64,000 nucleotides of DNA from Malachius bipustulatus (Eukaryota > Arthropoda > Insecta > Coleoptera > Melyridae). The notes under the pieces were generated by a model. It worked only from the letters and a program-made list of their open reading frames with translations, ran no database searches and was not told the DNA's origin. Below, in pieces: positions 1 to 64,000 of the stretch. The stretch spans positions 6,448,001 to 6,512,000 of the forward strand of contig OU342635.1 of the NCBI GenBank assembly GCA_910589415.1, read 5' to 3'. The translations under genes were made by a program, and so were the position numbers. How positions within the stretch are numbered: the stretch's first letter is position 1; every line of letters begins with the position of its first letter.

Positions 1-196
1 ATCACATACAACGTTCATAAGGTGTGTGTTGTACATCGATGCATGATCCTTGGGCTAGAATATAGGTATACATGCAAGTTTCAAGATACGCAGCCTAGGG
101 TAACGAAAAGAATTACACCTGTAAGCGTTACGGGGTTAATTATCACTTCAAAAGTATAGAAATAGAACCAGCTGCAGCTCCAAAAAAGAGTGAGTG

Positions 197-427
197 ATGG
201 TCCCACGCAGACGAGACCTTCTGGGGTACGATCCTGAAGAATTGGAGCGTATTTGGGAGCAGCTACCGAAAAGACTCCAGAGGGATCCTGAACTCATACG
301 ACAAAGACCGTGTCTAGAGCACCGAGCCTCACGATGTTCAGCATGTTTAGAAGAGGTAGAATGCTGTTTCAAATGCATCAATATAGGGTTTACGCTCGTG
401 TCACTGATTATAGACTTGTTAAAGTGA
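197..427 (+). CDS. Small hypothetical protein (76 aa), possibly a Polinton accessory gene
   Basis: Short open frame read from the ATG at 197. The protein is basic and charged in its first half. It then has a cysteine cluster of the form CSACLEEVECCFKC and ends in a hydrophobic stretch (INIGFTLVSLIIDLL) that could be a membrane segment. A polyadenylation-like AATAAA lies 22 bp after the stop, at 449-454, which favours a real transcript. It converges on the capsid gene that ends at 568. I recognise no family. The cysteine spacing could suggest a small metal-binding or membrane protein, but an antisense frame over the same DNA is also open, so this may be chance. Confidence 0.3.
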   Translation: MVPRRRDLLGYDPEELERIWEQLPKRLQRDPELIRQRPCLEHRASRCSACLEEVECCFKCINIGFTLVSLIIDLLK

Positions 428-567
428 TTGTAGTGTAATTAACGATGTAATAAATTTTCTGAAAAAAAATTACAGGTATATTATTCTTAGCGTTAGAAAG
501 AAAACACATGATGTTTAAAAAATACTTTTTTATTTGATATTATTTTTTTAAGTACAATAATTATATT

Positions 568-1785
568 TCAAAGAATCTTTTGAAACAAACCACCAAGTGT
601 GCGATGGTCATACACGCAATCGTTAATGATTACACAGTAAGCTTTCGTATTGGGTGGAAAGTTAGCACTGCTTTCAAATACTAGCTTGATATCGACTGTT
701 GAGGCCTGAACCGCCTGGGCATGTTTCGAGCAGTCAAAGACAAATAAAGGTCTGTCTTTGAATGCAGCGTAATCGAGTATGGGCGTGGCTGTTGTCTTCC
801 CACAGAACGATCTCTGGAAGGCCATGTACGCATCATATACATCTCCGTAGCGATTTTGTTCGAAATTAAGATGCATCGGTTCCGTAGGATACGTCTCAGA
901 ATTCAGCTGTACACGCACACTGGTGAGGTTCGCATGCTCAAAATGTGTAATGTTGTTTTGAAGACTATTCCAGCGGTTGGTCTGCAGACCCACGATGATG
1001 TAACGAGGACGCTCAGTTACTGGAGATGTTTTCACGGACCACAAGTCCTTTGTGCTGTTGCTGAGAGTTGGAAGCTCGTACAATTCCCAGCGGCGGAAGG
1101 GTATGTAAACAGGTTTGTTTGCATTCAAGTGTCGTAACATGGAGAGACGTGTGACGTCATCGGGGACTATATGCATCATCTTGAGTCCCACATTGCTGAC
1201 GGTGATGGTCGCTGTTTTCGTACCTACAGTGCCGTCCGCTTGCCGACAGATATAGGCATTGTTATCGCTGACGGCTCTTGTAAAGCGGAAGGTATGTTTA
1301 CCACTCACCACTTTGCGATAGTCGTAAAAAACGCTAAACAGGTGGGTCAGAGGTATGCGAAAGCAGAACCGCCCGTCCTGGCCCAACAACGACCCAAAAT
1401 TATCACTCCATGAGGCCGGTTTTAACGCGTCAACTTCATCGCTGTTGTAGAGTAGCAAGGTACGCATGGCTGTGATCATACCAGGATCGCGAATCTTTTC
1501 CACCTCCTTGCCATTGAGTTCATAAGTGATGTCTGAGAACAAAAACAGGGCGGCATTTTCGGTCAAGCTGCATGTACCGGTCCCTTCGGCCCCAGCTACA
1601 AACTGGCCTTCAATCACCAGACACGACTCAGACGGTAACAGGCATATGTCTTGCTGGTTGATGATGATTTCACAAGTGTCATTGTAGCTAAATGAACGGG
1701 TCTGCGGTTGGTAGGTATGCACCTCGACTTTGATGATAGACTCGTCAAAACGTGGTCTGGTATAGATATCGAGGACTCCTGACAT
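568..1785 (-). CDS. Polinton/adintovirus-like major capsid protein (double jelly roll, hexon-like)
   Basis: A 405-aa open frame with its ATG at 1785; a longer reading would need a TTG start. The N-terminus MSGVLDIYTRPRFDESI, followed by a segment with QQDICLLPSESCLVIEG, matches the start I know from hexon-like major capsid proteins of insect Maverick/Polinton elements. These proteins form pseudo-hexameric capsomers from trimers with two jelly rolls each. The length suits the compact insect forms. It is the last of four minus-strand virion genes (PLA2 protein, protease, penton, capsid). No stop or frameshift interrupts it, so it may still make protein. The family call rests on recognised motifs and gene order, not on a search. 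Confidence 0.85.
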   Translation of the reverse strand: MSGVLDIYTRPRFDESIIKVEVHTYQPQTRSFSYNDTCEIIINQQDICLLPSESCLVIEGQFVAGAEGTGTCSLTENAALFLFSDITYELNGKEVEKIRDPGMITAMRTLLLYNSDEVDALKPASWSDNFGSLLGQDGRFCFRIPLTHLFSVFYDYRKVVSGKHTFRFTRAVSDNNAYICRQADGTVGTKTATITVSNVGLKMMHIVPDDVTRLSMLRHLNANKPVYIPFRRWELYELPTLSNSTKDLWSVKTSPVTERPRYIIVGLQTNRWNSLQNNITHFEHANLTSVRVQLNSETYPTEPMHLNFEQNRYGDVYDAYMAFQRSFCGKTTATPILDYAAFKDRPLFVFDCSKHAQAVQASTVDIKLVFESSANFPPNTKAYCVIINDCVYDHRTLGGLFQKIL

Positions 1786-1895
1786 TATAACCAAGAGATC
1801 GTAGAAAGACTGTGTTAATAGCCGATAAAGAGCGGTGATGCGGTCTAGTTGAGCGGCGCGACGGTACTGATATCGACGGTGCCGGTCCGACCGTA

Positions 1896-2723
1896 TTAGT
1901 AGGTATAATGACTAACATCCTGACGAAGTTCTTTCCGCAGTTCCAGCCGGATAACAATCTTCTCTCCGCGAAAGTTTACAGGGTGTGAGTCCTGGTCTTT
2001 GATGCCAACACTTATATTATCAATCATGGTCTTACCATGGATCAGAGGTAGATAGGTTGGAGTGCGCGGTTCCTCGCGAATGACGAAGCCCGGGTCGACA
2101 AGCGGTGTAAATTCGTAGATAACATGGCCCAGCCGACCATTCAAATAAGCGCCAGTGGTGAGGTTTGTTTCGATGTGTATCGACAGAGTTCTGACAATAT
2201 TCACGGGCTGATCGGATTCGTGCGGCTGCGGGGCTGCGTAAACTTTAGGTGAAAATCCCAGTAAGTCGTTTGGGCCACCAGGCTGAGTGAAATCAATATT
2301 AAACAGAGTACTCTTCATTCGGCATTTCAACGTGCTATTATCAGGCTTCAGACTGAACACATCTTCAGGATCTGGTGCTGTTCCGTCCTTGGGTAGGTAG
2401 GCTGCTAGCGCCTTACGACACCGCTCGTTGGTGTCAATAAGGTGTTGCAGTTTTTCGCGCACGCATGACTCCAGATGTTCAATCTCATAAGACCCGTCGG
2501 GTAGCTCGAAGATATAACTAACGACCTCGGCTCCCATAGCAGTGCGAGATGTTACATGAATTTTGCTGTTGACGCCCTGCTCAATATTTGGGATGCTGTT
2601 GTAGCATACAAATGCCAGTAGAGCCATGTTGTATTCATAACGATCCGTGTCTAGTAGGAGCGGTGGGTCAACGATTGTCGAGAAATGGCTCGAACGGCCT
2701 GTCAGAGTGAATGTGCGAGACAT
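1896..2723 (-). CDS. Penton-like minor capsid protein (single jelly roll)
   Basis: A 275-aa open frame starting at the ATG at 2723. It begins MSRTFTLTGRSSHF and has an early CYNSIPNIEQGVN motif, then LNGRLGHVIYEFTPLVDPGF, and a C-terminal segment with IKDQDSHPVNFRGEKIVIRL. These are the conserved blocks I associate with the penton protein of insect Polintons, which occupies capsid vertices. It lies between the protease and the major capsid gene, 110 bp from the capsid start, as expected for a virion module. The frame is intact. Assignment is from motif recognition and synteny. Confidence 0.8.
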   Translation of the reverse strand: MSRTFTLTGRSSHFSTIVDPPLLLDTDRYEYNMALLAFVCYNSIPNIEQGVNSKIHVTSRTAMGAEVVSYIFELPDGSYEIEHLESCVREKLQHLIDTNERCRKALAAYLPKDGTAPDPEDVFSLKPDNSTLKCRMKSTLFNIDFTQPGGPNDLLGFSPKVYAAPQPHESDQPVNIVRTLSIHIETNLTTGAYLNGRLGHVIYEFTPLVDPGFVIREEPRTPTYLPLIHGKTMIDNISVGIKDQDSHPVNFRGEKIVIRLELRKELRQDVSHYTY

Positions 2724-2744
2724 GATTGATTGATAACGATACGG

Positions 2745-3065
2745 TCACAGCTCTTTATTCAGAAACTTTAAACAGAGATGCCCGCATGTGTAGCCTCCTC
2801 GTTGAAACACGTCATCATTATAGTAGATCTTACAGCCGCGAAAATATCGTTGAAGTTCCCTGGGTGGTTGGAGATCACCATACGAATCAAAGTACTCGAC
2901 TGTATCGCCATGTTTCTCATAAGCCACCCAGTGAGTGCCTGGGCCTGCACAAACATCCAGGTTAACGATGCCCCTCTCCAAGTGATGAGGTTCTGTAGGT
3001 AGTTGATCTCTCATGAAGACTCCGCGGAAGGCTGGGATCCGTAACAGGGCTGCATACCGACGCAA
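2745..3065 (-). CDS. Adenain-like cysteine protease (virion maturation)
   Basis: A 106-aa frame with the adenain pattern: a histidine in GPGTHWVAYEKHG, an acidic partner in EYFDSYGD, and the nucleophile cysteine in GGYTCGHLCLKFL near the C-terminus. FRGVFMRDQLP at the N-terminal side is typical of the Polinton form. Adenains cleave capsid and core precursors during maturation. The listed start is a TTG at 3065. The same frame stays open further upstream into the PLA2 gene without an ATG that I could find, so the true start is unclear: it may be non-AUG, internal, or lost. The stop lies 21 bp from the penton start, so the genes are tightly packed. Confidence 0.8.
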   Translation of the reverse strand: MRRYAALLRIPAFRGVFMRDQLPTEPHHLERGIVNLDVCAGPGTHWVAYEKHGDTVEYFDSYGDLQPPRELQRYFRGCKIYYNDDVFQRGGYTCGHLCLKFLNKEL

Positions 3066-3097
3066 GTCGGCATCGCTCAGAGGCCTGGCGGGCAGTT

Positions 3098-3859
3098 TTA
3101 GTTTTTTGATTGACGTTTTAAATAAAGTCCATAGCCGTTGCGTTGGCGTCGCAGGTACAGGCCCGATCCTTTATTGCCCAAGGCAATATCCTCCATACGC
3201 CTGTTATGTCGATTAACCTCACCCAGCTGTCGAGCTTTGGCTCGTACGTCGGTTATTGTTTTAGTTATCCCCGCAACCCCTCCAGCTAATGCACCGAGGG
3301 CACTCAACCCTGCAAACAGTGGTATCAAGGGAAGTATTCCGCCTATTTTTGGCACAGGTATGACGCGCGGCTTGTTAAACTTTTGCTTGCGAACTATTCT
3401 CCGAGCCGTCTTGAGAGCTGCGGCAGCTGTAGCGAAGACGCTTGAACTACGGGCCTGAGGTCGTTCACGTTTAATCTGACGAACCAGAGTTGAAAATGGT
3501 TTAGAGTCTGTACGACGGTGGCCGGCGCCAAGTTTCCGTTTGATTTTCATGGCGCCTGTAACAAGCAATGCGGTTGCCTTCTCGCCTAGTCCGGAGTCTG
3601 TTGCTTTTACACGATCCCAGGCACCGTCTTCTAACAATTTATCCGCCTTATGTCGCGATGCTAGATCCTTGCTGAGGGCATAGGCAATGTCGTGAGATCT
3701 ACACAGATCGTCAAGCTTGTTTTTGGGGATATCGCCTCTACTTAGACGAGCTTTAAGACGTGTACCAGGTCCACAAAACTTATAACTTGGAATATGTAAT
3801 TCGACCGGAAGATTGTTGATGGCTTTATCGATGAGACCTTGACCTGTGACGTTCAACAT
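3098..3859 (-). CDS. PLA2-domain virion protein (parvovirus VP1-like phospholipase) with hydrophobic tail
   Basis: A 253-aa protein from the ATG at 3859. Residues about 25-60 carry a secreted-phospholipase-A2 core: the calcium loop YKFCGPGT, followed by KLDDLCRSHDIAYA with the catalytic His-Asp pair. This is the layout of the VP1 unique region of parvoviruses and of virion proteins in some adintoviruses, where it opens the endosomal membrane. The C-terminal half is basic, then has a glycine/alanine/leucine-rich hydrophobic segment (around LIPLFAGLSALGALAGGVAG) that could act like the amphipathic or fusogenic tails of adenovirus core proteins. It lies head to head with the ATPase gene. Its 3' end overlaps the open upstream part of the protease frame. 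Confidence 0.8.
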   Translation of the reverse strand: MLNVTGQGLIDKAINNLPVELHIPSYKFCGPGTRLKARLSRGDIPKNKLDDLCRSHDIAYALSKDLASRHKADKLLEDGAWDRVKATDSGLGEKATALLVTGAMKIKRKLGAGHRRTDSKPFSTLVRQIKRERPQARSSSVFATAAAALKTARRIVRKQKFNKPRVIPVPKIGGILPLIPLFAGLSALGALAGGVAGITKTITDVRAKARQLGEVNRHNRRMEDIALGNKGSGLYLRRQRNGYGLYLKRQSKN

Positions 3860-3942
3860 GAAGACTGATTAACGGTCCACATCTATGCGTGTATATATAT
3901 ATATATCAATCACTCTGCAGTGGTAAGTTAGTCATCACAGCC
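3860..3942. promoter_or_regulatory. Divergent promoter region between PLA2 protein and ATPase genes
   Basis: Only 83 bp separate the two divergent start codons. A run of alternating T and A from about 3892 to 3906 could serve as a TATA element for one or both directions. Function is inferred only from position. Confidence 0.35.
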
Positions 3943-4635
3943 ATGCGTATCATTCATCACCCTGAAGCATCTCTGCCAATCCTCAACCTCGATTGTGAAT
4001 CGGTCAAGTCTGCACCACAGCGCCATGGATGTAAACTACCTAATACCGTACGAGCGATAATTTCGGGTCCCAGCGGATGTGGCAAGACAAATACAGCCCT
4101 TAGTCTCATATATCAACCGAACGGGCTCCGTTTCGAAAATGTATACGTATATTCAAAATCCCTGTATCAGCCGAAATACACACAGTTACAACAGGTGTTG
4201 AAACAAGTTGTAGGTGTACAATACTATCCGTTCAGCGATAATGACGAGGTGATTGACCCCTCGAAAGCTCGAGAGAATTCAGTAATGATTTTTGACGATG
4301 TAGCATGCGACAAGCAAAACAATATTAAAGCCTACTTCTCGATGGGTCGACATAAACACATTGACACGATCTATCTCTGTCAGACTTACACGTGCATACC
4401 TAAGCATCTCGTAAGGGATAATGCCAATGTCGTGATACTGTTTAAGCAGGACGAGCTCAACCTGAGGCATTGTTATGACGATCATGTAACTACAGACATG
4501 TCGTTCAATACGTTCAAGGATATGTGCGCCGAATGTTGGAAAGATAACAAGTACGATATGTTGGTCATCGTTAAAGACAATGAACTCAGCAGCGGTCGCT
4601 ATCGGAAAAATTTTGATAAATATATCCAACTGTGA
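3943..4635 (+). CDS. FtsK/HerA-type DNA packaging ATPase (A32-like)
   Basis: A 230-aa protein if read from the ATG at 3943 (MRIIHHPEASLP). An upstream in-frame ATG at 3889 would add an unlikely leader coded by the TA repeat. The Walker A motif is GPSGCGKT and the Walker B is SVMIFDDV; a sensor-like segment TIYLCQTYTCIPK follows. This matches the packaging ATPase of Polintons, adintoviruses and poxvirus A32, which drives DNA into preformed capsids. It heads a plus-strand gene set (ATPase, hypothetical protein, fibre-like protein, integrase) now split by the retroelement. The frame is intact. Confidence 0.88.
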   Translation: MRIIHHPEASLPILNLDCESVKSAPQRHGCKLPNTVRAIISGPSGCGKTNTALSLIYQPNGLRFENVYVYSKSLYQPKYTQLQQVLKQVVGVQYYPFSDNDEVIDPSKARENSVMIFDDVACDKQNNIKAYFSMGRHKHIDTIYLCQTYTCIPKHLVRDNANVVILFKQDELNLRHCYDDHVTTDMSFNTFKDMCAECWKDNKYDMLVIVKDNELSSGRYRKNFDKYIQL

Positions 4636-4660
4636 CATCATCCCTACAGTAGCAGTTACG

Positions 4661-4918
4661 ATGTCGCGCCGAGCTGACGATACAAATACTGCTAAAGATA
4701 TTAAACAGTACATCCAAGCCATTAGACGAAAATATTTGGCTTTGAGATCGGGCAGACAACAGTCGGACGCTGTTATAACTCGCATGCTGAAACCCGTCTC
4801 CACACCACTACAACAAATCGAGAAACATACCAGGCCACAGCCTATGCATGTTATTAAACCCGAGCCTCGTCCACGAACTTTCATCACATCAGCACCCAGA
4901 CAGGCGTGGCCGCACCCC
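4661..4918 (+). pseudogene. 5' part of a Polinton hypothetical gene, split by the retroelement
   Basis: Starts at an ATG 25 bp after the ATPase stop. Eighty-six codons are read before the 5' LTR begins at 4919. The product is basic and proline-rich near the break. The open frame runs a short way into the LTR, but that tail is not part of the gene. The remainder lies at 19951-20769. Allowing for the 4-bp target duplication, the reading frame is kept between the two parts, so the gene was intact before the insertion. Function unknown; position after the ATPase suggests a virion or accessory role. Confidence 0.75.
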
Positions 4919-7127
4919 TGTGACATGTCGAGAACATCGACAGTCCGTATTTTGAAATATCAGGGGAATTAAGAATTCAGCTGGGTAAAAGAAAAATATC
5001 CAGAAGTAAAACGTGATTTACATTTGAACATAGAGCTCAGGTCTTTTCTCTGTTAAGAATATTATAATCTTAATGATGCATGTATAATAGTTAGTTATAG
5101 TCTGGAGGTTGGCCTTGGCAGAAGGCTCGCGTAACTGAAATCCATGAGAAACGGACGACATGAACAAGGGTCCGTCTGTAACAGGCGGCAAAACTAGCGA
5201 ATAGAAAATTCCATTACGTCTAGACACGGGATAATGAATTTAATCAGGTCACGGAGACGATTAAGTAGGTAGACACGAGAGTGAACACACAGAAGTTGGG
5301 TGAAAAGACGCGAGTCGGTAACGTGAAAAGCTTAGGCAGTGACGCTTAGACCTAGGGGGTTGAAAATCGGAAAAAGACGACACCGGGTGTCGGGGAAGAT
5401 GGTAGCATAGAATCCGCGGAGAAGATAGAGAGTTGATTGTATAGGTACTCGCGGAGTAGGTACGCGGAAATAAATAAATCGAGACAATAATAGAGTAAGC
5501 GTTGGTCGCGAGGGAGTGTGATAGGATAGGAACTCGGTTACGTGGGGACTCAACACAGGAGTGAATCGTTGACCGTAAGTGCTCTGGGGGCGCGAGAGAA
5601 TTTATGGAGATATAGGAAAATAATTAAATAATGCGGTACGGGGTACCGGGAGAAATTAATCGCACGGGGTGCGCGGATTAATTAAAATAGGAAGACGAGG
5701 GTAGTGGTACTTAATCGTCGGTCGCAGAATGCTCTGGGAGCGCGGCAAATTTTAAGGGAAAGTTAATCCATAGATAAAGGGAATCGTATAGGCCGGAAAA
5801 ATAGGCGGGTAATAGTGCTAGGAGAGCAAATTAAGAGAGACGAATCGCATAGGCGAGGGAGTGATCGCGCCACGGTGATTAACTATTAGGGTCATAAGGG
5901 TCCGTTAGGTTCGGAAGTGTACAAGTGTTGTTTGTGGACAAATAATGTAAGGATCAATAGTAAACAAGAGCCTGCTGCCAACGGATGTTAAGGTAGAATG
6001 TAGTCTGTAAGATTAACCTTTCATTTATTTTTTTTTATGCCACCTCCAATTTTACGACTCGATGAGTTAAAATTCAGGAATTAGTTCATCAATAATGGAC
6101 AGACGGTGTCAGTCTGATTAAAATATTTTGTAATTAAGAATAACATACCTACTTATGTCTTCGAGTCCTAAAATTGGCATAATTTTAGTTTATTGTTCGT
6201 AAGCCAGCAAAGGCTGGTTCACCTTAAAATTCTATAATGGTCGGTTAACGAATTTATTATTTTTGTGGGTGCTTGGAGCATCTAGTTGTATTTCTAAATT
6301 GGATGGGGGAGTAATAAAAAATATCGGAGTGATCACTATCTAAATTTTTGGTCCATCCCCTTAGAAGGATGACTGGCCAGAAATCGCGACTTTTGGTACG
6401 AAATTCACTCAAGGGAAATTAACCCGCAATGAACGCGACCGAAATGTTTTATTGCTCCAGATACAGGTTTACCTAGGATTAAGTCATTGACCAATAATTA
6501 ATCAATCGATTGACAATCGTGATATTTCTTATTTCAAATAAATGTAGTCGTTTTCCAATTAATTTAAATTTTAATAAATTGTAAATTTATTTGCAATGTG
6601 GCCTTTCTTTTCCACCCATGAAATTTAATTAAAGCATCAAATTAATAATCGAATAACTTGAGTTACAACAAGGCAGAGGAAGTCAGTAGAATTTAATTGA
6701 TTTTTATTATTTTCTAAATTTTATTTGTTCAACAATAAACTTCCCAGTGAGTAAGTGACAAGATCAAGTCAGTGATATAAAGCTACCTACAATAATTATT
6801 AAGATGACCAACAGGGCAGAAGTCCAGATTTCAGGAAACATCAGCGAAAGATAAGTATAGAATAGAGCCATGAGTTACCTCGAATAATCCCCAAAAAGAG
6901 CTGCCACTCATATTAATTGAGATGGTGTAGCCCCTACCTACCATTCTTTTCGAAAGCCTTTTTCTGACAAACCGCTCGGCCAGCCAAAGGACTAATGTGA
7001 CAGGGAGACTTTAACTTCATAATAACGATAGTGAGAGCAAACAACGCAAGTTGTGTGTTCGATCTATCGGAAGAGTGAACGTTAAGGAAAAGAGATCTTC
7101 ACATCATCTCATCCCCCGCCGGTTACA
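4919..7127 (+). repeat. 5' LTR (2,209 bp)
   Basis: Matches 17738-19946 base for base at a constant offset of 12,819, with one substitution noticed at 7097. The ends TGTGAC and GTTACA form an imperfect inverted repeat with canonical TG and CA. No coding frame inside looks genuine; the 69- and 74-codon antisense frames occur in both LTRs and resemble nothing. An AATAAA at 6734-6739 may serve in polyadenylation. Promoter elements could not be fixed by eye. Confidence 0.97.
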
Positions 7128-7129
7128 TC

Positions 7130-7147
7130 TGGTGTCAGGTGTGGGGT
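7130..7147 (+). other. Primer-binding site, tRNA-Leu-like
   Basis: Two bases after the LTR the sequence TGGTGTCAGGTGTGGGGT starts with TGG, the complement of a tRNA CCA end. It resembles the complement of animal tRNA-Leu 3' ends, which begin TGGTGTCAGG. The exact tRNA of this species was not checked. Confidence 0.75.
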
Positions 7148-7790
7148 AGTTTTGGGGTGTTTTGAGGGGCGCGTGGCTCTGTTTTATCAAAAATCATTCG
7201 CTGAATATCGAAATTAATAATTTTACATGAATTAAGTAGGTGAGCGAGCCTTGTAGGTAACAGATATCATTATAAGTAGGTAGGTGCAGGAATTTCAGCC
7301 AAAAGCACGTACGTGACGCCGGCATGAGATGCCGTCGCTAAAGCGGTGTTCACACGGTGAATAGGTAGATACCTAAATAATTCACGTGATTTATTAAGTA
7401 ATACTGAATTCTGAAGCGGTGTTCACATGGTGAATAAATATTTCATATAGGTAGTTGTTATTTGAAAGGTGGCAATTAAAAAAAAAAAATAAAAAATAAT
7501 TACTAACTTGCATGGGGGCATGAATATGTTTATTTATTTAAACTATTTTTTTTTTTTTTGTGTTGATATATTTGGTGGGAGATATGTCGCGTGGTAAACA
7601 AGAATTGCGTAATCGTGTATGGTGACATCGTGAAGTGAAAATTATGAAGGAGTGTTGTGTCAGTGAATCGGTTGAGCTATTGAAATAATAAAAATAGTGT
7701 GATTTAGACTTGCAGAAGTGTGAAAAATATATTTTGGCAATTTTTTTTTAATTTATCTACCTATAATCGCGTGACAATAAATAGGTCAAA
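7148..7790 (+). other. Retroelement leader, non-coding, with a 23-bp direct repeat
   Basis: No coding frame. A 23-bp motif beginning AAGCGGTGTTCACA occurs at 7341-7363 and again at 7414-7436 with one mismatch. It lies where packaging or dimerisation signals occur in retroviruses, but no function is shown. Poly-A and poly-T tracts occur at 7478-7560. Confidence 0.5.
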
Positions 7791-8810
7791 ATGCCTTTAG
7801 AAGATCCTGAAGAACTAGCAGCGGCGGGACCAGCAGGACCTCCCGTCCAAAATTTTAATATAACAACCCAACAGAAAATTAGTTTAGGAGTGCTGGCAGG
7901 CACGTTCGAGTTTTATAACGGAAAAAGTTCTGTGGCAGAATATTTTACAAGGCTAGAAGCCAGAGCAAGATTAGACGATTTGTCTAGGGAAGATACCTTG
8001 AAAATTTTTAAATTTAAACTAACTGGTGAGGCAGCACAATATTTCAAGTCCGAAGAGGAGTTAAATAATTTAACATACGAAGAACTGAAGGAGAAGTTCA
8101 TTAAAAAATTCACACAGGCGCGCATGCCAGGAGAAGCGTTGCTAAAATTGGGGAGATGCTACCAAAGGTCAGATGAGGGAGTAGCGTCATTTAGCACGAG
8201 ACTGAAGTACCTAGGAGCGTGTGCTTTGGCAGAAAGCTTAAAAGGAGCAAATGACAATCAGAAGGCCGGAGTAAAATTGCAATTGGAACAGTTGGTCTTA
8301 AATCAATTTAAGACAGGCCTGAGAAGAGATCTACTGGAAAAAGTAGGAACCACTCTGCTATCAGAACCAGCGTTAACCATTGATAAGGCAGAACAGATAG
8401 TAAAGGTACAGGAAATGACACAGGCCATGCTGAAACAGAGAACTCAGGGAGGCACAGTGAGGGGAATTCGTAACTCTAGAGTAAGGCAACCGGTTAGAGA
8501 AGACAGAGCCAACCAATCTCCCAGAAAATGCTTCGGATGTGATCAGGAAGGGCACTTCAAAAGGGACTGTCCTAGAAACCAGACGCAGACAGACAATAGA
8601 CAAGGGACAAACATAGGTTATGATTATAACCGGAACTACAGACCCTGGAATAATCGAAACGGAGGTCAAGGACGTCCTCGTAATCAAGGTTGTTATCGAT
8701 GTGGGAATGAAGGGCATTGGGCGAAAGACTGCACGATCATCCTAGAAGAGGAGGGAAGGAGTGAGAACACCACCCAAGAAGAAACTCGTCCGAGAGAGAC
8801 GTTAAACTAG
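7791..8810 (+). CDS. gag: Gag polyprotein with two CCHC zinc knuckles
   Basis: A 339-aa protein from the ATG at 7791. The N-terminal two thirds have the helical capsid pattern of Ty3/gypsy Gag, including FEFYNGKSSVAEYFTRLE and a segment near LTYEELKEKFIKKF. Two CX2CX4HX4C knuckles follow: CFGCDQEGHFKRDC from residue 247 and CYRCGNEGHWAKDC from residue 301. These bind genomic RNA. The stop TAG at 8808-8810 follows a GTTAAAC slippery heptamer, and pol is open in the -1 frame from 8765, so Gag-Pol is probably made by frameshifting. The frame is intact. Confidence 0.93.
   Translation: MPLEDPEELAAAGPAGPPVQNFNITTQQKISLGVLAGTFEFYNGKSSVAEYFTRLEARARLDDLSREDTLKIFKFKLTGEAAQYFKSEEELNNLTYEELKEKFIKKFTQARMPGEALLKLGRCYQRSDEGVASFSTRLKYLGACALAESLKGANDNQKAGVKLQLEQLVLNQFKTGLRRDLLEKVGTTLLSEPALTIDKAEQIVKVQEMTQAMLKQRTQGGTVRGIRNSRVRQPVREDRANQSPRKCFGCDQEGHFKRDCPRNQTQTDNRQGTNIGYDYNRNYRPWNNRNGGQGRPRNQGCYRCGNEGHWAKDCTIILEEEGRSENTTQEETRPRETLN
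8801..8810 (+). promoter_or_regulatory. Likely -1 ribosomal frameshift signal at the gag stop
   Basis: In the gag frame the last codons read ACG TTA AAC TAG, so G_TTA_AAC fits the X_XXY_YYZ slippery form as a known variant (GUUAAAC is the slippery site of equine arteritis virus). The pol frame is open from 8765 onward, so a one-base backward slip here leads straight into pol. A possible downstream stem pairs TTCCCC at 8826-8831 with GGGGAA at 8856-8861. Confidence 0.7.
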
Positions 8811-8878
8811 GACGGCGACCTGCCCTTCCCCAACCAGCGAGCCGTAGTGATAGAGGGGGAAATTCGTCCGAAAGAGAC

Positions 8879-8888
8879 GTTAAACTAG
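8879..8888 (+). promoter_or_regulatory. Second copy of the frameshift/stop cassette
   Basis: A 30-bp block ending in GTTAAACTAG at 8781-8810 is repeated at 8859-8888, exactly 78 bp (26 codons) later and in the same frame. The frame between the two TAG codons is open. The second copy would be reached only by ribosomes that read through the first stop. It may simply be a duplication relic. Confidence 0.5.
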
Positions 8889-8908
8889 AACATCAAGGCT
8901 GTATTCCG

Positions 8909-11900
8909 ATGGTAATTAATTATTCAACAGAGGCCGTACCATATTTAGTAATATTAAACGTAGAGGGAATTCCAAGAAAATGCTTATTAGACACCGGAGC
9001 TTCAGCCTCGCTCATTAGAAAAAGCATAGTACCAACCTACGCCAATCGTCGTTCCACTGAAGATCTGGTAAAATTGGTAGGAGTGACAGGACATGCCTTA
9101 CAATTACATGGAGTCATCGATGTGACTATTGATGTTAAGCCTAAGAAAAGAGGAGAAGCAAAAGCGTCCCTTATTATCGTAGACGACAGCTTGTTTCAGG
9201 AAGCAGACATATTACTGGGCAGAGATTTTCTTAGTCAACAGGCTTGCACCTTCCAGTACAATCCAGCAGCAGCGCCAAAATTGCACTTGTGGGGCGTGAC
9301 GTTAGTAGTGTTGACAAACGAAGAAGCAGAACATGAACTCCGAGGAATACGAGTGTATATGGTGAATAGGGAGACCAATAGAAACCGCTCTGAACCAGCC
9401 GACAACAGAAACAGAAGTTACGAGAGTATTTCAGGAAGAAATTACCACAAGGACATCGGCAAGGCCAGGAATGCCGGAAGCAAGGTCACGAAGAGTAGTT
9501 CAGGATATGGACATGGGAGAAATCTAGGTAGCAGACAAAACCGCACATTGCCCCAACCTTTTATTAGATTTGTCTCAGGAGGAATTCAACAAGATGATAC
9601 GAAAGTAAACAACATTACAGAACAAGCAGGAGCAAGGGAATGCCACGATGAGCTGAAGACAACAATAAATGAAAGTTATGGCTCTACGTACGGAGCTGGG
9701 ATGAAGATAATGCTGCAGATGGGATTCCAACCGGGAAAAGGCTTGGGAAGGGACCTGCAAGGAATAACTTCACCTATTGGAACTTCCCTGAGGAAAGGAA
9801 GAGGAGCGATTGGAGCATATGGACCCGAGAAACACGATTCCAGGAATAATAAAGGTTTACAGGAACTGGGTTCCAAGAATAATACAGGATTACAGGAGCA
9901 GGGCTCCAGGAATAATAAAAGTTTACAGGAACAGGGTTCCAGAAATAATACAGGATTACAGGAGCAGGGCTCCCGGAATAATAAAAGTTTACAGGAACTG
10001 AGTTCCAGGAATAATGAAGGTTTACAGGAGCAGGGCTCCAGGAATAATAAAAGTTTACAGGAACTGAGTTCCAGGAATAATGAAGGTTTACAGGAGCAGG
10101 GCTCCAGGAATAATAAAGGTTTACAGGAACTGGGTTCCAGGAATAATGAAGGTTTACAGGAGCAGGGCTCCAGGAATAATAAAGGTTTACAGGAACTGGG
10201 TTCCAGGAATAATGAAGGTTTACAGGAGCAGGGCTCCAGGAATAATAAAGGTTTACAGGAACTGGGTTCCAGGAATAATGAAGGTTTACAGGAGCAGGGC
10301 TCCAGGAATAATAAAGGTTTACAGGAACTGGGTTCCAGAAATAATACAGGATTACAGGAGCAGGGCTCCAGGAATAATAAAGGTTTACAGGAACAGGGTT
10401 CCAGGAATAATGAAGGATTACAGGAGCAGGGCTCCAGGACTAATACAGGATTACAGGACCAAGGTTCCGGAAATAATACAGGAATACAGGAACAAGGTTT
10501 AGAAAACAAAGAAGAGAAAGACGTCTTAACTGAAACCGAGGTCATACTCGAAGTCGAAATGACAATCCAATCCAGAGGACAAACGATCGTACCCGGAAAA
10601 TGTAAGCACACCATTACAGGAAAAGTTCTAGTAATTGAGCCTTTAGAGACGGAACAACAAGGACTTCTAGTAGCCCGAATGGTGGCAGAAACCCAAGATA
10701 CAGTATCTGTAATAGTGATGAACCCCACGGAACGCGAGATAACTTTACAGAAGAATACAAACATTGCAATAGCACATAGTGGAGAAGAAATGACGGAACA
10801 GATTGTAGGAGAGGTTAATGGAGTGACAACGACCGGCAAGGTTGTGGAAAAAAGGAAATTTCAGATGGAACATTTAGACACGCGAGATCAGGAGAAGTTA
10901 GAGAAACTGTTGGATGAATTCAAGGATTTATTTCAAGAGGAAGGGGAAAAACTATCAACAACTAGTCAAGTGAAGCATCACATTTTCCTCGAAGCAGGGG
11001 CTAAACCAATTTGCAAACCGCCCTACAGAATACCGTTCCACAAGAGAGAGAAGGTTCAAAGTGAGTTAGACAAATTAATGGAACAAGGAATAATCCGCCC
11101 TTCCAGCAGCCCATGGTCTGCTCCTGTAGTACTAGTAGTCAAACAGTTACCCGACGGAACGGAGAAGCTGCGGCTATGTATAGACTACAGAGGGTTGAAT
11201 GCAGTCACGCAGAAAGAATATTACCCATTACCAAATATCGCTGACATAACACAAGTTTATACACCAGGGAAGGAGATGTTGTTTACGACAGTGGACATCA
11301 CGCAAGCCTACCACCAGATAGAAATGGAAGAACAAGCCATACCGCTAACAGCGTTCTCTACCTATAACGACCACTATGAATATACGAAAATGCCATTTGG
11401 ACTTTGTAATGCCCCCGCGACGTTCCAACGATTTATGTCAACCATTATGTCTGGATTGATAGGAGACATCTGTATGGTATATCTGGATGACGTCATCATA
11501 TTCAATGCTGGAGGTGTAGACGAGCATTTGAAGCGATTAACAAAGGTTTTTGAAAGACTTCGAGCGGCGAACATCAAGCTCAAGGCAGAAAAATGTGATT
11601 TCTTGAAGAGGCAGGTGAAATATTTAGGACATATACTGTGCCAGACCGGAGTAAAACCTGATCCACAAAAGATCGAAGTCATCAAGGAATTCCCAATTCC
11701 TAGAAACGTGAGAGGTGTACGTTCATTCTTAGGAATCGTGAACTTTTATAGAAGATTTATCCCAAATATAGCTAAGATTGCAGCTCCGTTGACAAACTTA
11801 ACGAAGAAGGGTGTACCATTCAAAGTTACAACCGATGTATTAAATGCCATAGACGAACTAAAGGCGTCGTTAACGTCAGAATCGATACTTATTTTCCCTG

Positions 11901-14614
11901 ACATCACTCAACCATTTGTGCTAGAAGTGGACGCGAGCGGAACTGGAATGGGAGCCATTTTGAGCCAATCACGCAACGGCCATGAGAAACCAATAGCTTA
12001 TGCAAGCAAACAATTTACTAAGGCCCAATTGAATTATATAACTACGGAGAAAGAACTGGCTGCGGTCATGTTTGGAGTAAACCAGTTTAGATGTTTCTTG
12101 TATGGGAAGAAATTTGTTATCATCACAGACCACCGTCCTCTGAAGTGGGTAATGAACATGAAAGATCCAAGTTCGAGATTAACGAGATGGGCTATGCAAT
12201 TAGGTACTTATGAATATGAAATCATTCACCGTCCAGGTCGAATACATGGCAACGCTGATAGTCTGAGCCGAATGCATAACGACGAAGATAATTATCTAAA
12301 TGTCACGTACGAAGACTTTAAAGCATACCAGCAACAACATGATATACCCATCGCGAAAAATGTTGAGATACGACAGGGAAACATCTTCACTACACCGGAG
12401 GGGCATGCCCTTGCAAATTGTGTATCCCAAGATTTCGCCATGACCAAAGGAATAGCACTAGAATTCAGAAGACTTTACGGATCGATCAATGAATTAAAAC
12501 AACAGAACAAGAATTTAGGAGAGATCGCACAACTAAATTTGCCAACAAGAAACATTTATTACTTGATCACCAAGGGACGACTTTATCAAAAACCCACCTA
12601 CGAGCTGTTATGGACAACACTGGTAAATCTAAAGCAGATCTGTAAAGATAACAATGACACGCACCTGGCCATTCCGAAATTAGGTTGCGATGAAGATAAA
12701 TTAGATTGGGGAGAAGTAAAAGATATGGTAAATTTTCTGTTCTTCAATTCGGATGTGCAGGTAAGCATCTATGATCATGAAAGTACATCTGCTAACAGAG
12801 CAACAGTGAACGTAGTCCAACCGGACTTAGCATGGGAACCCATGTGGGATAAGGAAAGGATAAAGACATTACAGGAACGAGATGACTACTGCAGAATAGT
12901 GCTACAACAATATCATAATGAAGATCCAGAGACCTTAGAAAAATACTACATAGACAAGGATGGTATACTATACCTAACACGAAATCAAGATCATGAAGAT
13001 TTGTTACTGTTACCCAAATCAATGAGGAAAGAAGTATTTCAGGAATTCCATGATTCACCATTAGTCGGACACCCTGGACAAGAGAAGACGCTTAGCATCA
13101 TCCAGAGAAGATTTTATTGGTTAACCATGAGAAAGGATGTTATCGAATATTGTAGAAGTTGCGAGAAGTGTCAAGAAAGGAAAACATCCCCACACTTAGG
13201 AAAGGCACCCCTAAAAACTTTCCGCAATTCGTCAAGACCATTCGAAACAATATCCGTTGATATAGTAGGTCCATTGGTAAGCACATATAAAGGAAATCGA
13301 TACATACTCACCGTACTAGATCTGTTCACCAAATATCCGGAAGCAATACCTCTGCCCGATCACAAAGCCGACACAGTGGCGAGAGCGTTTGTAGAGCATG
13401 TAATAACAAGGCACGGAACACCAAGTAAATTACTAAGTGATCTTGGAACAGAATTTACCTCAAAGCTAATGAAAGAAGTTTGCAAGTTATTGGGGATTCG
13501 CCAAATACACACCGCAAGTTATTCACCACAAGAAAATGGCAGTATCGAACGGATGCATCGGGATATGAAGATTATGTTATCACATTATATAGAAAAGAAT
13601 CAACGAGACTGGGATGACTATATACCATACATATTGATGGCCATAAGAGGAAGAGTGCACTCGTCGACAGGACATAGTCCGTTCTATCTCATGCACGGAC
13701 GAGAGCAGAAATTACCCGTGGACGATTTTATAGCATCATCTAGAAGAAGATATAATTACGACGAAAACTTCTCAGCAGAACTTTCAGAAAGATTTAAGAA
13801 TGTGTATCAAACGGTTAGTGAAAGTTTGGAGAAAGCCGGTGTCAAGAGGAAGGTTCAGTACGACAAGAAGACTAAAGAGAAACATTTTAGCGAAGGAGAT
13901 TTTGTATACATCAAAAACATGGCTGCAAAGTTGGGACATTCAAGAAAATTGAGCGCCGCTTGGCTCGGACCCATGGAAATAGTCAAGAAATTAGGAGAGA
14001 AAACATTCGTTGTAAAGCACCAAACCAAACAGAAGGAATACACGGTCATGATTGATAGAATGAAACCGTATGTAGAGAGACTTTCTCCTCAGGACATCCC
14101 CCGACTGAAAGAAATAACCAGACCGGTTACCAAACGTAAAGCCAACATCGATAAGTATGTGGACCACCATGAGGACGATATTGAAGAAGAAGAAGACGAG
14201 AACGAAGAGGAGACAGAAGAAGAAGACGAAGAATTTGACGAAGACGAATATGTCCTGGAACAAGAGACACGACACGGTAGGAAGAATAAGAATTCAAAAA
14301 CTGTCAGAAAAACGAGAAGAGAAGTCGACCTTGATACTTACTCGACAGACGAAAGTAGTTCGGAGAGCAGTGAATATGACTTAAATGACGACTCAGAACC
14401 AAAGGATAAGGATGTACGAAAGGAGGAGCGACGAGTACGAGAATATACCCAGACCTACTTGCCCTACTGCCCGCAAGTTCTGTATTATCCGGCACCTGCC
14501 ATGATAGCTCAACAGCCTGAGGTAAGAGTCAGAGTACCAGCTAGGTATCCTCCTGACAGAATTCCTAGAAGATCTACCAGAGCGAGACGGCCACCGGTCC
14601 GCCTAGATTTGTAA
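8909..14614 (+). CDS. pol: Pol polyprotein: protease, G-patch, repeats, RT, RNase H, macrodomain, integrase
   Basis: A 1,901-aa frame counted from the first ATG; it is open from 8765 and probably entered by -1 frameshift at 8807. Domains in order: aspartic protease with LLDTGAS (Asp28); G-patch (about 257-303); 20 repeats of 11 residues (311-530); reverse transcriptase with the catalytic box YLDD (858-861); RNase H with VDAS (Asp1008), TDHRPLKW and NADSLS; a TARG1-like macrodomain (about 1152-1290); integrase with its His1381/His1388 zinc finger and a DD35E triad Asp1451, Asp1511, Glu1547; a GPY/F-like module near AAWLGPMEIV; and a highly acidic tail (about 1750-1790). The core order is standard for Ty3/gypsy. 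The G-patch, the repeats and the macrodomain are not. No stop or frameshift is seen, so it appears functional. Confidence 0.95.
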   Translation: MVINYSTEAVPYLVILNVEGIPRKCLLDTGASASLIRKSIVPTYANRRSTEDLVKLVGVTGHALQLHGVIDVTIDVKPKKRGEAKASLIIVDDSLFQEADILLGRDFLSQQACTFQYNPAAAPKLHLWGVTLVVLTNEEAEHELRGIRVYMVNRETNRNRSEPADNRNRSYESISGRNYHKDIGKARNAGSKVTKSSSGYGHGRNLGSRQNRTLPQPFIRFVSGGIQQDDTKVNNITEQAGARECHDELKTTINESYGSTYGAGMKIMLQMGFQPGKGLGRDLQGITSPIGTSLRKGRGAIGAYGPEKHDSRNNKGLQELGSKNNTGLQEQGSRNNKSLQEQGSRNNTGLQEQGSRNNKSLQELSSRNNEGLQEQGSRNNKSLQELSSRNNEGLQEQGSRNNKGLQELGSRNNEGLQEQGSRNNKGLQELGSRNNEGLQEQGSRNNKGLQELGSRNNEGLQEQGSRNNKGLQELGSRNNTGLQEQGSRNNKGLQEQGSRNNEGLQEQGSRTNTGLQDQGSGNNTGIQEQGLENKEEKDVLTETEVILEVEMTIQSRGQTIVPGKCKHTITGKVLVIEPLETEQQGLLVARMVAETQDTVSVIVMNPTEREITLQKNTNIAIAHSGEEMTEQIVGEVNGVTTTGKVVEKRKFQMEHLDTRDQEKLEKLLDEFKDLFQEEGEKLSTTSQVKHHIFLEAGAKPICKPPYRIPFHKREKVQSELDKLMEQGIIRPSSSPWSAPVVLVVKQLPDGTEKLRLCIDYRGLNAVTQKEYYPLPNIADITQVYTPGKEMLFTTVDITQAYHQIEMEEQAIPLTAFSTYNDHYEYTKMPFGLCNAPATFQRFMSTIMSGLIGDICMVYLDDVIIFNAGGVDEHLKRLTKVFERLRAANIKLKAEKCDFLKRQVKYLGHILCQTGVKPDPQKIEVIKEFPIPRNVRGVRSFLGIVNFYRRFIPNIAKIAAPLTNLTKKGVPFKVTTDVLNAIDELKASLTSESILIFPDITQPFVLEVDASGTGMGAILSQSRNGHEKPIAYASKQFTKAQLNYITTEKELAAVMFGVNQFRCFLYGKKFVIITDHRPLKWVMNMKDPSSRLTRWAMQLGTYEYEIIHRPGRIHGNADSLSRMHNDEDNYLNVTYEDFKAYQQQHDIPIAKNVEIRQGNIFTTPEGHALANCVSQDFAMTKGIALEFRRLYGSINELKQQNKNLGEIAQLNLPTRNIYYLITKGRLYQKPTYELLWTTLVNLKQICKDNNDTHLAIPKLGCDEDKLDWGEVKDMVNFLFFNSDVQVSIYDHESTSANRATVNVVQPDLAWEPMWDKERIKTLQERDDYCRIVLQQYHNEDPETLEKYYIDKDGILYLTRNQDHEDLLLLPKSMRKEVFQEFHDSPLVGHPGQEKTLSIIQRRFYWLTMRKDVIEYCRSCEKCQERKTSPHLGKAPLKTFRNSSRPFETISVDIVGPLVSTYKGNRYILTVLDLFTKYPEAIPLPDHKADTVARAFVEHVITRHGTPSKLLSDLGTEFTSKLMKEVCKLLGIRQIHTASYSPQENGSIERMHRDMKIMLSHYIEKNQRDWDDYIPYILMAIRGRVHSSTGHSPFYLMHGREQKLPVDDFIASSRRRYNYDENFSAELSERFKNVYQTVSESLEKAGVKRKVQYDKKTKEKHFSEGDFVYIKNMAAKLGHSRKLSAAWLGPMEIVKKLGEKTFVVKHQTKQKEYTVMIDRMKPYVERLSPQDIPRLKEITRPVTKRKANIDKYVDHHEDDIEEEEDENEEETEEEDEEFDEDEYVLEQETRHGRKNKNSKTVRKTRREVDLDTYSTDESSSESSEYDLNDDSEPKDKDVRKEERRVREYTQTYLPYCPQVLYYPAPAMIAQQPEVRVRVPARYPPDRIPRRSTRARRPPVRLDL
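9680..9820 (+). other. G-patch domain in pol, directly after the protease region
   Basis: The segment around GAGMKIMLQMGFQPGKGLG, continuing into a GITSPI block and a KGRGAIG block, fits the G-patch consensus: glycines at regular spacing, an aromatic after MG, a G-x-GLG core, then PI. G-patch domains bind RNA and activate DEAH helicases, and one follows the protease in betaretroviruses. Its place here, between protease and RT, is comparable. RNA binding or a role in reverse transcription is inferred. Confidence 0.85.
9839..10498 (+). repeat. 20 tandem 33-bp units coding for 11-residue repeats inside pol
   Basis: The unit codes for SRNNxGLQEQG or SRNNxGLQELG variants. Alternate units pair into a 66-bp higher-order repeat in the middle, indicating recent unequal crossing-over or slippage. 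Because 33 is divisible by three and the unit has no stops in several frames, long shadow frames appear in other frames on both strands. The repeat is hydrophilic, rich in Gln, Asn and Gly, and probably a flexible linker. Confidence 0.95.
12362..12778 (+). other. TARG1/OARD1-type macrodomain within pol, between RNase H and integrase
   Basis: Residues about 1152-1290 follow the whole TARG1 fold pattern: RQGNIFTTPEGHALANCVSQ, MTKGIALEF, YGSINELKQQ, IYYLITKG, QKPTYE, PKLGCDEDKLDW, and a final VQVSIYD strand. Human TARG1 uses Lys84 and Asp125 to remove ADP-ribose from acidic residues. Here Lys1222 (LITKG) and Asp1263 (GCDEDKLDW) align with them, with the same separation of 41. The glycine-rich loop differs, TKG for the usual GAG. 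Activity against ADP-ribosylated protein or nucleic acid is inferred from these residues. Confidence 0.92.
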
Positions 14615-15476
14615 AACCAGTAACAACCTGAAGATAAAAACAGTTCCTGTCACTTGGAAGAGTCGGACGAAGGAAGAAACCGAAAGATAGGGTGACTGTT
14701 CGGCAAGCAAGCCATGAAATCGAGTCAGCTGGGAGACAGAAACTATCCGTATAAATTTATTGTTGTAAATTATTTAACCATTCAGTAATTAATAAATAAA
14801 GAAGTAATAATTGAAACCCGATATTAAATTTTGGTTGTACCCTTGTCAAAAAGTAATGAAGTATCTGAGGCTTAATATTAAATTTTGATTGTAACCTTGT
14901 TGAAGACGAGTTGGCTACTCATTGTAGTAGGCACCTGGTCTGTTCGTTACGGCTAAATGCTAATGAACAAAAGTAGTTAAGATTAGAGTAGGTACTATGT
15001 AGATACTAAGGTGATTAGAAAATAGAAAGGGGTCATCAGCACTACCATGTATCTTAGCATAGGTAACTCTGTGTGTGTAAAGTTGTTAAATAATCATTAA
15101 CTGAGTAGTGGTTTTGCTCTATCTCAGGACAGGAGGAAGGTCAATGCCAGCATCTAGTGAAGACGCGTTCTTTACTCTTTATGAGTATGTTTTTTCCTTC
15201 CTATCGGGCAGATCGTGACTCCTTCTTGGGATGGATTAAACTCTGTTACTCGGTAATCATGTATGAGTATGTGTAGCATAGGGATGAGGTTGAAGAATTT
15301 TCAATCAGATGTAGGTAACTTGTAGAAAAGACGACCATGTTAATTGAGTTCATGTTCTAGCGGAATAAACTCGCAAGTGGTAGCCGAGTGATAGACTGCT
15401 GAAAACTGTGCTTCGGAAAGGTAAAGTGTACGCGAAGACAATCCATATGGTTAGGAAGTGAAAGTGATCAAACTCG
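14615..15476 (+). other. Non-coding spacer between pol and env
   Basis: No credible coding frame. A 27-bp imperfect direct repeat containing ATATTAAATTTTG lies at about 14820 and 14875. In related elements env is made from a spliced RNA; an acceptor here is likely but I could not assign one. Confidence 0.5.
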
Positions 15477-15518
15477 GTGCACCAAACTATTAAACGGGAA
15501 AAATCGAGAACGGTCAAG

Positions 15519-17510
15519 ATGAAGTTCTTCGTGTTGTTAAGTCTCTGTGTAATGAACATTATCAAAGCGGAAGGACTTGTAGCATACGACTGTGAAGACC
15601 AGAGGGTCAACCTCACAATGATTTCCATAAAGGACGTTGCAAAGTGCCCGGAACCTGAATCGGAGTACCTTGTTGAGAAGATACGGATCAAGGTTATACA
15701 GCGGAATGAGATCAGATTACATCACGTAATGACTTGTCTAGTAGAAGTAGTACAGATGAAAATGCATTGTGGACATTGGTCCCACAGTTCATTAGTCAGC
15801 CAGAGCATGTCCAGTTACATCCACCAGTTAGGAGCTGAGGAATGCCGCAACGTCCATCGGTACAGATCGCTTCAATTATTTCACCATCAAATTGGCCAGA
15901 TAACTATGAATGGGAGCACTTCAGCTTCCGTGACGATCGCCGGAGAGGTAGATGCAAATGGAGACTGTAACGGGGTTACCTATCAAGAAGGCGTAAACAC
16001 TTGGCAAGATGTTGTTGTGGTAGCCGCCATAACTTTAAACGTACGAGATTACTTCACCAAGGTTAGGATCAACGACAATGAGATAAGTTTGCTAGGAGGA
16101 GTAACCTGTCCGTTTATGTCAGGTTATTGTTTCGACTCGGTGTTGGGAGAGACAGTCTGGGACGAGGAGAATAAGAATGATTGCCAGCCCAGTTATACGC
16201 TGTTGTACAACGGAGCAGCCAGGAAAGTTACAAGCCGATCCACGAAGGAAGAAACACTAGTTGTCGAGAACGCTGAGAAGATATTTGCGGTAAATCTTGT
16301 CAAAACAAAGTTGGTTTGCGGAGAAGAAGTGTGGCAGACAGAACATCCCAGATTGATGGTACTGATAGGAGATAATGACTTTTCCACCACCTCTAAAATG
16401 AGTTTGATTCCTGAAAACACTGATTTAATGATGTACGTGAATAGTAAATTCATGTACATCGAACAAGCATACAAGAGGGAACTAGAGAAGATTTACTTAG
16501 ACGTAATTCACCGTCGGTGTTTGCTACAGCGGGAAATCTTGAGAAATCGCTTACTGATGGCACCGTTCTCACCTAATACTGTAAGTCAACTACTGCAGAA
16601 TGAACCTGGTTACGTAGGCAGAGTGCTGGGCGAAGTCCTATATATAATGAGATGTATACCCAAGATTGTTACAATCAGGAGAACATCAGAATGTTTTCAC
16701 GAGCTACCAGTGCAGTTAGACGAAAGAAACTTGTTTATGGCCCCAATAACTCACGTATTGCAGGAGACAGCTGAGCAAATAGATTGTAATGCTGCAGCAC
16801 CGCCATTATATGAAATAGACAACGAATGGATAGGACTCACTCCATTCCCCACCGTAAAGAGAGAACCTAAGAAACTACAGGTCCAACCATATCCAACGTT
16901 ACAATTTCAACCCATCCTCCCAGTCGGACAAGCAGGACTCTACACCCAAGAAGAAGTGGGACAGGTGCAGCGCATACTAACATTTGGTATCGAGCGGAAG
17001 GCAGTGGAAAACATAATAACGCGTCGTGTAGCGGGATTAGACACTAGCGGTCAAGGCTATTCGGTCCTTCGTATTTTCAATACGGACGAAATAAAGGAAC
17101 TCGCACATTCATCCATGAAACAAATGTGGGGATGGTTCGTAGATCTAGGAACCTTCATCAGTGGGATCATGGGATTTTACTTCATCTTCAAACTTTGCAA
17201 GTACGCGATCGGTGTGATCATAAACGGTTTACATCTTTACCAAACACTTGGGTGTGGACTACAATTAATTGCTTGTGTGTGGAACTCGCTTGCAATGATA
17301 TTAGTGCAGAGACATTTAAGAAACAAAAATGGGCAGCACACAGTGGCGTCCGAGGTAGGAATCGCTACGGAAGCCGAATTGGAACATACAACCGCCGCGA
17401 AATGTTCTCGCGTAGAAGAAGGTCGGGCCCCGAAACTATATCCGACCTTGACATTGACCCAGCCGGAGTCACACTGGACAGATCATGTTACACCTACCAC
17501 GAGCGAGTGA
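15519..17510 (+). CDS. env: Envelope-like glycoprotein
   Basis: Read from the ATG at 15519 it is 663 aa; an upstream in-frame ATG at 15477 would bury the signal peptide. The N-terminus (MKFFVLLSLCVMNIIKAEG) is a good signal peptide. The ectodomain is cysteine-rich and opens with VAYDCEDQRVNLTMISIKD. A long hydrophobic region near the C-terminus (about 17124-17310) gives one or two membrane spans, followed by a cytoplasmic tail. I see no RxxR cleavage site followed by a fusion peptide as in errantivirus F-type envelopes. The opening resembles glycoproteins of the chuvirus/mononega-like arthropod virus group as I remember them. That class assignment is tentative; envelope identity itself is well supported by position, signal peptide and anchor. 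Confidence 0.82.
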   Translation: MKFFVLLSLCVMNIIKAEGLVAYDCEDQRVNLTMISIKDVAKCPEPESEYLVEKIRIKVIQRNEIRLHHVMTCLVEVVQMKMHCGHWSHSSLVSQSMSSYIHQLGAEECRNVHRYRSLQLFHHQIGQITMNGSTSASVTIAGEVDANGDCNGVTYQEGVNTWQDVVVVAAITLNVRDYFTKVRINDNEISLLGGVTCPFMSGYCFDSVLGETVWDEENKNDCQPSYTLLYNGAARKVTSRSTKEETLVVENAEKIFAVNLVKTKLVCGEEVWQTEHPRLMVLIGDNDFSTTSKMSLIPENTDLMMYVNSKFMYIEQAYKRELEKIYLDVIHRRCLLQREILRNRLLMAPFSPNTVSQLLQNEPGYVGRVLGEVLYIMRCIPKIVTIRRTSECFHELPVQLDERNLFMAPITHVLQETAEQIDCNAAAPPLYEIDNEWIGLTPFPTVKREPKKLQVQPYPTLQFQPILPVGQAGLYTQEEVGQVQRILTFGIERKAVENIITRRVAGLDTSGQGYSVLRIFNTDEIKELAHSSMKQMWGWFVDLGTFISGIMGFYFIFKLCKYAIGVIINGLHLYQTLGCGLQLIACVWNSLAMILVQRHLRNKNGQHTVASEVGIATEAELEHTTAAKCSRVEEGRAPKLYPTLTLTQPESHWTDHVTPTTSE

Positions 17511-17723
17511 GTAACGGACAGGTCATGAAGTGTTGTTCGACATCATAGTGTTGATAGTCCCTAGAACATCAGAATATGTAAAGGAAACAGTAATCTTAGG
17601 ATTAATATAACTTGTTGAGAAGGGACCAGGATCCCTTATTATATTGTATGTACTTTAGTTTTGGACAACCTCAGCTCTAGTTTGGAAAAAAGTAATACGC
17701 TGGAATACGTAGTTACTTTTTAT
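17511..17723 (+). other. 3' untranslated spacer of the retroelement
   Basis: About 210 bp between the env stop and the polypurine tract; no coding frame or other signal seen. Confidence 0.5.
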
Positions 17724-17734
17724 AAAGGGGGAAG
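17724..17734 (+). other. Polypurine tract
   Basis: AAAGGGGGAAG lies three bases before the 3' LTR, the expected site for plus-strand DNA priming. Confidence 0.85.
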
Positions 17735-17737
17735 CTA

Positions 17738-19946
17738 TGTGACATGTCGAGAACATCGACAGTCCGTATTTTGAAATATCAGGGGAATTAAGAATTCAGC
17801 TGGGTAAAAGAAAAATATCCAGAAGTAAAACGTGATTTACATTTGAACATAGAGCTCAGGTCTTTTCTCTGTTAAGAATATTATAATCTTAATGATGCAT
17901 GTATAATAGTTAGTTATAGTCTGGAGGTTGGCCTTGGCAGAAGGCTCGCGTAACTGAAATCCATGAGAAACGGACGACATGAACAAGGGTCCGTCTGTAA
18001 CAGGCGGCAAAACTAGCGAATAGAAAATTCCATTACGTCTAGACACGGGATAATGAATTTAATCAGGTCACGGAGACGATTAAGTAGGTAGACACGAGAG
18101 TGAACACACAGAAGTTGGGTGAAAAGACGCGAGTCGGTAACGTGAAAAGCTTAGGCAGTGACGCTTAGACCTAGGGGGTTGAAAATCGGAAAAAGACGAC
18201 ACCGGGTGTCGGGGAAGATGGTAGCATAGAATCCGCGGAGAAGATAGAGAGTTGATTGTATAGGTACTCGCGGAGTAGGTACGCGGAAATAAATAAATCG
18301 AGACAATAATAGAGTAAGCGTTGGTCGCGAGGGAGTGTGATAGGATAGGAACTCGGTTACGTGGGGACTCAACACAGGAGTGAATCGTTGACCGTAAGTG
18401 CTCTGGGGGCGCGAGAGAATTTATGGAGATATAGGAAAATAATTAAATAATGCGGTACGGGGTACCGGGAGAAATTAATCGCACGGGGTGCGCGGATTAA
18501 TTAAAATAGGAAGACGAGGGTAGTGGTACTTAATCGTCGGTCGCAGAATGCTCTGGGAGCGCGGCAAATTTTAAGGGAAAGTTAATCCATAGATAAAGGG
18601 AATCGTATAGGCCGGAAAAATAGGCGGGTAATAGTGCTAGGAGAGCAAATTAAGAGAGACGAATCGCATAGGCGAGGGAGTGATCGCGCCACGGTGATTA
18701 ACTATTAGGGTCATAAGGGTCCGTTAGGTTCGGAAGTGTACAAGTGTTGTTTGTGGACAAATAATGTAAGGATCAATAGTAAACAAGAGCCTGCTGCCAA
18801 CGGATGTTAAGGTAGAATGTAGTCTGTAAGATTAACCTTTCATTTATTTTTTTTTATGCCACCTCCAATTTTACGACTCGATGAGTTAAAATTCAGGAAT
18901 TAGTTCATCAATAATGGACAGACGGTGTCAGTCTGATTAAAATATTTTGTAATTAAGAATAACATACCTACTTATGTCTTCGAGTCCTAAAATTGGCATA
19001 ATTTTAGTTTATTGTTCGTAAGCCAGCAAAGGCTGGTTCACCTTAAAATTCTATAATGGTCGGTTAACGAATTTATTATTTTTGTGGGTGCTTGGAGCAT
19101 CTAGTTGTATTTCTAAATTGGATGGGGGAGTAATAAAAAATATCGGAGTGATCACTATCTAAATTTTTGGTCCATCCCCTTAGAAGGATGACTGGCCAGA
19201 AATCGCGACTTTTGGTACGAAATTCACTCAAGGGAAATTAACCCGCAATGAACGCGACCGAAATGTTTTATTGCTCCAGATACAGGTTTACCTAGGATTA
19301 AGTCATTGACCAATAATTAATCAATCGATTGACAATCGTGATATTTCTTATTTCAAATAAATGTAGTCGTTTTCCAATTAATTTAAATTTTAATAAATTG
19401 TAAATTTATTTGCAATGTGGCCTTTCTTTTCCACCCATGAAATTTAATTAAAGCATCAAATTAATAATCGAATAACTTGAGTTACAACAAGGCAGAGGAA
19501 GTCAGTAGAATTTAATTGATTTTTATTATTTTCTAAATTTTATTTGTTCAACAATAAACTTCCCAGTGAGTAAGTGACAAGATCAAGTCAGTGATATAAA
19601 GCTACCTACAATAATTATTAAGATGACCAACAGGGCAGAAGTCCAGATTTCAGGAAACATCAGCGAAAGATAAGTATAGAATAGAGCCATGAGTTACCTC
19701 GAATAATCCCCAAAAAGAGCTGCCACTCATATTAATTGAGATGGTGTAGCCCCTACCTACCATTCTTTTCGAAAGCCTTTTTCTGACAAACCGCTCGGCC
19801 AGCCAAAGGACTAATGTGACAGGGAGACTTTAACTTCATAATAACGATAGTGAGAGCAAACAACGCAAGTTGTGTGTTCGATCTATCGGAAGAGTGAACG
19901 TTAAGGAAAAGAGATTTTCACATCATCTCATCCCCCGCCGGTTACA
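17738..19946 (+). repeat. 3' LTR (2,209 bp)
   Basis: Copy of 4919-7127; the only difference noticed is T at 19916 against C at 7097. It is followed at once by the second CCCC of the target duplication and then by the resumed Polinton gene. Confidence 0.97.
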
Positions 19947-19950
19947 CCCC

Positions 19951-20769
19951 TTTGCTACATCGACACCTAAACGGGATCCAGAGGCAAGCCCCGAGATATC
20001 AGAGGTCGGAGATGAAGAAGAGGCCGAAGGCGGGCCTTCGGTAGCTCGACAGAAATCCGTTGACGATGAAGAAGAGTCCGATGACGAAGGCAGGCCGTCG
20101 GTAGCTCTACAGAAATCCGTTGACGATGAAAAACAAGTCGATGACGGGGAATCCGATGACGCGTCGCAGAAGTCAACCGATGATGATGCTCGATCATCAG
20201 CAGGTTCCGGCGATTTAGGACATCTTCAATATTTTATAGATAAACGTCTAAATTCTAATGATAAAGATGTAGATCGGGTGTCAGGTCCGAAAAAGATGGG
20301 TGATACTTGGAAGCTTGATAAATACCCTGTTCTCTTCTTGGATAATGGAGACGTCCAAGTTGGCTCAATGGTATTCCGTGGTTCAAAAGCTCTTTATCAC
20401 TACCTCTTTATGAAGACGAGGCCTGAGAAATATACATACTTCGACACGCAAGCCTACACATCAATATTATTGCTTACTGGTGTGTATAGCAAAGCCTTAG
20501 CTCGCAACACGCAAAAGTACAAGAATGTAATTGCTCCACTGTTGGCCAAGGTTGCAGACGCGTCAAATCCCCAAGGCTCTATATTAGGGGAGGGTTATAA
20601 GCTTGTAACACCTCAGGTCAAGGACTATGTCTATTACGATGATCCTAATGAACTAGTTGACCGGTTACGTCTATTGATGGCCTCACACCAAGCCGGTAAT
20701 AACGCCCATCACAATGAGATCGAATCCATATTGGAAGAGTTGTATGAAGCAGGTATAATTAGCAACTAA
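19951..20769 (+). pseudogene. 3' part of the split Polinton hypothetical gene
   Basis: 272 codons after the target duplication, in frame with the 5' part at 4661-4918, giving an original length of about 358 aa. The first half is acidic and low-complexity, with a duplicated 60-bp block coding for QKSVDDE-type repeats. The second half is conserved-looking: WKLDKYPVLFLDNGDVQVGS, then YYDDPNELVDRLRLLMAS and a final EIESILEELYEAGII. I have seen that last motif pair in proteins of insect and cnidarian Polintons, but their function is not known to me. A product could still be made from a start within the LTR, which keeps this frame open from 19870, but that is speculative. Confidence 0.75.
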
Positions 20770-20800
20770 AGTACAACTTTTAATCAGTTCGTCAAGAGTC

Positions 20801-21700
20801 ATGGACAAGTTTGGCCGGACCCCTCGAACACTTCGACATGTGTACCCGTCTAGGTCTCAGCTTGTAACAGCGGGTGTTTTGTGCAGAAATGGTCGTCAGG
20901 TGGATTTTAAAACAGCATTAGCCAGGAATCTAGGTGAGCCAGATGATCCTTCAGATGCAACAACCAAGCAGTATGTTGACCAGAGTATGTTAAAAGCACA
21001 ATCAACAGTACAGAAAACCATTCAGGACAATTTGGAGCAGGTCATCAAGACTACATACGATTTGACTAAGAACTACTTGGATGAGCAGTTGGGGCCCCTG
21101 AAAACGGAATTAGTGGTCTTAAAAGACGCCCTCAAACTTTGTAAATTCAATTTGGCTTCGGACATTCAACTCTGTAAGCGTGAGACGAATACTTCAATCA
21201 CACGCCTTGATGACAAACTAGCCGAAATCAGCGAACGCATCGATCTTCAGATTCAGAATACTAATGGTTTGGGTGAACACGTTGGACAGTTAAACGAACG
21301 GTTCGACATCCTTAGCGAAAATTATAAAGAATGTGTAAGAGCTCTAGAGCCCTTAGAACCTTTAACAGCACTAATCAACGAGCACACCGTCGTAGTACAA
21401 AACTTGTCTGAAAATTACAAAAATCTGAGTCAGCGGTGCGTAAAACTGGGCGAAAATTATAAGGAGTGTGTAAAAGGTCTAGAACAATTAGTACCTACAA
21501 TAACACGTGTGAATGAGCATGATGAAGCAGTCAAGGATTTGGGTGAAAAATACAAGACGTGTCAAGTGGTACTGAGTAAGCTAACTGGTAAAATCACACG
21601 TATCGAGTCACAGACAAAGAAAGTGGCTGCCCCGACTACACAGAACCGGTCTAAAGTTCAATCTCCGGCATCAAGACCGGCGAAGACTGTAAAAACATAA
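20801..21700 (+). CDS. Fibre-like coiled-coil protein of the Polinton
   Basis: A 299-aa frame from the ATG at 20801, 31 bp after the previous stop. Residues about 35-65 (ARNLGEPDDPSDATTKQYVD) match the short N-terminal motif of many fibre or tail proteins, in which a DATTKxYVD segment attaches to the particle. The rest is long heptad-rich coiled coil with repeated SENYKECVRALE and GENYKECVKGLEQL segments, then a basic tail rich in Ser, Pro and Lys. A trimeric spike for host contact is the best guess; a scaffolding role is possible. The stop overlaps an AATAAA-like run just before the integrase. Confidence 0.65.
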   Translation: MDKFGRTPRTLRHVYPSRSQLVTAGVLCRNGRQVDFKTALARNLGEPDDPSDATTKQYVDQSMLKAQSTVQKTIQDNLEQVIKTTYDLTKNYLDEQLGPLKTELVVLKDALKLCKFNLASDIQLCKRETNTSITRLDDKLAEISERIDLQIQNTNGLGEHVGQLNERFDILSENYKECVRALEPLEPLTALINEHTVVVQNLSENYKNLSQRCVKLGENYKECVKGLEQLVPTITRVNEHDEAVKDLGEKYKTCQVVLSKLTGKITRIESQTKKVAAPTTQNRSKVQSPASRPAKTVKT

Positions 21701-21707
21701 ATAAAAC

Positions 21708-22631
21708 ATGATGACGCCCAAGCAGATAATTGTGAACGAACTTTACAAACCAGCTCGGAAAAAGTTTATCCGCCGAGCAACCCTCATAACGGGTTTGGAC
21801 GACCTTTGGCAAATAGATTTGGCCGAAATGCAACCGTATGCAAAAGTGAATAGAGGCATGCGCTACATCCTCGTGGTAATAGACTGTTGTTCCAAGTTCC
21901 TATGGACAAGAGCTGTAAAGAGTAAGACAGGAGCTGACGTGAGCAAGGCACTGTCTAGTATTTTAGCTGAGGGTCGCGTACCTGCATTTATTCAAACTGA
22001 TCGAGGTCGCGAATTTTATAATGGAAAATTTAAGGTCTTGATGGAAGACTATTCAATCACCCACTACAGCACCTATAGCACCATGAAGGCAGCAATGGCC
22101 GAGCGAGTAATCAGGACACTCAAGGATCGACTCTATAAGGCCCTCAATTTGCAAGGTACATACCGATGGCTCAAGTTACTGCCAGTTGTTACAGCAGATT
22201 ATAACCAAACAGTGCATAGCACAACCAGGAAGAAACCTGCAGAAGTCAACGCTACCAACGTGGATGAGGTTTTGGAAGCCATTGCGCGTAAACGACCGAC
22301 AAACAGTGTGATTAAGTATTCTAAGGGCGACATTGTACGCATAAGTAAAGCCAAAATGTTACTGGAAAGAAAATTCACCCCAAGATGGAGTACAGAATTG
22401 TTTCGCGTGAGAACCGTTAGAGACACAACACGCCCCGTTACTTACATGCTTGAAGATTTAAATGGAGCGCCCATACAGGGCTGCTTTTATTCCCAAGAGC
22501 TGCAGCGGACCTCAGTTCCTGATACTTACCTTGTAAGCAAAATTTTGCAAAGGAAAGGTTCGCGCGTTTTAGTACAATGGCTAGGCATGGAAGATAAAAC
22601 ATGGATTAACGTCTCCGATCTGATATCTTAA
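21708..22631 (+). CDS. Polinton retroviral-type integrase with C-terminal chromodomain
   Basis: A 307-aa protein starting 7 bp after the fibre-like gene. The catalytic core shows DLWQIDLAEMQ (first Asp), IQTDRGREF (second Asp) and AAMAERVIRTLK (Glu), the DDE pattern of retroviral-type integrases. The C-terminus (YLVSKILQRKGSRVLVQWLG, then a TWINVSDL block) is a chromodomain, which can direct integration to marked chromatin. The N-terminal zinc finger of retroviral integrases is not visible, as in other short Polinton integrases. The frame is intact. Polinton integrase inserts the element and makes 6-bp target duplications in known cases. Confidence 0.92.
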   Translation: MMTPKQIIVNELYKPARKKFIRRATLITGLDDLWQIDLAEMQPYAKVNRGMRYILVVIDCCSKFLWTRAVKSKTGADVSKALSSILAEGRVPAFIQTDRGREFYNGKFKVLMEDYSITHYSTYSTMKAAMAERVIRTLKDRLYKALNLQGTYRWLKLLPVVTADYNQTVHSTTRKKPAEVNATNVDEVLEAIARKRPTNSVIKYSKGDIVRISKAKMLLERKFTPRWSTELFRVRTVRDTTRPVTYMLEDLNGAPIQGCFYSQELQRTSVPDTYLVSKILQRKGSRVLVQWLGMEDKTWINVSDLIS

Positions 22632-22780
22632 GAACTTAAGCTTTTAGTTAGATAACCTTTTTATTGTTTTACATCTTTAACGTGGGAAATAAAATGAAAA
22701 AAAATTACGTGTTTTATTTTTATTAACACCATTTTCAGAAATCATCAATTTCATCATAATATATATTTCAATAATAAGTC

Positions 22781-22898
<118 letters not shown>

Positions 22899-23082
22899 AA
22901 ATTATATTTTACATTAACCTTATAATCTAAAAAAAAAAATGTAAATTATACCTACTCTAAAATTGTAAAATATGTACATGCATCTAATAATTTATAATTG
23001 CATAATCTAGAATAATAATACATACAAAATTATATTTACAGAACCTGAATATATCGCAAAATATTTACACTACTAATCCGAA

Positions 23083-24041
23083 CTAATCCGAACTGTAGCC
23101 GAATGGGAGGGCGTCGTAGGCGTCCACGCGCTTGCGTTTTCGTGTAACAGAGTCTGTAAACTTTTTGCTCAGGTCTGGAGACAGCTTCGCAGGTGTTTAC
23201 CCCCGGTTTATAGCCTTGGAGTTATAAACGTATTTTTTTCGCCGGTCCCCCTCGCAAATCATCTCCTTAAGAGTATTAAAATTAACAAATTTGAGCATTC
23301 TCAAAGTTCATGGTGATACCTTTAACTTTGCAGAATTACACAAAATCGTTAATCTTAGACGAGTAACGGATCGATAGTGTTCGTCTCTAGAAAATTTTTC
23401 TGAATTTCAAACAGACCATCCTCAGTATGTTTACATCTTCAGTACAATAAGACACGATTTAATTTTTTCATGTCAAACTGTACATTTTCTTGACACTCCT
23501 ACATTATACTTATACCATCACAAAAGTCTTCAAAAGTCGAACCCCCCTTAGCTTATTGCGTTTCCTCTAAGGCATGGCATCCCGATGCGGTCGATAGTTA
23601 GTGTAAGGACTCCCGTTGTGAAGAAAGATGCATTGGACTGCAAAATTTTACCCAGTGTGGCTAAAATAACATCCGCCACTAGTTGGTCCTTTCGGCGAAA
23701 CGAAATAGCCACTGGTCTGTCCGGAAAATCCTCGTTACTGAAAACCAGCCCGACTCTGTCGTCGTCGTTGAAATCCCGCATACCATGTTGCAGTACTTCG
23801 TCTAAACCTCGCTATAAAATTACAAAGTCTTAGTATTATTGTAATATTCTTTTAATTTACAATAACTTACCTGAATATAAGTTAACGGGGTCATTAGGCC
23901 GTCGTAGCTGTTGTATTTGAACGTGATGCGCCTACCCGTTAAATTAAATTTCTTAAAGGTCCTACTGCTTGTACCTAGGAGTGTTATTACACTTCTCGAG
24001 GTATGCGGGGATAGGTCCATAATTGAATCATCAGACGCCAT
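23083..24041 (-). pseudogene. Internally deleted Polinton protein-primed DNA polymerase B
   Basis: Reading leftward, exon 1 (24041-23871, 57 codons, ending LTGRRITFKYN plus a short run to PLTYIQ) is followed by a 59-bp GT-AG intron at 23812-23870. Exon 2 continues in frame (RGLDEVLQHG, then DDDRVGLVFSNEDFPDRPV and SFRRKDQL) to a stop at 23548. These are the conserved N-terminal blocks of insect Polinton PolB proteins. At 23286-23083 the C-terminal blocks appear (FVNFNTLKEM, then RKRKRVDAYDALPFGY), broken by an in-frame TAA. The roughly 260 bp between holds no coding sequence, so the exonuclease and polymerase core, normally around 1,000 residues in total, is gone. The element cannot copy itself with this gene. 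Confidence 0.8.
23812..23870 (-). other. 59-bp spliceosomal intron in the PolB remnant
   Basis: Donor CAG|GTAAGT at 23873-23865 and acceptor TTTTATAG ending at 23812, both on the minus strand. Removal keeps the frame and joins two conserved blocks. It indicates transcription in a eukaryotic nucleus. Confidence 0.75.
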
Positions 24042-24339
24042 TTCTGTCTTAAAGAATATAAAATGTTTAATATTGCTTAAAAATAAAACTTTTTTGCATT
24101 TATTTATTGAATATCGATAATAATCAATAAAACGGTCAAGTACTTACAGTTGTTAATCCTCTGGTGGTAATCCGCTGTTGTTAAATATAATTATTTACAC
24201 ACTAGCACTGTACATTATGTTTTACCTGCTTTGGCTAACACTTGACACATCTGCGACGATTCACACGTAACTGACTTTGCGTGTAATGGCGGTTTATTCA
24301 TATTGAATCCACCCCGTCCCCCGATGCGTCTGATTCTAT
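24042..24339. other. No gene seen; upstream of the PolB remnant
   Basis: AT-rich, no coding frame. It may contain the promoter of the former polymerase gene and the start of the Polinton end region. Confidence 0.4.
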
Positions 24340-26260
24340 TATTTTTTCACCCTTTTACCATATGCAAGGTAATCAAAGGAATTTATTGTAGTCGGCATAA
24401 GTAAATAATTTTTAACTCGGGGTCAATATTTCAATGGGCTCTATTTTTATACAACTTACATAATGAGGCGATTAATGTCGCTGACCGATTGAGAATCGAA
24501 TATTTAATTTGACCCACTGTTGGTCAACTGAAACACCTGTTGCAGCGGGGCTATTGTGTAACTATAACAATACAACAATAATAATTCTTTTTTCTCATGC
24601 TGTGTGTTAAAGGATTATAGATATGCAAGGTAATCAAAGGGGTTTTTTTTTGTAGGCGGCATAAGTCATAGGGATTAGTACATGATAACAGAGCAATAAA
24701 TAATGAAATTAAGGGATTAATTAGACAATAGTGCCAACTGGAACACCTGTTGCAGCGGGGCTACCGCTATTGTGTAACTATAACAATACAACAATAATAA
24801 TCCTTTTTCTCATGCTGTGTTATGATTTTTTGCAAAAACCTTGATAAAATACACCGTTAAGGACGACATAATTTTTACCTTACATTACGTAGGTACACTA
24901 ATTGAACGGCTAAGTGCAGATAGGGAAGTACTTCAAAATATTAGTTCTGAGAAAATCAATATAAACTGGGTAGGCACTGCTCTTAATCTGCATCGACGCA
25001 TTTTTTTTTTTACTAATTAATTGTGCCATGTAAATAAATAATTATTATGAAGAAGAACGAGTTTCACTTTGTGTGTTGAGAATCGAATATTTAATTTGAC
25101 CCACTGCTAGTCAACTGGGAACACCTGTTGCATCCGCTATTGTGTAACAGGGATTAGATTTGACCTACATAATACGACGGTTATGGTCAGGTAATCTAAG
25201 GGGGTTTGTAGGCGGCATATGTATAGAATTTTCAACTCGGGATCATGATTTCAAATGGCTCTATTTTTATACAGCTTACATAATGAGGCGAATAATATCG
25301 CTGACCGATCATAGGGGATTTTAGATACATTATACCGCGGGATCATGTAATTATATGCATGACTTTTAATCAAAGGGTTTTAAAAGATTTCATGCACTAT
25401 GTTGAGAATCGAATATTTAATTTGGTCCACTGTAGGCCAACTGGAACACCTGTTGCAGCGGAGCTACCTCTATTGTGTAACATTAAGGGATTATTTATAG
25501 AAATAATATTTTACAGCTTACCTACATAAATAGACGGTGATAATCATAGAATTTGTAGGCGGCTTAAGTATAGAATTTTTAACGCGGGATCATGATTTCA
25601 AAGGGGTCTATTTTTTATACAGCTTAACGTGTAAATGAGGGGAATACTGTCGCTGACCGATCAAAGGGATTAGTACATGATACAATACAACAATAATGAT
25701 TTTGAATTATTTTTCTCACGCTGCCTTGTGTGTTAAAGGATTATAGATACATGGAAAGATTTTACCTACTTTTCTCATGCTGCCTGTGTGTGTTAAAGGG
25801 CTTTATTTTTATATTGAGAATCGAATATTTAATTTGACCCACTGTTGGCCAACTGGAACACCTGTTGCAGCGGGGCTATTGTGTAACTATAACAATACAA
25901 CAATAATTCTTTTTTCTCATGCTGTGTGTTAAAGGATTATAGATATGCAAGGTAATCAAAGGGGGTTTTTTGTAGGCGGCATAAGTCATAGGGATTAGTA
26001 CATGATTACAGAGCAATAAATAATGAAATTAAGGGATTAATTAGACAATAGTGCCAACTGGAACACCTGTTGCAGCGGGGCTATTGTGTAACTATAACAA
26101 TACAACAATAATCCTTTTTTCTCATGTAAAGGATTATAGATATGCAAGGTAATCAAAGGGGGTTTTTTGTAGGCGGCATAAGTCAAAGGGATTAGTACAT
26201 GATAACAGAGCAATAAATAATGAAATTAAGGGATTAAGTAGACAATAGTGACGGCTATAA
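24340..26260. repeat. Degenerate tandem repeat block beside the Polinton end
   Basis: Six or so diverged units share two blocks. One has ATGCAAGGTAATCAAAGG, then TGTAGGCGGCATAAGT. The other has GTTGAGAATCGAATATTTAA, ACTGGAACACCTGTTGCAGC and ACAATACAACAATAAT. The best pair, about 24,600-24,800 and 25,930-26,110, is nearly identical. Position just outside PolB is where a Polinton terminal inverted repeat is expected, but the other end is outside the window, so this is untested. It could also be an unrelated satellite. Confidence 0.7.
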
Positions 26261-28881
26261 ATAACCCTTAAGCTGACATTAATGGGGTTTAGGTCATTAA
26301 AAAGCCATTAAATACCTATACGCACACCTATTCTACTAATAGCGTCATAACGAAATTAGTTTTTACGCTATAAATGGTGTTTTTGTCGTTTGTTATCACT
26401 TTACCGTGTTATGGGTATGGCGAGAGAAAAAAACCTTATAGGTCCAAATTGTATGGGTAGTGAGAAAACGGAAATAAAGGTAGCAAATTTTGGGCAGTTA
26501 ATTTTTATCTGACACTTTGAAATAAAGAGATCAAATTAGGAGCCAGATTGTTCCACGCTAAAGCTCTATGAGCTTTAGCTCGATCGATCACCTCAACTTT
26601 TCCAGAATTAATTATATAAACTATTTATGTCCCTTTGTCGCTTTCATTAACTTGTCACCATTACAGACAAACTCAAATCTTGTAAACTGGGTACTGGAGG
26701 TTGGCACTAATTATTTACTACTGATGTCTCCAAAGGAATGTTCAGTTCACTTACAGTGGATGTCGCTAGAGTTTTTATTCTTTTAGGTTGAACTAATCAA
26801 ATGAATGAACCTGCAGTTGAGCTTGAGCAGCAGTCAGTTGTTTCTGTTCTACTTAGTAGAAGACAAGGTGACGGTTGCAGATAGGGTTGCTAGAATAGAG
26901 TAATGAGTGTCTTTTGAAATTTAAACCGCCACGCGATGTTCGATGTTGAGGTCGGTCACTGTCGGAAAGTTTCAAGTTAATTGAAGATATTATTTGCCGG
27001 AAACACTCTTGTTTAATTGAGGGACACGTTTTGATTTTGATGTTGAAAAAATATTTCACTATCGGTGAAGAAAAACTCATAAAGCCGTCGTGGTTATATG
27101 TAGTTATTTCGAAACGCAGTTTCTAGGAACGACCGAAACACTCGTTGGTTTTTGGTTTAAAACTCAAATTTCGTTAAGGTTTTTCTCAAATTATTAGAAG
27201 CTGTTGTGATTTTCTTCAAAAAGATAAAGGCCAGGCACCGGAAAAGATAAAATTTAGGTAAGGTAGATTTACAGGTAAGCTTTTCGCGTCCGTCCATCGT
27301 CACTCCCGGGCCTGCGCTCTCCTGCTCCGCGACGCTTTCCTCTTGCTAGTCTCGCGACATCCAGCCCTTCCATCCAATCTCGAGACCTTGTCGTCCACAT
27401 TGCCTAATAAAGACCTCTTCCTTTCTTTTTATTCGGATCTCAATCCCTCTTATGTCATTGTCAACCTATCGTCATCATCTTTTGTACCGCGTTTTCTCAC
27501 CATGCTACTTCCACATTGATAATTTTCTTGCGCGCGACGCACCTATCAAATTGTGCTTTCTGGCACGGTCAAAGGTCCGAGAATTTATACACGATAATAC
27601 TTTTAAGAAAAAGGTCGCTGAGAATCTTAGCGTAAGAAAACAATTTTAACGTCGTAAATGAGTTACAGGGTTAGAACAATCGAAAAATTTTCGATGAAAG
27701 ATGCAAAAACTGGATTGTCGACTTCCAGAAAAAAACATCAGCGATAAGAATAAGGTCGTTTTGGCTATCGATATTTAAGAAGGTGCAAATTGAAGGGAAG
27801 TATACATATTTTCAAACCATGATACTGGAATTAACCATTAACCTAGCAGTGATCTGCCCTCTACTGACAGTAGTGACTCGAGGCAGAGTTCACTGAAACC
27901 ACGACAACTTCACCAGCGCCGCCAAGCGTATATTGGTGACACTAATAGGTATATTATTTTCTGAAACGCGGCGAGAGTTTTAAATATCAACACGGGAAAC
28001 AAAACTTCCAAGCTTAGTTAGAGGGATTACGAATTAGTACAACAATTATAACAAAGTTTGTTTATCAACAATAAATGACACCCATCGCCGCATGAGCGTG
28101 CTGTAAAACTTGTCGCTCAATTTAAGGGAGAGTGTCCGCGGTATTGATGCTTGAGCATATTTGGTCAACATTGAAATCATTTGAAGGGATTCGATGTCCG
28201 CCAGACGAGGTTTCAAAAAATGAATTGATAACATGCTGTCAAATCGAAAATTTTCACTTTTCCATGATGAAACGAGCAGTAGAAATCTTAATTTGTCTAG
28301 CCAACCCTAATAAGTGCTTAGCCCTATTATTATTCAACTTTACATACAAAATACAAACAATAGCAATGACTTTACCACACATTTACAATTTACAAGTGAC
28401 TTCCCAGACACTAGACACTAGACACTGCCTGTAGAAAATTCAAATAAACCGGGGGATTTAACTCTTTCCCATCAAAATAACAGTTTTCAACAAATAGAAA
28501 ACATGTTACCGAAGAGTAATGGAAGGTTACCTTAGGAGGCGGCGCGTTTGCCCAAATCCCAATAAAACTGAAGTATCTTGTTTTCATCTGAACAATCACG
28601 AATAACATCGAAAGCTCCAAGTTTCACTGAATAATGTTGTTTTGGAACACAATTACAATTCACAGCGTATCTTGCCGTAACTTTTGATAAACTTCGTTAA
28701 CTTACAAATCATTGAAAAGCACAATGATCAAGCACATTGAATTGAATATTACGTAATAAATTATTCGAAACTAAAAACAACATAACACACATACAGGATC
28801 TTGCAAAAAATTTAAAAAAGGCTAATGGGGACAATTTTCATTGTTCACTACTGCCGTATAAAACAAGAACCGAAATTAACC
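26261..28881. other. No recognised gene
   Basis: AT-rich sequence with short frames only. A GC-rich patch at 27285-27400 is followed by AATAAA near 27407 and could be an untranslated exon. A 62-codon antisense frame at 28046-28234 looks weakly protein-like but resembles nothing I know. Confidence 0.4.
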
Positions 28882-29698
28882 CACGTCAAGTTAGCCACGC
28901 TTCGGTCAGACACGCTTTCGGCCAGGGAGAAGGGGTTCGAATAATTTCCAGCAATTTTTTTTTCGTTATTTACGACTTAAATTTACGACATTTCAAATTT
29001 TTTTCAGTTTATTAAGCCTGTGGCCGAAATCGTGGCTGGCCATTATTATAAAATTTCTATTTTTTTTTTTGTAAAATTTCAACAAAAATGTTTTTTTAAG
29101 TTTCGTAAGTTCGTGGCCGACTGGCCGAAAGCATGTTGCCATTATTTTGAATTTTGGGAATTTTTTAAGCAAAATTTCCACAAATCGATTTCTTCAGTTT
29201 CGTAAGTTCGTGGCCGACTGGCCGAAGTCGTGACTTGCCATTATTGTGAAATTTCGGACTTTTTTTAGCAAAATTTTCGCAAAAACGATTTTTTCAGTTT
29301 CGTAAGTTCGTGGCCGACTGGCCGAAAGCGTGGCTGGTCATTATTATAAAATTTCGAATTTTTTCTGCGAAATTTAAGCAAGAATGATTCTTCCAGTTTC
29401 GTAAGTTCGTGGACGAAGTCGTGGCTTGCCATTATTGTGAAATTTCGGACTTTTTTTAGCAAAATTTTAGCAAAAACGATTTTTTTCAGTTTTGTAAATT
29501 AGTGCCGACTTTCCGAACGCGTGGTTGGCCATTATTATAATTTTTTTTTTTGCAAAACTTAAGCAAAAACTATGTAATATAAATATTTTTCATTTAAATC
29601 GTACATAACGAAAAAAGAATTGCTGAAAATTATTCGAGGTTCATCTTCCTGGCCTAGCCGAAAGTGTGGCTGGCCGAAACGTGGCCAACTTGACTTGT
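28882..29698. mobile_element. Non-autonomous transposon with about 100-bp inverted ends and internal tandem repeats
   Basis: The left end (CACGTCAAGTTAGCCACG onward) and the right end (CGTGGCCAACTTGACTTG) are inverted copies for roughly 100 bp, sharing ATAACGAAAAAA and TGCTGGAAATTATTCGA blocks. Between them lie about six units of about 97 bp with the core CAGTTTCGTAAGTTCGTGGC and CGACTGGCCGAAAGCGTGG. No coding capacity. The superfamily is not identified. Confidence 0.7.
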
Positions 29699-32418
29699 GT
29701 CCGTAATACATAATAAGAGGCCAGTGCCAGTGGAACCGGAACAGCTAAAATTTAAACGTAACAATAGGAACAGTCTGTTCCGCAAGTGAGAATAGTTCCA
29801 ATATAACAAGTATAGCTACATTATTTTCGTCACACCACTAGAAGAAACTATATTATAAGAAAACCCTATCCTTATATTAGTTTTTATAGAGTGAACTAAA
29901 CCTGTGTTCGCTAACTGTGCCGCGGCATATACATACATACATAATATAATACATAATACATACACAGAAATAACACTTGCTTCTCGAAAATTCCGCTTAT
30001 ATAAAGATGTAGAAGCTAACGGGGTGATTATCTTGCTCAAGTCAATGTTAACGGGGTTAATTAGTTTTAATTTGGTAGATAATTTGCGTAATCAAACCGG
30101 GCCAACTATATGTGTGTATGTATATTATGTAAATGGAAACGGGGTAATGGTTATTATTATTTCCAGCTAATAATCTGCGCTAGCGCTAGCCTAAGAAACA
30201 ATATTATCTTCAGAAACAATATTAATATTAGTAAGACGCGTTCTACTATACGAAACTATACCGGAAATCTGCCGCGCTGAGCATCTTCGCCTCGCTAAGG
30301 AGGAAACAAAGATGGTGCTCGCTTGGAGGGAAAACTGTTGCTGGTTTAGAGAATGATGCGTGGGTCGTCGTGTATAGTTTTAAACAATATGTTGTAATGT
30401 TAACTTATAATAAACCTTTAGGGATAGGTTCTCTTTAATAAACGTCCTGCAAAACACCCTATATATTATATTCTTGTCTCTCCATAAAAGAGCATTTCTG
30501 ACGTTTTCGGCGGAGTTTAGGCATAATTTAATTATTTCTTTATATACGAAACTAGAGAGTTTGTTGTTTTCCTAGACAGAAAATCCTCGCGCAGATTCAT
30601 TGATAATTTTAAGAATTAGATGGGAAGATTACATTTAACAAAAAAAAACAATTTTTTATTCTTCTTCACGGTGTAAGATACATAAGGTGAGTGAACGAGA
30701 CATATATTTTAGCAGTGAGCGAGGGATGAAACCGTCATAGTCAGTGTATGAGAGAGTGACCCCAGAAAAGCTGCTGGGCTCTGATCTCTGACACTCGTGC
30801 AAATTGCCACTATCAGGGCATCATATGCTACTCTATTTTTTTTTCTGAATAAGTGATAAGCAACAATGTGTAGAAAGTGGTTGTGCCTGATTGTAGAAGT
30901 TGACGCGATGAAACTACCACGATCGATTTGCATATTAACATTTAAATATCAATAAAATTAGAACTTAAGAGCACGCGTTTACCAGTGAATATGCGTGAAT
31001 AATTTATACTAACGCTTGCCCGAGTGAAAGACTCGGCGGAACAAAACATTGCGACCGAGTGCAACAACACACCTGGGGTAACGTGACGATGTATGCCCGC
31101 ACTTAGAGCTCTTTCTATAATAAGCTAAGGGCACTTACAAGGTGAAAAAAATTCGATTTTTTAAAGATATCCCTGAATTTTTTCTGTAACGTAAGCCAAA
31201 CTTTATAGGCTGATTCTTTGTACTAAAATTATGAAATAACTTCATATAGAGAGATGGTGCACTTGGAGGATATAAGGTCCACCACAATCTCCCTCCCGCC
31301 CTCCGCTGAGTTTTATTCTCATGGGAATGCTCTACCATACAAGATAAGATAAACCGCACCCTCTTGCTACACAATATTTCGGTCTGTTGCATTGTTGCCA
31401 GATTGAATAAAATATATTTAGCAGTGCTTGTAGAAAAACAGGTATATGACACACATGTTATAAGTGATTCTTCAAATGTCACTGGCCATATTATGAAAAA
31501 AATTAAACAACTTTAACAATTCGATCAAAAAACACGTGTGCTTTTGAAAACTTTTGAAAAAAAAACTTTTTTTTGAAAAAAGGACGATTTCATTCAAGAA
31601 ATCTGACAAAGTTAATGAAACACGGCGAGATGTTATCTTGTTAAAATGTAAACAATAAACTGTCCCAAAATAGTTTCCATATGTTAACGAAATTATTTGT
31701 TTGTCAAAGTATTTTGACGTATCCTTAATATTGATATGAACAGCTTTATAAAAAAATGTATTTCGACAATAGACAACATTTCATTTCATTCTCGGAGCCT
31801 TTGACTTATCTTGATAGATGTTGCTCTTTCTTGAGGTCACTGGAAACCGGGATGAATTCCAATCCATAAGAAAGTGTCGATTCATACAGCGATTCATATC
31901 CTTCCGGATTCCAATATAGTACGCTGACGAGGTCTAATGAGACCGAAACGGCCGTCCGTGCTTTTGGAACTCTGGTTGGATGTGTGTTGCTGTCTGAGTC
32001 GAAATTCTTTATTTGGGTTCTCGGGCGCTCCAGACTTGACAACTGTCAGGACGATGGGTGAAAAACCCGACTCCAATCGACAGGCTTATTAATTTATTGT
32101 CCTTATACTCATAAGACCTACCTACCTACGGTTTATAACAATTAATTTCGTTAACATGGGAATTATTTTCTTCTATTATGTTATGTCCTATGTAAAGAGG
32201 TATGGACAGCAACTCGGTATAAAAGTAATAGTGTTAGATAACATTACAGAGAAGAGGGAAAAGAAAAGAGAAAGTGTAGTACCAATCAGTTTGAATTGGT
32301 ATTAATTAAGTATCGGACTAATATTAACTATAGAGTCATGTATACCTAAGTGTTTATATTATTTGCAAGCCAACGCTCTGATTTAGCAATTTATATCAAG
32401 CAATATACAGGATGTTCC
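29699..32418. other. No gene recognised; scattered repeat fragments
   Basis: AT-rich. It contains a possible repeat at 31806-32080 (separate entry) and poly-A and poly-T tracts. No exon could be supported. Confidence 0.35.
31806..32080 (-). repeat. Possible dispersed short repeat (SINE-like)
   Basis: GC-richer than its surroundings, with a small hairpin GGTCTCATTAGACC at 31944-31931 (minus strand) followed by CTCGTCAGCGTAC. Two minus-strand frames of 60-78 codons pass through. The look is that of an arthropod short interspersed repeat, but I found no clear Pol III boxes, so the class is a guess. Confidence 0.35.
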
Positions 32419-33156
32419 TAAATACCAGGTAGGTACACATGATAGGAGGTAATTCTTTGGCTTATTTTATACCTAAAAGTTCATATAAACATAGGTTGAA
32501 AACCGCTTCGTTACCGATCTAAGGATGTTGAAATTTGAAGATTTTTTTTATTTACAACTCCGTAAGGTTAGTCAAACTTTAGTCACACAGGGTCATCCAC
32601 GCTTTATTATTAATAGGCAGTGCCGACAAAATTATCAAAATTAATAGAAATGATAAATTATTCAAAAAAAGTCAGAGCCTATTTTAGCCGAGATTTGAGC
32701 ATTTAAAAAATTTTAATTTCGTGTAACGAATTAGAAGAATAATTATTTCTTTCCTTTATTGATAAAGCAGCAAAAAACTATAGGAGACCAAAAAGTTTCT
32801 AAATAAAACAGAAAATTTACATTGTATTTTAGAATCTACCAGCGGCGCATCGCAAAAAAGTTCAGGGGGAGAAATGGGGGTGAAATGGGAAAAATTCAGG
32901 TAAAAAAAACTCCTTGAAGATTCTCACAACCATTTGTCCTCCCTAATGATGTAAGCTCTACAGCACTAGCACTATATTTCCAATTTGAGCTAAATATCTC
33001 AAAAATTACAGGAGTTATAAAGAAAAATCGATTTTTTTATTTTATTTCTACACCTTGTAGATTGGTAATGAAGCAGTTGCAGACCTATGTTTCTATGAAC
33101 TTTTGGGCGTAAAATAAGCCAAACAATTACCTTCTTTCATATGTACCTGGTATTTA
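32419..33156. mobile_element. Non-autonomous transposon with about 110-bp inverted ends
   Basis: Left end TAAATACCAGGTAGGTACAC and right end ATGTACCTGGTATTTA are inverted. The similarity continues inward through TTTGGCTTATTTTA and AAAAGTTCATA blocks. The centre is AT-rich with no coding frame. No clear target duplication was found. Confidence 0.6.
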
Positions 33157-33513
33157 TCAAGTAGTGTCGTATTACCAGTATGTATATAGGTTACTGTTGG
33201 AATTGCTTAAATAAACGATGAAAACCCACCATGTCTTTGAACTGAGTAAGGTCCCATACTACTATGAGATTTGATATATCTGGCGATTCTGAAGGACCAC
33301 AGTTTGCCAAATGGCATTCCTGCTATCCCGCTATCAGGGCTTCAAATTATCACATAGCATTGTATTGGGGGTAAAACAAGAAAGCAAGAGCTGTTTATTA
33401 GGTACTAAAAAAATAATCAAACTAACAACCATCTTCAGCAGTCTATGTATAGGCAGGTGAAAATGGAAATTATACGTGAGTAAAAGTGAATTGACATATT
33501 TTAAATTTAATTT

Positions 33514-33529
33514 GGGGGGGGGGGGGGGG
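33514..33529. repeat. Poly-G tract (16 bp)
   Basis: A single run of G in AT-rich sequence; its length is prone to sequencing error. Confidence 0.9.
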
Positions 33530-33911
33530 ATTGTCCAACATTGGAAATACTATCGACTTAAATAAAACAATAATAAATAAATTATGTTGAGAAAAGTTAT
33601 CAAATTCTCGAATATTAAATAAATTACTAGGGACTATACTTATTACCTAAAGGTCAGTTTGGCAACTATGAATGTAAGTGTAAGGTGAAGAGTTCATAGT
33701 TCCAAGAAATTCCAGAATTATTCAGAATCTCCTGCGGCAATAATACGTCATGCAGGTAATGTTTTACCATAACTGTTTTTATGTCTTGAAAATTTCAAAT
33801 AAATTTCACACTTTTACACTAACCAACACATTAAAATGCCCTTATATTCATTATACTCTGATTATATTCATATCTTGATTTATGGAAAATGTCGATGTGG
33901 GAGATTGTATA

Positions 33912-34558
33912 CAGTGACCGCCAAAAAGTTGGCATCATATGGGTGAATTTTAATTTTGACTTGTCAAAAAAACTTTAAGAACAAAAAATCTTATTTGCTT
34001 GAAAATGTATTTTGTCGTAATTAGTCGTAACTGGTTCGATTAACTGTGAAAATCATAAAAAAGTGCTATTTTTCGAGAACTAAGCAAGATTTCGATTTGA
34101 TTGTTGTGCAATATGTCAATTTCAGCCTATTTGATAGTCTCATGATCCAAAAACATACCATTTTCGAGTAATTAAAAAAAAAAGGATTTTAAATTTTTAT
34201 TAAATATTTCCAAAATTTGACTTAGGTACTTATTAGACTTAATTTCAAATTGCAATTTCAATTTTTTTTTTAAACTTTCAAGATGGATCATGAAAATTGT
34301 TAATTTCTACTTCACATTTCTTTAAATTGGCCGAAAAGTGATATTTTTTTCATAAAGTTGACTTTTTTGATGCAACTCACTTTTAAGGAGAAACGTTTTT
34401 TTTTTATTTTCTCGATAAGTAATAATCGCCCTGTAGGTATATCTGATTACGGCCAAATAAGTGCTCAAGCAAGCAGAGATTCTTTCGTTCTCAAATTTTT
34501 TTGACAAGTCAAAAATAAATTTTTTCCCCATATGTTGACATCTTTTTGGCGGTCACTG
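33912..34558. mobile_element. Mariner/Tc1-type MITE with TA target duplication
   Basis: The ends CAGTGACCGCCAAAAAG and CTTTTTGGCGGTCACTG are exact inverted repeats flanked by TA on both sides (33910-33911 and 34559-34560). Inner inverted similarity includes TTTTGACTTGTCAAAAA. 647 bp, no transposase. Confidence 0.85.
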
Positions 34559-34560
34559 TA

Positions 34561-35169
34561 TACCTACAGAAGATCAGGTTCCCAACAGCAACAGCAGAAC
34601 ATTTCTCAATCTACCTACCTATTATAGGTAGGTCTTGAATATATTCCAGACTTAAAAACACAGGAAGTTTTCATATAAGAAATTGCGATCGAGGTGGCTC
34701 GATAAGAAAAACACCTCCACAGGAGAATAACATTGTAAATTATTTTGAAATTCTATAGGCGTGCATCAGCATTCGAATTCGATGTAAATTCGTCATATCA
34801 GAGCGACTTTTTAAAACGCCAGGACTCCATCCACTTCATTTTATGTACGCGTAGACCGAGGCGTAGACTTTTTAATTATAAAACAAATAGCGCTTTGGGG
34901 ATATTTTTTGCACAATAATTAGGGAAGCGGATTTCCAATTATTATTATTTACACGTCTCTAGCAAGGGATGCTGTTTTTAATTATTAATATCATCAAAAT
35001 CATCATTAATCTGATTAAAATGTATTCATTGTAAGGGACGGCTAGTTTCCCCCATAAATTTTTAAATCATTTTAATTAAAGGCAATTTTAATTTAATTGG
35101 AGATCAATTAATAGGACCTTCCAAGAAGTTTTTTTTGCAAAAGGAGCTTTTTGAATATAATAGAAGATG
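34561..35169. other. No gene seen
   Basis: AT-rich spacer between two transposons; nothing recognised. Confidence 0.4.
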
Positions 35170-35171
35170 TA

Positions 35172-37909
35172 CAGGGTGGGCCAATAAGCGAGGTAAGCGG
35201 CTCTATCTCAGAAACTAATGATCGTAGAGAGTTACGGTAAAAAATTTTATAGGTTAAGTGGGCAAGAGAAAATGCTGGAAATTATTTTCAAGTTTCCAAG
35301 GTGGCTGCCAGAGGGCGTTTGCACCATCTTGAATTACATAAAGTTACATTTTTTGTGATTTTCTCCAATGAATGTAACAAAAAAGTATTTGCGTTTTAAT
35401 GTTATCTTAAAGTCTAACATTTTTTCTAGAAACAATTTTTCTCTATCTTTCGAAATAAAGTGGTGGGGGGTATTTGAATGTTGTTTTAAACAAATGCCTG
35501 TAACTTCGAAACGGCTTCAATGATTTGGATAAATTTGGTATAATTAGAAAGAGAATTTCTTGGGCTTTTAGGTTTCTTGTGACAATGACAGTTGTGACCT
35601 ACACGGCCGCCGATAGAGGGTGTTATTCGACATTATAACCAAAATATTGGATTTTCTAAAAAAATTTAAATGCAATGATATGACTTTTTTAGACTAGAAA
35701 ATAGACAAATGATTAACCAATAAGCTTGCTTAAACCGCATCTTAATATCTTTTTCCTAACTCAAATTATTTAAAAAATACCAAACCAACAAAATTCATAT
35801 ATCCACATTTAAAAATGCATCGGAATTAGTAGGCCATGGAAACAAAAGCCAAACTCCTCACGCGTTTTCGTTACGATTTTCCTTTTAAATAAAGTTGTGG
35901 CCCATTTTGAAAAAAGATTAATGCCTTCTGTGTTCAAATTGCCTTCCGTCATATTCCACACATTGTTCCAGTCTTTCTTGAGTCAGCAGAACCGCAGCCT
36001 CGATTTCTGCCGCTGATAGTTGAGGAATTGAGTTTCGAATTCTGTTTTCCATATCCATTCGTGTTGTTGGTGGAGTTTGAAAAACAATGTCTTTTAAGCG
36101 TCCCCAGAAGTAAAAATCAAGACATGTCAAGTCGGGAGATCTTGCCGGACAAGGAAATCGGCTTCCCCTTCCTATCCAGCGTTCTCGAAAGATCCAGTAA
36201 ATATGGTTTCGGACATTAATTGAATAATGTGCCGGACAAACATCTAATTGCAGAAGCATAGTTCTCCTAGTTTCGAGTGGCACATCTTCCAACAAAATTG
36301 GCAAGTCGTTGATCAAAAACTCTAAGAAGCGGTTACCAGTTAAAGCTTGATCAAAAAAGTAAAGTTCAATAATTCTGTCCCCAATGATACCGCACCACAC
36401 ATTTAGGCTCCAGCGTCCCTGCTGCTGCACTTCTCTCTCTTAACCAACGTTGATTTTCAGCGGACCAATAATGCATATTATGAAGGTCTACTCTACCATC
36501 ACTATTAAAGGTAGCCTCGTCGGTCCAGAGAATTTCCTTTAAGAAATTTCCGTTTTCCTCAAGTATGCCTAGCATCCATTATGACAATAATTTAATCTAT
36601 TATCGAAATCTTGTTTATTTAGCGCCTCTGGTGCAAGACTATGTGGTAAGGATGTAATATAAAAGTAGAAAACAACATAATCAGTAGTAAAAAATAATAA
36701 AACCAGAATAACACTGAATTTGTATTTGAGGGTTTGTGCTAAGATACTTGGAATAAGATAAAATTATTCACCTATAATCTTTCAAAATATTTCCAACAGT
36801 TGTTCGTGCTATTCCCAAGTCTAGAGACAATGTTCTAGTTTCTATATGTCTATAAAATTCTATGTAAGCCAAGACATTGATAATATTTTCTTCGGTCCTT
36901 CCATTGCGACGCCTGCGACGTTTAGCACAACGAAAACTTCCAGTATCGCGTAATCGCTGTACCAAGCGCGGAAACATTCTTCTCCCGTAATGAAGGCGAT
37001 CTGGATACCGTGCCGCGTACTGTCTTGCAGCTATAGCTACATTTTGAAAACACTCGAAATAAATCGCAATCATGTCAACGGCTTCATTATTTAATTTTGT
37101 GAGAAGCATTTTGATTAAAAAGTACTCAAATTATATGCAATCAACAATAATAGTGGGCTTCGTGTGTGACAGAAGTTTGACGTTACTTGCCAATATTTAA
37201 GTTAGGAGTTTGTCTTTTATTTCCATGGCCTACTACTTGCCTTCTTATCGAAAGCGACCGATGCATTTTTAAATGGGGATATATGAATTTTCTTGGTTTG
37301 GTATTTTTTCAATAATTTGAGTTAGGAAAAAGATATTAAGATGCGGTTTGCGCAGGCTTATTGGTTGATCATTTGTCTATTTTCTAGTCTAAAAAAGTCA
37401 TATCATCGCATTTAAATTTTTTGAGAAAATCCAATATTTTGGTTATAATGTCGAATAACGCCCTCTATCGGCGGCCGTGTAGGTCACAATTGTCATTGTT
37501 ACAAGAAACCTAAAAGCCCAAGAAATGCTCTTTCTAATTATATCAAATTTATCCAAATCATTGAAGCCGTTTCGAAGTTACAGGCATTTGTTTAAAACAA
37601 CATTCAAATACCCCCCACCACTTTATTTCAAAAGATAGAGGAAAATAGTTTTTACAAAAAATGTTAGACTTTAAGTTAACATTAAAACGCAAATATTTTT
37701 TTGTTACATTCATTGGGGAAAATCACAAGAAATGTAACTTTATGTAATTCAAGATGGTGCAAACGCCCTCTGGCAGCCATCTTGGAAACTTGAAAATAAT
37801 TTCCAGCATTTTCCTTTGCCCACTTAACCTATAAAATTTTTTACCGTAACTCTCTACGATCATTAGTTTCTGAGATACAGCCGCTTACCTCGCTTATTGG
37901 CCCACCCTG
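35172..37909. mobile_element. Mariner-superfamily transposon with long (about 690-bp) inverted repeats
   Basis: Ends CAGGGTGGGCCAATAAGCGA and TCGCTTATTGGCCCACCCTG are inverted and flanked by TA (35170-35171 and 37910-37911). The inverted similarity extends inward to about 35863 on the left and 37201 on the right, with a small indel near 35823. The transposase lies between on the minus strand. Such long inverted repeats are unusual for mariners, which mostly have 20-40 bp. Confidence 0.88.
35918..37109 (-). pseudogene. Broken mariner-type (DD41D-like) transposase
   Basis: The N-terminal part (37109-36768) has a helix-turn-helix region ending in LGIARTTVGNILKDYR. After a gap with intron-like edges (GTGAAT to CACATAG), a middle part carries ILWTDEATF with the first Asp. 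The C-terminal part (36430-35918) has LQLDVCPAHYS with the second Asp and ARSPDLTCLDFYFWG with the third. I count 41 residues between the second and third Asp, which matches the DD41D (rosa) group. A one-base frameshift near 36425 and another near 36585 break the frame, so it is inactive. Confidence 0.8.
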
Positions 37910-38156
37910 TACTACTCATTGTTCGTCAAGAAATTTAATTCGTGCATGATGGAGCAGCCCACTTTTTTCACTTCTGCTGTCAGATGGAGGGTTCATCAGC
38001 AATTTCCCGGAAAATGGATTATAGGAAAGGAGCAGGATCGCCCTTTTCAATACCCACCCAGGTCGCCAGACTTATAACTTATAACCCATATTGTATATGC
38101 GAAATCACTTATCAACAAAATTTGAGAGAGTTGAAAATTCTGATTGAAACACTTAC

Positions 38157-38330
38157 GATGCAATAGGCTTGATCTAAACGAGGGCAAGGCTTCAGCTGCA
38201 TGTGTGTCTCGTTGAGGCAGGGCGTGATTGATCCCACACCGTCATTGTAGAGGCCGCATTGGTAGCACTGCAATGCCAACGTCGTCGTTACCGAAGCCAG
38301 GAGGAACAGCAGGAGGAAGCTGAAGCCCAT
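38157..38330 (-). CDS. First coding exon of a Ly6/uPAR-type secreted or GPI-anchored protein
   Basis: From the ATG at 38330 the exon codes for a signal peptide (MGFSFLLLFLLASVTTTLA) followed at once by LQCYQCGLYNDGVGSITPC and a CP-x4-AYCI segment. This is the cysteine spacing of the first half of a Ly6/three-finger domain, as in insect quiver/crooked-like proteins that act at the cell surface. The exon ends in TGCATC|GTAAGT, and an acceptor TTCCTTGCAG sits at its 5' side (38370-38368), so a non-coding first exon lies upstream, perhaps the GC-rich segment ending at 41327 (donor GTGAGT). The exons coding for the rest of the domain were not found and may lie far downstream. Confidence 0.72.
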
Positions 38331-38763
38331 TTCGCTGACGATGCACTTGATAAATTCTCCGGTTTTGCTGCAAGGAAAAGGCTGCTAGTGCCAGTGGACG
38401 AGGACGATGCTAGTTTATTTGGTTGAGAATTCCAATTTAAATTTATAGGGTGAAGTTTATTAAGTTATACACCTATTCGACGAGGTTAGATCATGTTCAG
38501 GTCTTCAATTCAATTTTTTTTTAGATTGGTAAAACGTCAAAGGGTCAAACAAAGAAAGGCACTTAAGTTTTCCAATGTAGTTAGGTGAGGTTGATATGTG
38601 AAATGTTTCGCGATAGAGTTGACAAATTAAGGTGAGTGAAAGTATTTTCAGAAAGCACATCATATATTGACTCGAGATTGGTTTTCTGACGAAATCGCTC
38701 TCAAGGGAGGGAATTGAGCAATGCAAACCTTTGGAACTCTCATCATAAAAAATTGTTTTATAC

Positions 38764-39790
38764 AGGGTGTTTGGTAACTGCTGGCAGCCAAAATCGTATA
38801 AAATTGTATTTTAAGCATAACTTTTTTCAAGATTATGCCTCGTTTAGGAAATATCTCTAGAAATGTACCTAAAACTAAGGCCATAATAAAAATGTGTTTT
38901 ATTCAGTAACTGAACAACAATTTTGGAAATATTTCCTAAACGAGGCCTGATCTTGAAAAAAGTTATCCTTTCTTTAATGCTTAAAATAGGATTTTATACA
39001 TGAAGTTCAATTTTGGCTGTCCAGTTACTAAAAAACACACATTTTCACAGTAGCAGCCTTAGTTTTACATTTTTGGAAATATTCTCTAAACGCGGCCTGA
39101 TCTTGGAAAAAGCTACTCTCTCGTTTATGCTTAAAATAGACTTTTATACATAAAATTCGATTTTAGGTGTCCAGTTACTAGAAAAAAAATATTTTTTAGC
39201 AGCCTTAATTTTACATTTTTGGAGATATTTCCTTAAGAAAGCCTAATTTTGAAAAAAGCTATTCTTTGTTTTATGCTTAAAATATGATTTTATACACAAA
39301 GTTCGATTTTGGCTGTCCAGTTACTAAAAAACACACATTTTCACAGTAGCAGCCTTAGTTTTACACTTTTGGAAATACTCTCTAAACGCGGCCTGATCTT
39401 GAAAAAAGCTACTCTCTCGTTTATGCTTAAAATAGGATTTTATACATAAAATTCGATTTTGGCTGTCCAGTTACTTAAAAAAAATATTTTTTAACAGCCT
39501 TAGTTTTACATTTTTGGAAATATTTCCTAAACAAAGGCTAATTTTGAAAAAAGCTATTCTCTCTTTTATGCTTACAATAGGATTCTAAGCAAGACGTTTG
39601 ATTTTCACTGTCCAGTTATTAAAAAAAAAGTATTTTCTCAGAAGCCTTAGATTTGCATTTTTTGAAATATTTCCTAAACGAGGCCTCATCTTGAAAACAG
39701 TTATTCTTTGTTTTATACTTAAAATACCATTTTATACCTGATGTTTTATTTTGTCTGTTCAGTTACGCAAACCCCCGTTATACAGGGTGT
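38764..39790. repeat. About 150-bp tandem repeat block with one inverted unit
   Basis: About six direct units share GCCTTAGTTTTACATTTTTGG, TCTTGAAAAAAGCTA and TATGCTTAAAATAGG, with period near 148 bp. The first unit (38764-38905) is inverted relative to the others. ACAGGGTGTT stands at both edges in the same orientation. This resembles a terminal-repeat transposon with amplified ends. Confidence 0.75.
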
Positions 39791-39833
39791 TATGTTATTA
39801 AATATGTAGGTATGTACCTATTATAAATTTAAA

Positions 39834-40353
39834 GGGTGTATAGGGAATGCAAAAATTGGCTGAAAATTTCCTATGAACATATAGCTTCAGTTTTCGAGAT
39901 ACAGGGTAAAAATCGATCGAAAAAAATACAAAAACACTTGACAAAATGAACTAAGTACAAAACTCTCGCCAATTAAAGTCAAACTTTATTTTAACAGGTG
40001 ACTACATTTTTTGACATTTTGACATTGTGAAAAATTTTGAAAACGGTACATCTTACGACAAATATCAAATATCTAAGATGACTTTCTCCCAAGTAAAACG
40101 AGAGATCTACTAAAATTGTCACATGTTGCATTAAAGTCAGTGGTGTAGAAATCGTGGAAATAAAAAAAACAAGATCTCCGCCACTGGATTAAATAATCAT
40201 GTATCTACTACTTCAGTTAACACAACTACTAAATTTTGAGTTATTTCTTTGAGTATCTCGAAAACTAAAGCTCCAATCTGCTTTTACAGAGAGTTTTCCG
40301 CAAAATTTTTGCATTTCCTTCAGTAAATTTGTGAATTTGTATATGACACACCC
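39834..40353. mobile_element. Non-autonomous transposon with imperfect inverted ends
   Basis: GGGTGTATAGGGAATGC at the left and ACACCC at the right end bound imperfectly inverted arms sharing AATGCAAAAATT and AGTTTTCGAGATAC. No coding sequence. Confidence 0.45.
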
Positions 40354-41780
40354 ATATTTTACCACCAATTCTATTACCTAAACTTCCACGTAAAATTCAA
40401 GAAACTCCTCTTCAAAATAGAACAATTAATTATTAATAATTTATTGTAAAATTAACGCATAAAATTTTCTAATTAATTTTCTAGTTATTTGTATCTTTCA
40501 GAAATTTTGTAAAATGGAAAAGAAAGTTCATAGTAAGTACCTGAAATCTTTTTGACTTTGAAAGATTTTACTTAATGTCTTCTATTATTAGAAAAAAACA
40601 CATTTTTGTCAAAAAATTTTGACTATCTCACGTCACTTGGAAACCTGCAATAAAAGTCTTAAGATAATACTTTCTTGAAGAACTTATTCGTAAATATGAA
40701 AACGTCCTTGCACCTACCTACTTTAGATTAATAATTAGTAATAGGTACAACTGTGTATAATAATAGCAAAATGCTTTTAAAATGCGAATTTTGAACAGTA
40801 TGAATAAAATGAAGGACTTGCTTATTCTCCATAAGTACTGCATTATTTATAAATTTTGTCTTAGCAGTAAAAAATCAATATTGTATCATTCAATGAATGC
40901 AATTCAACTTAAATAAAAATTGACTTATGTTAGGTATGTACTAAAGGTGAGTTACTACAAGAAAAGAACCCATTTTTCGCGCTGGTAATTTTTGCTTTGT
41001 GGAAAAAAACGTGTGAAAAAAAAGTTTTTTAGTTTTAGTTTGGCAACTTAAATAGGTATCTACTTATTTTAATTATCAAACGTATTATAGCTATGTAATC
41101 TATCTACTTGTGTTTTTTTTAACAAATTATTCTCTTTGATTTTTAAGTTGAAAGAAAAAAAAAACAGTATTCGAATTGAAAGTAATTGAATGAATAAACA
41201 ATGACCATTCGAAGTGAAAATCTGAAGTGATCATAAATATTCTACTCTAAACAAGAACTTCAGCCACATTCTCTTTGGATTTCCCAAGTTGAAGGTAAGT
41301 AGATAAGCGAGAGATGTAAAACTCACATCACTAGTGCGCGCGGTCCACAGGATCCCGAGATGCTGCCGGGACGCGAGTTGAGGATCAACTAACTCGTGGC
41401 AGGAGCAGGAGTGCCTGCCCAGTCTAGTATGCTGCAAACTTTACGATACACTCCTGCACACCTACAGGACTCCAAAATCCCTAAATTTTCCCTTTCATTT
41501 CTAGCAAGCATCTGCAATTTGTTTTGTCATTTTCGATGCTAAAGCAGCTGTTTACGTTTGCGAGATTTATGACAAGTTAGAACAATAAAGTTTTCAAAAT
41601 AAAATCATTTTTATTTATGATCTACCTATCTAGTGTGCGAAATTGAACTTTGGTGCTTGAGAATGAGAGCTTTTTCCCTCGTCAAACTCATTAATTCGAA
41701 AGCAACATAATTTCGCGCTCAAGATTCATACAACATTTTTAGACTGCTTTATTGACATAAGCGAAAAATTGAACTAACAA
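40354..41780. other. No coding region; possible untranslated first exon of the Ly6-type gene at about 41327-41440
   Basis: Mostly AT-rich. A GC-richer block at 41327-41440 read on the minus strand ends in GTGAT|GTGAGT and lies 5' of the Ly6-type exon. Assignment as its first exon is inference only. Confidence 0.3.
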
Positions 41781-41980
41781 TATATCGGGTGATCCACAAA
41801 ATTTTTCATCAACTAGTGCCTTGGAAAAAATGAAACGCATGTCTGCCAGTCTGTCAGATAAAATGCAAACTATTGGTAGGTGTGCTCATGTGAAATGAGC
41901 TCAGACATGACTGCAATCTCTCTCTTCCAAGGCACTACCCATACTTAGTTGATGAAAAATTTTGTGGATCACACGATATA
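41781..41980. mobile_element. 200-bp foldback MITE
   Basis: Left arm TATATCGGGTGATCCACAAA and right arm TTTGTGGATCACACGATATA are inverted copies. The arms continue through ATTTTTCATCAACTA and GTGCCTTGGAA, leaving a short loop. No coding capacity. Confidence 0.8.
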
Positions 41981-44900
41981 AGTAAATAACGCATGGGTCT
42001 GGTGCGCGAAATAATTCGCGCACTTTGCCGAGAAGACAACAGTAATGGCTAGTTCATTCTAATATTGATTGAACTCTGGTGTCATTCAACAATTACCAAA
42101 ATCAACTTTCCCAATAACTTGGTGGTCCTAATGTTGCCAGTTGTAATTTTTCCCAACTCTATTTTTAACACATTTTAAGACAAATGGTAAAAAAAGCCTT
42201 GTGTGACAATTATTAGTGTCTTATTATATGCTTACCTACCTAAATTTCATAATAATTTTGATTTGTGCACGGGAAATTAGAATTTGAAGTTACTTTAGAG
42301 AAATTTTATATCCAGGAAACTAGAACGGCTAGAAAAAAACTGAAAGCAGATATATTCTTCTTTTTCGGTGCTGAAAGTAACGTCGTGTCATTCATTTTTC
42401 CACGAGAGTTTATTAACACCCTGTATATTTGTATGTATTATATGCTTTATTGTATCATTTGTCCTCTGTAGGTAATGGAAAAATTTTCGCCAAAATAATC
42501 GAAAATTTTCTACTAAAAAATAATTATTTTCAAGTAAAATTAAGTTAATTTTTTAATTTACGTTCTATAACAGACAACAAGACAACTTTCTTCGCAGGTG
42601 ACGTCATAAGCCGCCCGATGTTGTAATTGTGACTCTAGTAATTTTTCGTCAAGGTCAAAAAAAATAAGACGATCATCTTAAAAACTCCAGAATTACTGTT
42701 CCAAGTTTGCACATAGCATAGGCCACAGTTCCAGTTATTTTAGACGAAAAAAAGGCAAACCCAAAAATAAATTTTTTGATTCCTCAGAGATGCTATTGAA
42801 GCGCAAGATTATTACAAATATACAAACTACCCCCATGCGTTGGCCGCCGTCTTGAATTTAGTAGGTGAGTTTGTTTTTCCTTATTACCTCACTAATTTTA
42901 AAGTTTTGGGCAAAAACATTCTGTAAAAAATATAATCGGAATATCCGCAAAAATATTTACGTTAAAATGAATCCCGAGTCGTAAACAAAGCGTCTTTATT
43001 AACAGAAAATAAAACAACGGTGATAATAATAATGAGTAAAGGTAATTAGGTAGACTTCAACAAAATACGATAATTAATTCGTTATCGTTATTACAAATTC
43101 GTGTTCGAGAGATGCCCTAGATAGCTGCAGCATGCTCATCGGCGTTCAACTTAAAACTGGATGCGATGCGAGATGCGATACTCGATACTCCGATACTGAT
43201 TTTCTTTTTTATCGGGTAGGCTGTTTTCAATTCCTGCGACCTTATTGGAAGGGAAGGGATCATGGAAAGTTGCAGGTGGCCTCTCTACGAAGGCGTAGAA
43301 GCGCCACACCAGTTTTATTTTTACAATTCCGACTTTAAACTCGAAATTACGAGCAGAGCCTGGGCCTAGCCTATTTGTCGCCTGCATGATGATACAAAAA
43401 TTGCCGCCCCCCCCCCCTTCAGAAGAATTGTCTACCTAAGGGAGGGCAAAAAGCAATTTCTTGTGTGTCAAAATTAAACACCAATCGAAATGCTCATTAT
43501 TTATTAGATTAGGTAAATTCTGCTGCGCCGGGAGGTTTTGGGGGTACCAAATATATCCTCCAAGAATGACGGGGGATCGAGAAAAAAATTTGGAAAAAAC
43601 AGGTGCAGAAATGTTAATCACACTAAGCAATAACTACATTTTTTATACTGATGCATTTTTACGTTACGTTTGAAGGGCCACGGACCGCCGGACAATATTA
43701 TACAGGGTGAGTTTTTTTCAATGTTTAGTACAGGGATCTCGTAAACTACTGCAGGTAGAGGAACGGTTAAATGGGGAAAGAAGTGCAGTTTTATGAGCTT
43801 AATTCGAAACAGCTTTTGTTTTTTTGAAAATCTCCATGGCTTCCTAGATATTTAGCAAAAAGTAAATTCCGCGGATTTCTTTACACCGAGATAGCAGTCT
43901 TATTATTGGGATTAGAGAAAAATCGTAAAGGAAAACCTTTTAGACGATTTTATAGACAATAAAACGACGTTACAATTTTTTTTATTTGTTGTGTCATTTT
44001 CGAGCTATGACGTAAACTTGTGTTTTTTTAAATGTAAGTCATATAGTTGGCTATGACATCATTCGATATGTCTTTTTTTTCTAAATACAACGATATAAAA
44101 CTCGATATCGTTTTTTCGGGAAATAAAAAAGTTAGGACGGTTTTTAATTTTATTTCCTCAACTTAACTAGGCGGCCATAACTGATAGACCTCAGTTGAAT
44201 TTGAAATTATAGGTACATAAATAATTTTGCAGAATAATTTGTAATCCTCTATGCAAACAATTATACTTAATTAACTACAAATTTTCTAATAGTCATCTAG
44301 TAACTCTAGAAAATATTATGATTGTATGAATGTACTATTCTATGGTATAGAAACATTTGTACTTTCTTTGATTTATTTATTTGTCGACGCGTGGAGAAAT
44401 CTCCGAATTTTTACATCATTGTACATGAAAAGTTAAAATAGGGACATGTAAGCCGTTTTTCTCTATCTTGAATCGTTTTCGTTGTATAGGGCTTTGAACT
44501 TCAAAAAATACGGTTTTCACTTGTTTATAACTCACAAACTTCTGAATTTAAACACTAGCTGTAAAAGCCAATCTTCTTTTTTATTCCCAGGCAATCTAAA
44601 AATGCAATAACATAGGAGCATTCCATTTAAAAAAACATAACTTTGATATGTTTCATGCTTTTGGGACGTCCTGTACATTATGAATATAATTTTAAAACGT
44701 ACCTCTGCCGGGTCTCTATCCACTCCAAAAATAAAAAGATCCTAAAATCCAGAGACACGGCAATAAACTTCCGTGGCGTATACCGTGAATAACCCTGTAT
44801 ATTATATTATGTTCAATTCTGCTTAATGCACTTTTTTAGTCCAGTAAAATTAGGATATTTGATTATGCATTCAAAACGTAAATAGAACAAACGGCATTTT

Positions 44901-47240
44901 AAAATGGTGTGGGGTGGTCGATGGTCAGTGTAAATCCAAAATGCGACCTCCAAGCCCTTATTGTGTAAAAGCCGTCATTTTGGTTTTAGGGGATGAATCT
45001 GTTTTTTGCATTTATTACGATGTTACTTGACTTTTTATAGAGTAAAGGGTAATTAAGATACCTACTTACTGTACGGGGAAAAATTCTCAACAAATTTGAA
45101 TCAATGCAATTTTTTCATTATTTTATAATTATTATTAATTAACTACAGGTAGGGTACCTATAATTAATAATTATTATTAAATCGCCAAAAGCTTAAGCAA
45201 TCATAGTCGATGTTTATCGAGTTTTTTGCGAGTTCTTTCTCATCACAAGTTAAATAACTCTCATAATATTTTTCCAAACAAAACTCACTGAGATTATGTG
45301 AAACAAAATATATTGACTATTTTGTCTACAGGATGATCCATTTTAATCCCTCATCTCAGTTGATTATTTCTGACCACCAGTGTTAATGAAAAAAAACTCT
45401 CACCCCCCCCCACCCCTTCGCGAGGGAGTGGGGTGACTTTGAAATTTTGAATATGAACTGCAATTTTCTCTCGCGGACTATGATTTTGTGTGAAATAATA
45501 TCAAATTATTGCCTTACCTTAAATAGAGCTGGTAAATCGTGGAATGCGATTTTGATCTCCATTTTTGGGGGTCAGGGAGGCCTGCTCAGATGAAAAATTG
45601 TTTAACATTCAATGGTTAAGACGGCCCTGTTAGTTCCTATCCCAACGGATCGATAATTCAAAAATAATGAATTCAACTATATGCAACTGGTAATTCACTA
45701 CTGGTGTGTACTAAAACAATAATAGTAAATATAATGAGTGGTTCAAAAATAATATAAATCTATAATTTTAAATAGGTAATGAGCGTTACCTGATCTGATG
45801 ATAATAATGTTGCAAAAATAAAAATATCCCAAAAAATGCAAGAGATCAAGCGAACGTTTTTAGGGGAAATTGAGTAATATGGTGTCCATAAGAAAAAAAG
45901 ATAACAACTATCGATTTTTCGACATCTTAGAGTGCGAGAGCGATTTGAAAACTATTTTTGGATTCCTTGTTGAAAATTGTCCTAATAATGTTTCGGTTAA
46001 AATCAAGCAGCCAGCTTGATTAATAAAATACATAAAAAAATAAAAACAAAAATTGCAAATTTTGTATTATTTCTCACATTTTTATACTAATGACAGCTCA
46101 GATTTTTTTTCAGATTACTAATCAGCACAAAAATACACAACGTCACCTCCATTTAACCGACTCTGTATCTCTCAAGGTAACCGAGATCCATGGTGATCTC
46201 GGTCAGAAAATGCATGGGCATTTTCTCTAAAAACAGGCACCCGCCTGTATGAATATGAAATTATTATAGGTGCTCTACCATCCATCCTTCTATGCACAAT
46301 AATAAGCCAACCCATTTTTAACAGCATTCCTCTCCTTTAGTGAGTTTTAGCAGTTTTTGCAAAAACCCTTTGAAGTAACATTTTAAAATTTTTGCGAAAG
46401 TAGCTTTAAATTAAGTCTAAAAATTGAAACTCAGGAGGTTAAGGCAAGGCTCAATATGGGCCATATGATTTCCCTTCTATTAAAAGTTAGAAGACGCCTT
46501 GCAGCCAGTATTATAAAGGCACATAAAGTTAACGGGCAGATTTCTGGGGCCGTTTATAGAAAAGGTATCGACCATACATGGAAAATGTAGCAATGTGATT
46601 CTTGGCATGAAAGGGATTACAAAAATGTTATGGCATGAAAGGGATTACAAAAATGTTAATAAAAGTATTTTAGCTATTAGCCATTAGCTCAATGGACCTT
46701 TATAATACTGTCTTTTAGTAAATTTTTTAAGGAAAGGGAAGTCATACGTTTTAATCAGTTTGTCAATGTGATTTAAAGGCAAACAAAAAGTGGTGTGCAC
46801 CAACCACGTATGAATTCTAAAAATCCCGTTAATGACGACAAATAAATAATTAGGTATCTTATAAACATAAATAGATAAAAACGATAATCAACAAATATCT
46901 GAAGATAAACAAAGATGTGAGATGTAACAACTAGATACAACAACGAACCGATCTATATGTTTTTTTTTTCTTATTATCTTTATTACGACTGATAGATTGT
47001 TAAAAGAAATAAAAAAACCTGAATAAACATATATTAGTGTAAGTTGCATTTTTAATTCAAGACTACAGACTTTTATTTATCTAATCACATTGGAAATAAT
47101 TTATTTACCATAATCAATACTTTAATTATTAATAAATCATATATAAATTAAGAAGTGTAATATTAAAATCCATTATAGGAATTATCGATTTACAAATTAA
47201 AACTACCTTAAGAACTATAAATTAGGTGCACATAAAAAAG
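41981..47240. other. No gene recognised; repeat-rich intergenic DNA
   Basis: AT-rich with homopolymer runs (poly-C at about 43403). A transposon-end-like ACAGGGTGAG occurs near 43702 with AACCCTGTAT near 44791, and one copy of a dispersed repeat lies at 42545-42730. A 28-bp unit beginning TGGCATGAAAGGGATTAC is duplicated in tandem at 46603-46658. Nothing coding could be supported. Confidence 0.4.
42545..42730 (+). repeat. Dispersed repeat, copy 1
   Basis: Shares an ordered set of words with 53920-54110: TATAAC then ACAAC, GCAGGTGACGTCATA, a TGTTG block, CAAGGTCAA, AATTACTGTT, and TTGCACA. The two copies lie in the same orientation about 11.4 kb apart and are strongly diverged. Confidence 0.6.
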
Positions 47241-48672
47241 TCAATTTGCAGATTCACAAGCATCTATCCAGTCATTGTACACATCTATAGGTTCAGAGAG
47301 AAAATTGATGGTCGTTTGAAAATCCTCCAAACATACTCTGCAGGTTATACGAGCTGTACTTTTTCCTTTGTCCCTGTAAACAAAAGAAATATAAATGAAA
47401 TATTACTGTACTTGCAAGTGAAATTAATATTTCCAGTTCTTTTGGGTTATAAAAGACAATTGCACACACTCTTTCTATTTTACATGAGCGCAGCAACTGC
47501 AGCCACAAGGTTATCGGTCTAGAACTGAGGTTGCTAGACAGAGAAAAAATCGTCTACAACAATATTTTGTCAGATAAGTGTCTTTTTTTTATATCATACT
47601 ATTATTATAGGCCATAATGTGTAGTGATATTTCATTTTCATCATAATTTGTAGTTCATTTTTTGTGCAAATGACATTTTGATTATAACGGGACCAAGGAG
47701 CGAGTAGGGGTGCTGGGAGGGTAAAACTTGCACAAGAGAACGATTTCTTTGTATCACCCGTCCTAATTGAGGCCGATCCCAAACTAATGGACCATTCGAG
47801 TTCATTAAAAGTTAAAGAAAAATTTCCAAAAATCGTCAAATAATTAATTGACCAGCTCAATGGTAATTATAGTTCCAGCGCAACAAATATCTCCCTTATT
47901 ACCAGTTTTCACAGAATATCACTGGTACCATGAGTACCATTCCTTCTAGAGACTTATCATATCTCGTAGAGTACTATGTGGCATATGGTATTAATTGCAT
48001 AATGGCATAAAATTATTAAATTTCAATTTGACTGTAAACTTCTACATTGGACATTTTATATGTATATTTGCTACACATTGCACAGGTCAAATTTACACTT
48101 CTTGAATATGGAATTGCGCAATCGATTGACATTTTTTGGATCAACAACTGGATCCAGCATGATGGGGCACCACTACATTTTAGCAGCCATATATTTAGTA
48201 TTCGTCAAATGAGTTAACCACCCAACAGTGGGTAATAATCAGTTTCAAATGTTGTTAAAAGTCAAACTAATACCTTATTTATAACTATTGGACAATACTA
48301 TATTATTCAACGAGCATTTGAGGCAATAATAGTCATTATATGCGAGTAGAATACTACACTTTCTCTATGACAAATAAAATTCGTTTTCATTTTTCATTTT
48401 CTCGTTATAACTTCTCAGCAGGTGTCATTGAACCAGAACTAAAACGAAACGACTTCTGTCATTTTTTAAGTCTTAAAATAGTGCTGTAACTGCTGTATAA
48501 CAACGATTAGATCATTTCCTTATATTTCTTGGTCCACTCTTCTGATTGATACTTACATTTTTACATCACAGGACTTTTCATGGTTGCAAAATGGACAGTT
48601 GAACTGTTGATCCAAAGGTTCTATAGCTTTTCTTTTAGGTGCTGGCTTTCTTTTCGATTTCCTTCTACCCAT
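47241..48672 (-). CDS. ELOF1: ELOF1, transcription elongation factor 1 homolog (two coding exons)
   Basis: Exon 1 is 48672-48557 and exon 2 is 47373-47241, joined by donor AAT|GTAAGT and acceptor TTTACAG|G. The product is 82 aa, close to the 83 aa of the animal family. It opens with the basic [15 protein letters not shown] and has the zinc-binding cysteines of a CPFC and CRVC pair. It ends with [16 protein letters not shown]1 binds RNA polymerase II near the downstream DNA and helps elongation and transcription-coupled repair. An acceptor CCTTGCAG at 48701-48699 shows that a 5' untranslated exon lies upstream. The roughly 1.2-kb intron carries no gene. Confidence 0.97.
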
Positions 48673-49436
48673 TTTAAAAGATGAATGAGTAAAGCAACCT
48701 GCAAGGATAATAGGTTAGGGAAGTTTTCCCAAAAATATTCACTGGAAACTGCGATAAGGTTTATGCAACTTTACCAAAATATTACTGTTAATTAGGTACC
48801 TTACCTTTACCTTAACAATTATTATTACAATACCACTAAGCAGTTACTTGGCTCTTAGTTAACTGTAATTTTTGTTTTGTAATTTTTATATTGAAAAATG
48901 TAAACAAACACAGACACAGAAGCCTGAAGCACAACACAGCACAAACACAAACACAAAATACAAAACTAACCACAAAACCCGTAGACAATAATGACAGTAA
49001 GGACACACCTTTTTATCTTCGACATTTGACAAGTGTCTATGATAAAAAGTTATACTCGCTTTGCAGCCTCAGAAGTAGGAAACCTGCACTACCGACACTG
49101 ACGCTTACTAGGGTAGCGCATTCTTATTCTCACAAAAAGTTGGGAATGTCAAATTCAACTTCAAAAACGTCAGATTTTCCATGTACGTACAACTGTTAAA
49201 AAATTCACATAATTTGTTAAGGGCTTTCTACTTTTTCGCATTGCCTGAAAGTAACTTTCAGAATATTGAAAGGACCCAAACCATATAACAACTGCGCATG
49301 GTTCAAATTGTAAACTTTAGAGCTGAGAAACGCACCCAATTTTTATTTTTTATTTGTCAAGCTTTCAAAGCTAGAAACGTCAGTTCTGTCAATGTCATTA
49401 AACCACATGTTAGCGAGAATTGAAGTCACACTCAGT

Positions 49437-49557
49437 AGTCACTAGTCATGTTCACTTATATTCGAGCAGTCAGAGAGTGAAGTTCAGAGGGTACGATCAG
49501 CTGTGTGTTCCTCATTACATTATTTATTTTTAAACAATGAAACCCACACACCATCAT
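49437..49557 (+). other. Possible first exon of an unknown plus-strand gene, divergent from ELOF1
   Basis: A stretch with initiator-like CAGTCAGAG leads to an ATG at 49537 with seven codons and then a donor CAT|GTGAGT. It lies about 0.8 kb upstream of ELOF1 on the opposite strand, fitting a shared promoter region. No downstream exon was found, so this is weak. Confidence 0.25.
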
Positions 49558-52500
49558 GTGAGTAATAACTGATTATTCTAATTTATTAATATCGGTTAGG
49601 CATTGTGATATCTCAAGAGATCAGATCATATCGTTTAGTTTATTTGTTTGTATTATTCAATTTGTTTATTTAGAAAAAGACTCATGTAAAACACGTGTTT
49701 GGTCAAGCTAATTAATTATTCAAGCAGAGCCACATTAAGTTTTAAATAATTGTTTTGTATTCAAACGAAAGGAGATAGCTTATATTTTATTCCAACCAGC
49801 ATGTATAATTTGAAACTTCACGTTTTGTAATTGAAAGAATTTTAAAACAGGGCCCCCATGTAGATACTCAAACGCACCTGCAGTAACAGTTTAATAAGTT
49901 TATTTCAATACGTTCAGCGACACGCTAGTTTCAATATTTCATTTTATTGTCTAATTTCAAATTGTTTAAACATGTGACCTCCATACCACTATTTTATAAA
50001 TTGGAATTTTCAGCGAATCAATTAATTTCTAACCGTAGGGACATGCTCGATCTCATTTCCTTTGTCATTTTGCATTATTTCAAATTAACCTAACCGGTTA
50101 TTACCTTTTGAGAAACTTATACTTGAATTTTAGCTAATTATTTATTTATTGTAATCTTGAAATTGCACATGCCTTTTGACTAATATTTATTATTGTGGTT
50201 ATTATTATTTTATCGAAGCACATTCTATTTTAACGATATTCACACTGCTCACTTATTTAACCTTTCTTTTTACTCGTTACCATTTCTTTTATCATTCTTT
50301 TATTCATGAAATTATTTAAACAATTTATTTATTTTGATTGAACTAATTTGTACATAAAACCTCATGTGACTTTATTTCATTTGTGAGAATGCTTGCTTCG
50401 ATTATTGATTATTATTATTTCCGATCTTTATTTATTTCTAAATTATTGTAGTCAAAAGGGTTGAACCTCATCACGTTTTAAATGCCATGCTTTATTTTTT
50501 ACCTACAGTTCATTCAGCTGATTTGTTTAAATTAATTCATTTCACCTTTTCTAAATAATGAGTTTTGATTAAGGGATAATTTATAAAATAAGGGTTAATT
50601 CTAAATTGGTTTAAAGTAAAGTTTATTGAATAATTTAACTTCCATCCCTGTAGGTAGATAGGTACCTACGAAGGGTTATTTTTTAACGATCTTATTTAAT
50701 CACATTTCTCACACGTGCATGATTTTTATTAGAAATGGATTAACAAACCATAAAGGATTTCTTTCTCATATTTTATATTATTGTATCATTCTAAACATGC
50801 TAGGGGCACACCTTTTATATTTTATCATTATTTTGCGATCCACATAACTGCTCTATTTATTTATTTTTACAATTCACGCCTGCATTTATTAACCTGTGTG
50901 TGTCAAAATGTTTATTTAATTCTTCCACATTTTACTAAATGATAATTTTCTGAGAACGTATCAAAACTGAACCATTTACCAACCAACCATTTATGTATCT
51001 CCAGAATAATATTTAGTCGACGCACCTCATTTTTATCGTATATGTTTTAACCATTTTCTAACTATAAATTACTGCCGTCCACATTTTATAACCACGTACC
51101 TATTTATTATGTTTTGTCATGCTATTTTTCTCAGGTCACATGTTCGTTCTTTATGCTTATTTTTCATGCCGTTTATTTAACCATTTATTTGATCGCTTAT
51201 TTAATTGATGTCTTATTTAAATTGTCTACTGAACCTTTTTGATTTAATTGCTGTTTATTAACTTATACTCTTTTGATTATTTATTTATATTTCATGAACA
51301 TATTTATTCAACGAAACTGTCCAATTGATTATTGTGTGTCTTGTTTTCAAATTGATCTATGTAATTGTAAAGTCAGGTTCTCTCATTTTTCTGTGAAACC
51401 AATCAACGTCAAGGTCATTTCTCGTTCTTCGTCAAACTCAATTCAAAAGGGTGGATCATTCTGATTGCTAATTGTTTACCGAACTGCTGAACTAGAATGT
51501 ATGGGCCTTATGTGAATCTAACTAACATTTTCGTCCTTGCCACGAGGGGACCAATTAAACAGCCAGCAAGTTGCATCCTAGCCATCGGACCTTGCCCCAG
51601 GGGTCCTCCCAACTATAGGCGGGTTGCTTCCTAACCATCGGACCTCGTTACAGTGTCTATCTAACAAAACCCATTCTCATGGTTATCTTGAAGACCTAGA
51701 TTTCCGTGATAATGCCTTCTGTTTTTGGATGATTCGCGCAAATGAGTCATGAATGAGGGTTCAATTAGTTTGGTGACGGTTGTCGAGACGATTGATCTAC
51801 ACTTTTCAGGCCACCGTTGATTCTTTTCATTTCGGGATGCTGATCGAGATTTTTCTTGGCCACGCTCTTTTTACTCGGGAGTCCCAGCGAGCGTAAAAGG
51901 CACTGTTAGGTTTCTCTTAGAATAAAGTAGGTGTTTTTAAAATGCATTTGTTTCACTAATCTCAAATCTCCCACCTTTTGCTTCATGTCTGTGTATAAAA
52001 GAACCAAAAACAAGGTAAGAGGTTACTACGAACACAACGAATGGTCCAAACGAGGTGAAAAACTAGACGAACACGAGCCAATATAATGTCACGAGCCAAG
52101 GTAAACGACGAATCACAAAAACGTAAGTAAAGTGATGTGGCCATTTATTTGAAATCGGGGCGGGTTAATCTTTAAATTCAAACATTCAAGAATTCAGGGC
52201 GGGAAAACCTCAAATTCAAATCAAACATTTGAGCGGGGATCCAAACAGTCATTCATGACAGACCAGTCGACTTTTCAAACGTCAAAGAGGTTCTTCTTTT
52301 TCAGTCATTCAATTTAAGGGGGCCACATTACTGAATTTACTGCGCATGACGCAGGATCTCAGGATTTAAAGGTAGTTTACACTACAGATTTGGTTCCAGT
52401 GACCAGGATTTTTTTAAAGGTAGTTTACACTACAATATTTTAAACTCGTATTATTTTAGTCCTCTATCAATTATTATTCTTACCTCCTGTTACTGGGATT

Positions 52501-53144
52501 TTCTGGACAAAAAGTGCACCCAGCCCCAGCAGACAGTTGATTGCAGAAAATGTACCGGGCTCAGAATTTCCGTATATCTTAAAGCTTGACAGGTAGATTT
52601 TATTACATCTTGATGAATCTTATTCTTAAGGATCAGTGTGGGAGGGTCTTTTATAGGTACTTAGATTACTGTCGTCTGTGTGCCAATCAATACCGTTTTT
52701 CTCAGTACTTATAACGTAACTGCATCAGATATCGAGTTGAAAATTATACCAAATACTTAAGTCTACAGATTCGTAGACTCTATAGATCTGTAATATGTTT
52801 CAATACTCACTGAAAGAGAATTCCCTGATTTCTCTTTGCTAATAATTTGTTTCATTTTTCAAACTTTGTTTTTTTTTCAACTTGATGCCTACGCCTGTGA
52901 CCAAATGTGCCAAAAATATGACATCCAGATGTTCAAACATCTCCGCGTCAAATAAACGTCATCGAGTGAATTCGATACCGTAGTAGTAAGCGTTAGTGTC
53001 GGTAATACAGATACCGTAAGTTCAGCGCCGGCGACTGCAGACTGCAGAGCAGAGCAGCCTCGCTCTTCCTCTTAGAATATAAAACATCCGGAAAGACTAT
53101 ATGTACTTTTATCGTGCAAGTCAGAGAAAAACTTCTTTATCTAT
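49558..53144. other. No gene recognised
   Basis: From about 49.6 to 51.4 kb the sequence is rich in TTATTTATTT. From 51.5 to 52.4 kb it is more balanced, with repeated words (CATCGGACCT twice; AAGGTAGTTTACACTACA at 52371 and 52418), which could be an old retroelement or repeat fragment. No coding frame supported. Confidence 0.35.
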
Positions 53145-54166
53145 GGTGTAAGTACTATACTTTATTTTTTATTTAGATGGATTCCACCAAGTCAAAATTC
53201 TAGGGGAACGATTGGCAACAAGACTGATTAGGTTGGTTTTAATGATAGTTGTTACCAAAATAGTCACTAGAATGGTTACTAAATTAATTTAGGTTATGTC
53301 GATTAGTTGAAATGTCATTTTATTTCAAAATTTAAAATTAGAAAAATTATAAACGCAATTTCTAGAGGTAATAAATTGGAAAATTTTAGAGACTTGTAAG
53401 TGTAAGCACCTAGCTATTTACTCTTATAAATCTTATATATGTAAGATATTAGACCGATTCCTTCTTAGTTTTATGTAAAAATGTTCAAAATAGAAGATCT
53501 ATTCTTGACAAATAGAGGTACTTACATTATTTAAATCATTTTTTAAGAATTTCTCAAGGAATATTTCAAGGAATCTGATTAAACTGTATTTTTGCTTAAT
53601 CTGGAGAAACATCTTTCAATCGCTAATGTTTATAGCATTTGATGATTCATTCTTTTCTTTCTTTTGAAATAAATTTACCTGCCTGAGCATTTTAATAATT
53701 TTTAATTTGATAATTTGGTTTGTCAATTTGACAACTTCAACTTTTCAAGTTTCTGGCGTTTCGCTGTGACTAGAGTGCCGACTGAGGACCCAGACCTAGT
53801 TTTCGCAAAACGTCATTAGATTATTATAGTCAATCCAAGCAACAGTTAAATTTATCCTCAAAAAACGAATAACTTCTAAAAAAGGACTATTTTCGAAGAA
53901 AATAAAGTAATTTGAAGTTTTTAACTTGCGTTTTATAACTGAACAACTTACAACAAGGAAACATGTTTTGCAGGTGACGTCATAGCCTATACACGAATCG
54001 GGGAATGTTGCCGTTACTTTAGTCACAACGTAAATTTTTTGCCAAGGTCAAGAAAACAGGCTACCATCCGACAATATGAAAATTACTGTTTAAAGATTGC
54101 ACAGGGTACCAACTTAACAGCTGTTTGACAAGTCCATCTAAATAAAAAATAGACTTTACCTCCACC
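53145..54166. mobile_element. Possible non-autonomous element with about 35-bp inverted ends
   Basis: GGTGTAAGTA followed by TTTATTTTTTATTTAGATGGA at 53145-53181 is inverted at 54133-54166 (TCCATCTAAATAAAAAATAG onward). Copy 2 of the dispersed repeat (53920-54110) lies inside. No transposase. Confidence 0.4.
53920..54110 (+). repeat. Dispersed repeat, copy 2
   Basis: Diverged copy of 42545-42730, best seen at GCAGGTGACGTCATA. Confidence 0.6.
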
Positions 54167-54365
54167 TTTACTTACTTATGGTGTAAGTAGAGGTGGCAGT
54201 GGTACTACGCAGCTGCGCTGCGCACCGCTGAAAGACTATTGTAAATGACGGACAGAAACACCACCACCTTTACTTACTTATGGTGTAAGTAGAGGTGGCA
54301 GTGGTACTACGCAGCTGCGCTGCGCACCGCTAAAAGACTATTGTAAATGACGGACAGAAACACCA
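54162..54365. repeat. 102-bp tandem duplication
   Basis: 54162-54263 and 54264-54365 are nearly identical (GCTGAAAG versus GCTAAAAG). Each includes a GC-rich CGCAGCTGCGCTGCGCACCG segment that can fold on itself. Confidence 0.9.
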
Positions 54366-54556
54366 CATATCCAGTATTTGGCTTACAAAATAAAGTTATT
54401 GAAAATAGGTATTATAATACCTCCTTGCAGTATTACTATTACCGCATTGTGAAATATAGATTGTTTGAAACTTTGTAGAGAATGTGTAATGACTTCTGAA
54501 GATGTATGTTATTTATAAGTGAATACAATGGAAGTGGTATTTTTTATGTGGTCTAA

Positions 54557-54592
<36 letters not shown>

Positions 54593-54594
54593 AT
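54557..54594. repeat. (AAAT)n microsatellite
   Basis: About nine units of AAAT. Confidence 0.9.
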
Positions 54595-54999
54595 AGTTAC
54601 TTACTGATGGTAAATTATTCGCATTATAGAACAAGACACACTGACACGCCACCACTAACGTATACATTAATCACCAATGGACAATATTTATCTATTGTCT
54701 GTATTTCCTTGAATACCTTCTTTGAGATTTAGTTTCTTTGTGATAAAACAGGTACCTAACTGTTAAAAATTTAAAAGGTTCCAAATTTTCAGTTATTTAA
54801 ATGTTTTAAAGAAAGTATACAAGTTTTATTTAAAGGGTTACCGATAATACTATATTACATAGCTGATCTTCTAAATGCTAACCGTAATGGTCTCTCATTC
54901 CCTCTCTGCAGCTCTTTTTTAATTTCTAAGGAATCAGTGTTGCTGTTGCTTGTTGCTAGACGCTCGTCAACTTTACGAACGGTACTACTAGCTACGTAG

Positions 55000-55261
55000 C
55001 TAAAGTAGCGAGGCCAAAGATTACTAGTTACGTGACATTGTTTTGTGTGTCACTTGTCACTTTTTCACTACCAGTCAATCACCATATTATACCATATGTG
55101 TTTGTTTGGTTATGTTTATTGTTTCTTGATGTTTGATTTGTTCTTGTTCGTGTCTTTTTCCTTATTATTTATTGAAATTGTGAATTAAAAAAACGTTATA
55201 ACCAGAAGATAACTAGCTCTTCGAAGACAATATCAAGTGATCTAATATTTTACACTCCCGG
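55000..55261 (+). other. EIF2B3: Likely 5' untranslated first exon of EIF2B3
   Basis: A segment with no large frame ends in CCCGG|GTAAGT, a strong donor. An acceptor CATTTTCAG at 57122-57130 precedes the coding start. The 5' limit is not known. The foldback element at 55810-56240 would lie in this first intron. Confidence 0.45.
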
Positions 55262-55809
55262 GTAAGTATAGCCTGGGTAAATGTATACCCACTTCTTGCT
55301 GAAGTAGTTTATGGAAAATAATATTGGACTTAATAAAATTTTTTTTTGCTTTTTTAACAGTTTCAAGAAGGTAGTTGTAGGTGATTGTGCTTACTGCTTA
55401 GTCTAGCTAGACCCTGTATTTTTATTGACGTAAGGGTGGTTTTAGTAACTTGTTAATAGTTCATAATATTAGGAAATTATTGCATTTCTTATGCAAGATC
55501 TTTGATCGAAAATAATTCATCATGTTGGACACATGGACAGCATAACTGCTTTGAAAATGGAAAACTGCGATTTTCGCTCTTTTTAAAAATAACTCACAAA
55601 CACTTCATTATTGCAAACTTGACCTGTAAAAACCGTTCTCATTGAATTTTCCCGGATAATCTGAAAATGTAATAAATACAGGATGGGCAATCCTACAGAA
55701 GTGGTATCCTTAGTATCCTAGTTTGAAACAAGAGGTCATACCTAGGTTGGTTATAGTCATCCTGTGTTGCCTGATTTAGTAGCTGCCTTTTTACAGTATT
55801 AGATTTTTC

Positions 55810-56240
55810 GGTAAAGGTGCTGTATCGCGACGGTTTTACCCCTACACTGGCCTCCCTCCGCTGTCTCTGCTTGCTACGCTCCGACACATTCTCAGCAAGC
55901 CTTTCTCCTACGTTCTGCAGACAATCCTGTGCACTTCCTGCCCGCTTCCACACGAGACCGTAATAGTAGCTACCAGTTTCGTCAGGTCTTTGGTCAGGGT
56001 AGGTTTTTTTTCATTTTACGAACATTTGAAGGGAAAAAACCTACCCTGACCAAGGACCTGACTTACTGCAGCAAATAAGTGTTTTAATATTATTTGTAAC
56101 CAAAAATAACACTTTGAGGCCGTAGGAGAACGGAGACACGGATTTCATGTGGCAACGCTGAGCTGTCGGCTCGGAGCAAGCAGAGAAAGTGGAGGGGAGC
56201 CAGCGTAGGGGTAAAACCGCCGCGATAGAGCACCTTTACC
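55810..56240. mobile_element. Foldback element with nested inverted repeats
   Basis: The outer arms begin GGTAAAGGTGCTGTATCGCG and end CGCGATAGAGCACCTTTACC, sharing a GTTTTACCCCTAC block and a TCTCTGCTTGCT block. Near the centre, 55981-56012 and 56031-56062 form a near-perfect 32-bp hairpin around GGTCAGGGTAGGTTTTTT. Confidence 0.7.
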
Positions 56241-57185
56241 CATTTTTCAATGTCTGCATTGAAAAAAAATGCGAGCGGTTGCCACCATTTGATATTTGTA
56301 AGCAACGGCGGGCGGACCTTAAAATGTAGATTCAGGGCATGCAAATGGTAACTAACTCAGAGCTATAAGTGTAAACTGGTGAAAGGCTTGCAGCTATTGT
56401 CTTTCCGATCCTAGGCAAGTGCAGCCAGCTTGTATTTCCGAGATAGTGACGTAGCACACTTCCAGGAATTCTGGCTCATGACATTTCGGACGAACTGTAA
56501 CTGAAACTGACCAGAATCTGATAAGTCATGTGTCATTTTTAGGTTCTCTCTCCCCTGAAATCTACTACCTTTGCGGCTTTTTCTTTATCTGCTGTAATTT
56601 TTATATTTTACTTTCCTTTTTTTTCATTTTCCTGAAACTTCAAGGAAAAAACCTAACAATGGCCAATGACGTGAGTTCAGGTTCTGGTCATCTTCTGTAT
56701 TCAGTAAAATCAGTACAACCTGGCAACTAATCAGTACAACCTGGCAACTATCAACTGCAGTTCCTGTAGTTCTGGCCGCTGGAATAATCCCTTTTAATCT
56801 CGGATACCACTTCTGTCTATAGGCTTACAAACTTACAACACAGGATGTCCTATTTAAAATAAGGGTGTTAAGATTTTTGGACAGATCATCTTGTATAATT
56901 AAAAATATTGTTTAGTGGTGTAGTGATGTAGAGAGAAAAACAATATTATAAGTTCCAGTCTCTCACTATTGATTGTAATTTACCTAATCTATCTTTGATT
57001 TATTTGAACAGAACTGTACAATTGAAAATATTACCAGCGTAATGATTAATGTTAGAAGGAGGGTTGTAAAGTTTTCAAATAATGTTACTTGTGACTATAC
57101 GCTATGCTATTATGTTCATACCATTTTCAGTTTTGATCGTGCTGAAAGATTAATTTGGGATACCTTACTAGCCACCAATTTAAAA

Positions 57186-59333
57186 ATGGCACTACCACTG
57201 GAGTTTCAGGCAGTAGTCATGGCTGCTGGCAAGGGATCCAGAATGACTGAATTGACAAACGGAAAACCAAAATGCTTACTACCAGTTGGGAATAAACCGC
57301 TTGTTTGGTATCCTTTACATAAACTTCAAGAATCTGGATTTGAAGGTTTGATAAATCATATTAGTAGTTATTAGAACTTTATTATGTGAGTGTGTTTAAA
57401 TTAATCAAAATGTATATTTTTTAAATTGCAGAAACTATTCTCGTTATCCAAGAAAATAAGAAGTCTGAAATTCAAAGTGTCCTAGATAAAACAGACTTAA
57501 CAATTAAAATCGAATACTACCCTCTTCCGGATGATGAAGACTATGGTACTGCAGACACTTTACGCTTGCTAAGCGATAAATTGAATTCTAATGTGCTGGT
57601 ATTTTCCTGCGATCTCGTATCAGATTTATCCTTGCAAGGGGCTCTAGATTTGTTTAGAATGAACAACGCTTCCATTGTATCTGTACTGCTTCAACCTCAA
57701 AAGTTGGAAGATTATAAAGTTCCTGGACCAAAATCTAAACTCAAAAAAGGTATTCTTCTATTTTTTCAATGTTCATTAGCATAAGTTTTTTTTTTTATAT
57801 TTTCAGAGCCAGATTTTTTTGGAGTTGAAGAAACAACCAAGAGATTAGTGTTCCAAGCCTCGTCAAGTGACTATGAAGAATCTATCAGGTTACCTCGTAG
57901 CCTTTTTAAAAAACACCCGAGAATCAAAATGTTGACAACGCTGGTTGATTCGCACGTTTATTTGATAAAGAACTGGGTAATAAAATATTTAGGAACGGTA
58001 GATAATATTTCAACTATTAAGGGTGAACTTATTCCTCATGTTGTCAAAAAACAACTTTCTAAGCCTCCGAAACCTACTAAAACCAACACGTCTATTGTTA
58101 ATACGAAAGATAGTAACGATATATTCACATTTGCAAGAGATAGTCTTCATGTAAATGTAAATCCTTCGGGCGATAATTTAACAAATTTCCAGTTAGAAAA
58201 TAACGATATTATAAAATGTTACACGTACGTGACAGACTCTGATACATTTGGAATTCGAGTGAATACTATACCTGCATATTGGGCCATTAATAAACAAGTA
58301 AGTTTCTTATTAATAAATTGATAACATCAACTAAGGTTATTTCATAATTTGTAGATAAAGGAAAAATGGGATAAACTCACAAATGGAAAACCATTAAATC
58401 CTGTGAGCCCGAAAGCGGAAATCAGCTCAAACCAAGTTGATGAAAATTGTTTTGTTGCTTATGGTTGCAAACTTTTCGAGAAAACTTCATTCAAAAATTG
58501 CTTAATATTACCTAATACGGAAGTTCATAGCTTCAGTCGAGTATTTGACTCGATCATCATGAACAATGTTACTATAAAAGAAAAGTAAGTATCTCGAGAA
58601 TGGTCCACTCAAACTTTTATGCTGTTAGGATACATTATCACTAGAGCTTGGAATGTATGCAAAATGCATATTTTGTTAGTTTTATTTTATAAACGTTCAT
58701 TTTAATAACTTTCTTGGATATATTTCAGAGAACACTTGTTTCTAAATGAAATAAATGACATTTTATTGTTAGGGGTAGATTAAATATCTTGATCTAAGAA
58801 TTTAAATAAAGGTTTATTACTTTATTCCATAACCAGAATGAACAGAAAAATTACTCACGGCAATAAATACCATGCATACTGCAAGTACAAGGAATTTGAT
58901 AATAGGAGTGAAGAGTGAACATTAAAACAGTTCATGTAGCTCTATTGTCGAGGGAATGTTATAACCCCTTTAGGTATTTCCTGAAAAAATTCATTAAACA
59001 GATAATTAATTCCAGAAAGTTTTTTTTTATATTGAGATTAACTCTTTTGGTGCATATTTGTTATATTTTTACTGCATATCTTCCAAGCTCTAATTACGAC
59101 AGTATAATTATTATAAAAGATTGTTGTGTCCATAGAAATGTTTTTCATAAGTTTTACTAAAAAGTATCTTTTTCAGAGTTGCAATTGAAAATTCAATCAT
59201 TTGTAATGGAACTACCATCGAGTCTGGTTGTAAAATCAAGAATAGCATCATAGGAAGCAATTATACAGTGTCAGAAAATTCTCAGCATTCTAATGAAATT
59301 TTAACCGATTCTGAAAAGCTTATGGAATTTTAA
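57186..59333 (+). CDS. EIF2B3: EIF2B3, translation initiation factor eIF2B subunit gamma (five coding exons)
   Basis: Coding exons are 57186-57345, 57432-57749, 57807-58297, 58355-58584 and 59177-59333. All introns have GT-AG ends and compatible phases, giving 451 aa (human protein 452). The N-terminus has the nucleotidyltransferase-like pattern [26 protein letters not shown] and, in exon 2, VFSCDLVSD. The last two exons give the left-handed beta-helix hexapeptides ([28 protein letters not shown]). With the epsilon subunit, gamma forms the catalytic half of eIF2B, the guanine exchange factor that reloads eIF2 and is the target of stress control. An upstream in-frame ATG at 57042 lies in intron sequence and is not used. 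Confidence 0.96.
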
Positions 59334-59381
59334 CTGAATCTTGAAATTTTTCTATTGTTCATATTAATTTTTAGAAGTGTA

Positions 59382-59387
59382 AATAAA
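59382..59387 (+). terminator. Polyadenylation signal of EIF2B3
   Basis: AATAAA 49 bp after the stop codon. Confidence 0.7.
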
Positions 59388-59399
59388 CAATTACAATAA

Positions 59400-60359
59400 T
59401 TATTCTTAAAATTTTATTGTTTTTTTATATACAAAAATACTATACAATATAAACGAGATATTCTTAAAAGGTAATAATAATAATAATAATAATAATTATA
59501 TTTACAGCAATGTTAAATATTAAATATAACAGATGAATTCATTTGTATTCCAGAAAACTGGGCTTTTGCAGAACAGATGTGTATATTATTATTATCTAAA
59601 ACTGAATTGTAATAATTATTAGTTCAAGGTAATTTATAATATTCCTAAGAAGATTCATAATAAGGGTAGATTTGTGCTCTAAAAGTAAAACCTTTTATGA
59701 CTTTTAAAAGTTTCGGTATCTATTATTATTATTGTATAAAGAATGCTTGTTTTAGCTAAAAAACTTTTGATTGTTTCGTGAGTTGCTTGCTTTATCGATA
59801 CAATTATTACTAAGTACAATTTTGGCGAAGACAGTGAAAAACCAAAACATACAAAAAGCTTATAAAAACCACTAGTCAGGGAATATGTTGGCAGAGAAAA
59901 TTTTGCACAGACATAGTAGGCACTAATGGTCATTTCACATGAGAAACAATAACATGAAGCATCAGTTGAAAATGGTCCCCTAAAACTAACAAAACAATAA
60001 ATAACTGTTCATAAAATTTTATCAACCTACACAAAATTTTATCAACTTGATAAAAATTTAATAGTCTCAATAAGAAAACAATAATTTTACTAAAGCCCTG
60101 ACAATCGAATAATAATTGTCAGATAACATAACACCGCATTTAATTTAACTAAAAATAAATCATAAACCAACCAAGCAGGGCCAACTCTGTAGTATTTATA
60201 GGACTCATTTAAATACTACCACTAAGTTTCATTCATCACATTGATCTAAAAATTATGTAGCGACTTGCCGGAATTGGCCAGAAATTTAAGCTGTATCAAA
60301 ATAGAAAAATCACTTCAAATTTATTTATCTACGTGTTGTTAAGATTGTCTTTGACGATA
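59400..60359. other. Convergent intergenic region
   Basis: AT-rich sequence between the 3' ends of EIF2B3 and the minus-strand gene at 60360; includes an AAT microsatellite at about 59470-59497. It probably holds the 3' untranslated region of the minus-strand gene. Confidence 0.45.
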
Positions 60360-60539
60360 TCAGTTGACTTTCTTCCCGTTCGCTACTACGGTTTGTGTTA
60401 CAAAACCGTTAGTGCTGCCATTCGAGTAACACGCTTTATATGAATCGGAGTATTCGCTTTTAATGTATGTGTTGTTGAGAGTTCCGTTGCTGTCCGATTT
60501 CTTTACTGTTCCATTGACTTTTTCATCCTCCAATACGGG
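60360..60539 (-). CDS. Last coding exon of an unrecognised gene
   Basis: Reading leftward, an acceptor TTATTTTCAG (60542-60540) is followed by 59 codons and a TGA at 60362-60360. The peptide starts PVLEDEKVNGTVKKSDSNGT and ends VTQTVVANGKKVN. It is hydrophilic, rich in Ser, Asn and Thr, and has no start codon of its own, so it is the C-terminal tail of a larger protein. Higher GC than the flanks, and a clean acceptor in phase 0, support it. Upstream exons lie beyond the transposon at 60819-62260 and were not found in the window. Such tails occur on membrane enzymes, but I cannot name the family. Confidence 0.6.
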   Translation of the reverse strand, partial: PVLEDEKVNGTVKKSDSNGTLNNTYIKSEYSDSYKACYSNGSTNGFVTQTVVANGKKVN

Positions 60540-60818
60540 CTGAAAATAAAAAGTTTCAATATTTATTTTTAATAAAAAAAATTACATATATTCAAGTAAA
60601 AAGACATCATGTCAGCAGAATTTAAAGTATAAATAATGGCTCCGGTATTTCATGACCAATAAGTTTGACTACTAATCAGACTACTCTCCAAACAAAGGAG
60701 GAATAGTATAATGTCTAATGGGAGGAAAACCCTCCTCTCTTCAAAAAAAGCAGATTAGCCCAGGATGATATTCTTGTAAGCATATTAAAGATTCCAGAAT
60801 TATAAGACAACAAAACAT

Positions 60819-62260
60819 AGGTCCCTAATTTAAGCATGACACATTTTCAAAAAGTAAATATTTTAAATATTAATGATGAGGGATTTTCGAGCTCTTCAAT
60901 GGTATTTTCGAGCTGTCTCTAGCTTTTACCTCTGGATCGTAATTTCTTTTTGTAATACTTACATTACACCTGACTTTTTTTAATTCAATCTGTGGAGAAA
61001 CTCAAACAGCACAGGAATTTCGAGCTATTTTCGAGCTACTCAATGAGATTTTCGAGCTGTTCCTAGCTCTCGTCATTTTCCGAAAAAACGAAAAAAAAAA
61101 AACAGCTTTTTTGTACCAGAATTGGACCTAAATTTAGTAAGTAAGTACCTACTCCCGGAAAAAACAAAAGATACAGGAATTTCGAGCTACTCAATGAGAT
61201 TTTCGAGCTGTTCCTAGCTCTCGTCATTTTCCGGAAAAACGAAAAAAAAACAGCTTTTTCGTACCAGAATTGGACCTAAATTTAGTAAGTAAGTACCTAC
61301 GCCCGGAAAAAACAAAAGATACAGGAATTTCGAGCTACTCAATGAGATTTTCGAGCTGTTCCTAGTTCTCGTCATTTTCCGGAAAAACGAAAAAAAACAG
61401 CTTTTTATGCCAGAATTGGACCTAAATTTAGTAAGTACCTACTCCCGGAAAAAACAAAAGATACACAGGAATTTCGAGCTACTCAATGAGATTTTCGAGC
61501 TGTTCCAGCTCTCGTCATTTTCCGGAAAAACGAAAAAAAAACAGCTTTTTCGTGTTAGGATTTGACCTTAATTTTGAAAGAACGTACTCTCGGAAAAAAC
61601 GAAAAGCTCAGGAATATCCGCTCGATTTTTAAATGAAATAAATTAAAAAAACAATGAGCGATTTTTTGATTTTTCCGGTAAATGACGAGAGCTACAAACA
61701 GCTCGAAAATCCCATTGAATAGTTCAAAAATAGCTCGAAATTCCTGTGCTTTTCGTTTCTTCCGGGAGTACTTACTTATAGGTACTAAATTTAGGTCCAA
61801 TTCTAGCATGACAAAACGGTTTTTTTTTGTTTTTCCGGGAAATGATGAGAGCTACAAATAGCTCGAAAATTTCATCGAGTAGCTCGAAAATACATAGCTC
61901 GAAATTCCTATGCTTTTCGTTTTTCCGGGAGTACGTGCTTTCCAAATTGAGGTTAAATCCTAGCACGACAAAGTGTTTTTTTTTTTTTCGTTTTTCCGGA
62001 AAATGACGAGAGCTAGGAACAGCTCGAAAATCTCATTGAGTAGCTCGAAAATAGCTCGAAATTCCTGTGCTGTTTGGGTTTATCCAAATATTGAATTAAA
62101 AGAGTCAGGTGTAATGTACATTACAAAAAGAAATTACGATTTTCCAGAGGTAGAAGCTACAGACAACTCGAAAATACCATTGAAGAGCTCGAAAATCCCT
62201 CGTCATTAATTTTTAAAAATATTCATTTTTTTTTATACGTAATGCTTAAATTAGGGACCT
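60819..62260. mobile_element. Mutator-like foldback transposon with 9-bp target duplication
   Basis: The ends AGGTCCCTAATTTAAGCAT and ATGCTTAAATTAGGGACCT are inverted and flanked by ACAAAACAT on both sides (60810-60818 and 62261-62269). The arms share inverted copies for about 250 bp. Inside are about four direct units of about 145 bp (core TTTCGAGCTACTCAATGAGA and GCTCTCGTCATTTTCCG) followed by inverted ones. There is no transposase. A 9-bp duplication with long arms fits Mutator-like elements. It lies within an intron of the gene ending at 60360, or upstream of it. Confidence 0.85.
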
Positions 62261-62269
62261 ACAAAACAT

Positions 62270-63440
62270 GGTTGATAGAGACAGATTGGACAAATGGAAG
62301 TTAGAGGATCTTGATTTTAATGTCAACTAAACAAATTTTTATACAACTCTTATTAGTTAAATCTATCATAATATCTAAAAAAATATTCAAAATTTAGGAT
62401 CAAAATAGGTAGGTATTAGTAATATCTACTGATACTGATCAATCAAAAACTTGCTTGAATCGTTTAGGCTTAAAATGATCCTCATTTTTAATTCTTTATA
62501 AAGTTTGTAATGAAATTTGGTGTTTCTCACAAGTATAGAAAAGTCACCGGCGTGTCCCTTTAAATAAAATTTGTGCTGGCTAAATCTTAGATCATTACAG
62601 CTCATAGATGCGCCCCTACCATTCCACTACTAGCAGACTGGTGAAGCCAAGATAACTCGCCTACTGTGACGTCACTTGTGGGTAGAAACCTCGTGTAAAG
62701 CTAGTCTTTTACGTGTGTTCCATAGTGTTTTAAAGTTTTGTTTGATCGTTTTTGATTAATTTTACAATAATAATTATGGTTCAATAATTGTGTTGTGCTT
62801 ATAAGTGTGCAGAAAGATATAATAGCACATCGAATGTATCATTTCACCTTTAAGTAATTTTTTTCTAATTAGTTATTTAGAGTTAAAACTTATTCTTAAT
62901 TTAGAATAGTTTTAGGTATTGGTGGGCATTTGTAGGTATTAGATCAATGACAATTTTCTCACTTTGAAACCTATCAATATGTCACCCTCAATAATTTAAA
63001 ATAATTTACAAGTTGAATGCCTCAAAAATATGCCTATTAATAATTATTATTAATAGGTAGTTACCTATAATAATTCATGATCACATAAGTCACATAACTC
63101 TTACTTATTTTTTAGAATCTCTCCATTACTGATGAAATATTGATATAGTGGTACTAGAGATATAACAAACGATTTTTAGTTTATTATGATGATTTTATTG
63201 ATGATTTTACAGACTTGCTGTCAACCTAAGAGTAGCAGATTAGTTCCGCTCTTGGGGGTTACTTTTATGACTACTGCCCTATATTGTTGAAGTCATAAAA
63301 TACGGTTGTTAGATAAATATTCCGCTTTATCTCTGGTTCCACTATAGTAAAATAATTATGTATAATAACTTAAAACTCTACTAATAATTTTATATTGACA
63401 ATATTGACGGTTTGAAATGTTATAAATCATAATAATACTA
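62270..63440. other. No gene recognised
   Basis: AT-rich. A more GC-balanced stretch at 62600-62720 (with TGACGTCA at about 62668) might be a promoter, but no exon was found. Confidence 0.35.
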
Positions 63441-64000
63441 ATATACAGGCTGGTCCAACTTAAAACGTCAGGACTTTACCAAACGATAGATAACGTTAAA
63501 ATAATGCCAGTTTCTCATAGCCGGGAAAGCTTTCTTTTCAAGATACAGGGCGTTGAAGTTTTGGGAAAAAAATAATGTTTTGCGAATATTGTCAAAACGG
63601 CTGCTTTAAAAAAATTGAAATTTGGCACGCAGCATGAGCTAAATATCTTTCATGATTTACGGCTTATGGTGATAAATTGCGAAAACCAGCGGCGGAGATA
63701 TGGGTGTGCCATCGCCCCTTTTCAAAAAAAAAATTGACATCACTGACTCTATGGCAAATTTAATAATACTATTCAATGCCCCATGCTTTTTAGAACAAAT
63801 AAGTACTCTCTAATTTTTTCACAAGGCGCACCGTTTTCGAGATAATTCAGGTTTTCTTAGGTAATATCGGTAGCCATTTTAAGAGTAACAGACAAATTCT
63901 AATCAAATAACTTTTACTTAAATAATTAAATAACGGAAATAAACAACACCTAACTAATGTAACAATTGTCAGTAACCATAGAGTCAGTGGCGTCAATTTT
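63441..64000. repeat. Partial repeat running off the window end
   Basis: Begins near ATACAGGCTGGTCCAACTTA and contains GATACAGGGCG and GGAGATATGGGTGTGCCA phrases typical of the long-ended DNA transposons seen elsewhere here. The other end is outside the window, so limits and class are unknown. Confidence 0.35.

What the first reader, a model, noticed from the sequence alone, without database searches (positions are those of the whole stretch)
12362..12778. A TARG1-type ADP-ribosyl hydrolase macrodomain built into a Ty3/gypsy Pol polyprotein
Seen: between RNase H and the integrase zinc finger, about 140 residues follow the complete TARG1/OARD1 pattern. Lys1222 and Asp1263 sit at the TARG1 catalytic positions with the same 41-residue separation as human Lys84 and Asp125. 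Known: viral macrodomains in RNA viruses remove ADP-ribose and oppose host PARP defences; I do not recall one reported in a gypsy pol. Inference: the element captured a host ADP-ribosyl hydrolase gene and uses it, perhaps against PARP or DNA ADP-ribosylation during reverse transcription or integration. The domain is intact in a young, open element, suggesting selection.
Basis: partly seen in the sequence, partly recalled or inferred. Interest (0 to 1): 0.96.

Follow-up and report, generated by a model that had tools for sequence, protein, structure and literature searches.

The report
TARG1-like macrodomain in retroelement polymerase
A young, intact jumping element related to retroviruses carries, inside its polymerase polyprotein, a domain descended from an animal enzyme (TARG1) that removes ADP-ribose marks, but the loop that should grip ADP-ribose has been rewritten, so it may no longer do the ancestral job.

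Summary
The domain is real. Pol residues 1152-1290 (12362-12778) align without a gap to human TARG1 (54 of 133 identical, E 3.4e-30); a profile of 51 relatives without the element finds only this place in the window (E 3.6e-51). It lies between RNase H and the integrase zinc finger of a complete Ty3/gypsy-type element (2209-bp LTRs with one mismatch, 4-bp target repeat, open gag, pol and env). Gly123 and Leu124, invariant in 120 of 120 OARD1 proteins, are Asp and Glu. G123E abolishes ADP-ribose binding and catalysis in human TARG1 but spares RNA binding. The change predates insertion. My reading: a TARG1 eraser captured by the element lineage, kept folded, with a remodelled pocket; ancestral hydrolysis is probably lost or weak. 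Six paper searches listed no macrodomain in an LTR retroelement. One copy only; host unknown; related copies and arthropod OARD1 were not seen.

The parts
4915..4918 (.). Target-site duplication CCCC, left copy
   Evidence: matching copy at 19947-19950
4919..7127 (+). 5' LTR (2209 bp, TGTGACA...GGTTACA)
   Evidence: one mismatch to the 3' LTR in 2209
7130..7146 (+). Candidate primer-binding site beginning TGG, 2 nt after the LTR
   Evidence: sequence; PBS reading from general knowledge, no tRNA tested
7791..8810 (+). gag ORF: Retrotrans_gag plus CCHC zinc knuckles
8801..8807 (+). GTTAAAC in the phase for a -1 frameshift, directly before the gag stop; pol frame is open from 8765
   Evidence: use as a slip site is recalled from arteriviruses, not tested
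8909..14614 (+). pol ORF, 1901 aa, open
8954..9250 (+). Retroviral-type aspartyl protease
   Evidence: PF00077 3.1e-07
9686..9817 (+). G-patch domain
   Evidence: PF01585 1.2e-12
9831..10499 (+). About 20 copies of a 33-nt (11-aa) in-frame repeat
11159..11638 (+). Reverse transcriptase
   Evidence: PF00078 9.7e-32; Ty3 RT 4ol8 E 8.4e-83
11900..12211 (+). RNase H
   Evidence: PF17917 7.8e-38
12362..12778 (+). TARG1/OARD1-derived macrodomain, Pol residues 1152-1290
12572..12574 (+). Lys1222 codon, equals catalytic Lys84 of human TARG1
12689..12694 (+). Asp1261-Glu1262 codons GAT GAA, where TARG1 has Gly123-Leu124 of the phosphate loop
12695..12697 (+). Asp1263 codon, equals Asp125 of human TARG1
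13013..13189 (+). Integrase H2C2 zinc-binding domain
   Evidence: PF17921 2e-25
13232..13528 (+). Integrase core
   Evidence: PF00665 2.1e-15; Ty3 7q5b E 2.1e-27
15519..17510 (+). env ORF from ATG 15519: Monjiviricetes-type fusion glycoprotein
   Evidence: PF24664 1.7e-180 over profile 5-650 of 653; ATG
17724..17734 (+). Candidate polypurine tract AAAGGGGGAAG
   Evidence: sequence; reading from general knowledge
17738..19946 (+). 3' LTR
19947..19950 (.). Target-site duplication CCCC, right copy

Best explanation
An ancestor of this Ty3/gypsy-type, env-bearing element captured an animal TARG1 (OARD1) coding sequence and fixed it as a folded domain between RNase H and integrase (shown: homology, position, predicted fold; inferred: the capture). 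It was probably taken as an eraser of ADP-ribose: in Drosophila, loss of PARP-1 raises some gypsy-superfamily elements, springer most, and in mammals SIRT6-made mono-ADP-ribose on KAP1 silences L1 (both published), so an eraser delivered with reverse transcriptase and integrase could help the element (inferred). Selection kept the fold (inferred from retention of near-invariant positions). Since then the pocket has been remodelled: the distal-ribose/Lys-Asp centre is kept, but the pyrophosphate GxG and half of the adenosine contacts are changed (shown). I therefore think the present domain has lost or sharply weakened ADP-ribose binding and ancestral hydrolysis (inferred, about 60%) and serves as a non-catalytic macrodomain module of Pol, a binding or spacer domain before integrase (inferred, weak).
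For: Homology, position, fold. Animal-type origin: groups with Mytilus OARD1 and viral contig L001 inside a cluster of OARD1 rows, support 94/94, branch 3.28. Fixed before insertion: one LTR mismatch implies 0.09 mutations in the domain since insertion; three or more changes in codons 1261-1262 since then have P about 4e-10. Composition like the rest of pol (A3 0.353 versus 0.371 +/- 0.038; GC3 0.417 versus 0.418), as expected after long residence. Selection on the fold: 39 of 49 near-invariant columns kept but only 14 of 90 others match consensus. Pocket remodelled. G123E abolishes ADPr binding and catalysis in human TARG1 (PMC5928194, passages); the equivalent DarG G119E has a marked inhibitory effect (PMC5179494, passages). 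Losing activity is a known fate of viral macrodomains, including insect-specific alphaviruses (PMC10221186, passages).
Against: Lys84, Asp125, Thr83, Ser35 and Cys33 equivalents are all kept, more than a long-dead enzyme would need. Published loss is for Gly to Glu, not Gly to Asp. D20N occurs in 5 of 120 OARD1 and 9 of 17 phage, plasmid and viral-contig homologues, A42K in 7 of 120 and 7 of 17, so these two are tolerated. A nucleic-acid-binding role is weakened by charge: net -2 against a mean of +4 (range -1 to 11) in 118 OARD1 rows. Only one copy was seen, and no arthropod is named in the OARD1 listing, so the host gene might already carry some of these changes. The model is slightly less sure (block mean pLDDT 88) around the loop.
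Confidence: 0.5

Rival explanations
1. Active eraser: the domain still hydrolyses ADP-ribose from proteins or nucleic-acid ends and protects the reverse-transcription or integration complex, or the new provirus, from PARP marks.
For: Lys1222/Asp1263 dyad and Thr83, Ser35, Cys33, Gly43, Ile44 equivalents kept; confident predicted fold. PARP-1 loss in Drosophila: of eight mobile elements significantly changed, five rose and three fell; three of the eight are gypsy-superfamily, springer rising most; ten more rose without significance, nine of them gypsy-superfamily (PMC7712786, passages).
Against: G123D and L124E at positions invariant in 120 of 120 OARD1; position 123 is Gly in 15 of 17 phage, plasmid and viral-contig homologues, and the single Asp row (L057) also lost the catalytic Lys and Asp; published G123E is dead. 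The authors of PMC7712786 say that loss of the repressors Lola and Mod(mdg4) could explain the rise.
Confidence: 0.28
2. Passenger: a captured domain with no present function, carried because the insertion point tolerates it and slowly decaying in the element lineage.
For: Pocket positions eroded; 10 of 49 near-invariant columns lost against 2 of 49 in Mytilus OARD1; long branch.
Against: No stop or frameshift in 139 codons; 39 of 49 near-invariant columns kept while other columns are much changed (14 of 90); mean pLDDT 93.8.
Confidence: 0.17
3. Not a captured domain but an assembly or annotation artefact: a host OARD1 exon or pseudogene next to a retroelement.
For: None found.
Against: One continuous ORF from protease to integrase with the domain inside it; base composition like the flanks; bounded by matched LTRs and a 4-bp target repeat.
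Confidence: 0.02

Closest known systems
Animal TARG1/OARD1/C6orf130 (ALC1-like macrodomain class)
   Same: Gapless alignment over 133 residues, 41% identity; Lys84/Asp125 dyad; predicted six strands and four helices.
   Different: Inside a retroelement Pol instead of a free protein; the GCGLD phosphate loop reads GCDED; fails the published TARG1 pattern.
DarG antitoxin macrodomain (DNA ADP-ribosyl glycohydrolase)
   Same: NCBIfam DarG model matches the domain (E 2.3e-13, 50 bits, cut-off 250); Asn at 20 and 32 and Lys at 42 as in DarG rows L047 and L049.
   Different: Keeps Asp125, which DarG lacks (rows); groups with OARD1, not with the DarG rows; no DarT-like domain among the Pfam hits of the ORFs tested.
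Macrodomains of RNA viruses (alphavirus nsP3, coronavirus nsp3)
   Same: A macrodomain encoded by a genomic parasite; loss of catalysis also occurs there (PMC10221186, passages).
   Different: Different macrodomain class (recalled); here in a reverse-transcribing element.
Orchid Ty3/gypsy AlkB (m6A demethylase) elements
   Same: A Ty3/gypsy element that acquired a host-type eraser of a chemical mark (PMC9289625, abstract and one section).
   Different: Additional ORF, an RNA demethylase shown active in vitro; in plants.
Anakin, a BEL/Pao element with a chuvirus glycoprotein
   Same: LTR element with an env of Jingchuvirales type (PMC10084718, abstract and passages; PMC12440569, passages).
   Different: BEL/Pao, not Ty3/gypsy; PMC10084718 found no clear capture by Gypsy.

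Membership tests
TARG1/OARD1 macrodomain | Sequence homology over the whole domain | tested here: met
   E 3.4e-30 to 4j5q over 133 residues; 170 bits without the element in the profile
TARG1/OARD1 macrodomain | Catalytic Lys84 and Asp125 | tested here: met
   Lys1222, Asp1263
TARG1/OARD1 macrodomain | Published pattern TKx(30,35)Px[IL]GxGxD (PMC6397177, passages) | tested here: not met
   GxG is GxD; the pattern is met in 117 of 120 OARD1, missed by P0046, P0078, P0094. So: a TARG1-derived domain, not a canonical TARG1
TARG1/OARD1 macrodomain | Adenosine-contact residues D20 L21 F22 I44 L47 P118 Y150 L152 | tested here: inconclusive
   4 of 8 kept (F22, I44, P118, Y150); D20N, L21I, L47E, L152H
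TARG1/OARD1 macrodomain | ADP-ribosyl hydrolase activity | not testable with these tools
   Needs an assay
TARG1/OARD1 macrodomain | Macrodomain fold | tested here: inconclusive
DarG | NCBIfam equivalog cut-off | tested here: not met
   50 bits against 250
Ty3/gypsy (Metaviridae) | Order PR-RT-RH-IN and RT nearest Ty3 | tested here: met
   4ol8 E 8.4e-83; 7q5b E 2.1e-27; nearest among solved structures only
Ty3/gypsy (Metaviridae) | LTRs TG..CA with short target duplication | tested here: met
   TGT..ACA, CCCC
Ty3/gypsy (Metaviridae) | Placement in an RT tree with named clades | not tested
   No related retroelement sequences were obtained
Errantivirus | Baculovirus-derived env (PMC12440569, passages) | tested here: not met
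   env is PF24664 Monjiviricetes_fusion, the only Pfam family listed at E up to 1

The most novel reading that the evidence does not exclude
The domain is still an enzyme with a changed substrate: it keeps the TARG1 lysine-aspartate chemistry on a ribose but has given up the ADP grip (Gly-Leu to Asp-Glu beside the catalytic Asp, adenosine contacts changed), so it acts on modified or damaged ribose ends of nucleic acid met during reverse transcription or integration. It would be a first enzyme of this kind in an LTR retroelement Pol.
Probability: 0.1. Interest if true: 0.92.

Novelty: new variant of a known kind. Interest (0 to 1): 0.68.

Why it matters
Macrodomains are known tools of RNA viruses against PARP; six searches of a partial full-text library listed none in an LTR retroelement. 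It would mean that ADP-ribosylation is, or was, part of the conflict between animals and their retroelements, which makes published hints (PARP-1 and SIRT6 acting on retrotransposons) directly testable. The rewritten loop makes a sharp question: eraser, pseudo-enzyme or new chemistry.

Tried and rejected
Close relatives of the domain in long proteins or alone: none scored with single queries (119 and 5 candidates), but the same database gave 1179 proteins once human TARG1 was added, so those two negatives say little. Related retroelements in IMG/VR by RT, env, integrase and domain, single queries that find close relatives only: none; the two-sequence domain alignment gave two TARG1-like loci on viral contigs. 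Idea of DarG-like convergence (Asn20, Asn32, Lys42): dropped, since Lys42 also occurs in Mytilus and Acropora OARD1 and Asn20 in 5 of 120 OARD1. Nucleic-acid-binding pseudo-enzyme as a firm claim: weakened by net charge -2. Bacterial set of 41 loci as evidence on Gly123: not used, because all 41 contain the search pattern with GCGLD; seven of them were used in the tree. Errantivirus: rejected. Post-insertion decay as the source of Asp-Glu: rejected. Selection by dN/dS: not possible with one copy. Second OARD1-like stretch in the window: none, next best E 1.6. A promoter/terminator scan made for bacteria was not used.
Full report
What is there. The window holds a complete LTR element of about 15 kb: 5' LTR 4919-7127 and 3' LTR 17738-19946, each 2209 bp with one mismatch, ends TGT...ACA, flanked by the 4-bp repeat CCCC. 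Between them lie open gag (7791-8810), pol (8909-14614, 1901 aa) and env (ATG 15519 to 17510). Pol carries protease, G-patch, an 11-aa repeat array, reverse transcriptase, RNase H, the domain in question, and integrase. Among solved structures RT is nearest Ty3 (4ol8, E 8.4e-83) and so is integrase (7q5b, E 2.1e-27), so 'Ty3/gypsy type' holds; no tree with named clades could be made. The element sits in a sequence that looks like a Maverick/Polinton (my reading, from recall, of double-jelly-roll, phospholipase-A2-like and A32-like ORFs on the left and an integrase ORF on the right). Joining the two flanks without one repeat gives a 415-codon open frame across the site on the + strand and a 304-codon one on the - strand, so the insertion looks clean.

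The domain. Pol residues 1156-1288 align to human TARG1 residues 18-150 without a gap, 54 of 133 identical, E 3.4e-30. A profile of 51 relatives without the element finds the domain with 170 bits, E 3.6e-51, among 1435 open pieces of the window; the next match has E 1.6. The general Pfam Macro model gives 16.8 bits, under its cut-off of 22, with a similar score for an unrelated family (AbiEi_4, 16.6 bits); the DarG model gives 50 bits, far under its equivalog cut-off. AlphaFold2, run on an alignment of 52 rows, gives mean pLDDT 93.8 and pTM 0.89, with six strands and four helices; the two blocks around the phosphate loop average 88. The DarG paper describes six strands and four helices plus a 3-10 element for its macrodomain (PMC5179494, passages).

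The active site. But PMC6397177 (passages) names the site: D20, L21, F22, I44, L47, P118, Y150, L152 for adenosine; a GxG loop for the pyrophosphate; H32 and C33 main chain, S35, T83, D125 and K84 at the distal ribose. The element keeps 4 of the 8 adenosine residues, 1 of the 2 glycines, and 5 of the 6 at the distal ribose. Its loop reads GCDED where OARD1 has GCGLD. Gly123 and Leu124 are the same in 120 of 120 OARD1 proteins, the 120 listed of 1179 found. The set was found by words shared with the two query sequences (element domain and human TARG1), so it may under-sample deviants. In 17 phage, plasmid and viral-contig homologues (15 of 56 records found by similarity to the element's domain, picked by me to spread over organisms, plus L001 and L002), position 123 is Gly in 15, Asp in 1 and Ser in 1, and position 124 is never Glu; the Asp row (L057) has also lost the Lys and Asp of the dyad. 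Position 41 is Gly in 17 of 17 and Thr in the element; in OARD1 it is Gly in 105, Ser in 11, Glu in 3 and Lys in 1 of 120. The 41 bacterial loci are left out of these counts because all of them contain the search pattern with GCGLD.

Meaning of the loop. [quoted passage not shown] In DarG the equivalent G119E has a marked inhibitory effect. Gly to Asp is not described in the passages I saw; a charged side chain facing the phosphates should hurt, but this is inference. So I think canonical binding and hydrolysis are lost or weak (about 60%), and I do not file the domain as a canonical TARG1.

Age and selection. One LTR mismatch in 2209 gives about 0.09 expected changes in the domain since insertion; the Asp-Glu pair needs at least three nucleotide changes in two codons (by the genetic code), for which P is about 4e-10, or 7e-8 at the upper 95% rate. 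Gene conversion between the LTRs would make the element look younger than it is; this was not tested. The loop was therefore most likely rewritten in the element lineage or in its source, not in this copy. Base composition of the domain is like the rest of pol. The tree of 45 rows puts the element next to Mytilus OARD1 and viral contig L001 inside the OARD1 cluster (support 94/94, just under treekit's star), on a long branch of 3.28; treekit warned that the element and L001 may be joined by long branches. At this divergence 39 of 49 near-invariant columns are kept, against 14 of 90 others, which points to selection on the fold over much of the history. For Mytilus OARD1 the same counts are 47 of 49 and 44 of 90. 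These counts include the host part of the history, so they do not prove selection after capture.

How it could work. In Drosophila lacking PARP-1, eight mobile elements changed significantly, five up and three down; three of the eight are gypsy-superfamily LTR elements, and springer rose most; ten more rose without significance, nine of them gypsy-superfamily. The authors note that loss of the repressors Lola and Mod(mdg4) could explain it (PMC7712786, passages). SIRT6 mono-ADP-ribosylates KAP1 to silence L1 (PMC4695847, passages). An eraser fused to RT and integrase would arrive at the template and the integration site. That is a possible reason for the capture; it does not show present activity. 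Loss of macrodomain activity recurs in viruses, including insect-specific alphaviruses (PMC10221186, passages), so a captured eraser turned pseudo-enzyme has precedent.

Novelty. Six paper searches list no report of a macrodomain in an LTR retroelement. I saw the listings (2 of 2, 0 of 0, 20 of 27, 20 of 23, 2 of 2 and 12 of 122 papers) and passages of some of those papers; subscription papers are mostly not held. Addition of extra domains to Ty3/gypsy elements is known: G-patch and others in plants, orchid AlkB shown active in vitro (PMC9289625, abstract and one section), chromodomain and viral env (PMC12440569, passages). So: new variant of a known kind.

Limits. One copy, host unknown, no related elements, no arthropod OARD1, no assay. 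The search of the window's own genome did not complete (13 requests).

Noticed in passing
15519-17510: env matches PF24664 Monjiviricetes fusion glycoprotein almost end to end (E 1.7e-180) in an intact Ty3/gypsy-type element; PMC10084718 (abstract and passages) found no clear capture of Jingchuvirales glycoproteins by Gypsy elements.
   Followed up: partly
8765-8909: gag and pol overlap in the -1 frame, with GTTAAAC in slip phase right before the gag stop (8801) and a second GTTAAAC at 8879.
   Followed up: partly
9831-10499: About 20 tandem copies of an 11-aa repeat (LQEQGSRNNKG type) in pol between G-patch and RT.
   Followed up: no
571-4632 and 21708-22628: Maverick/Polinton-like ORFs (double jelly roll, PLA2-like, A32-like ATPase, integrase) on both sides of the element; joined flanks restore long open frames across the site.
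   Followed up: partly
L001 512-1033: A 173-aa TARG1-like protein with an intact GCGLD loop on a 78.8-kb IMG/VR contig; nearest row to the element in the tree, possibly by long branches.
   Followed up: no
L057 301-750: Acinetobacter phage nACB2 macrodomain homologue lacking the catalytic Lys and Asp, with Asp in place of the phosphate-loop Gly: another apparently disarmed TARG1/DarG relative.
   Followed up: no
24367-26250, 38770-39766, 60818-62261: Local direct and inverted repeat clusters downstream of the element.
   Followed up: no
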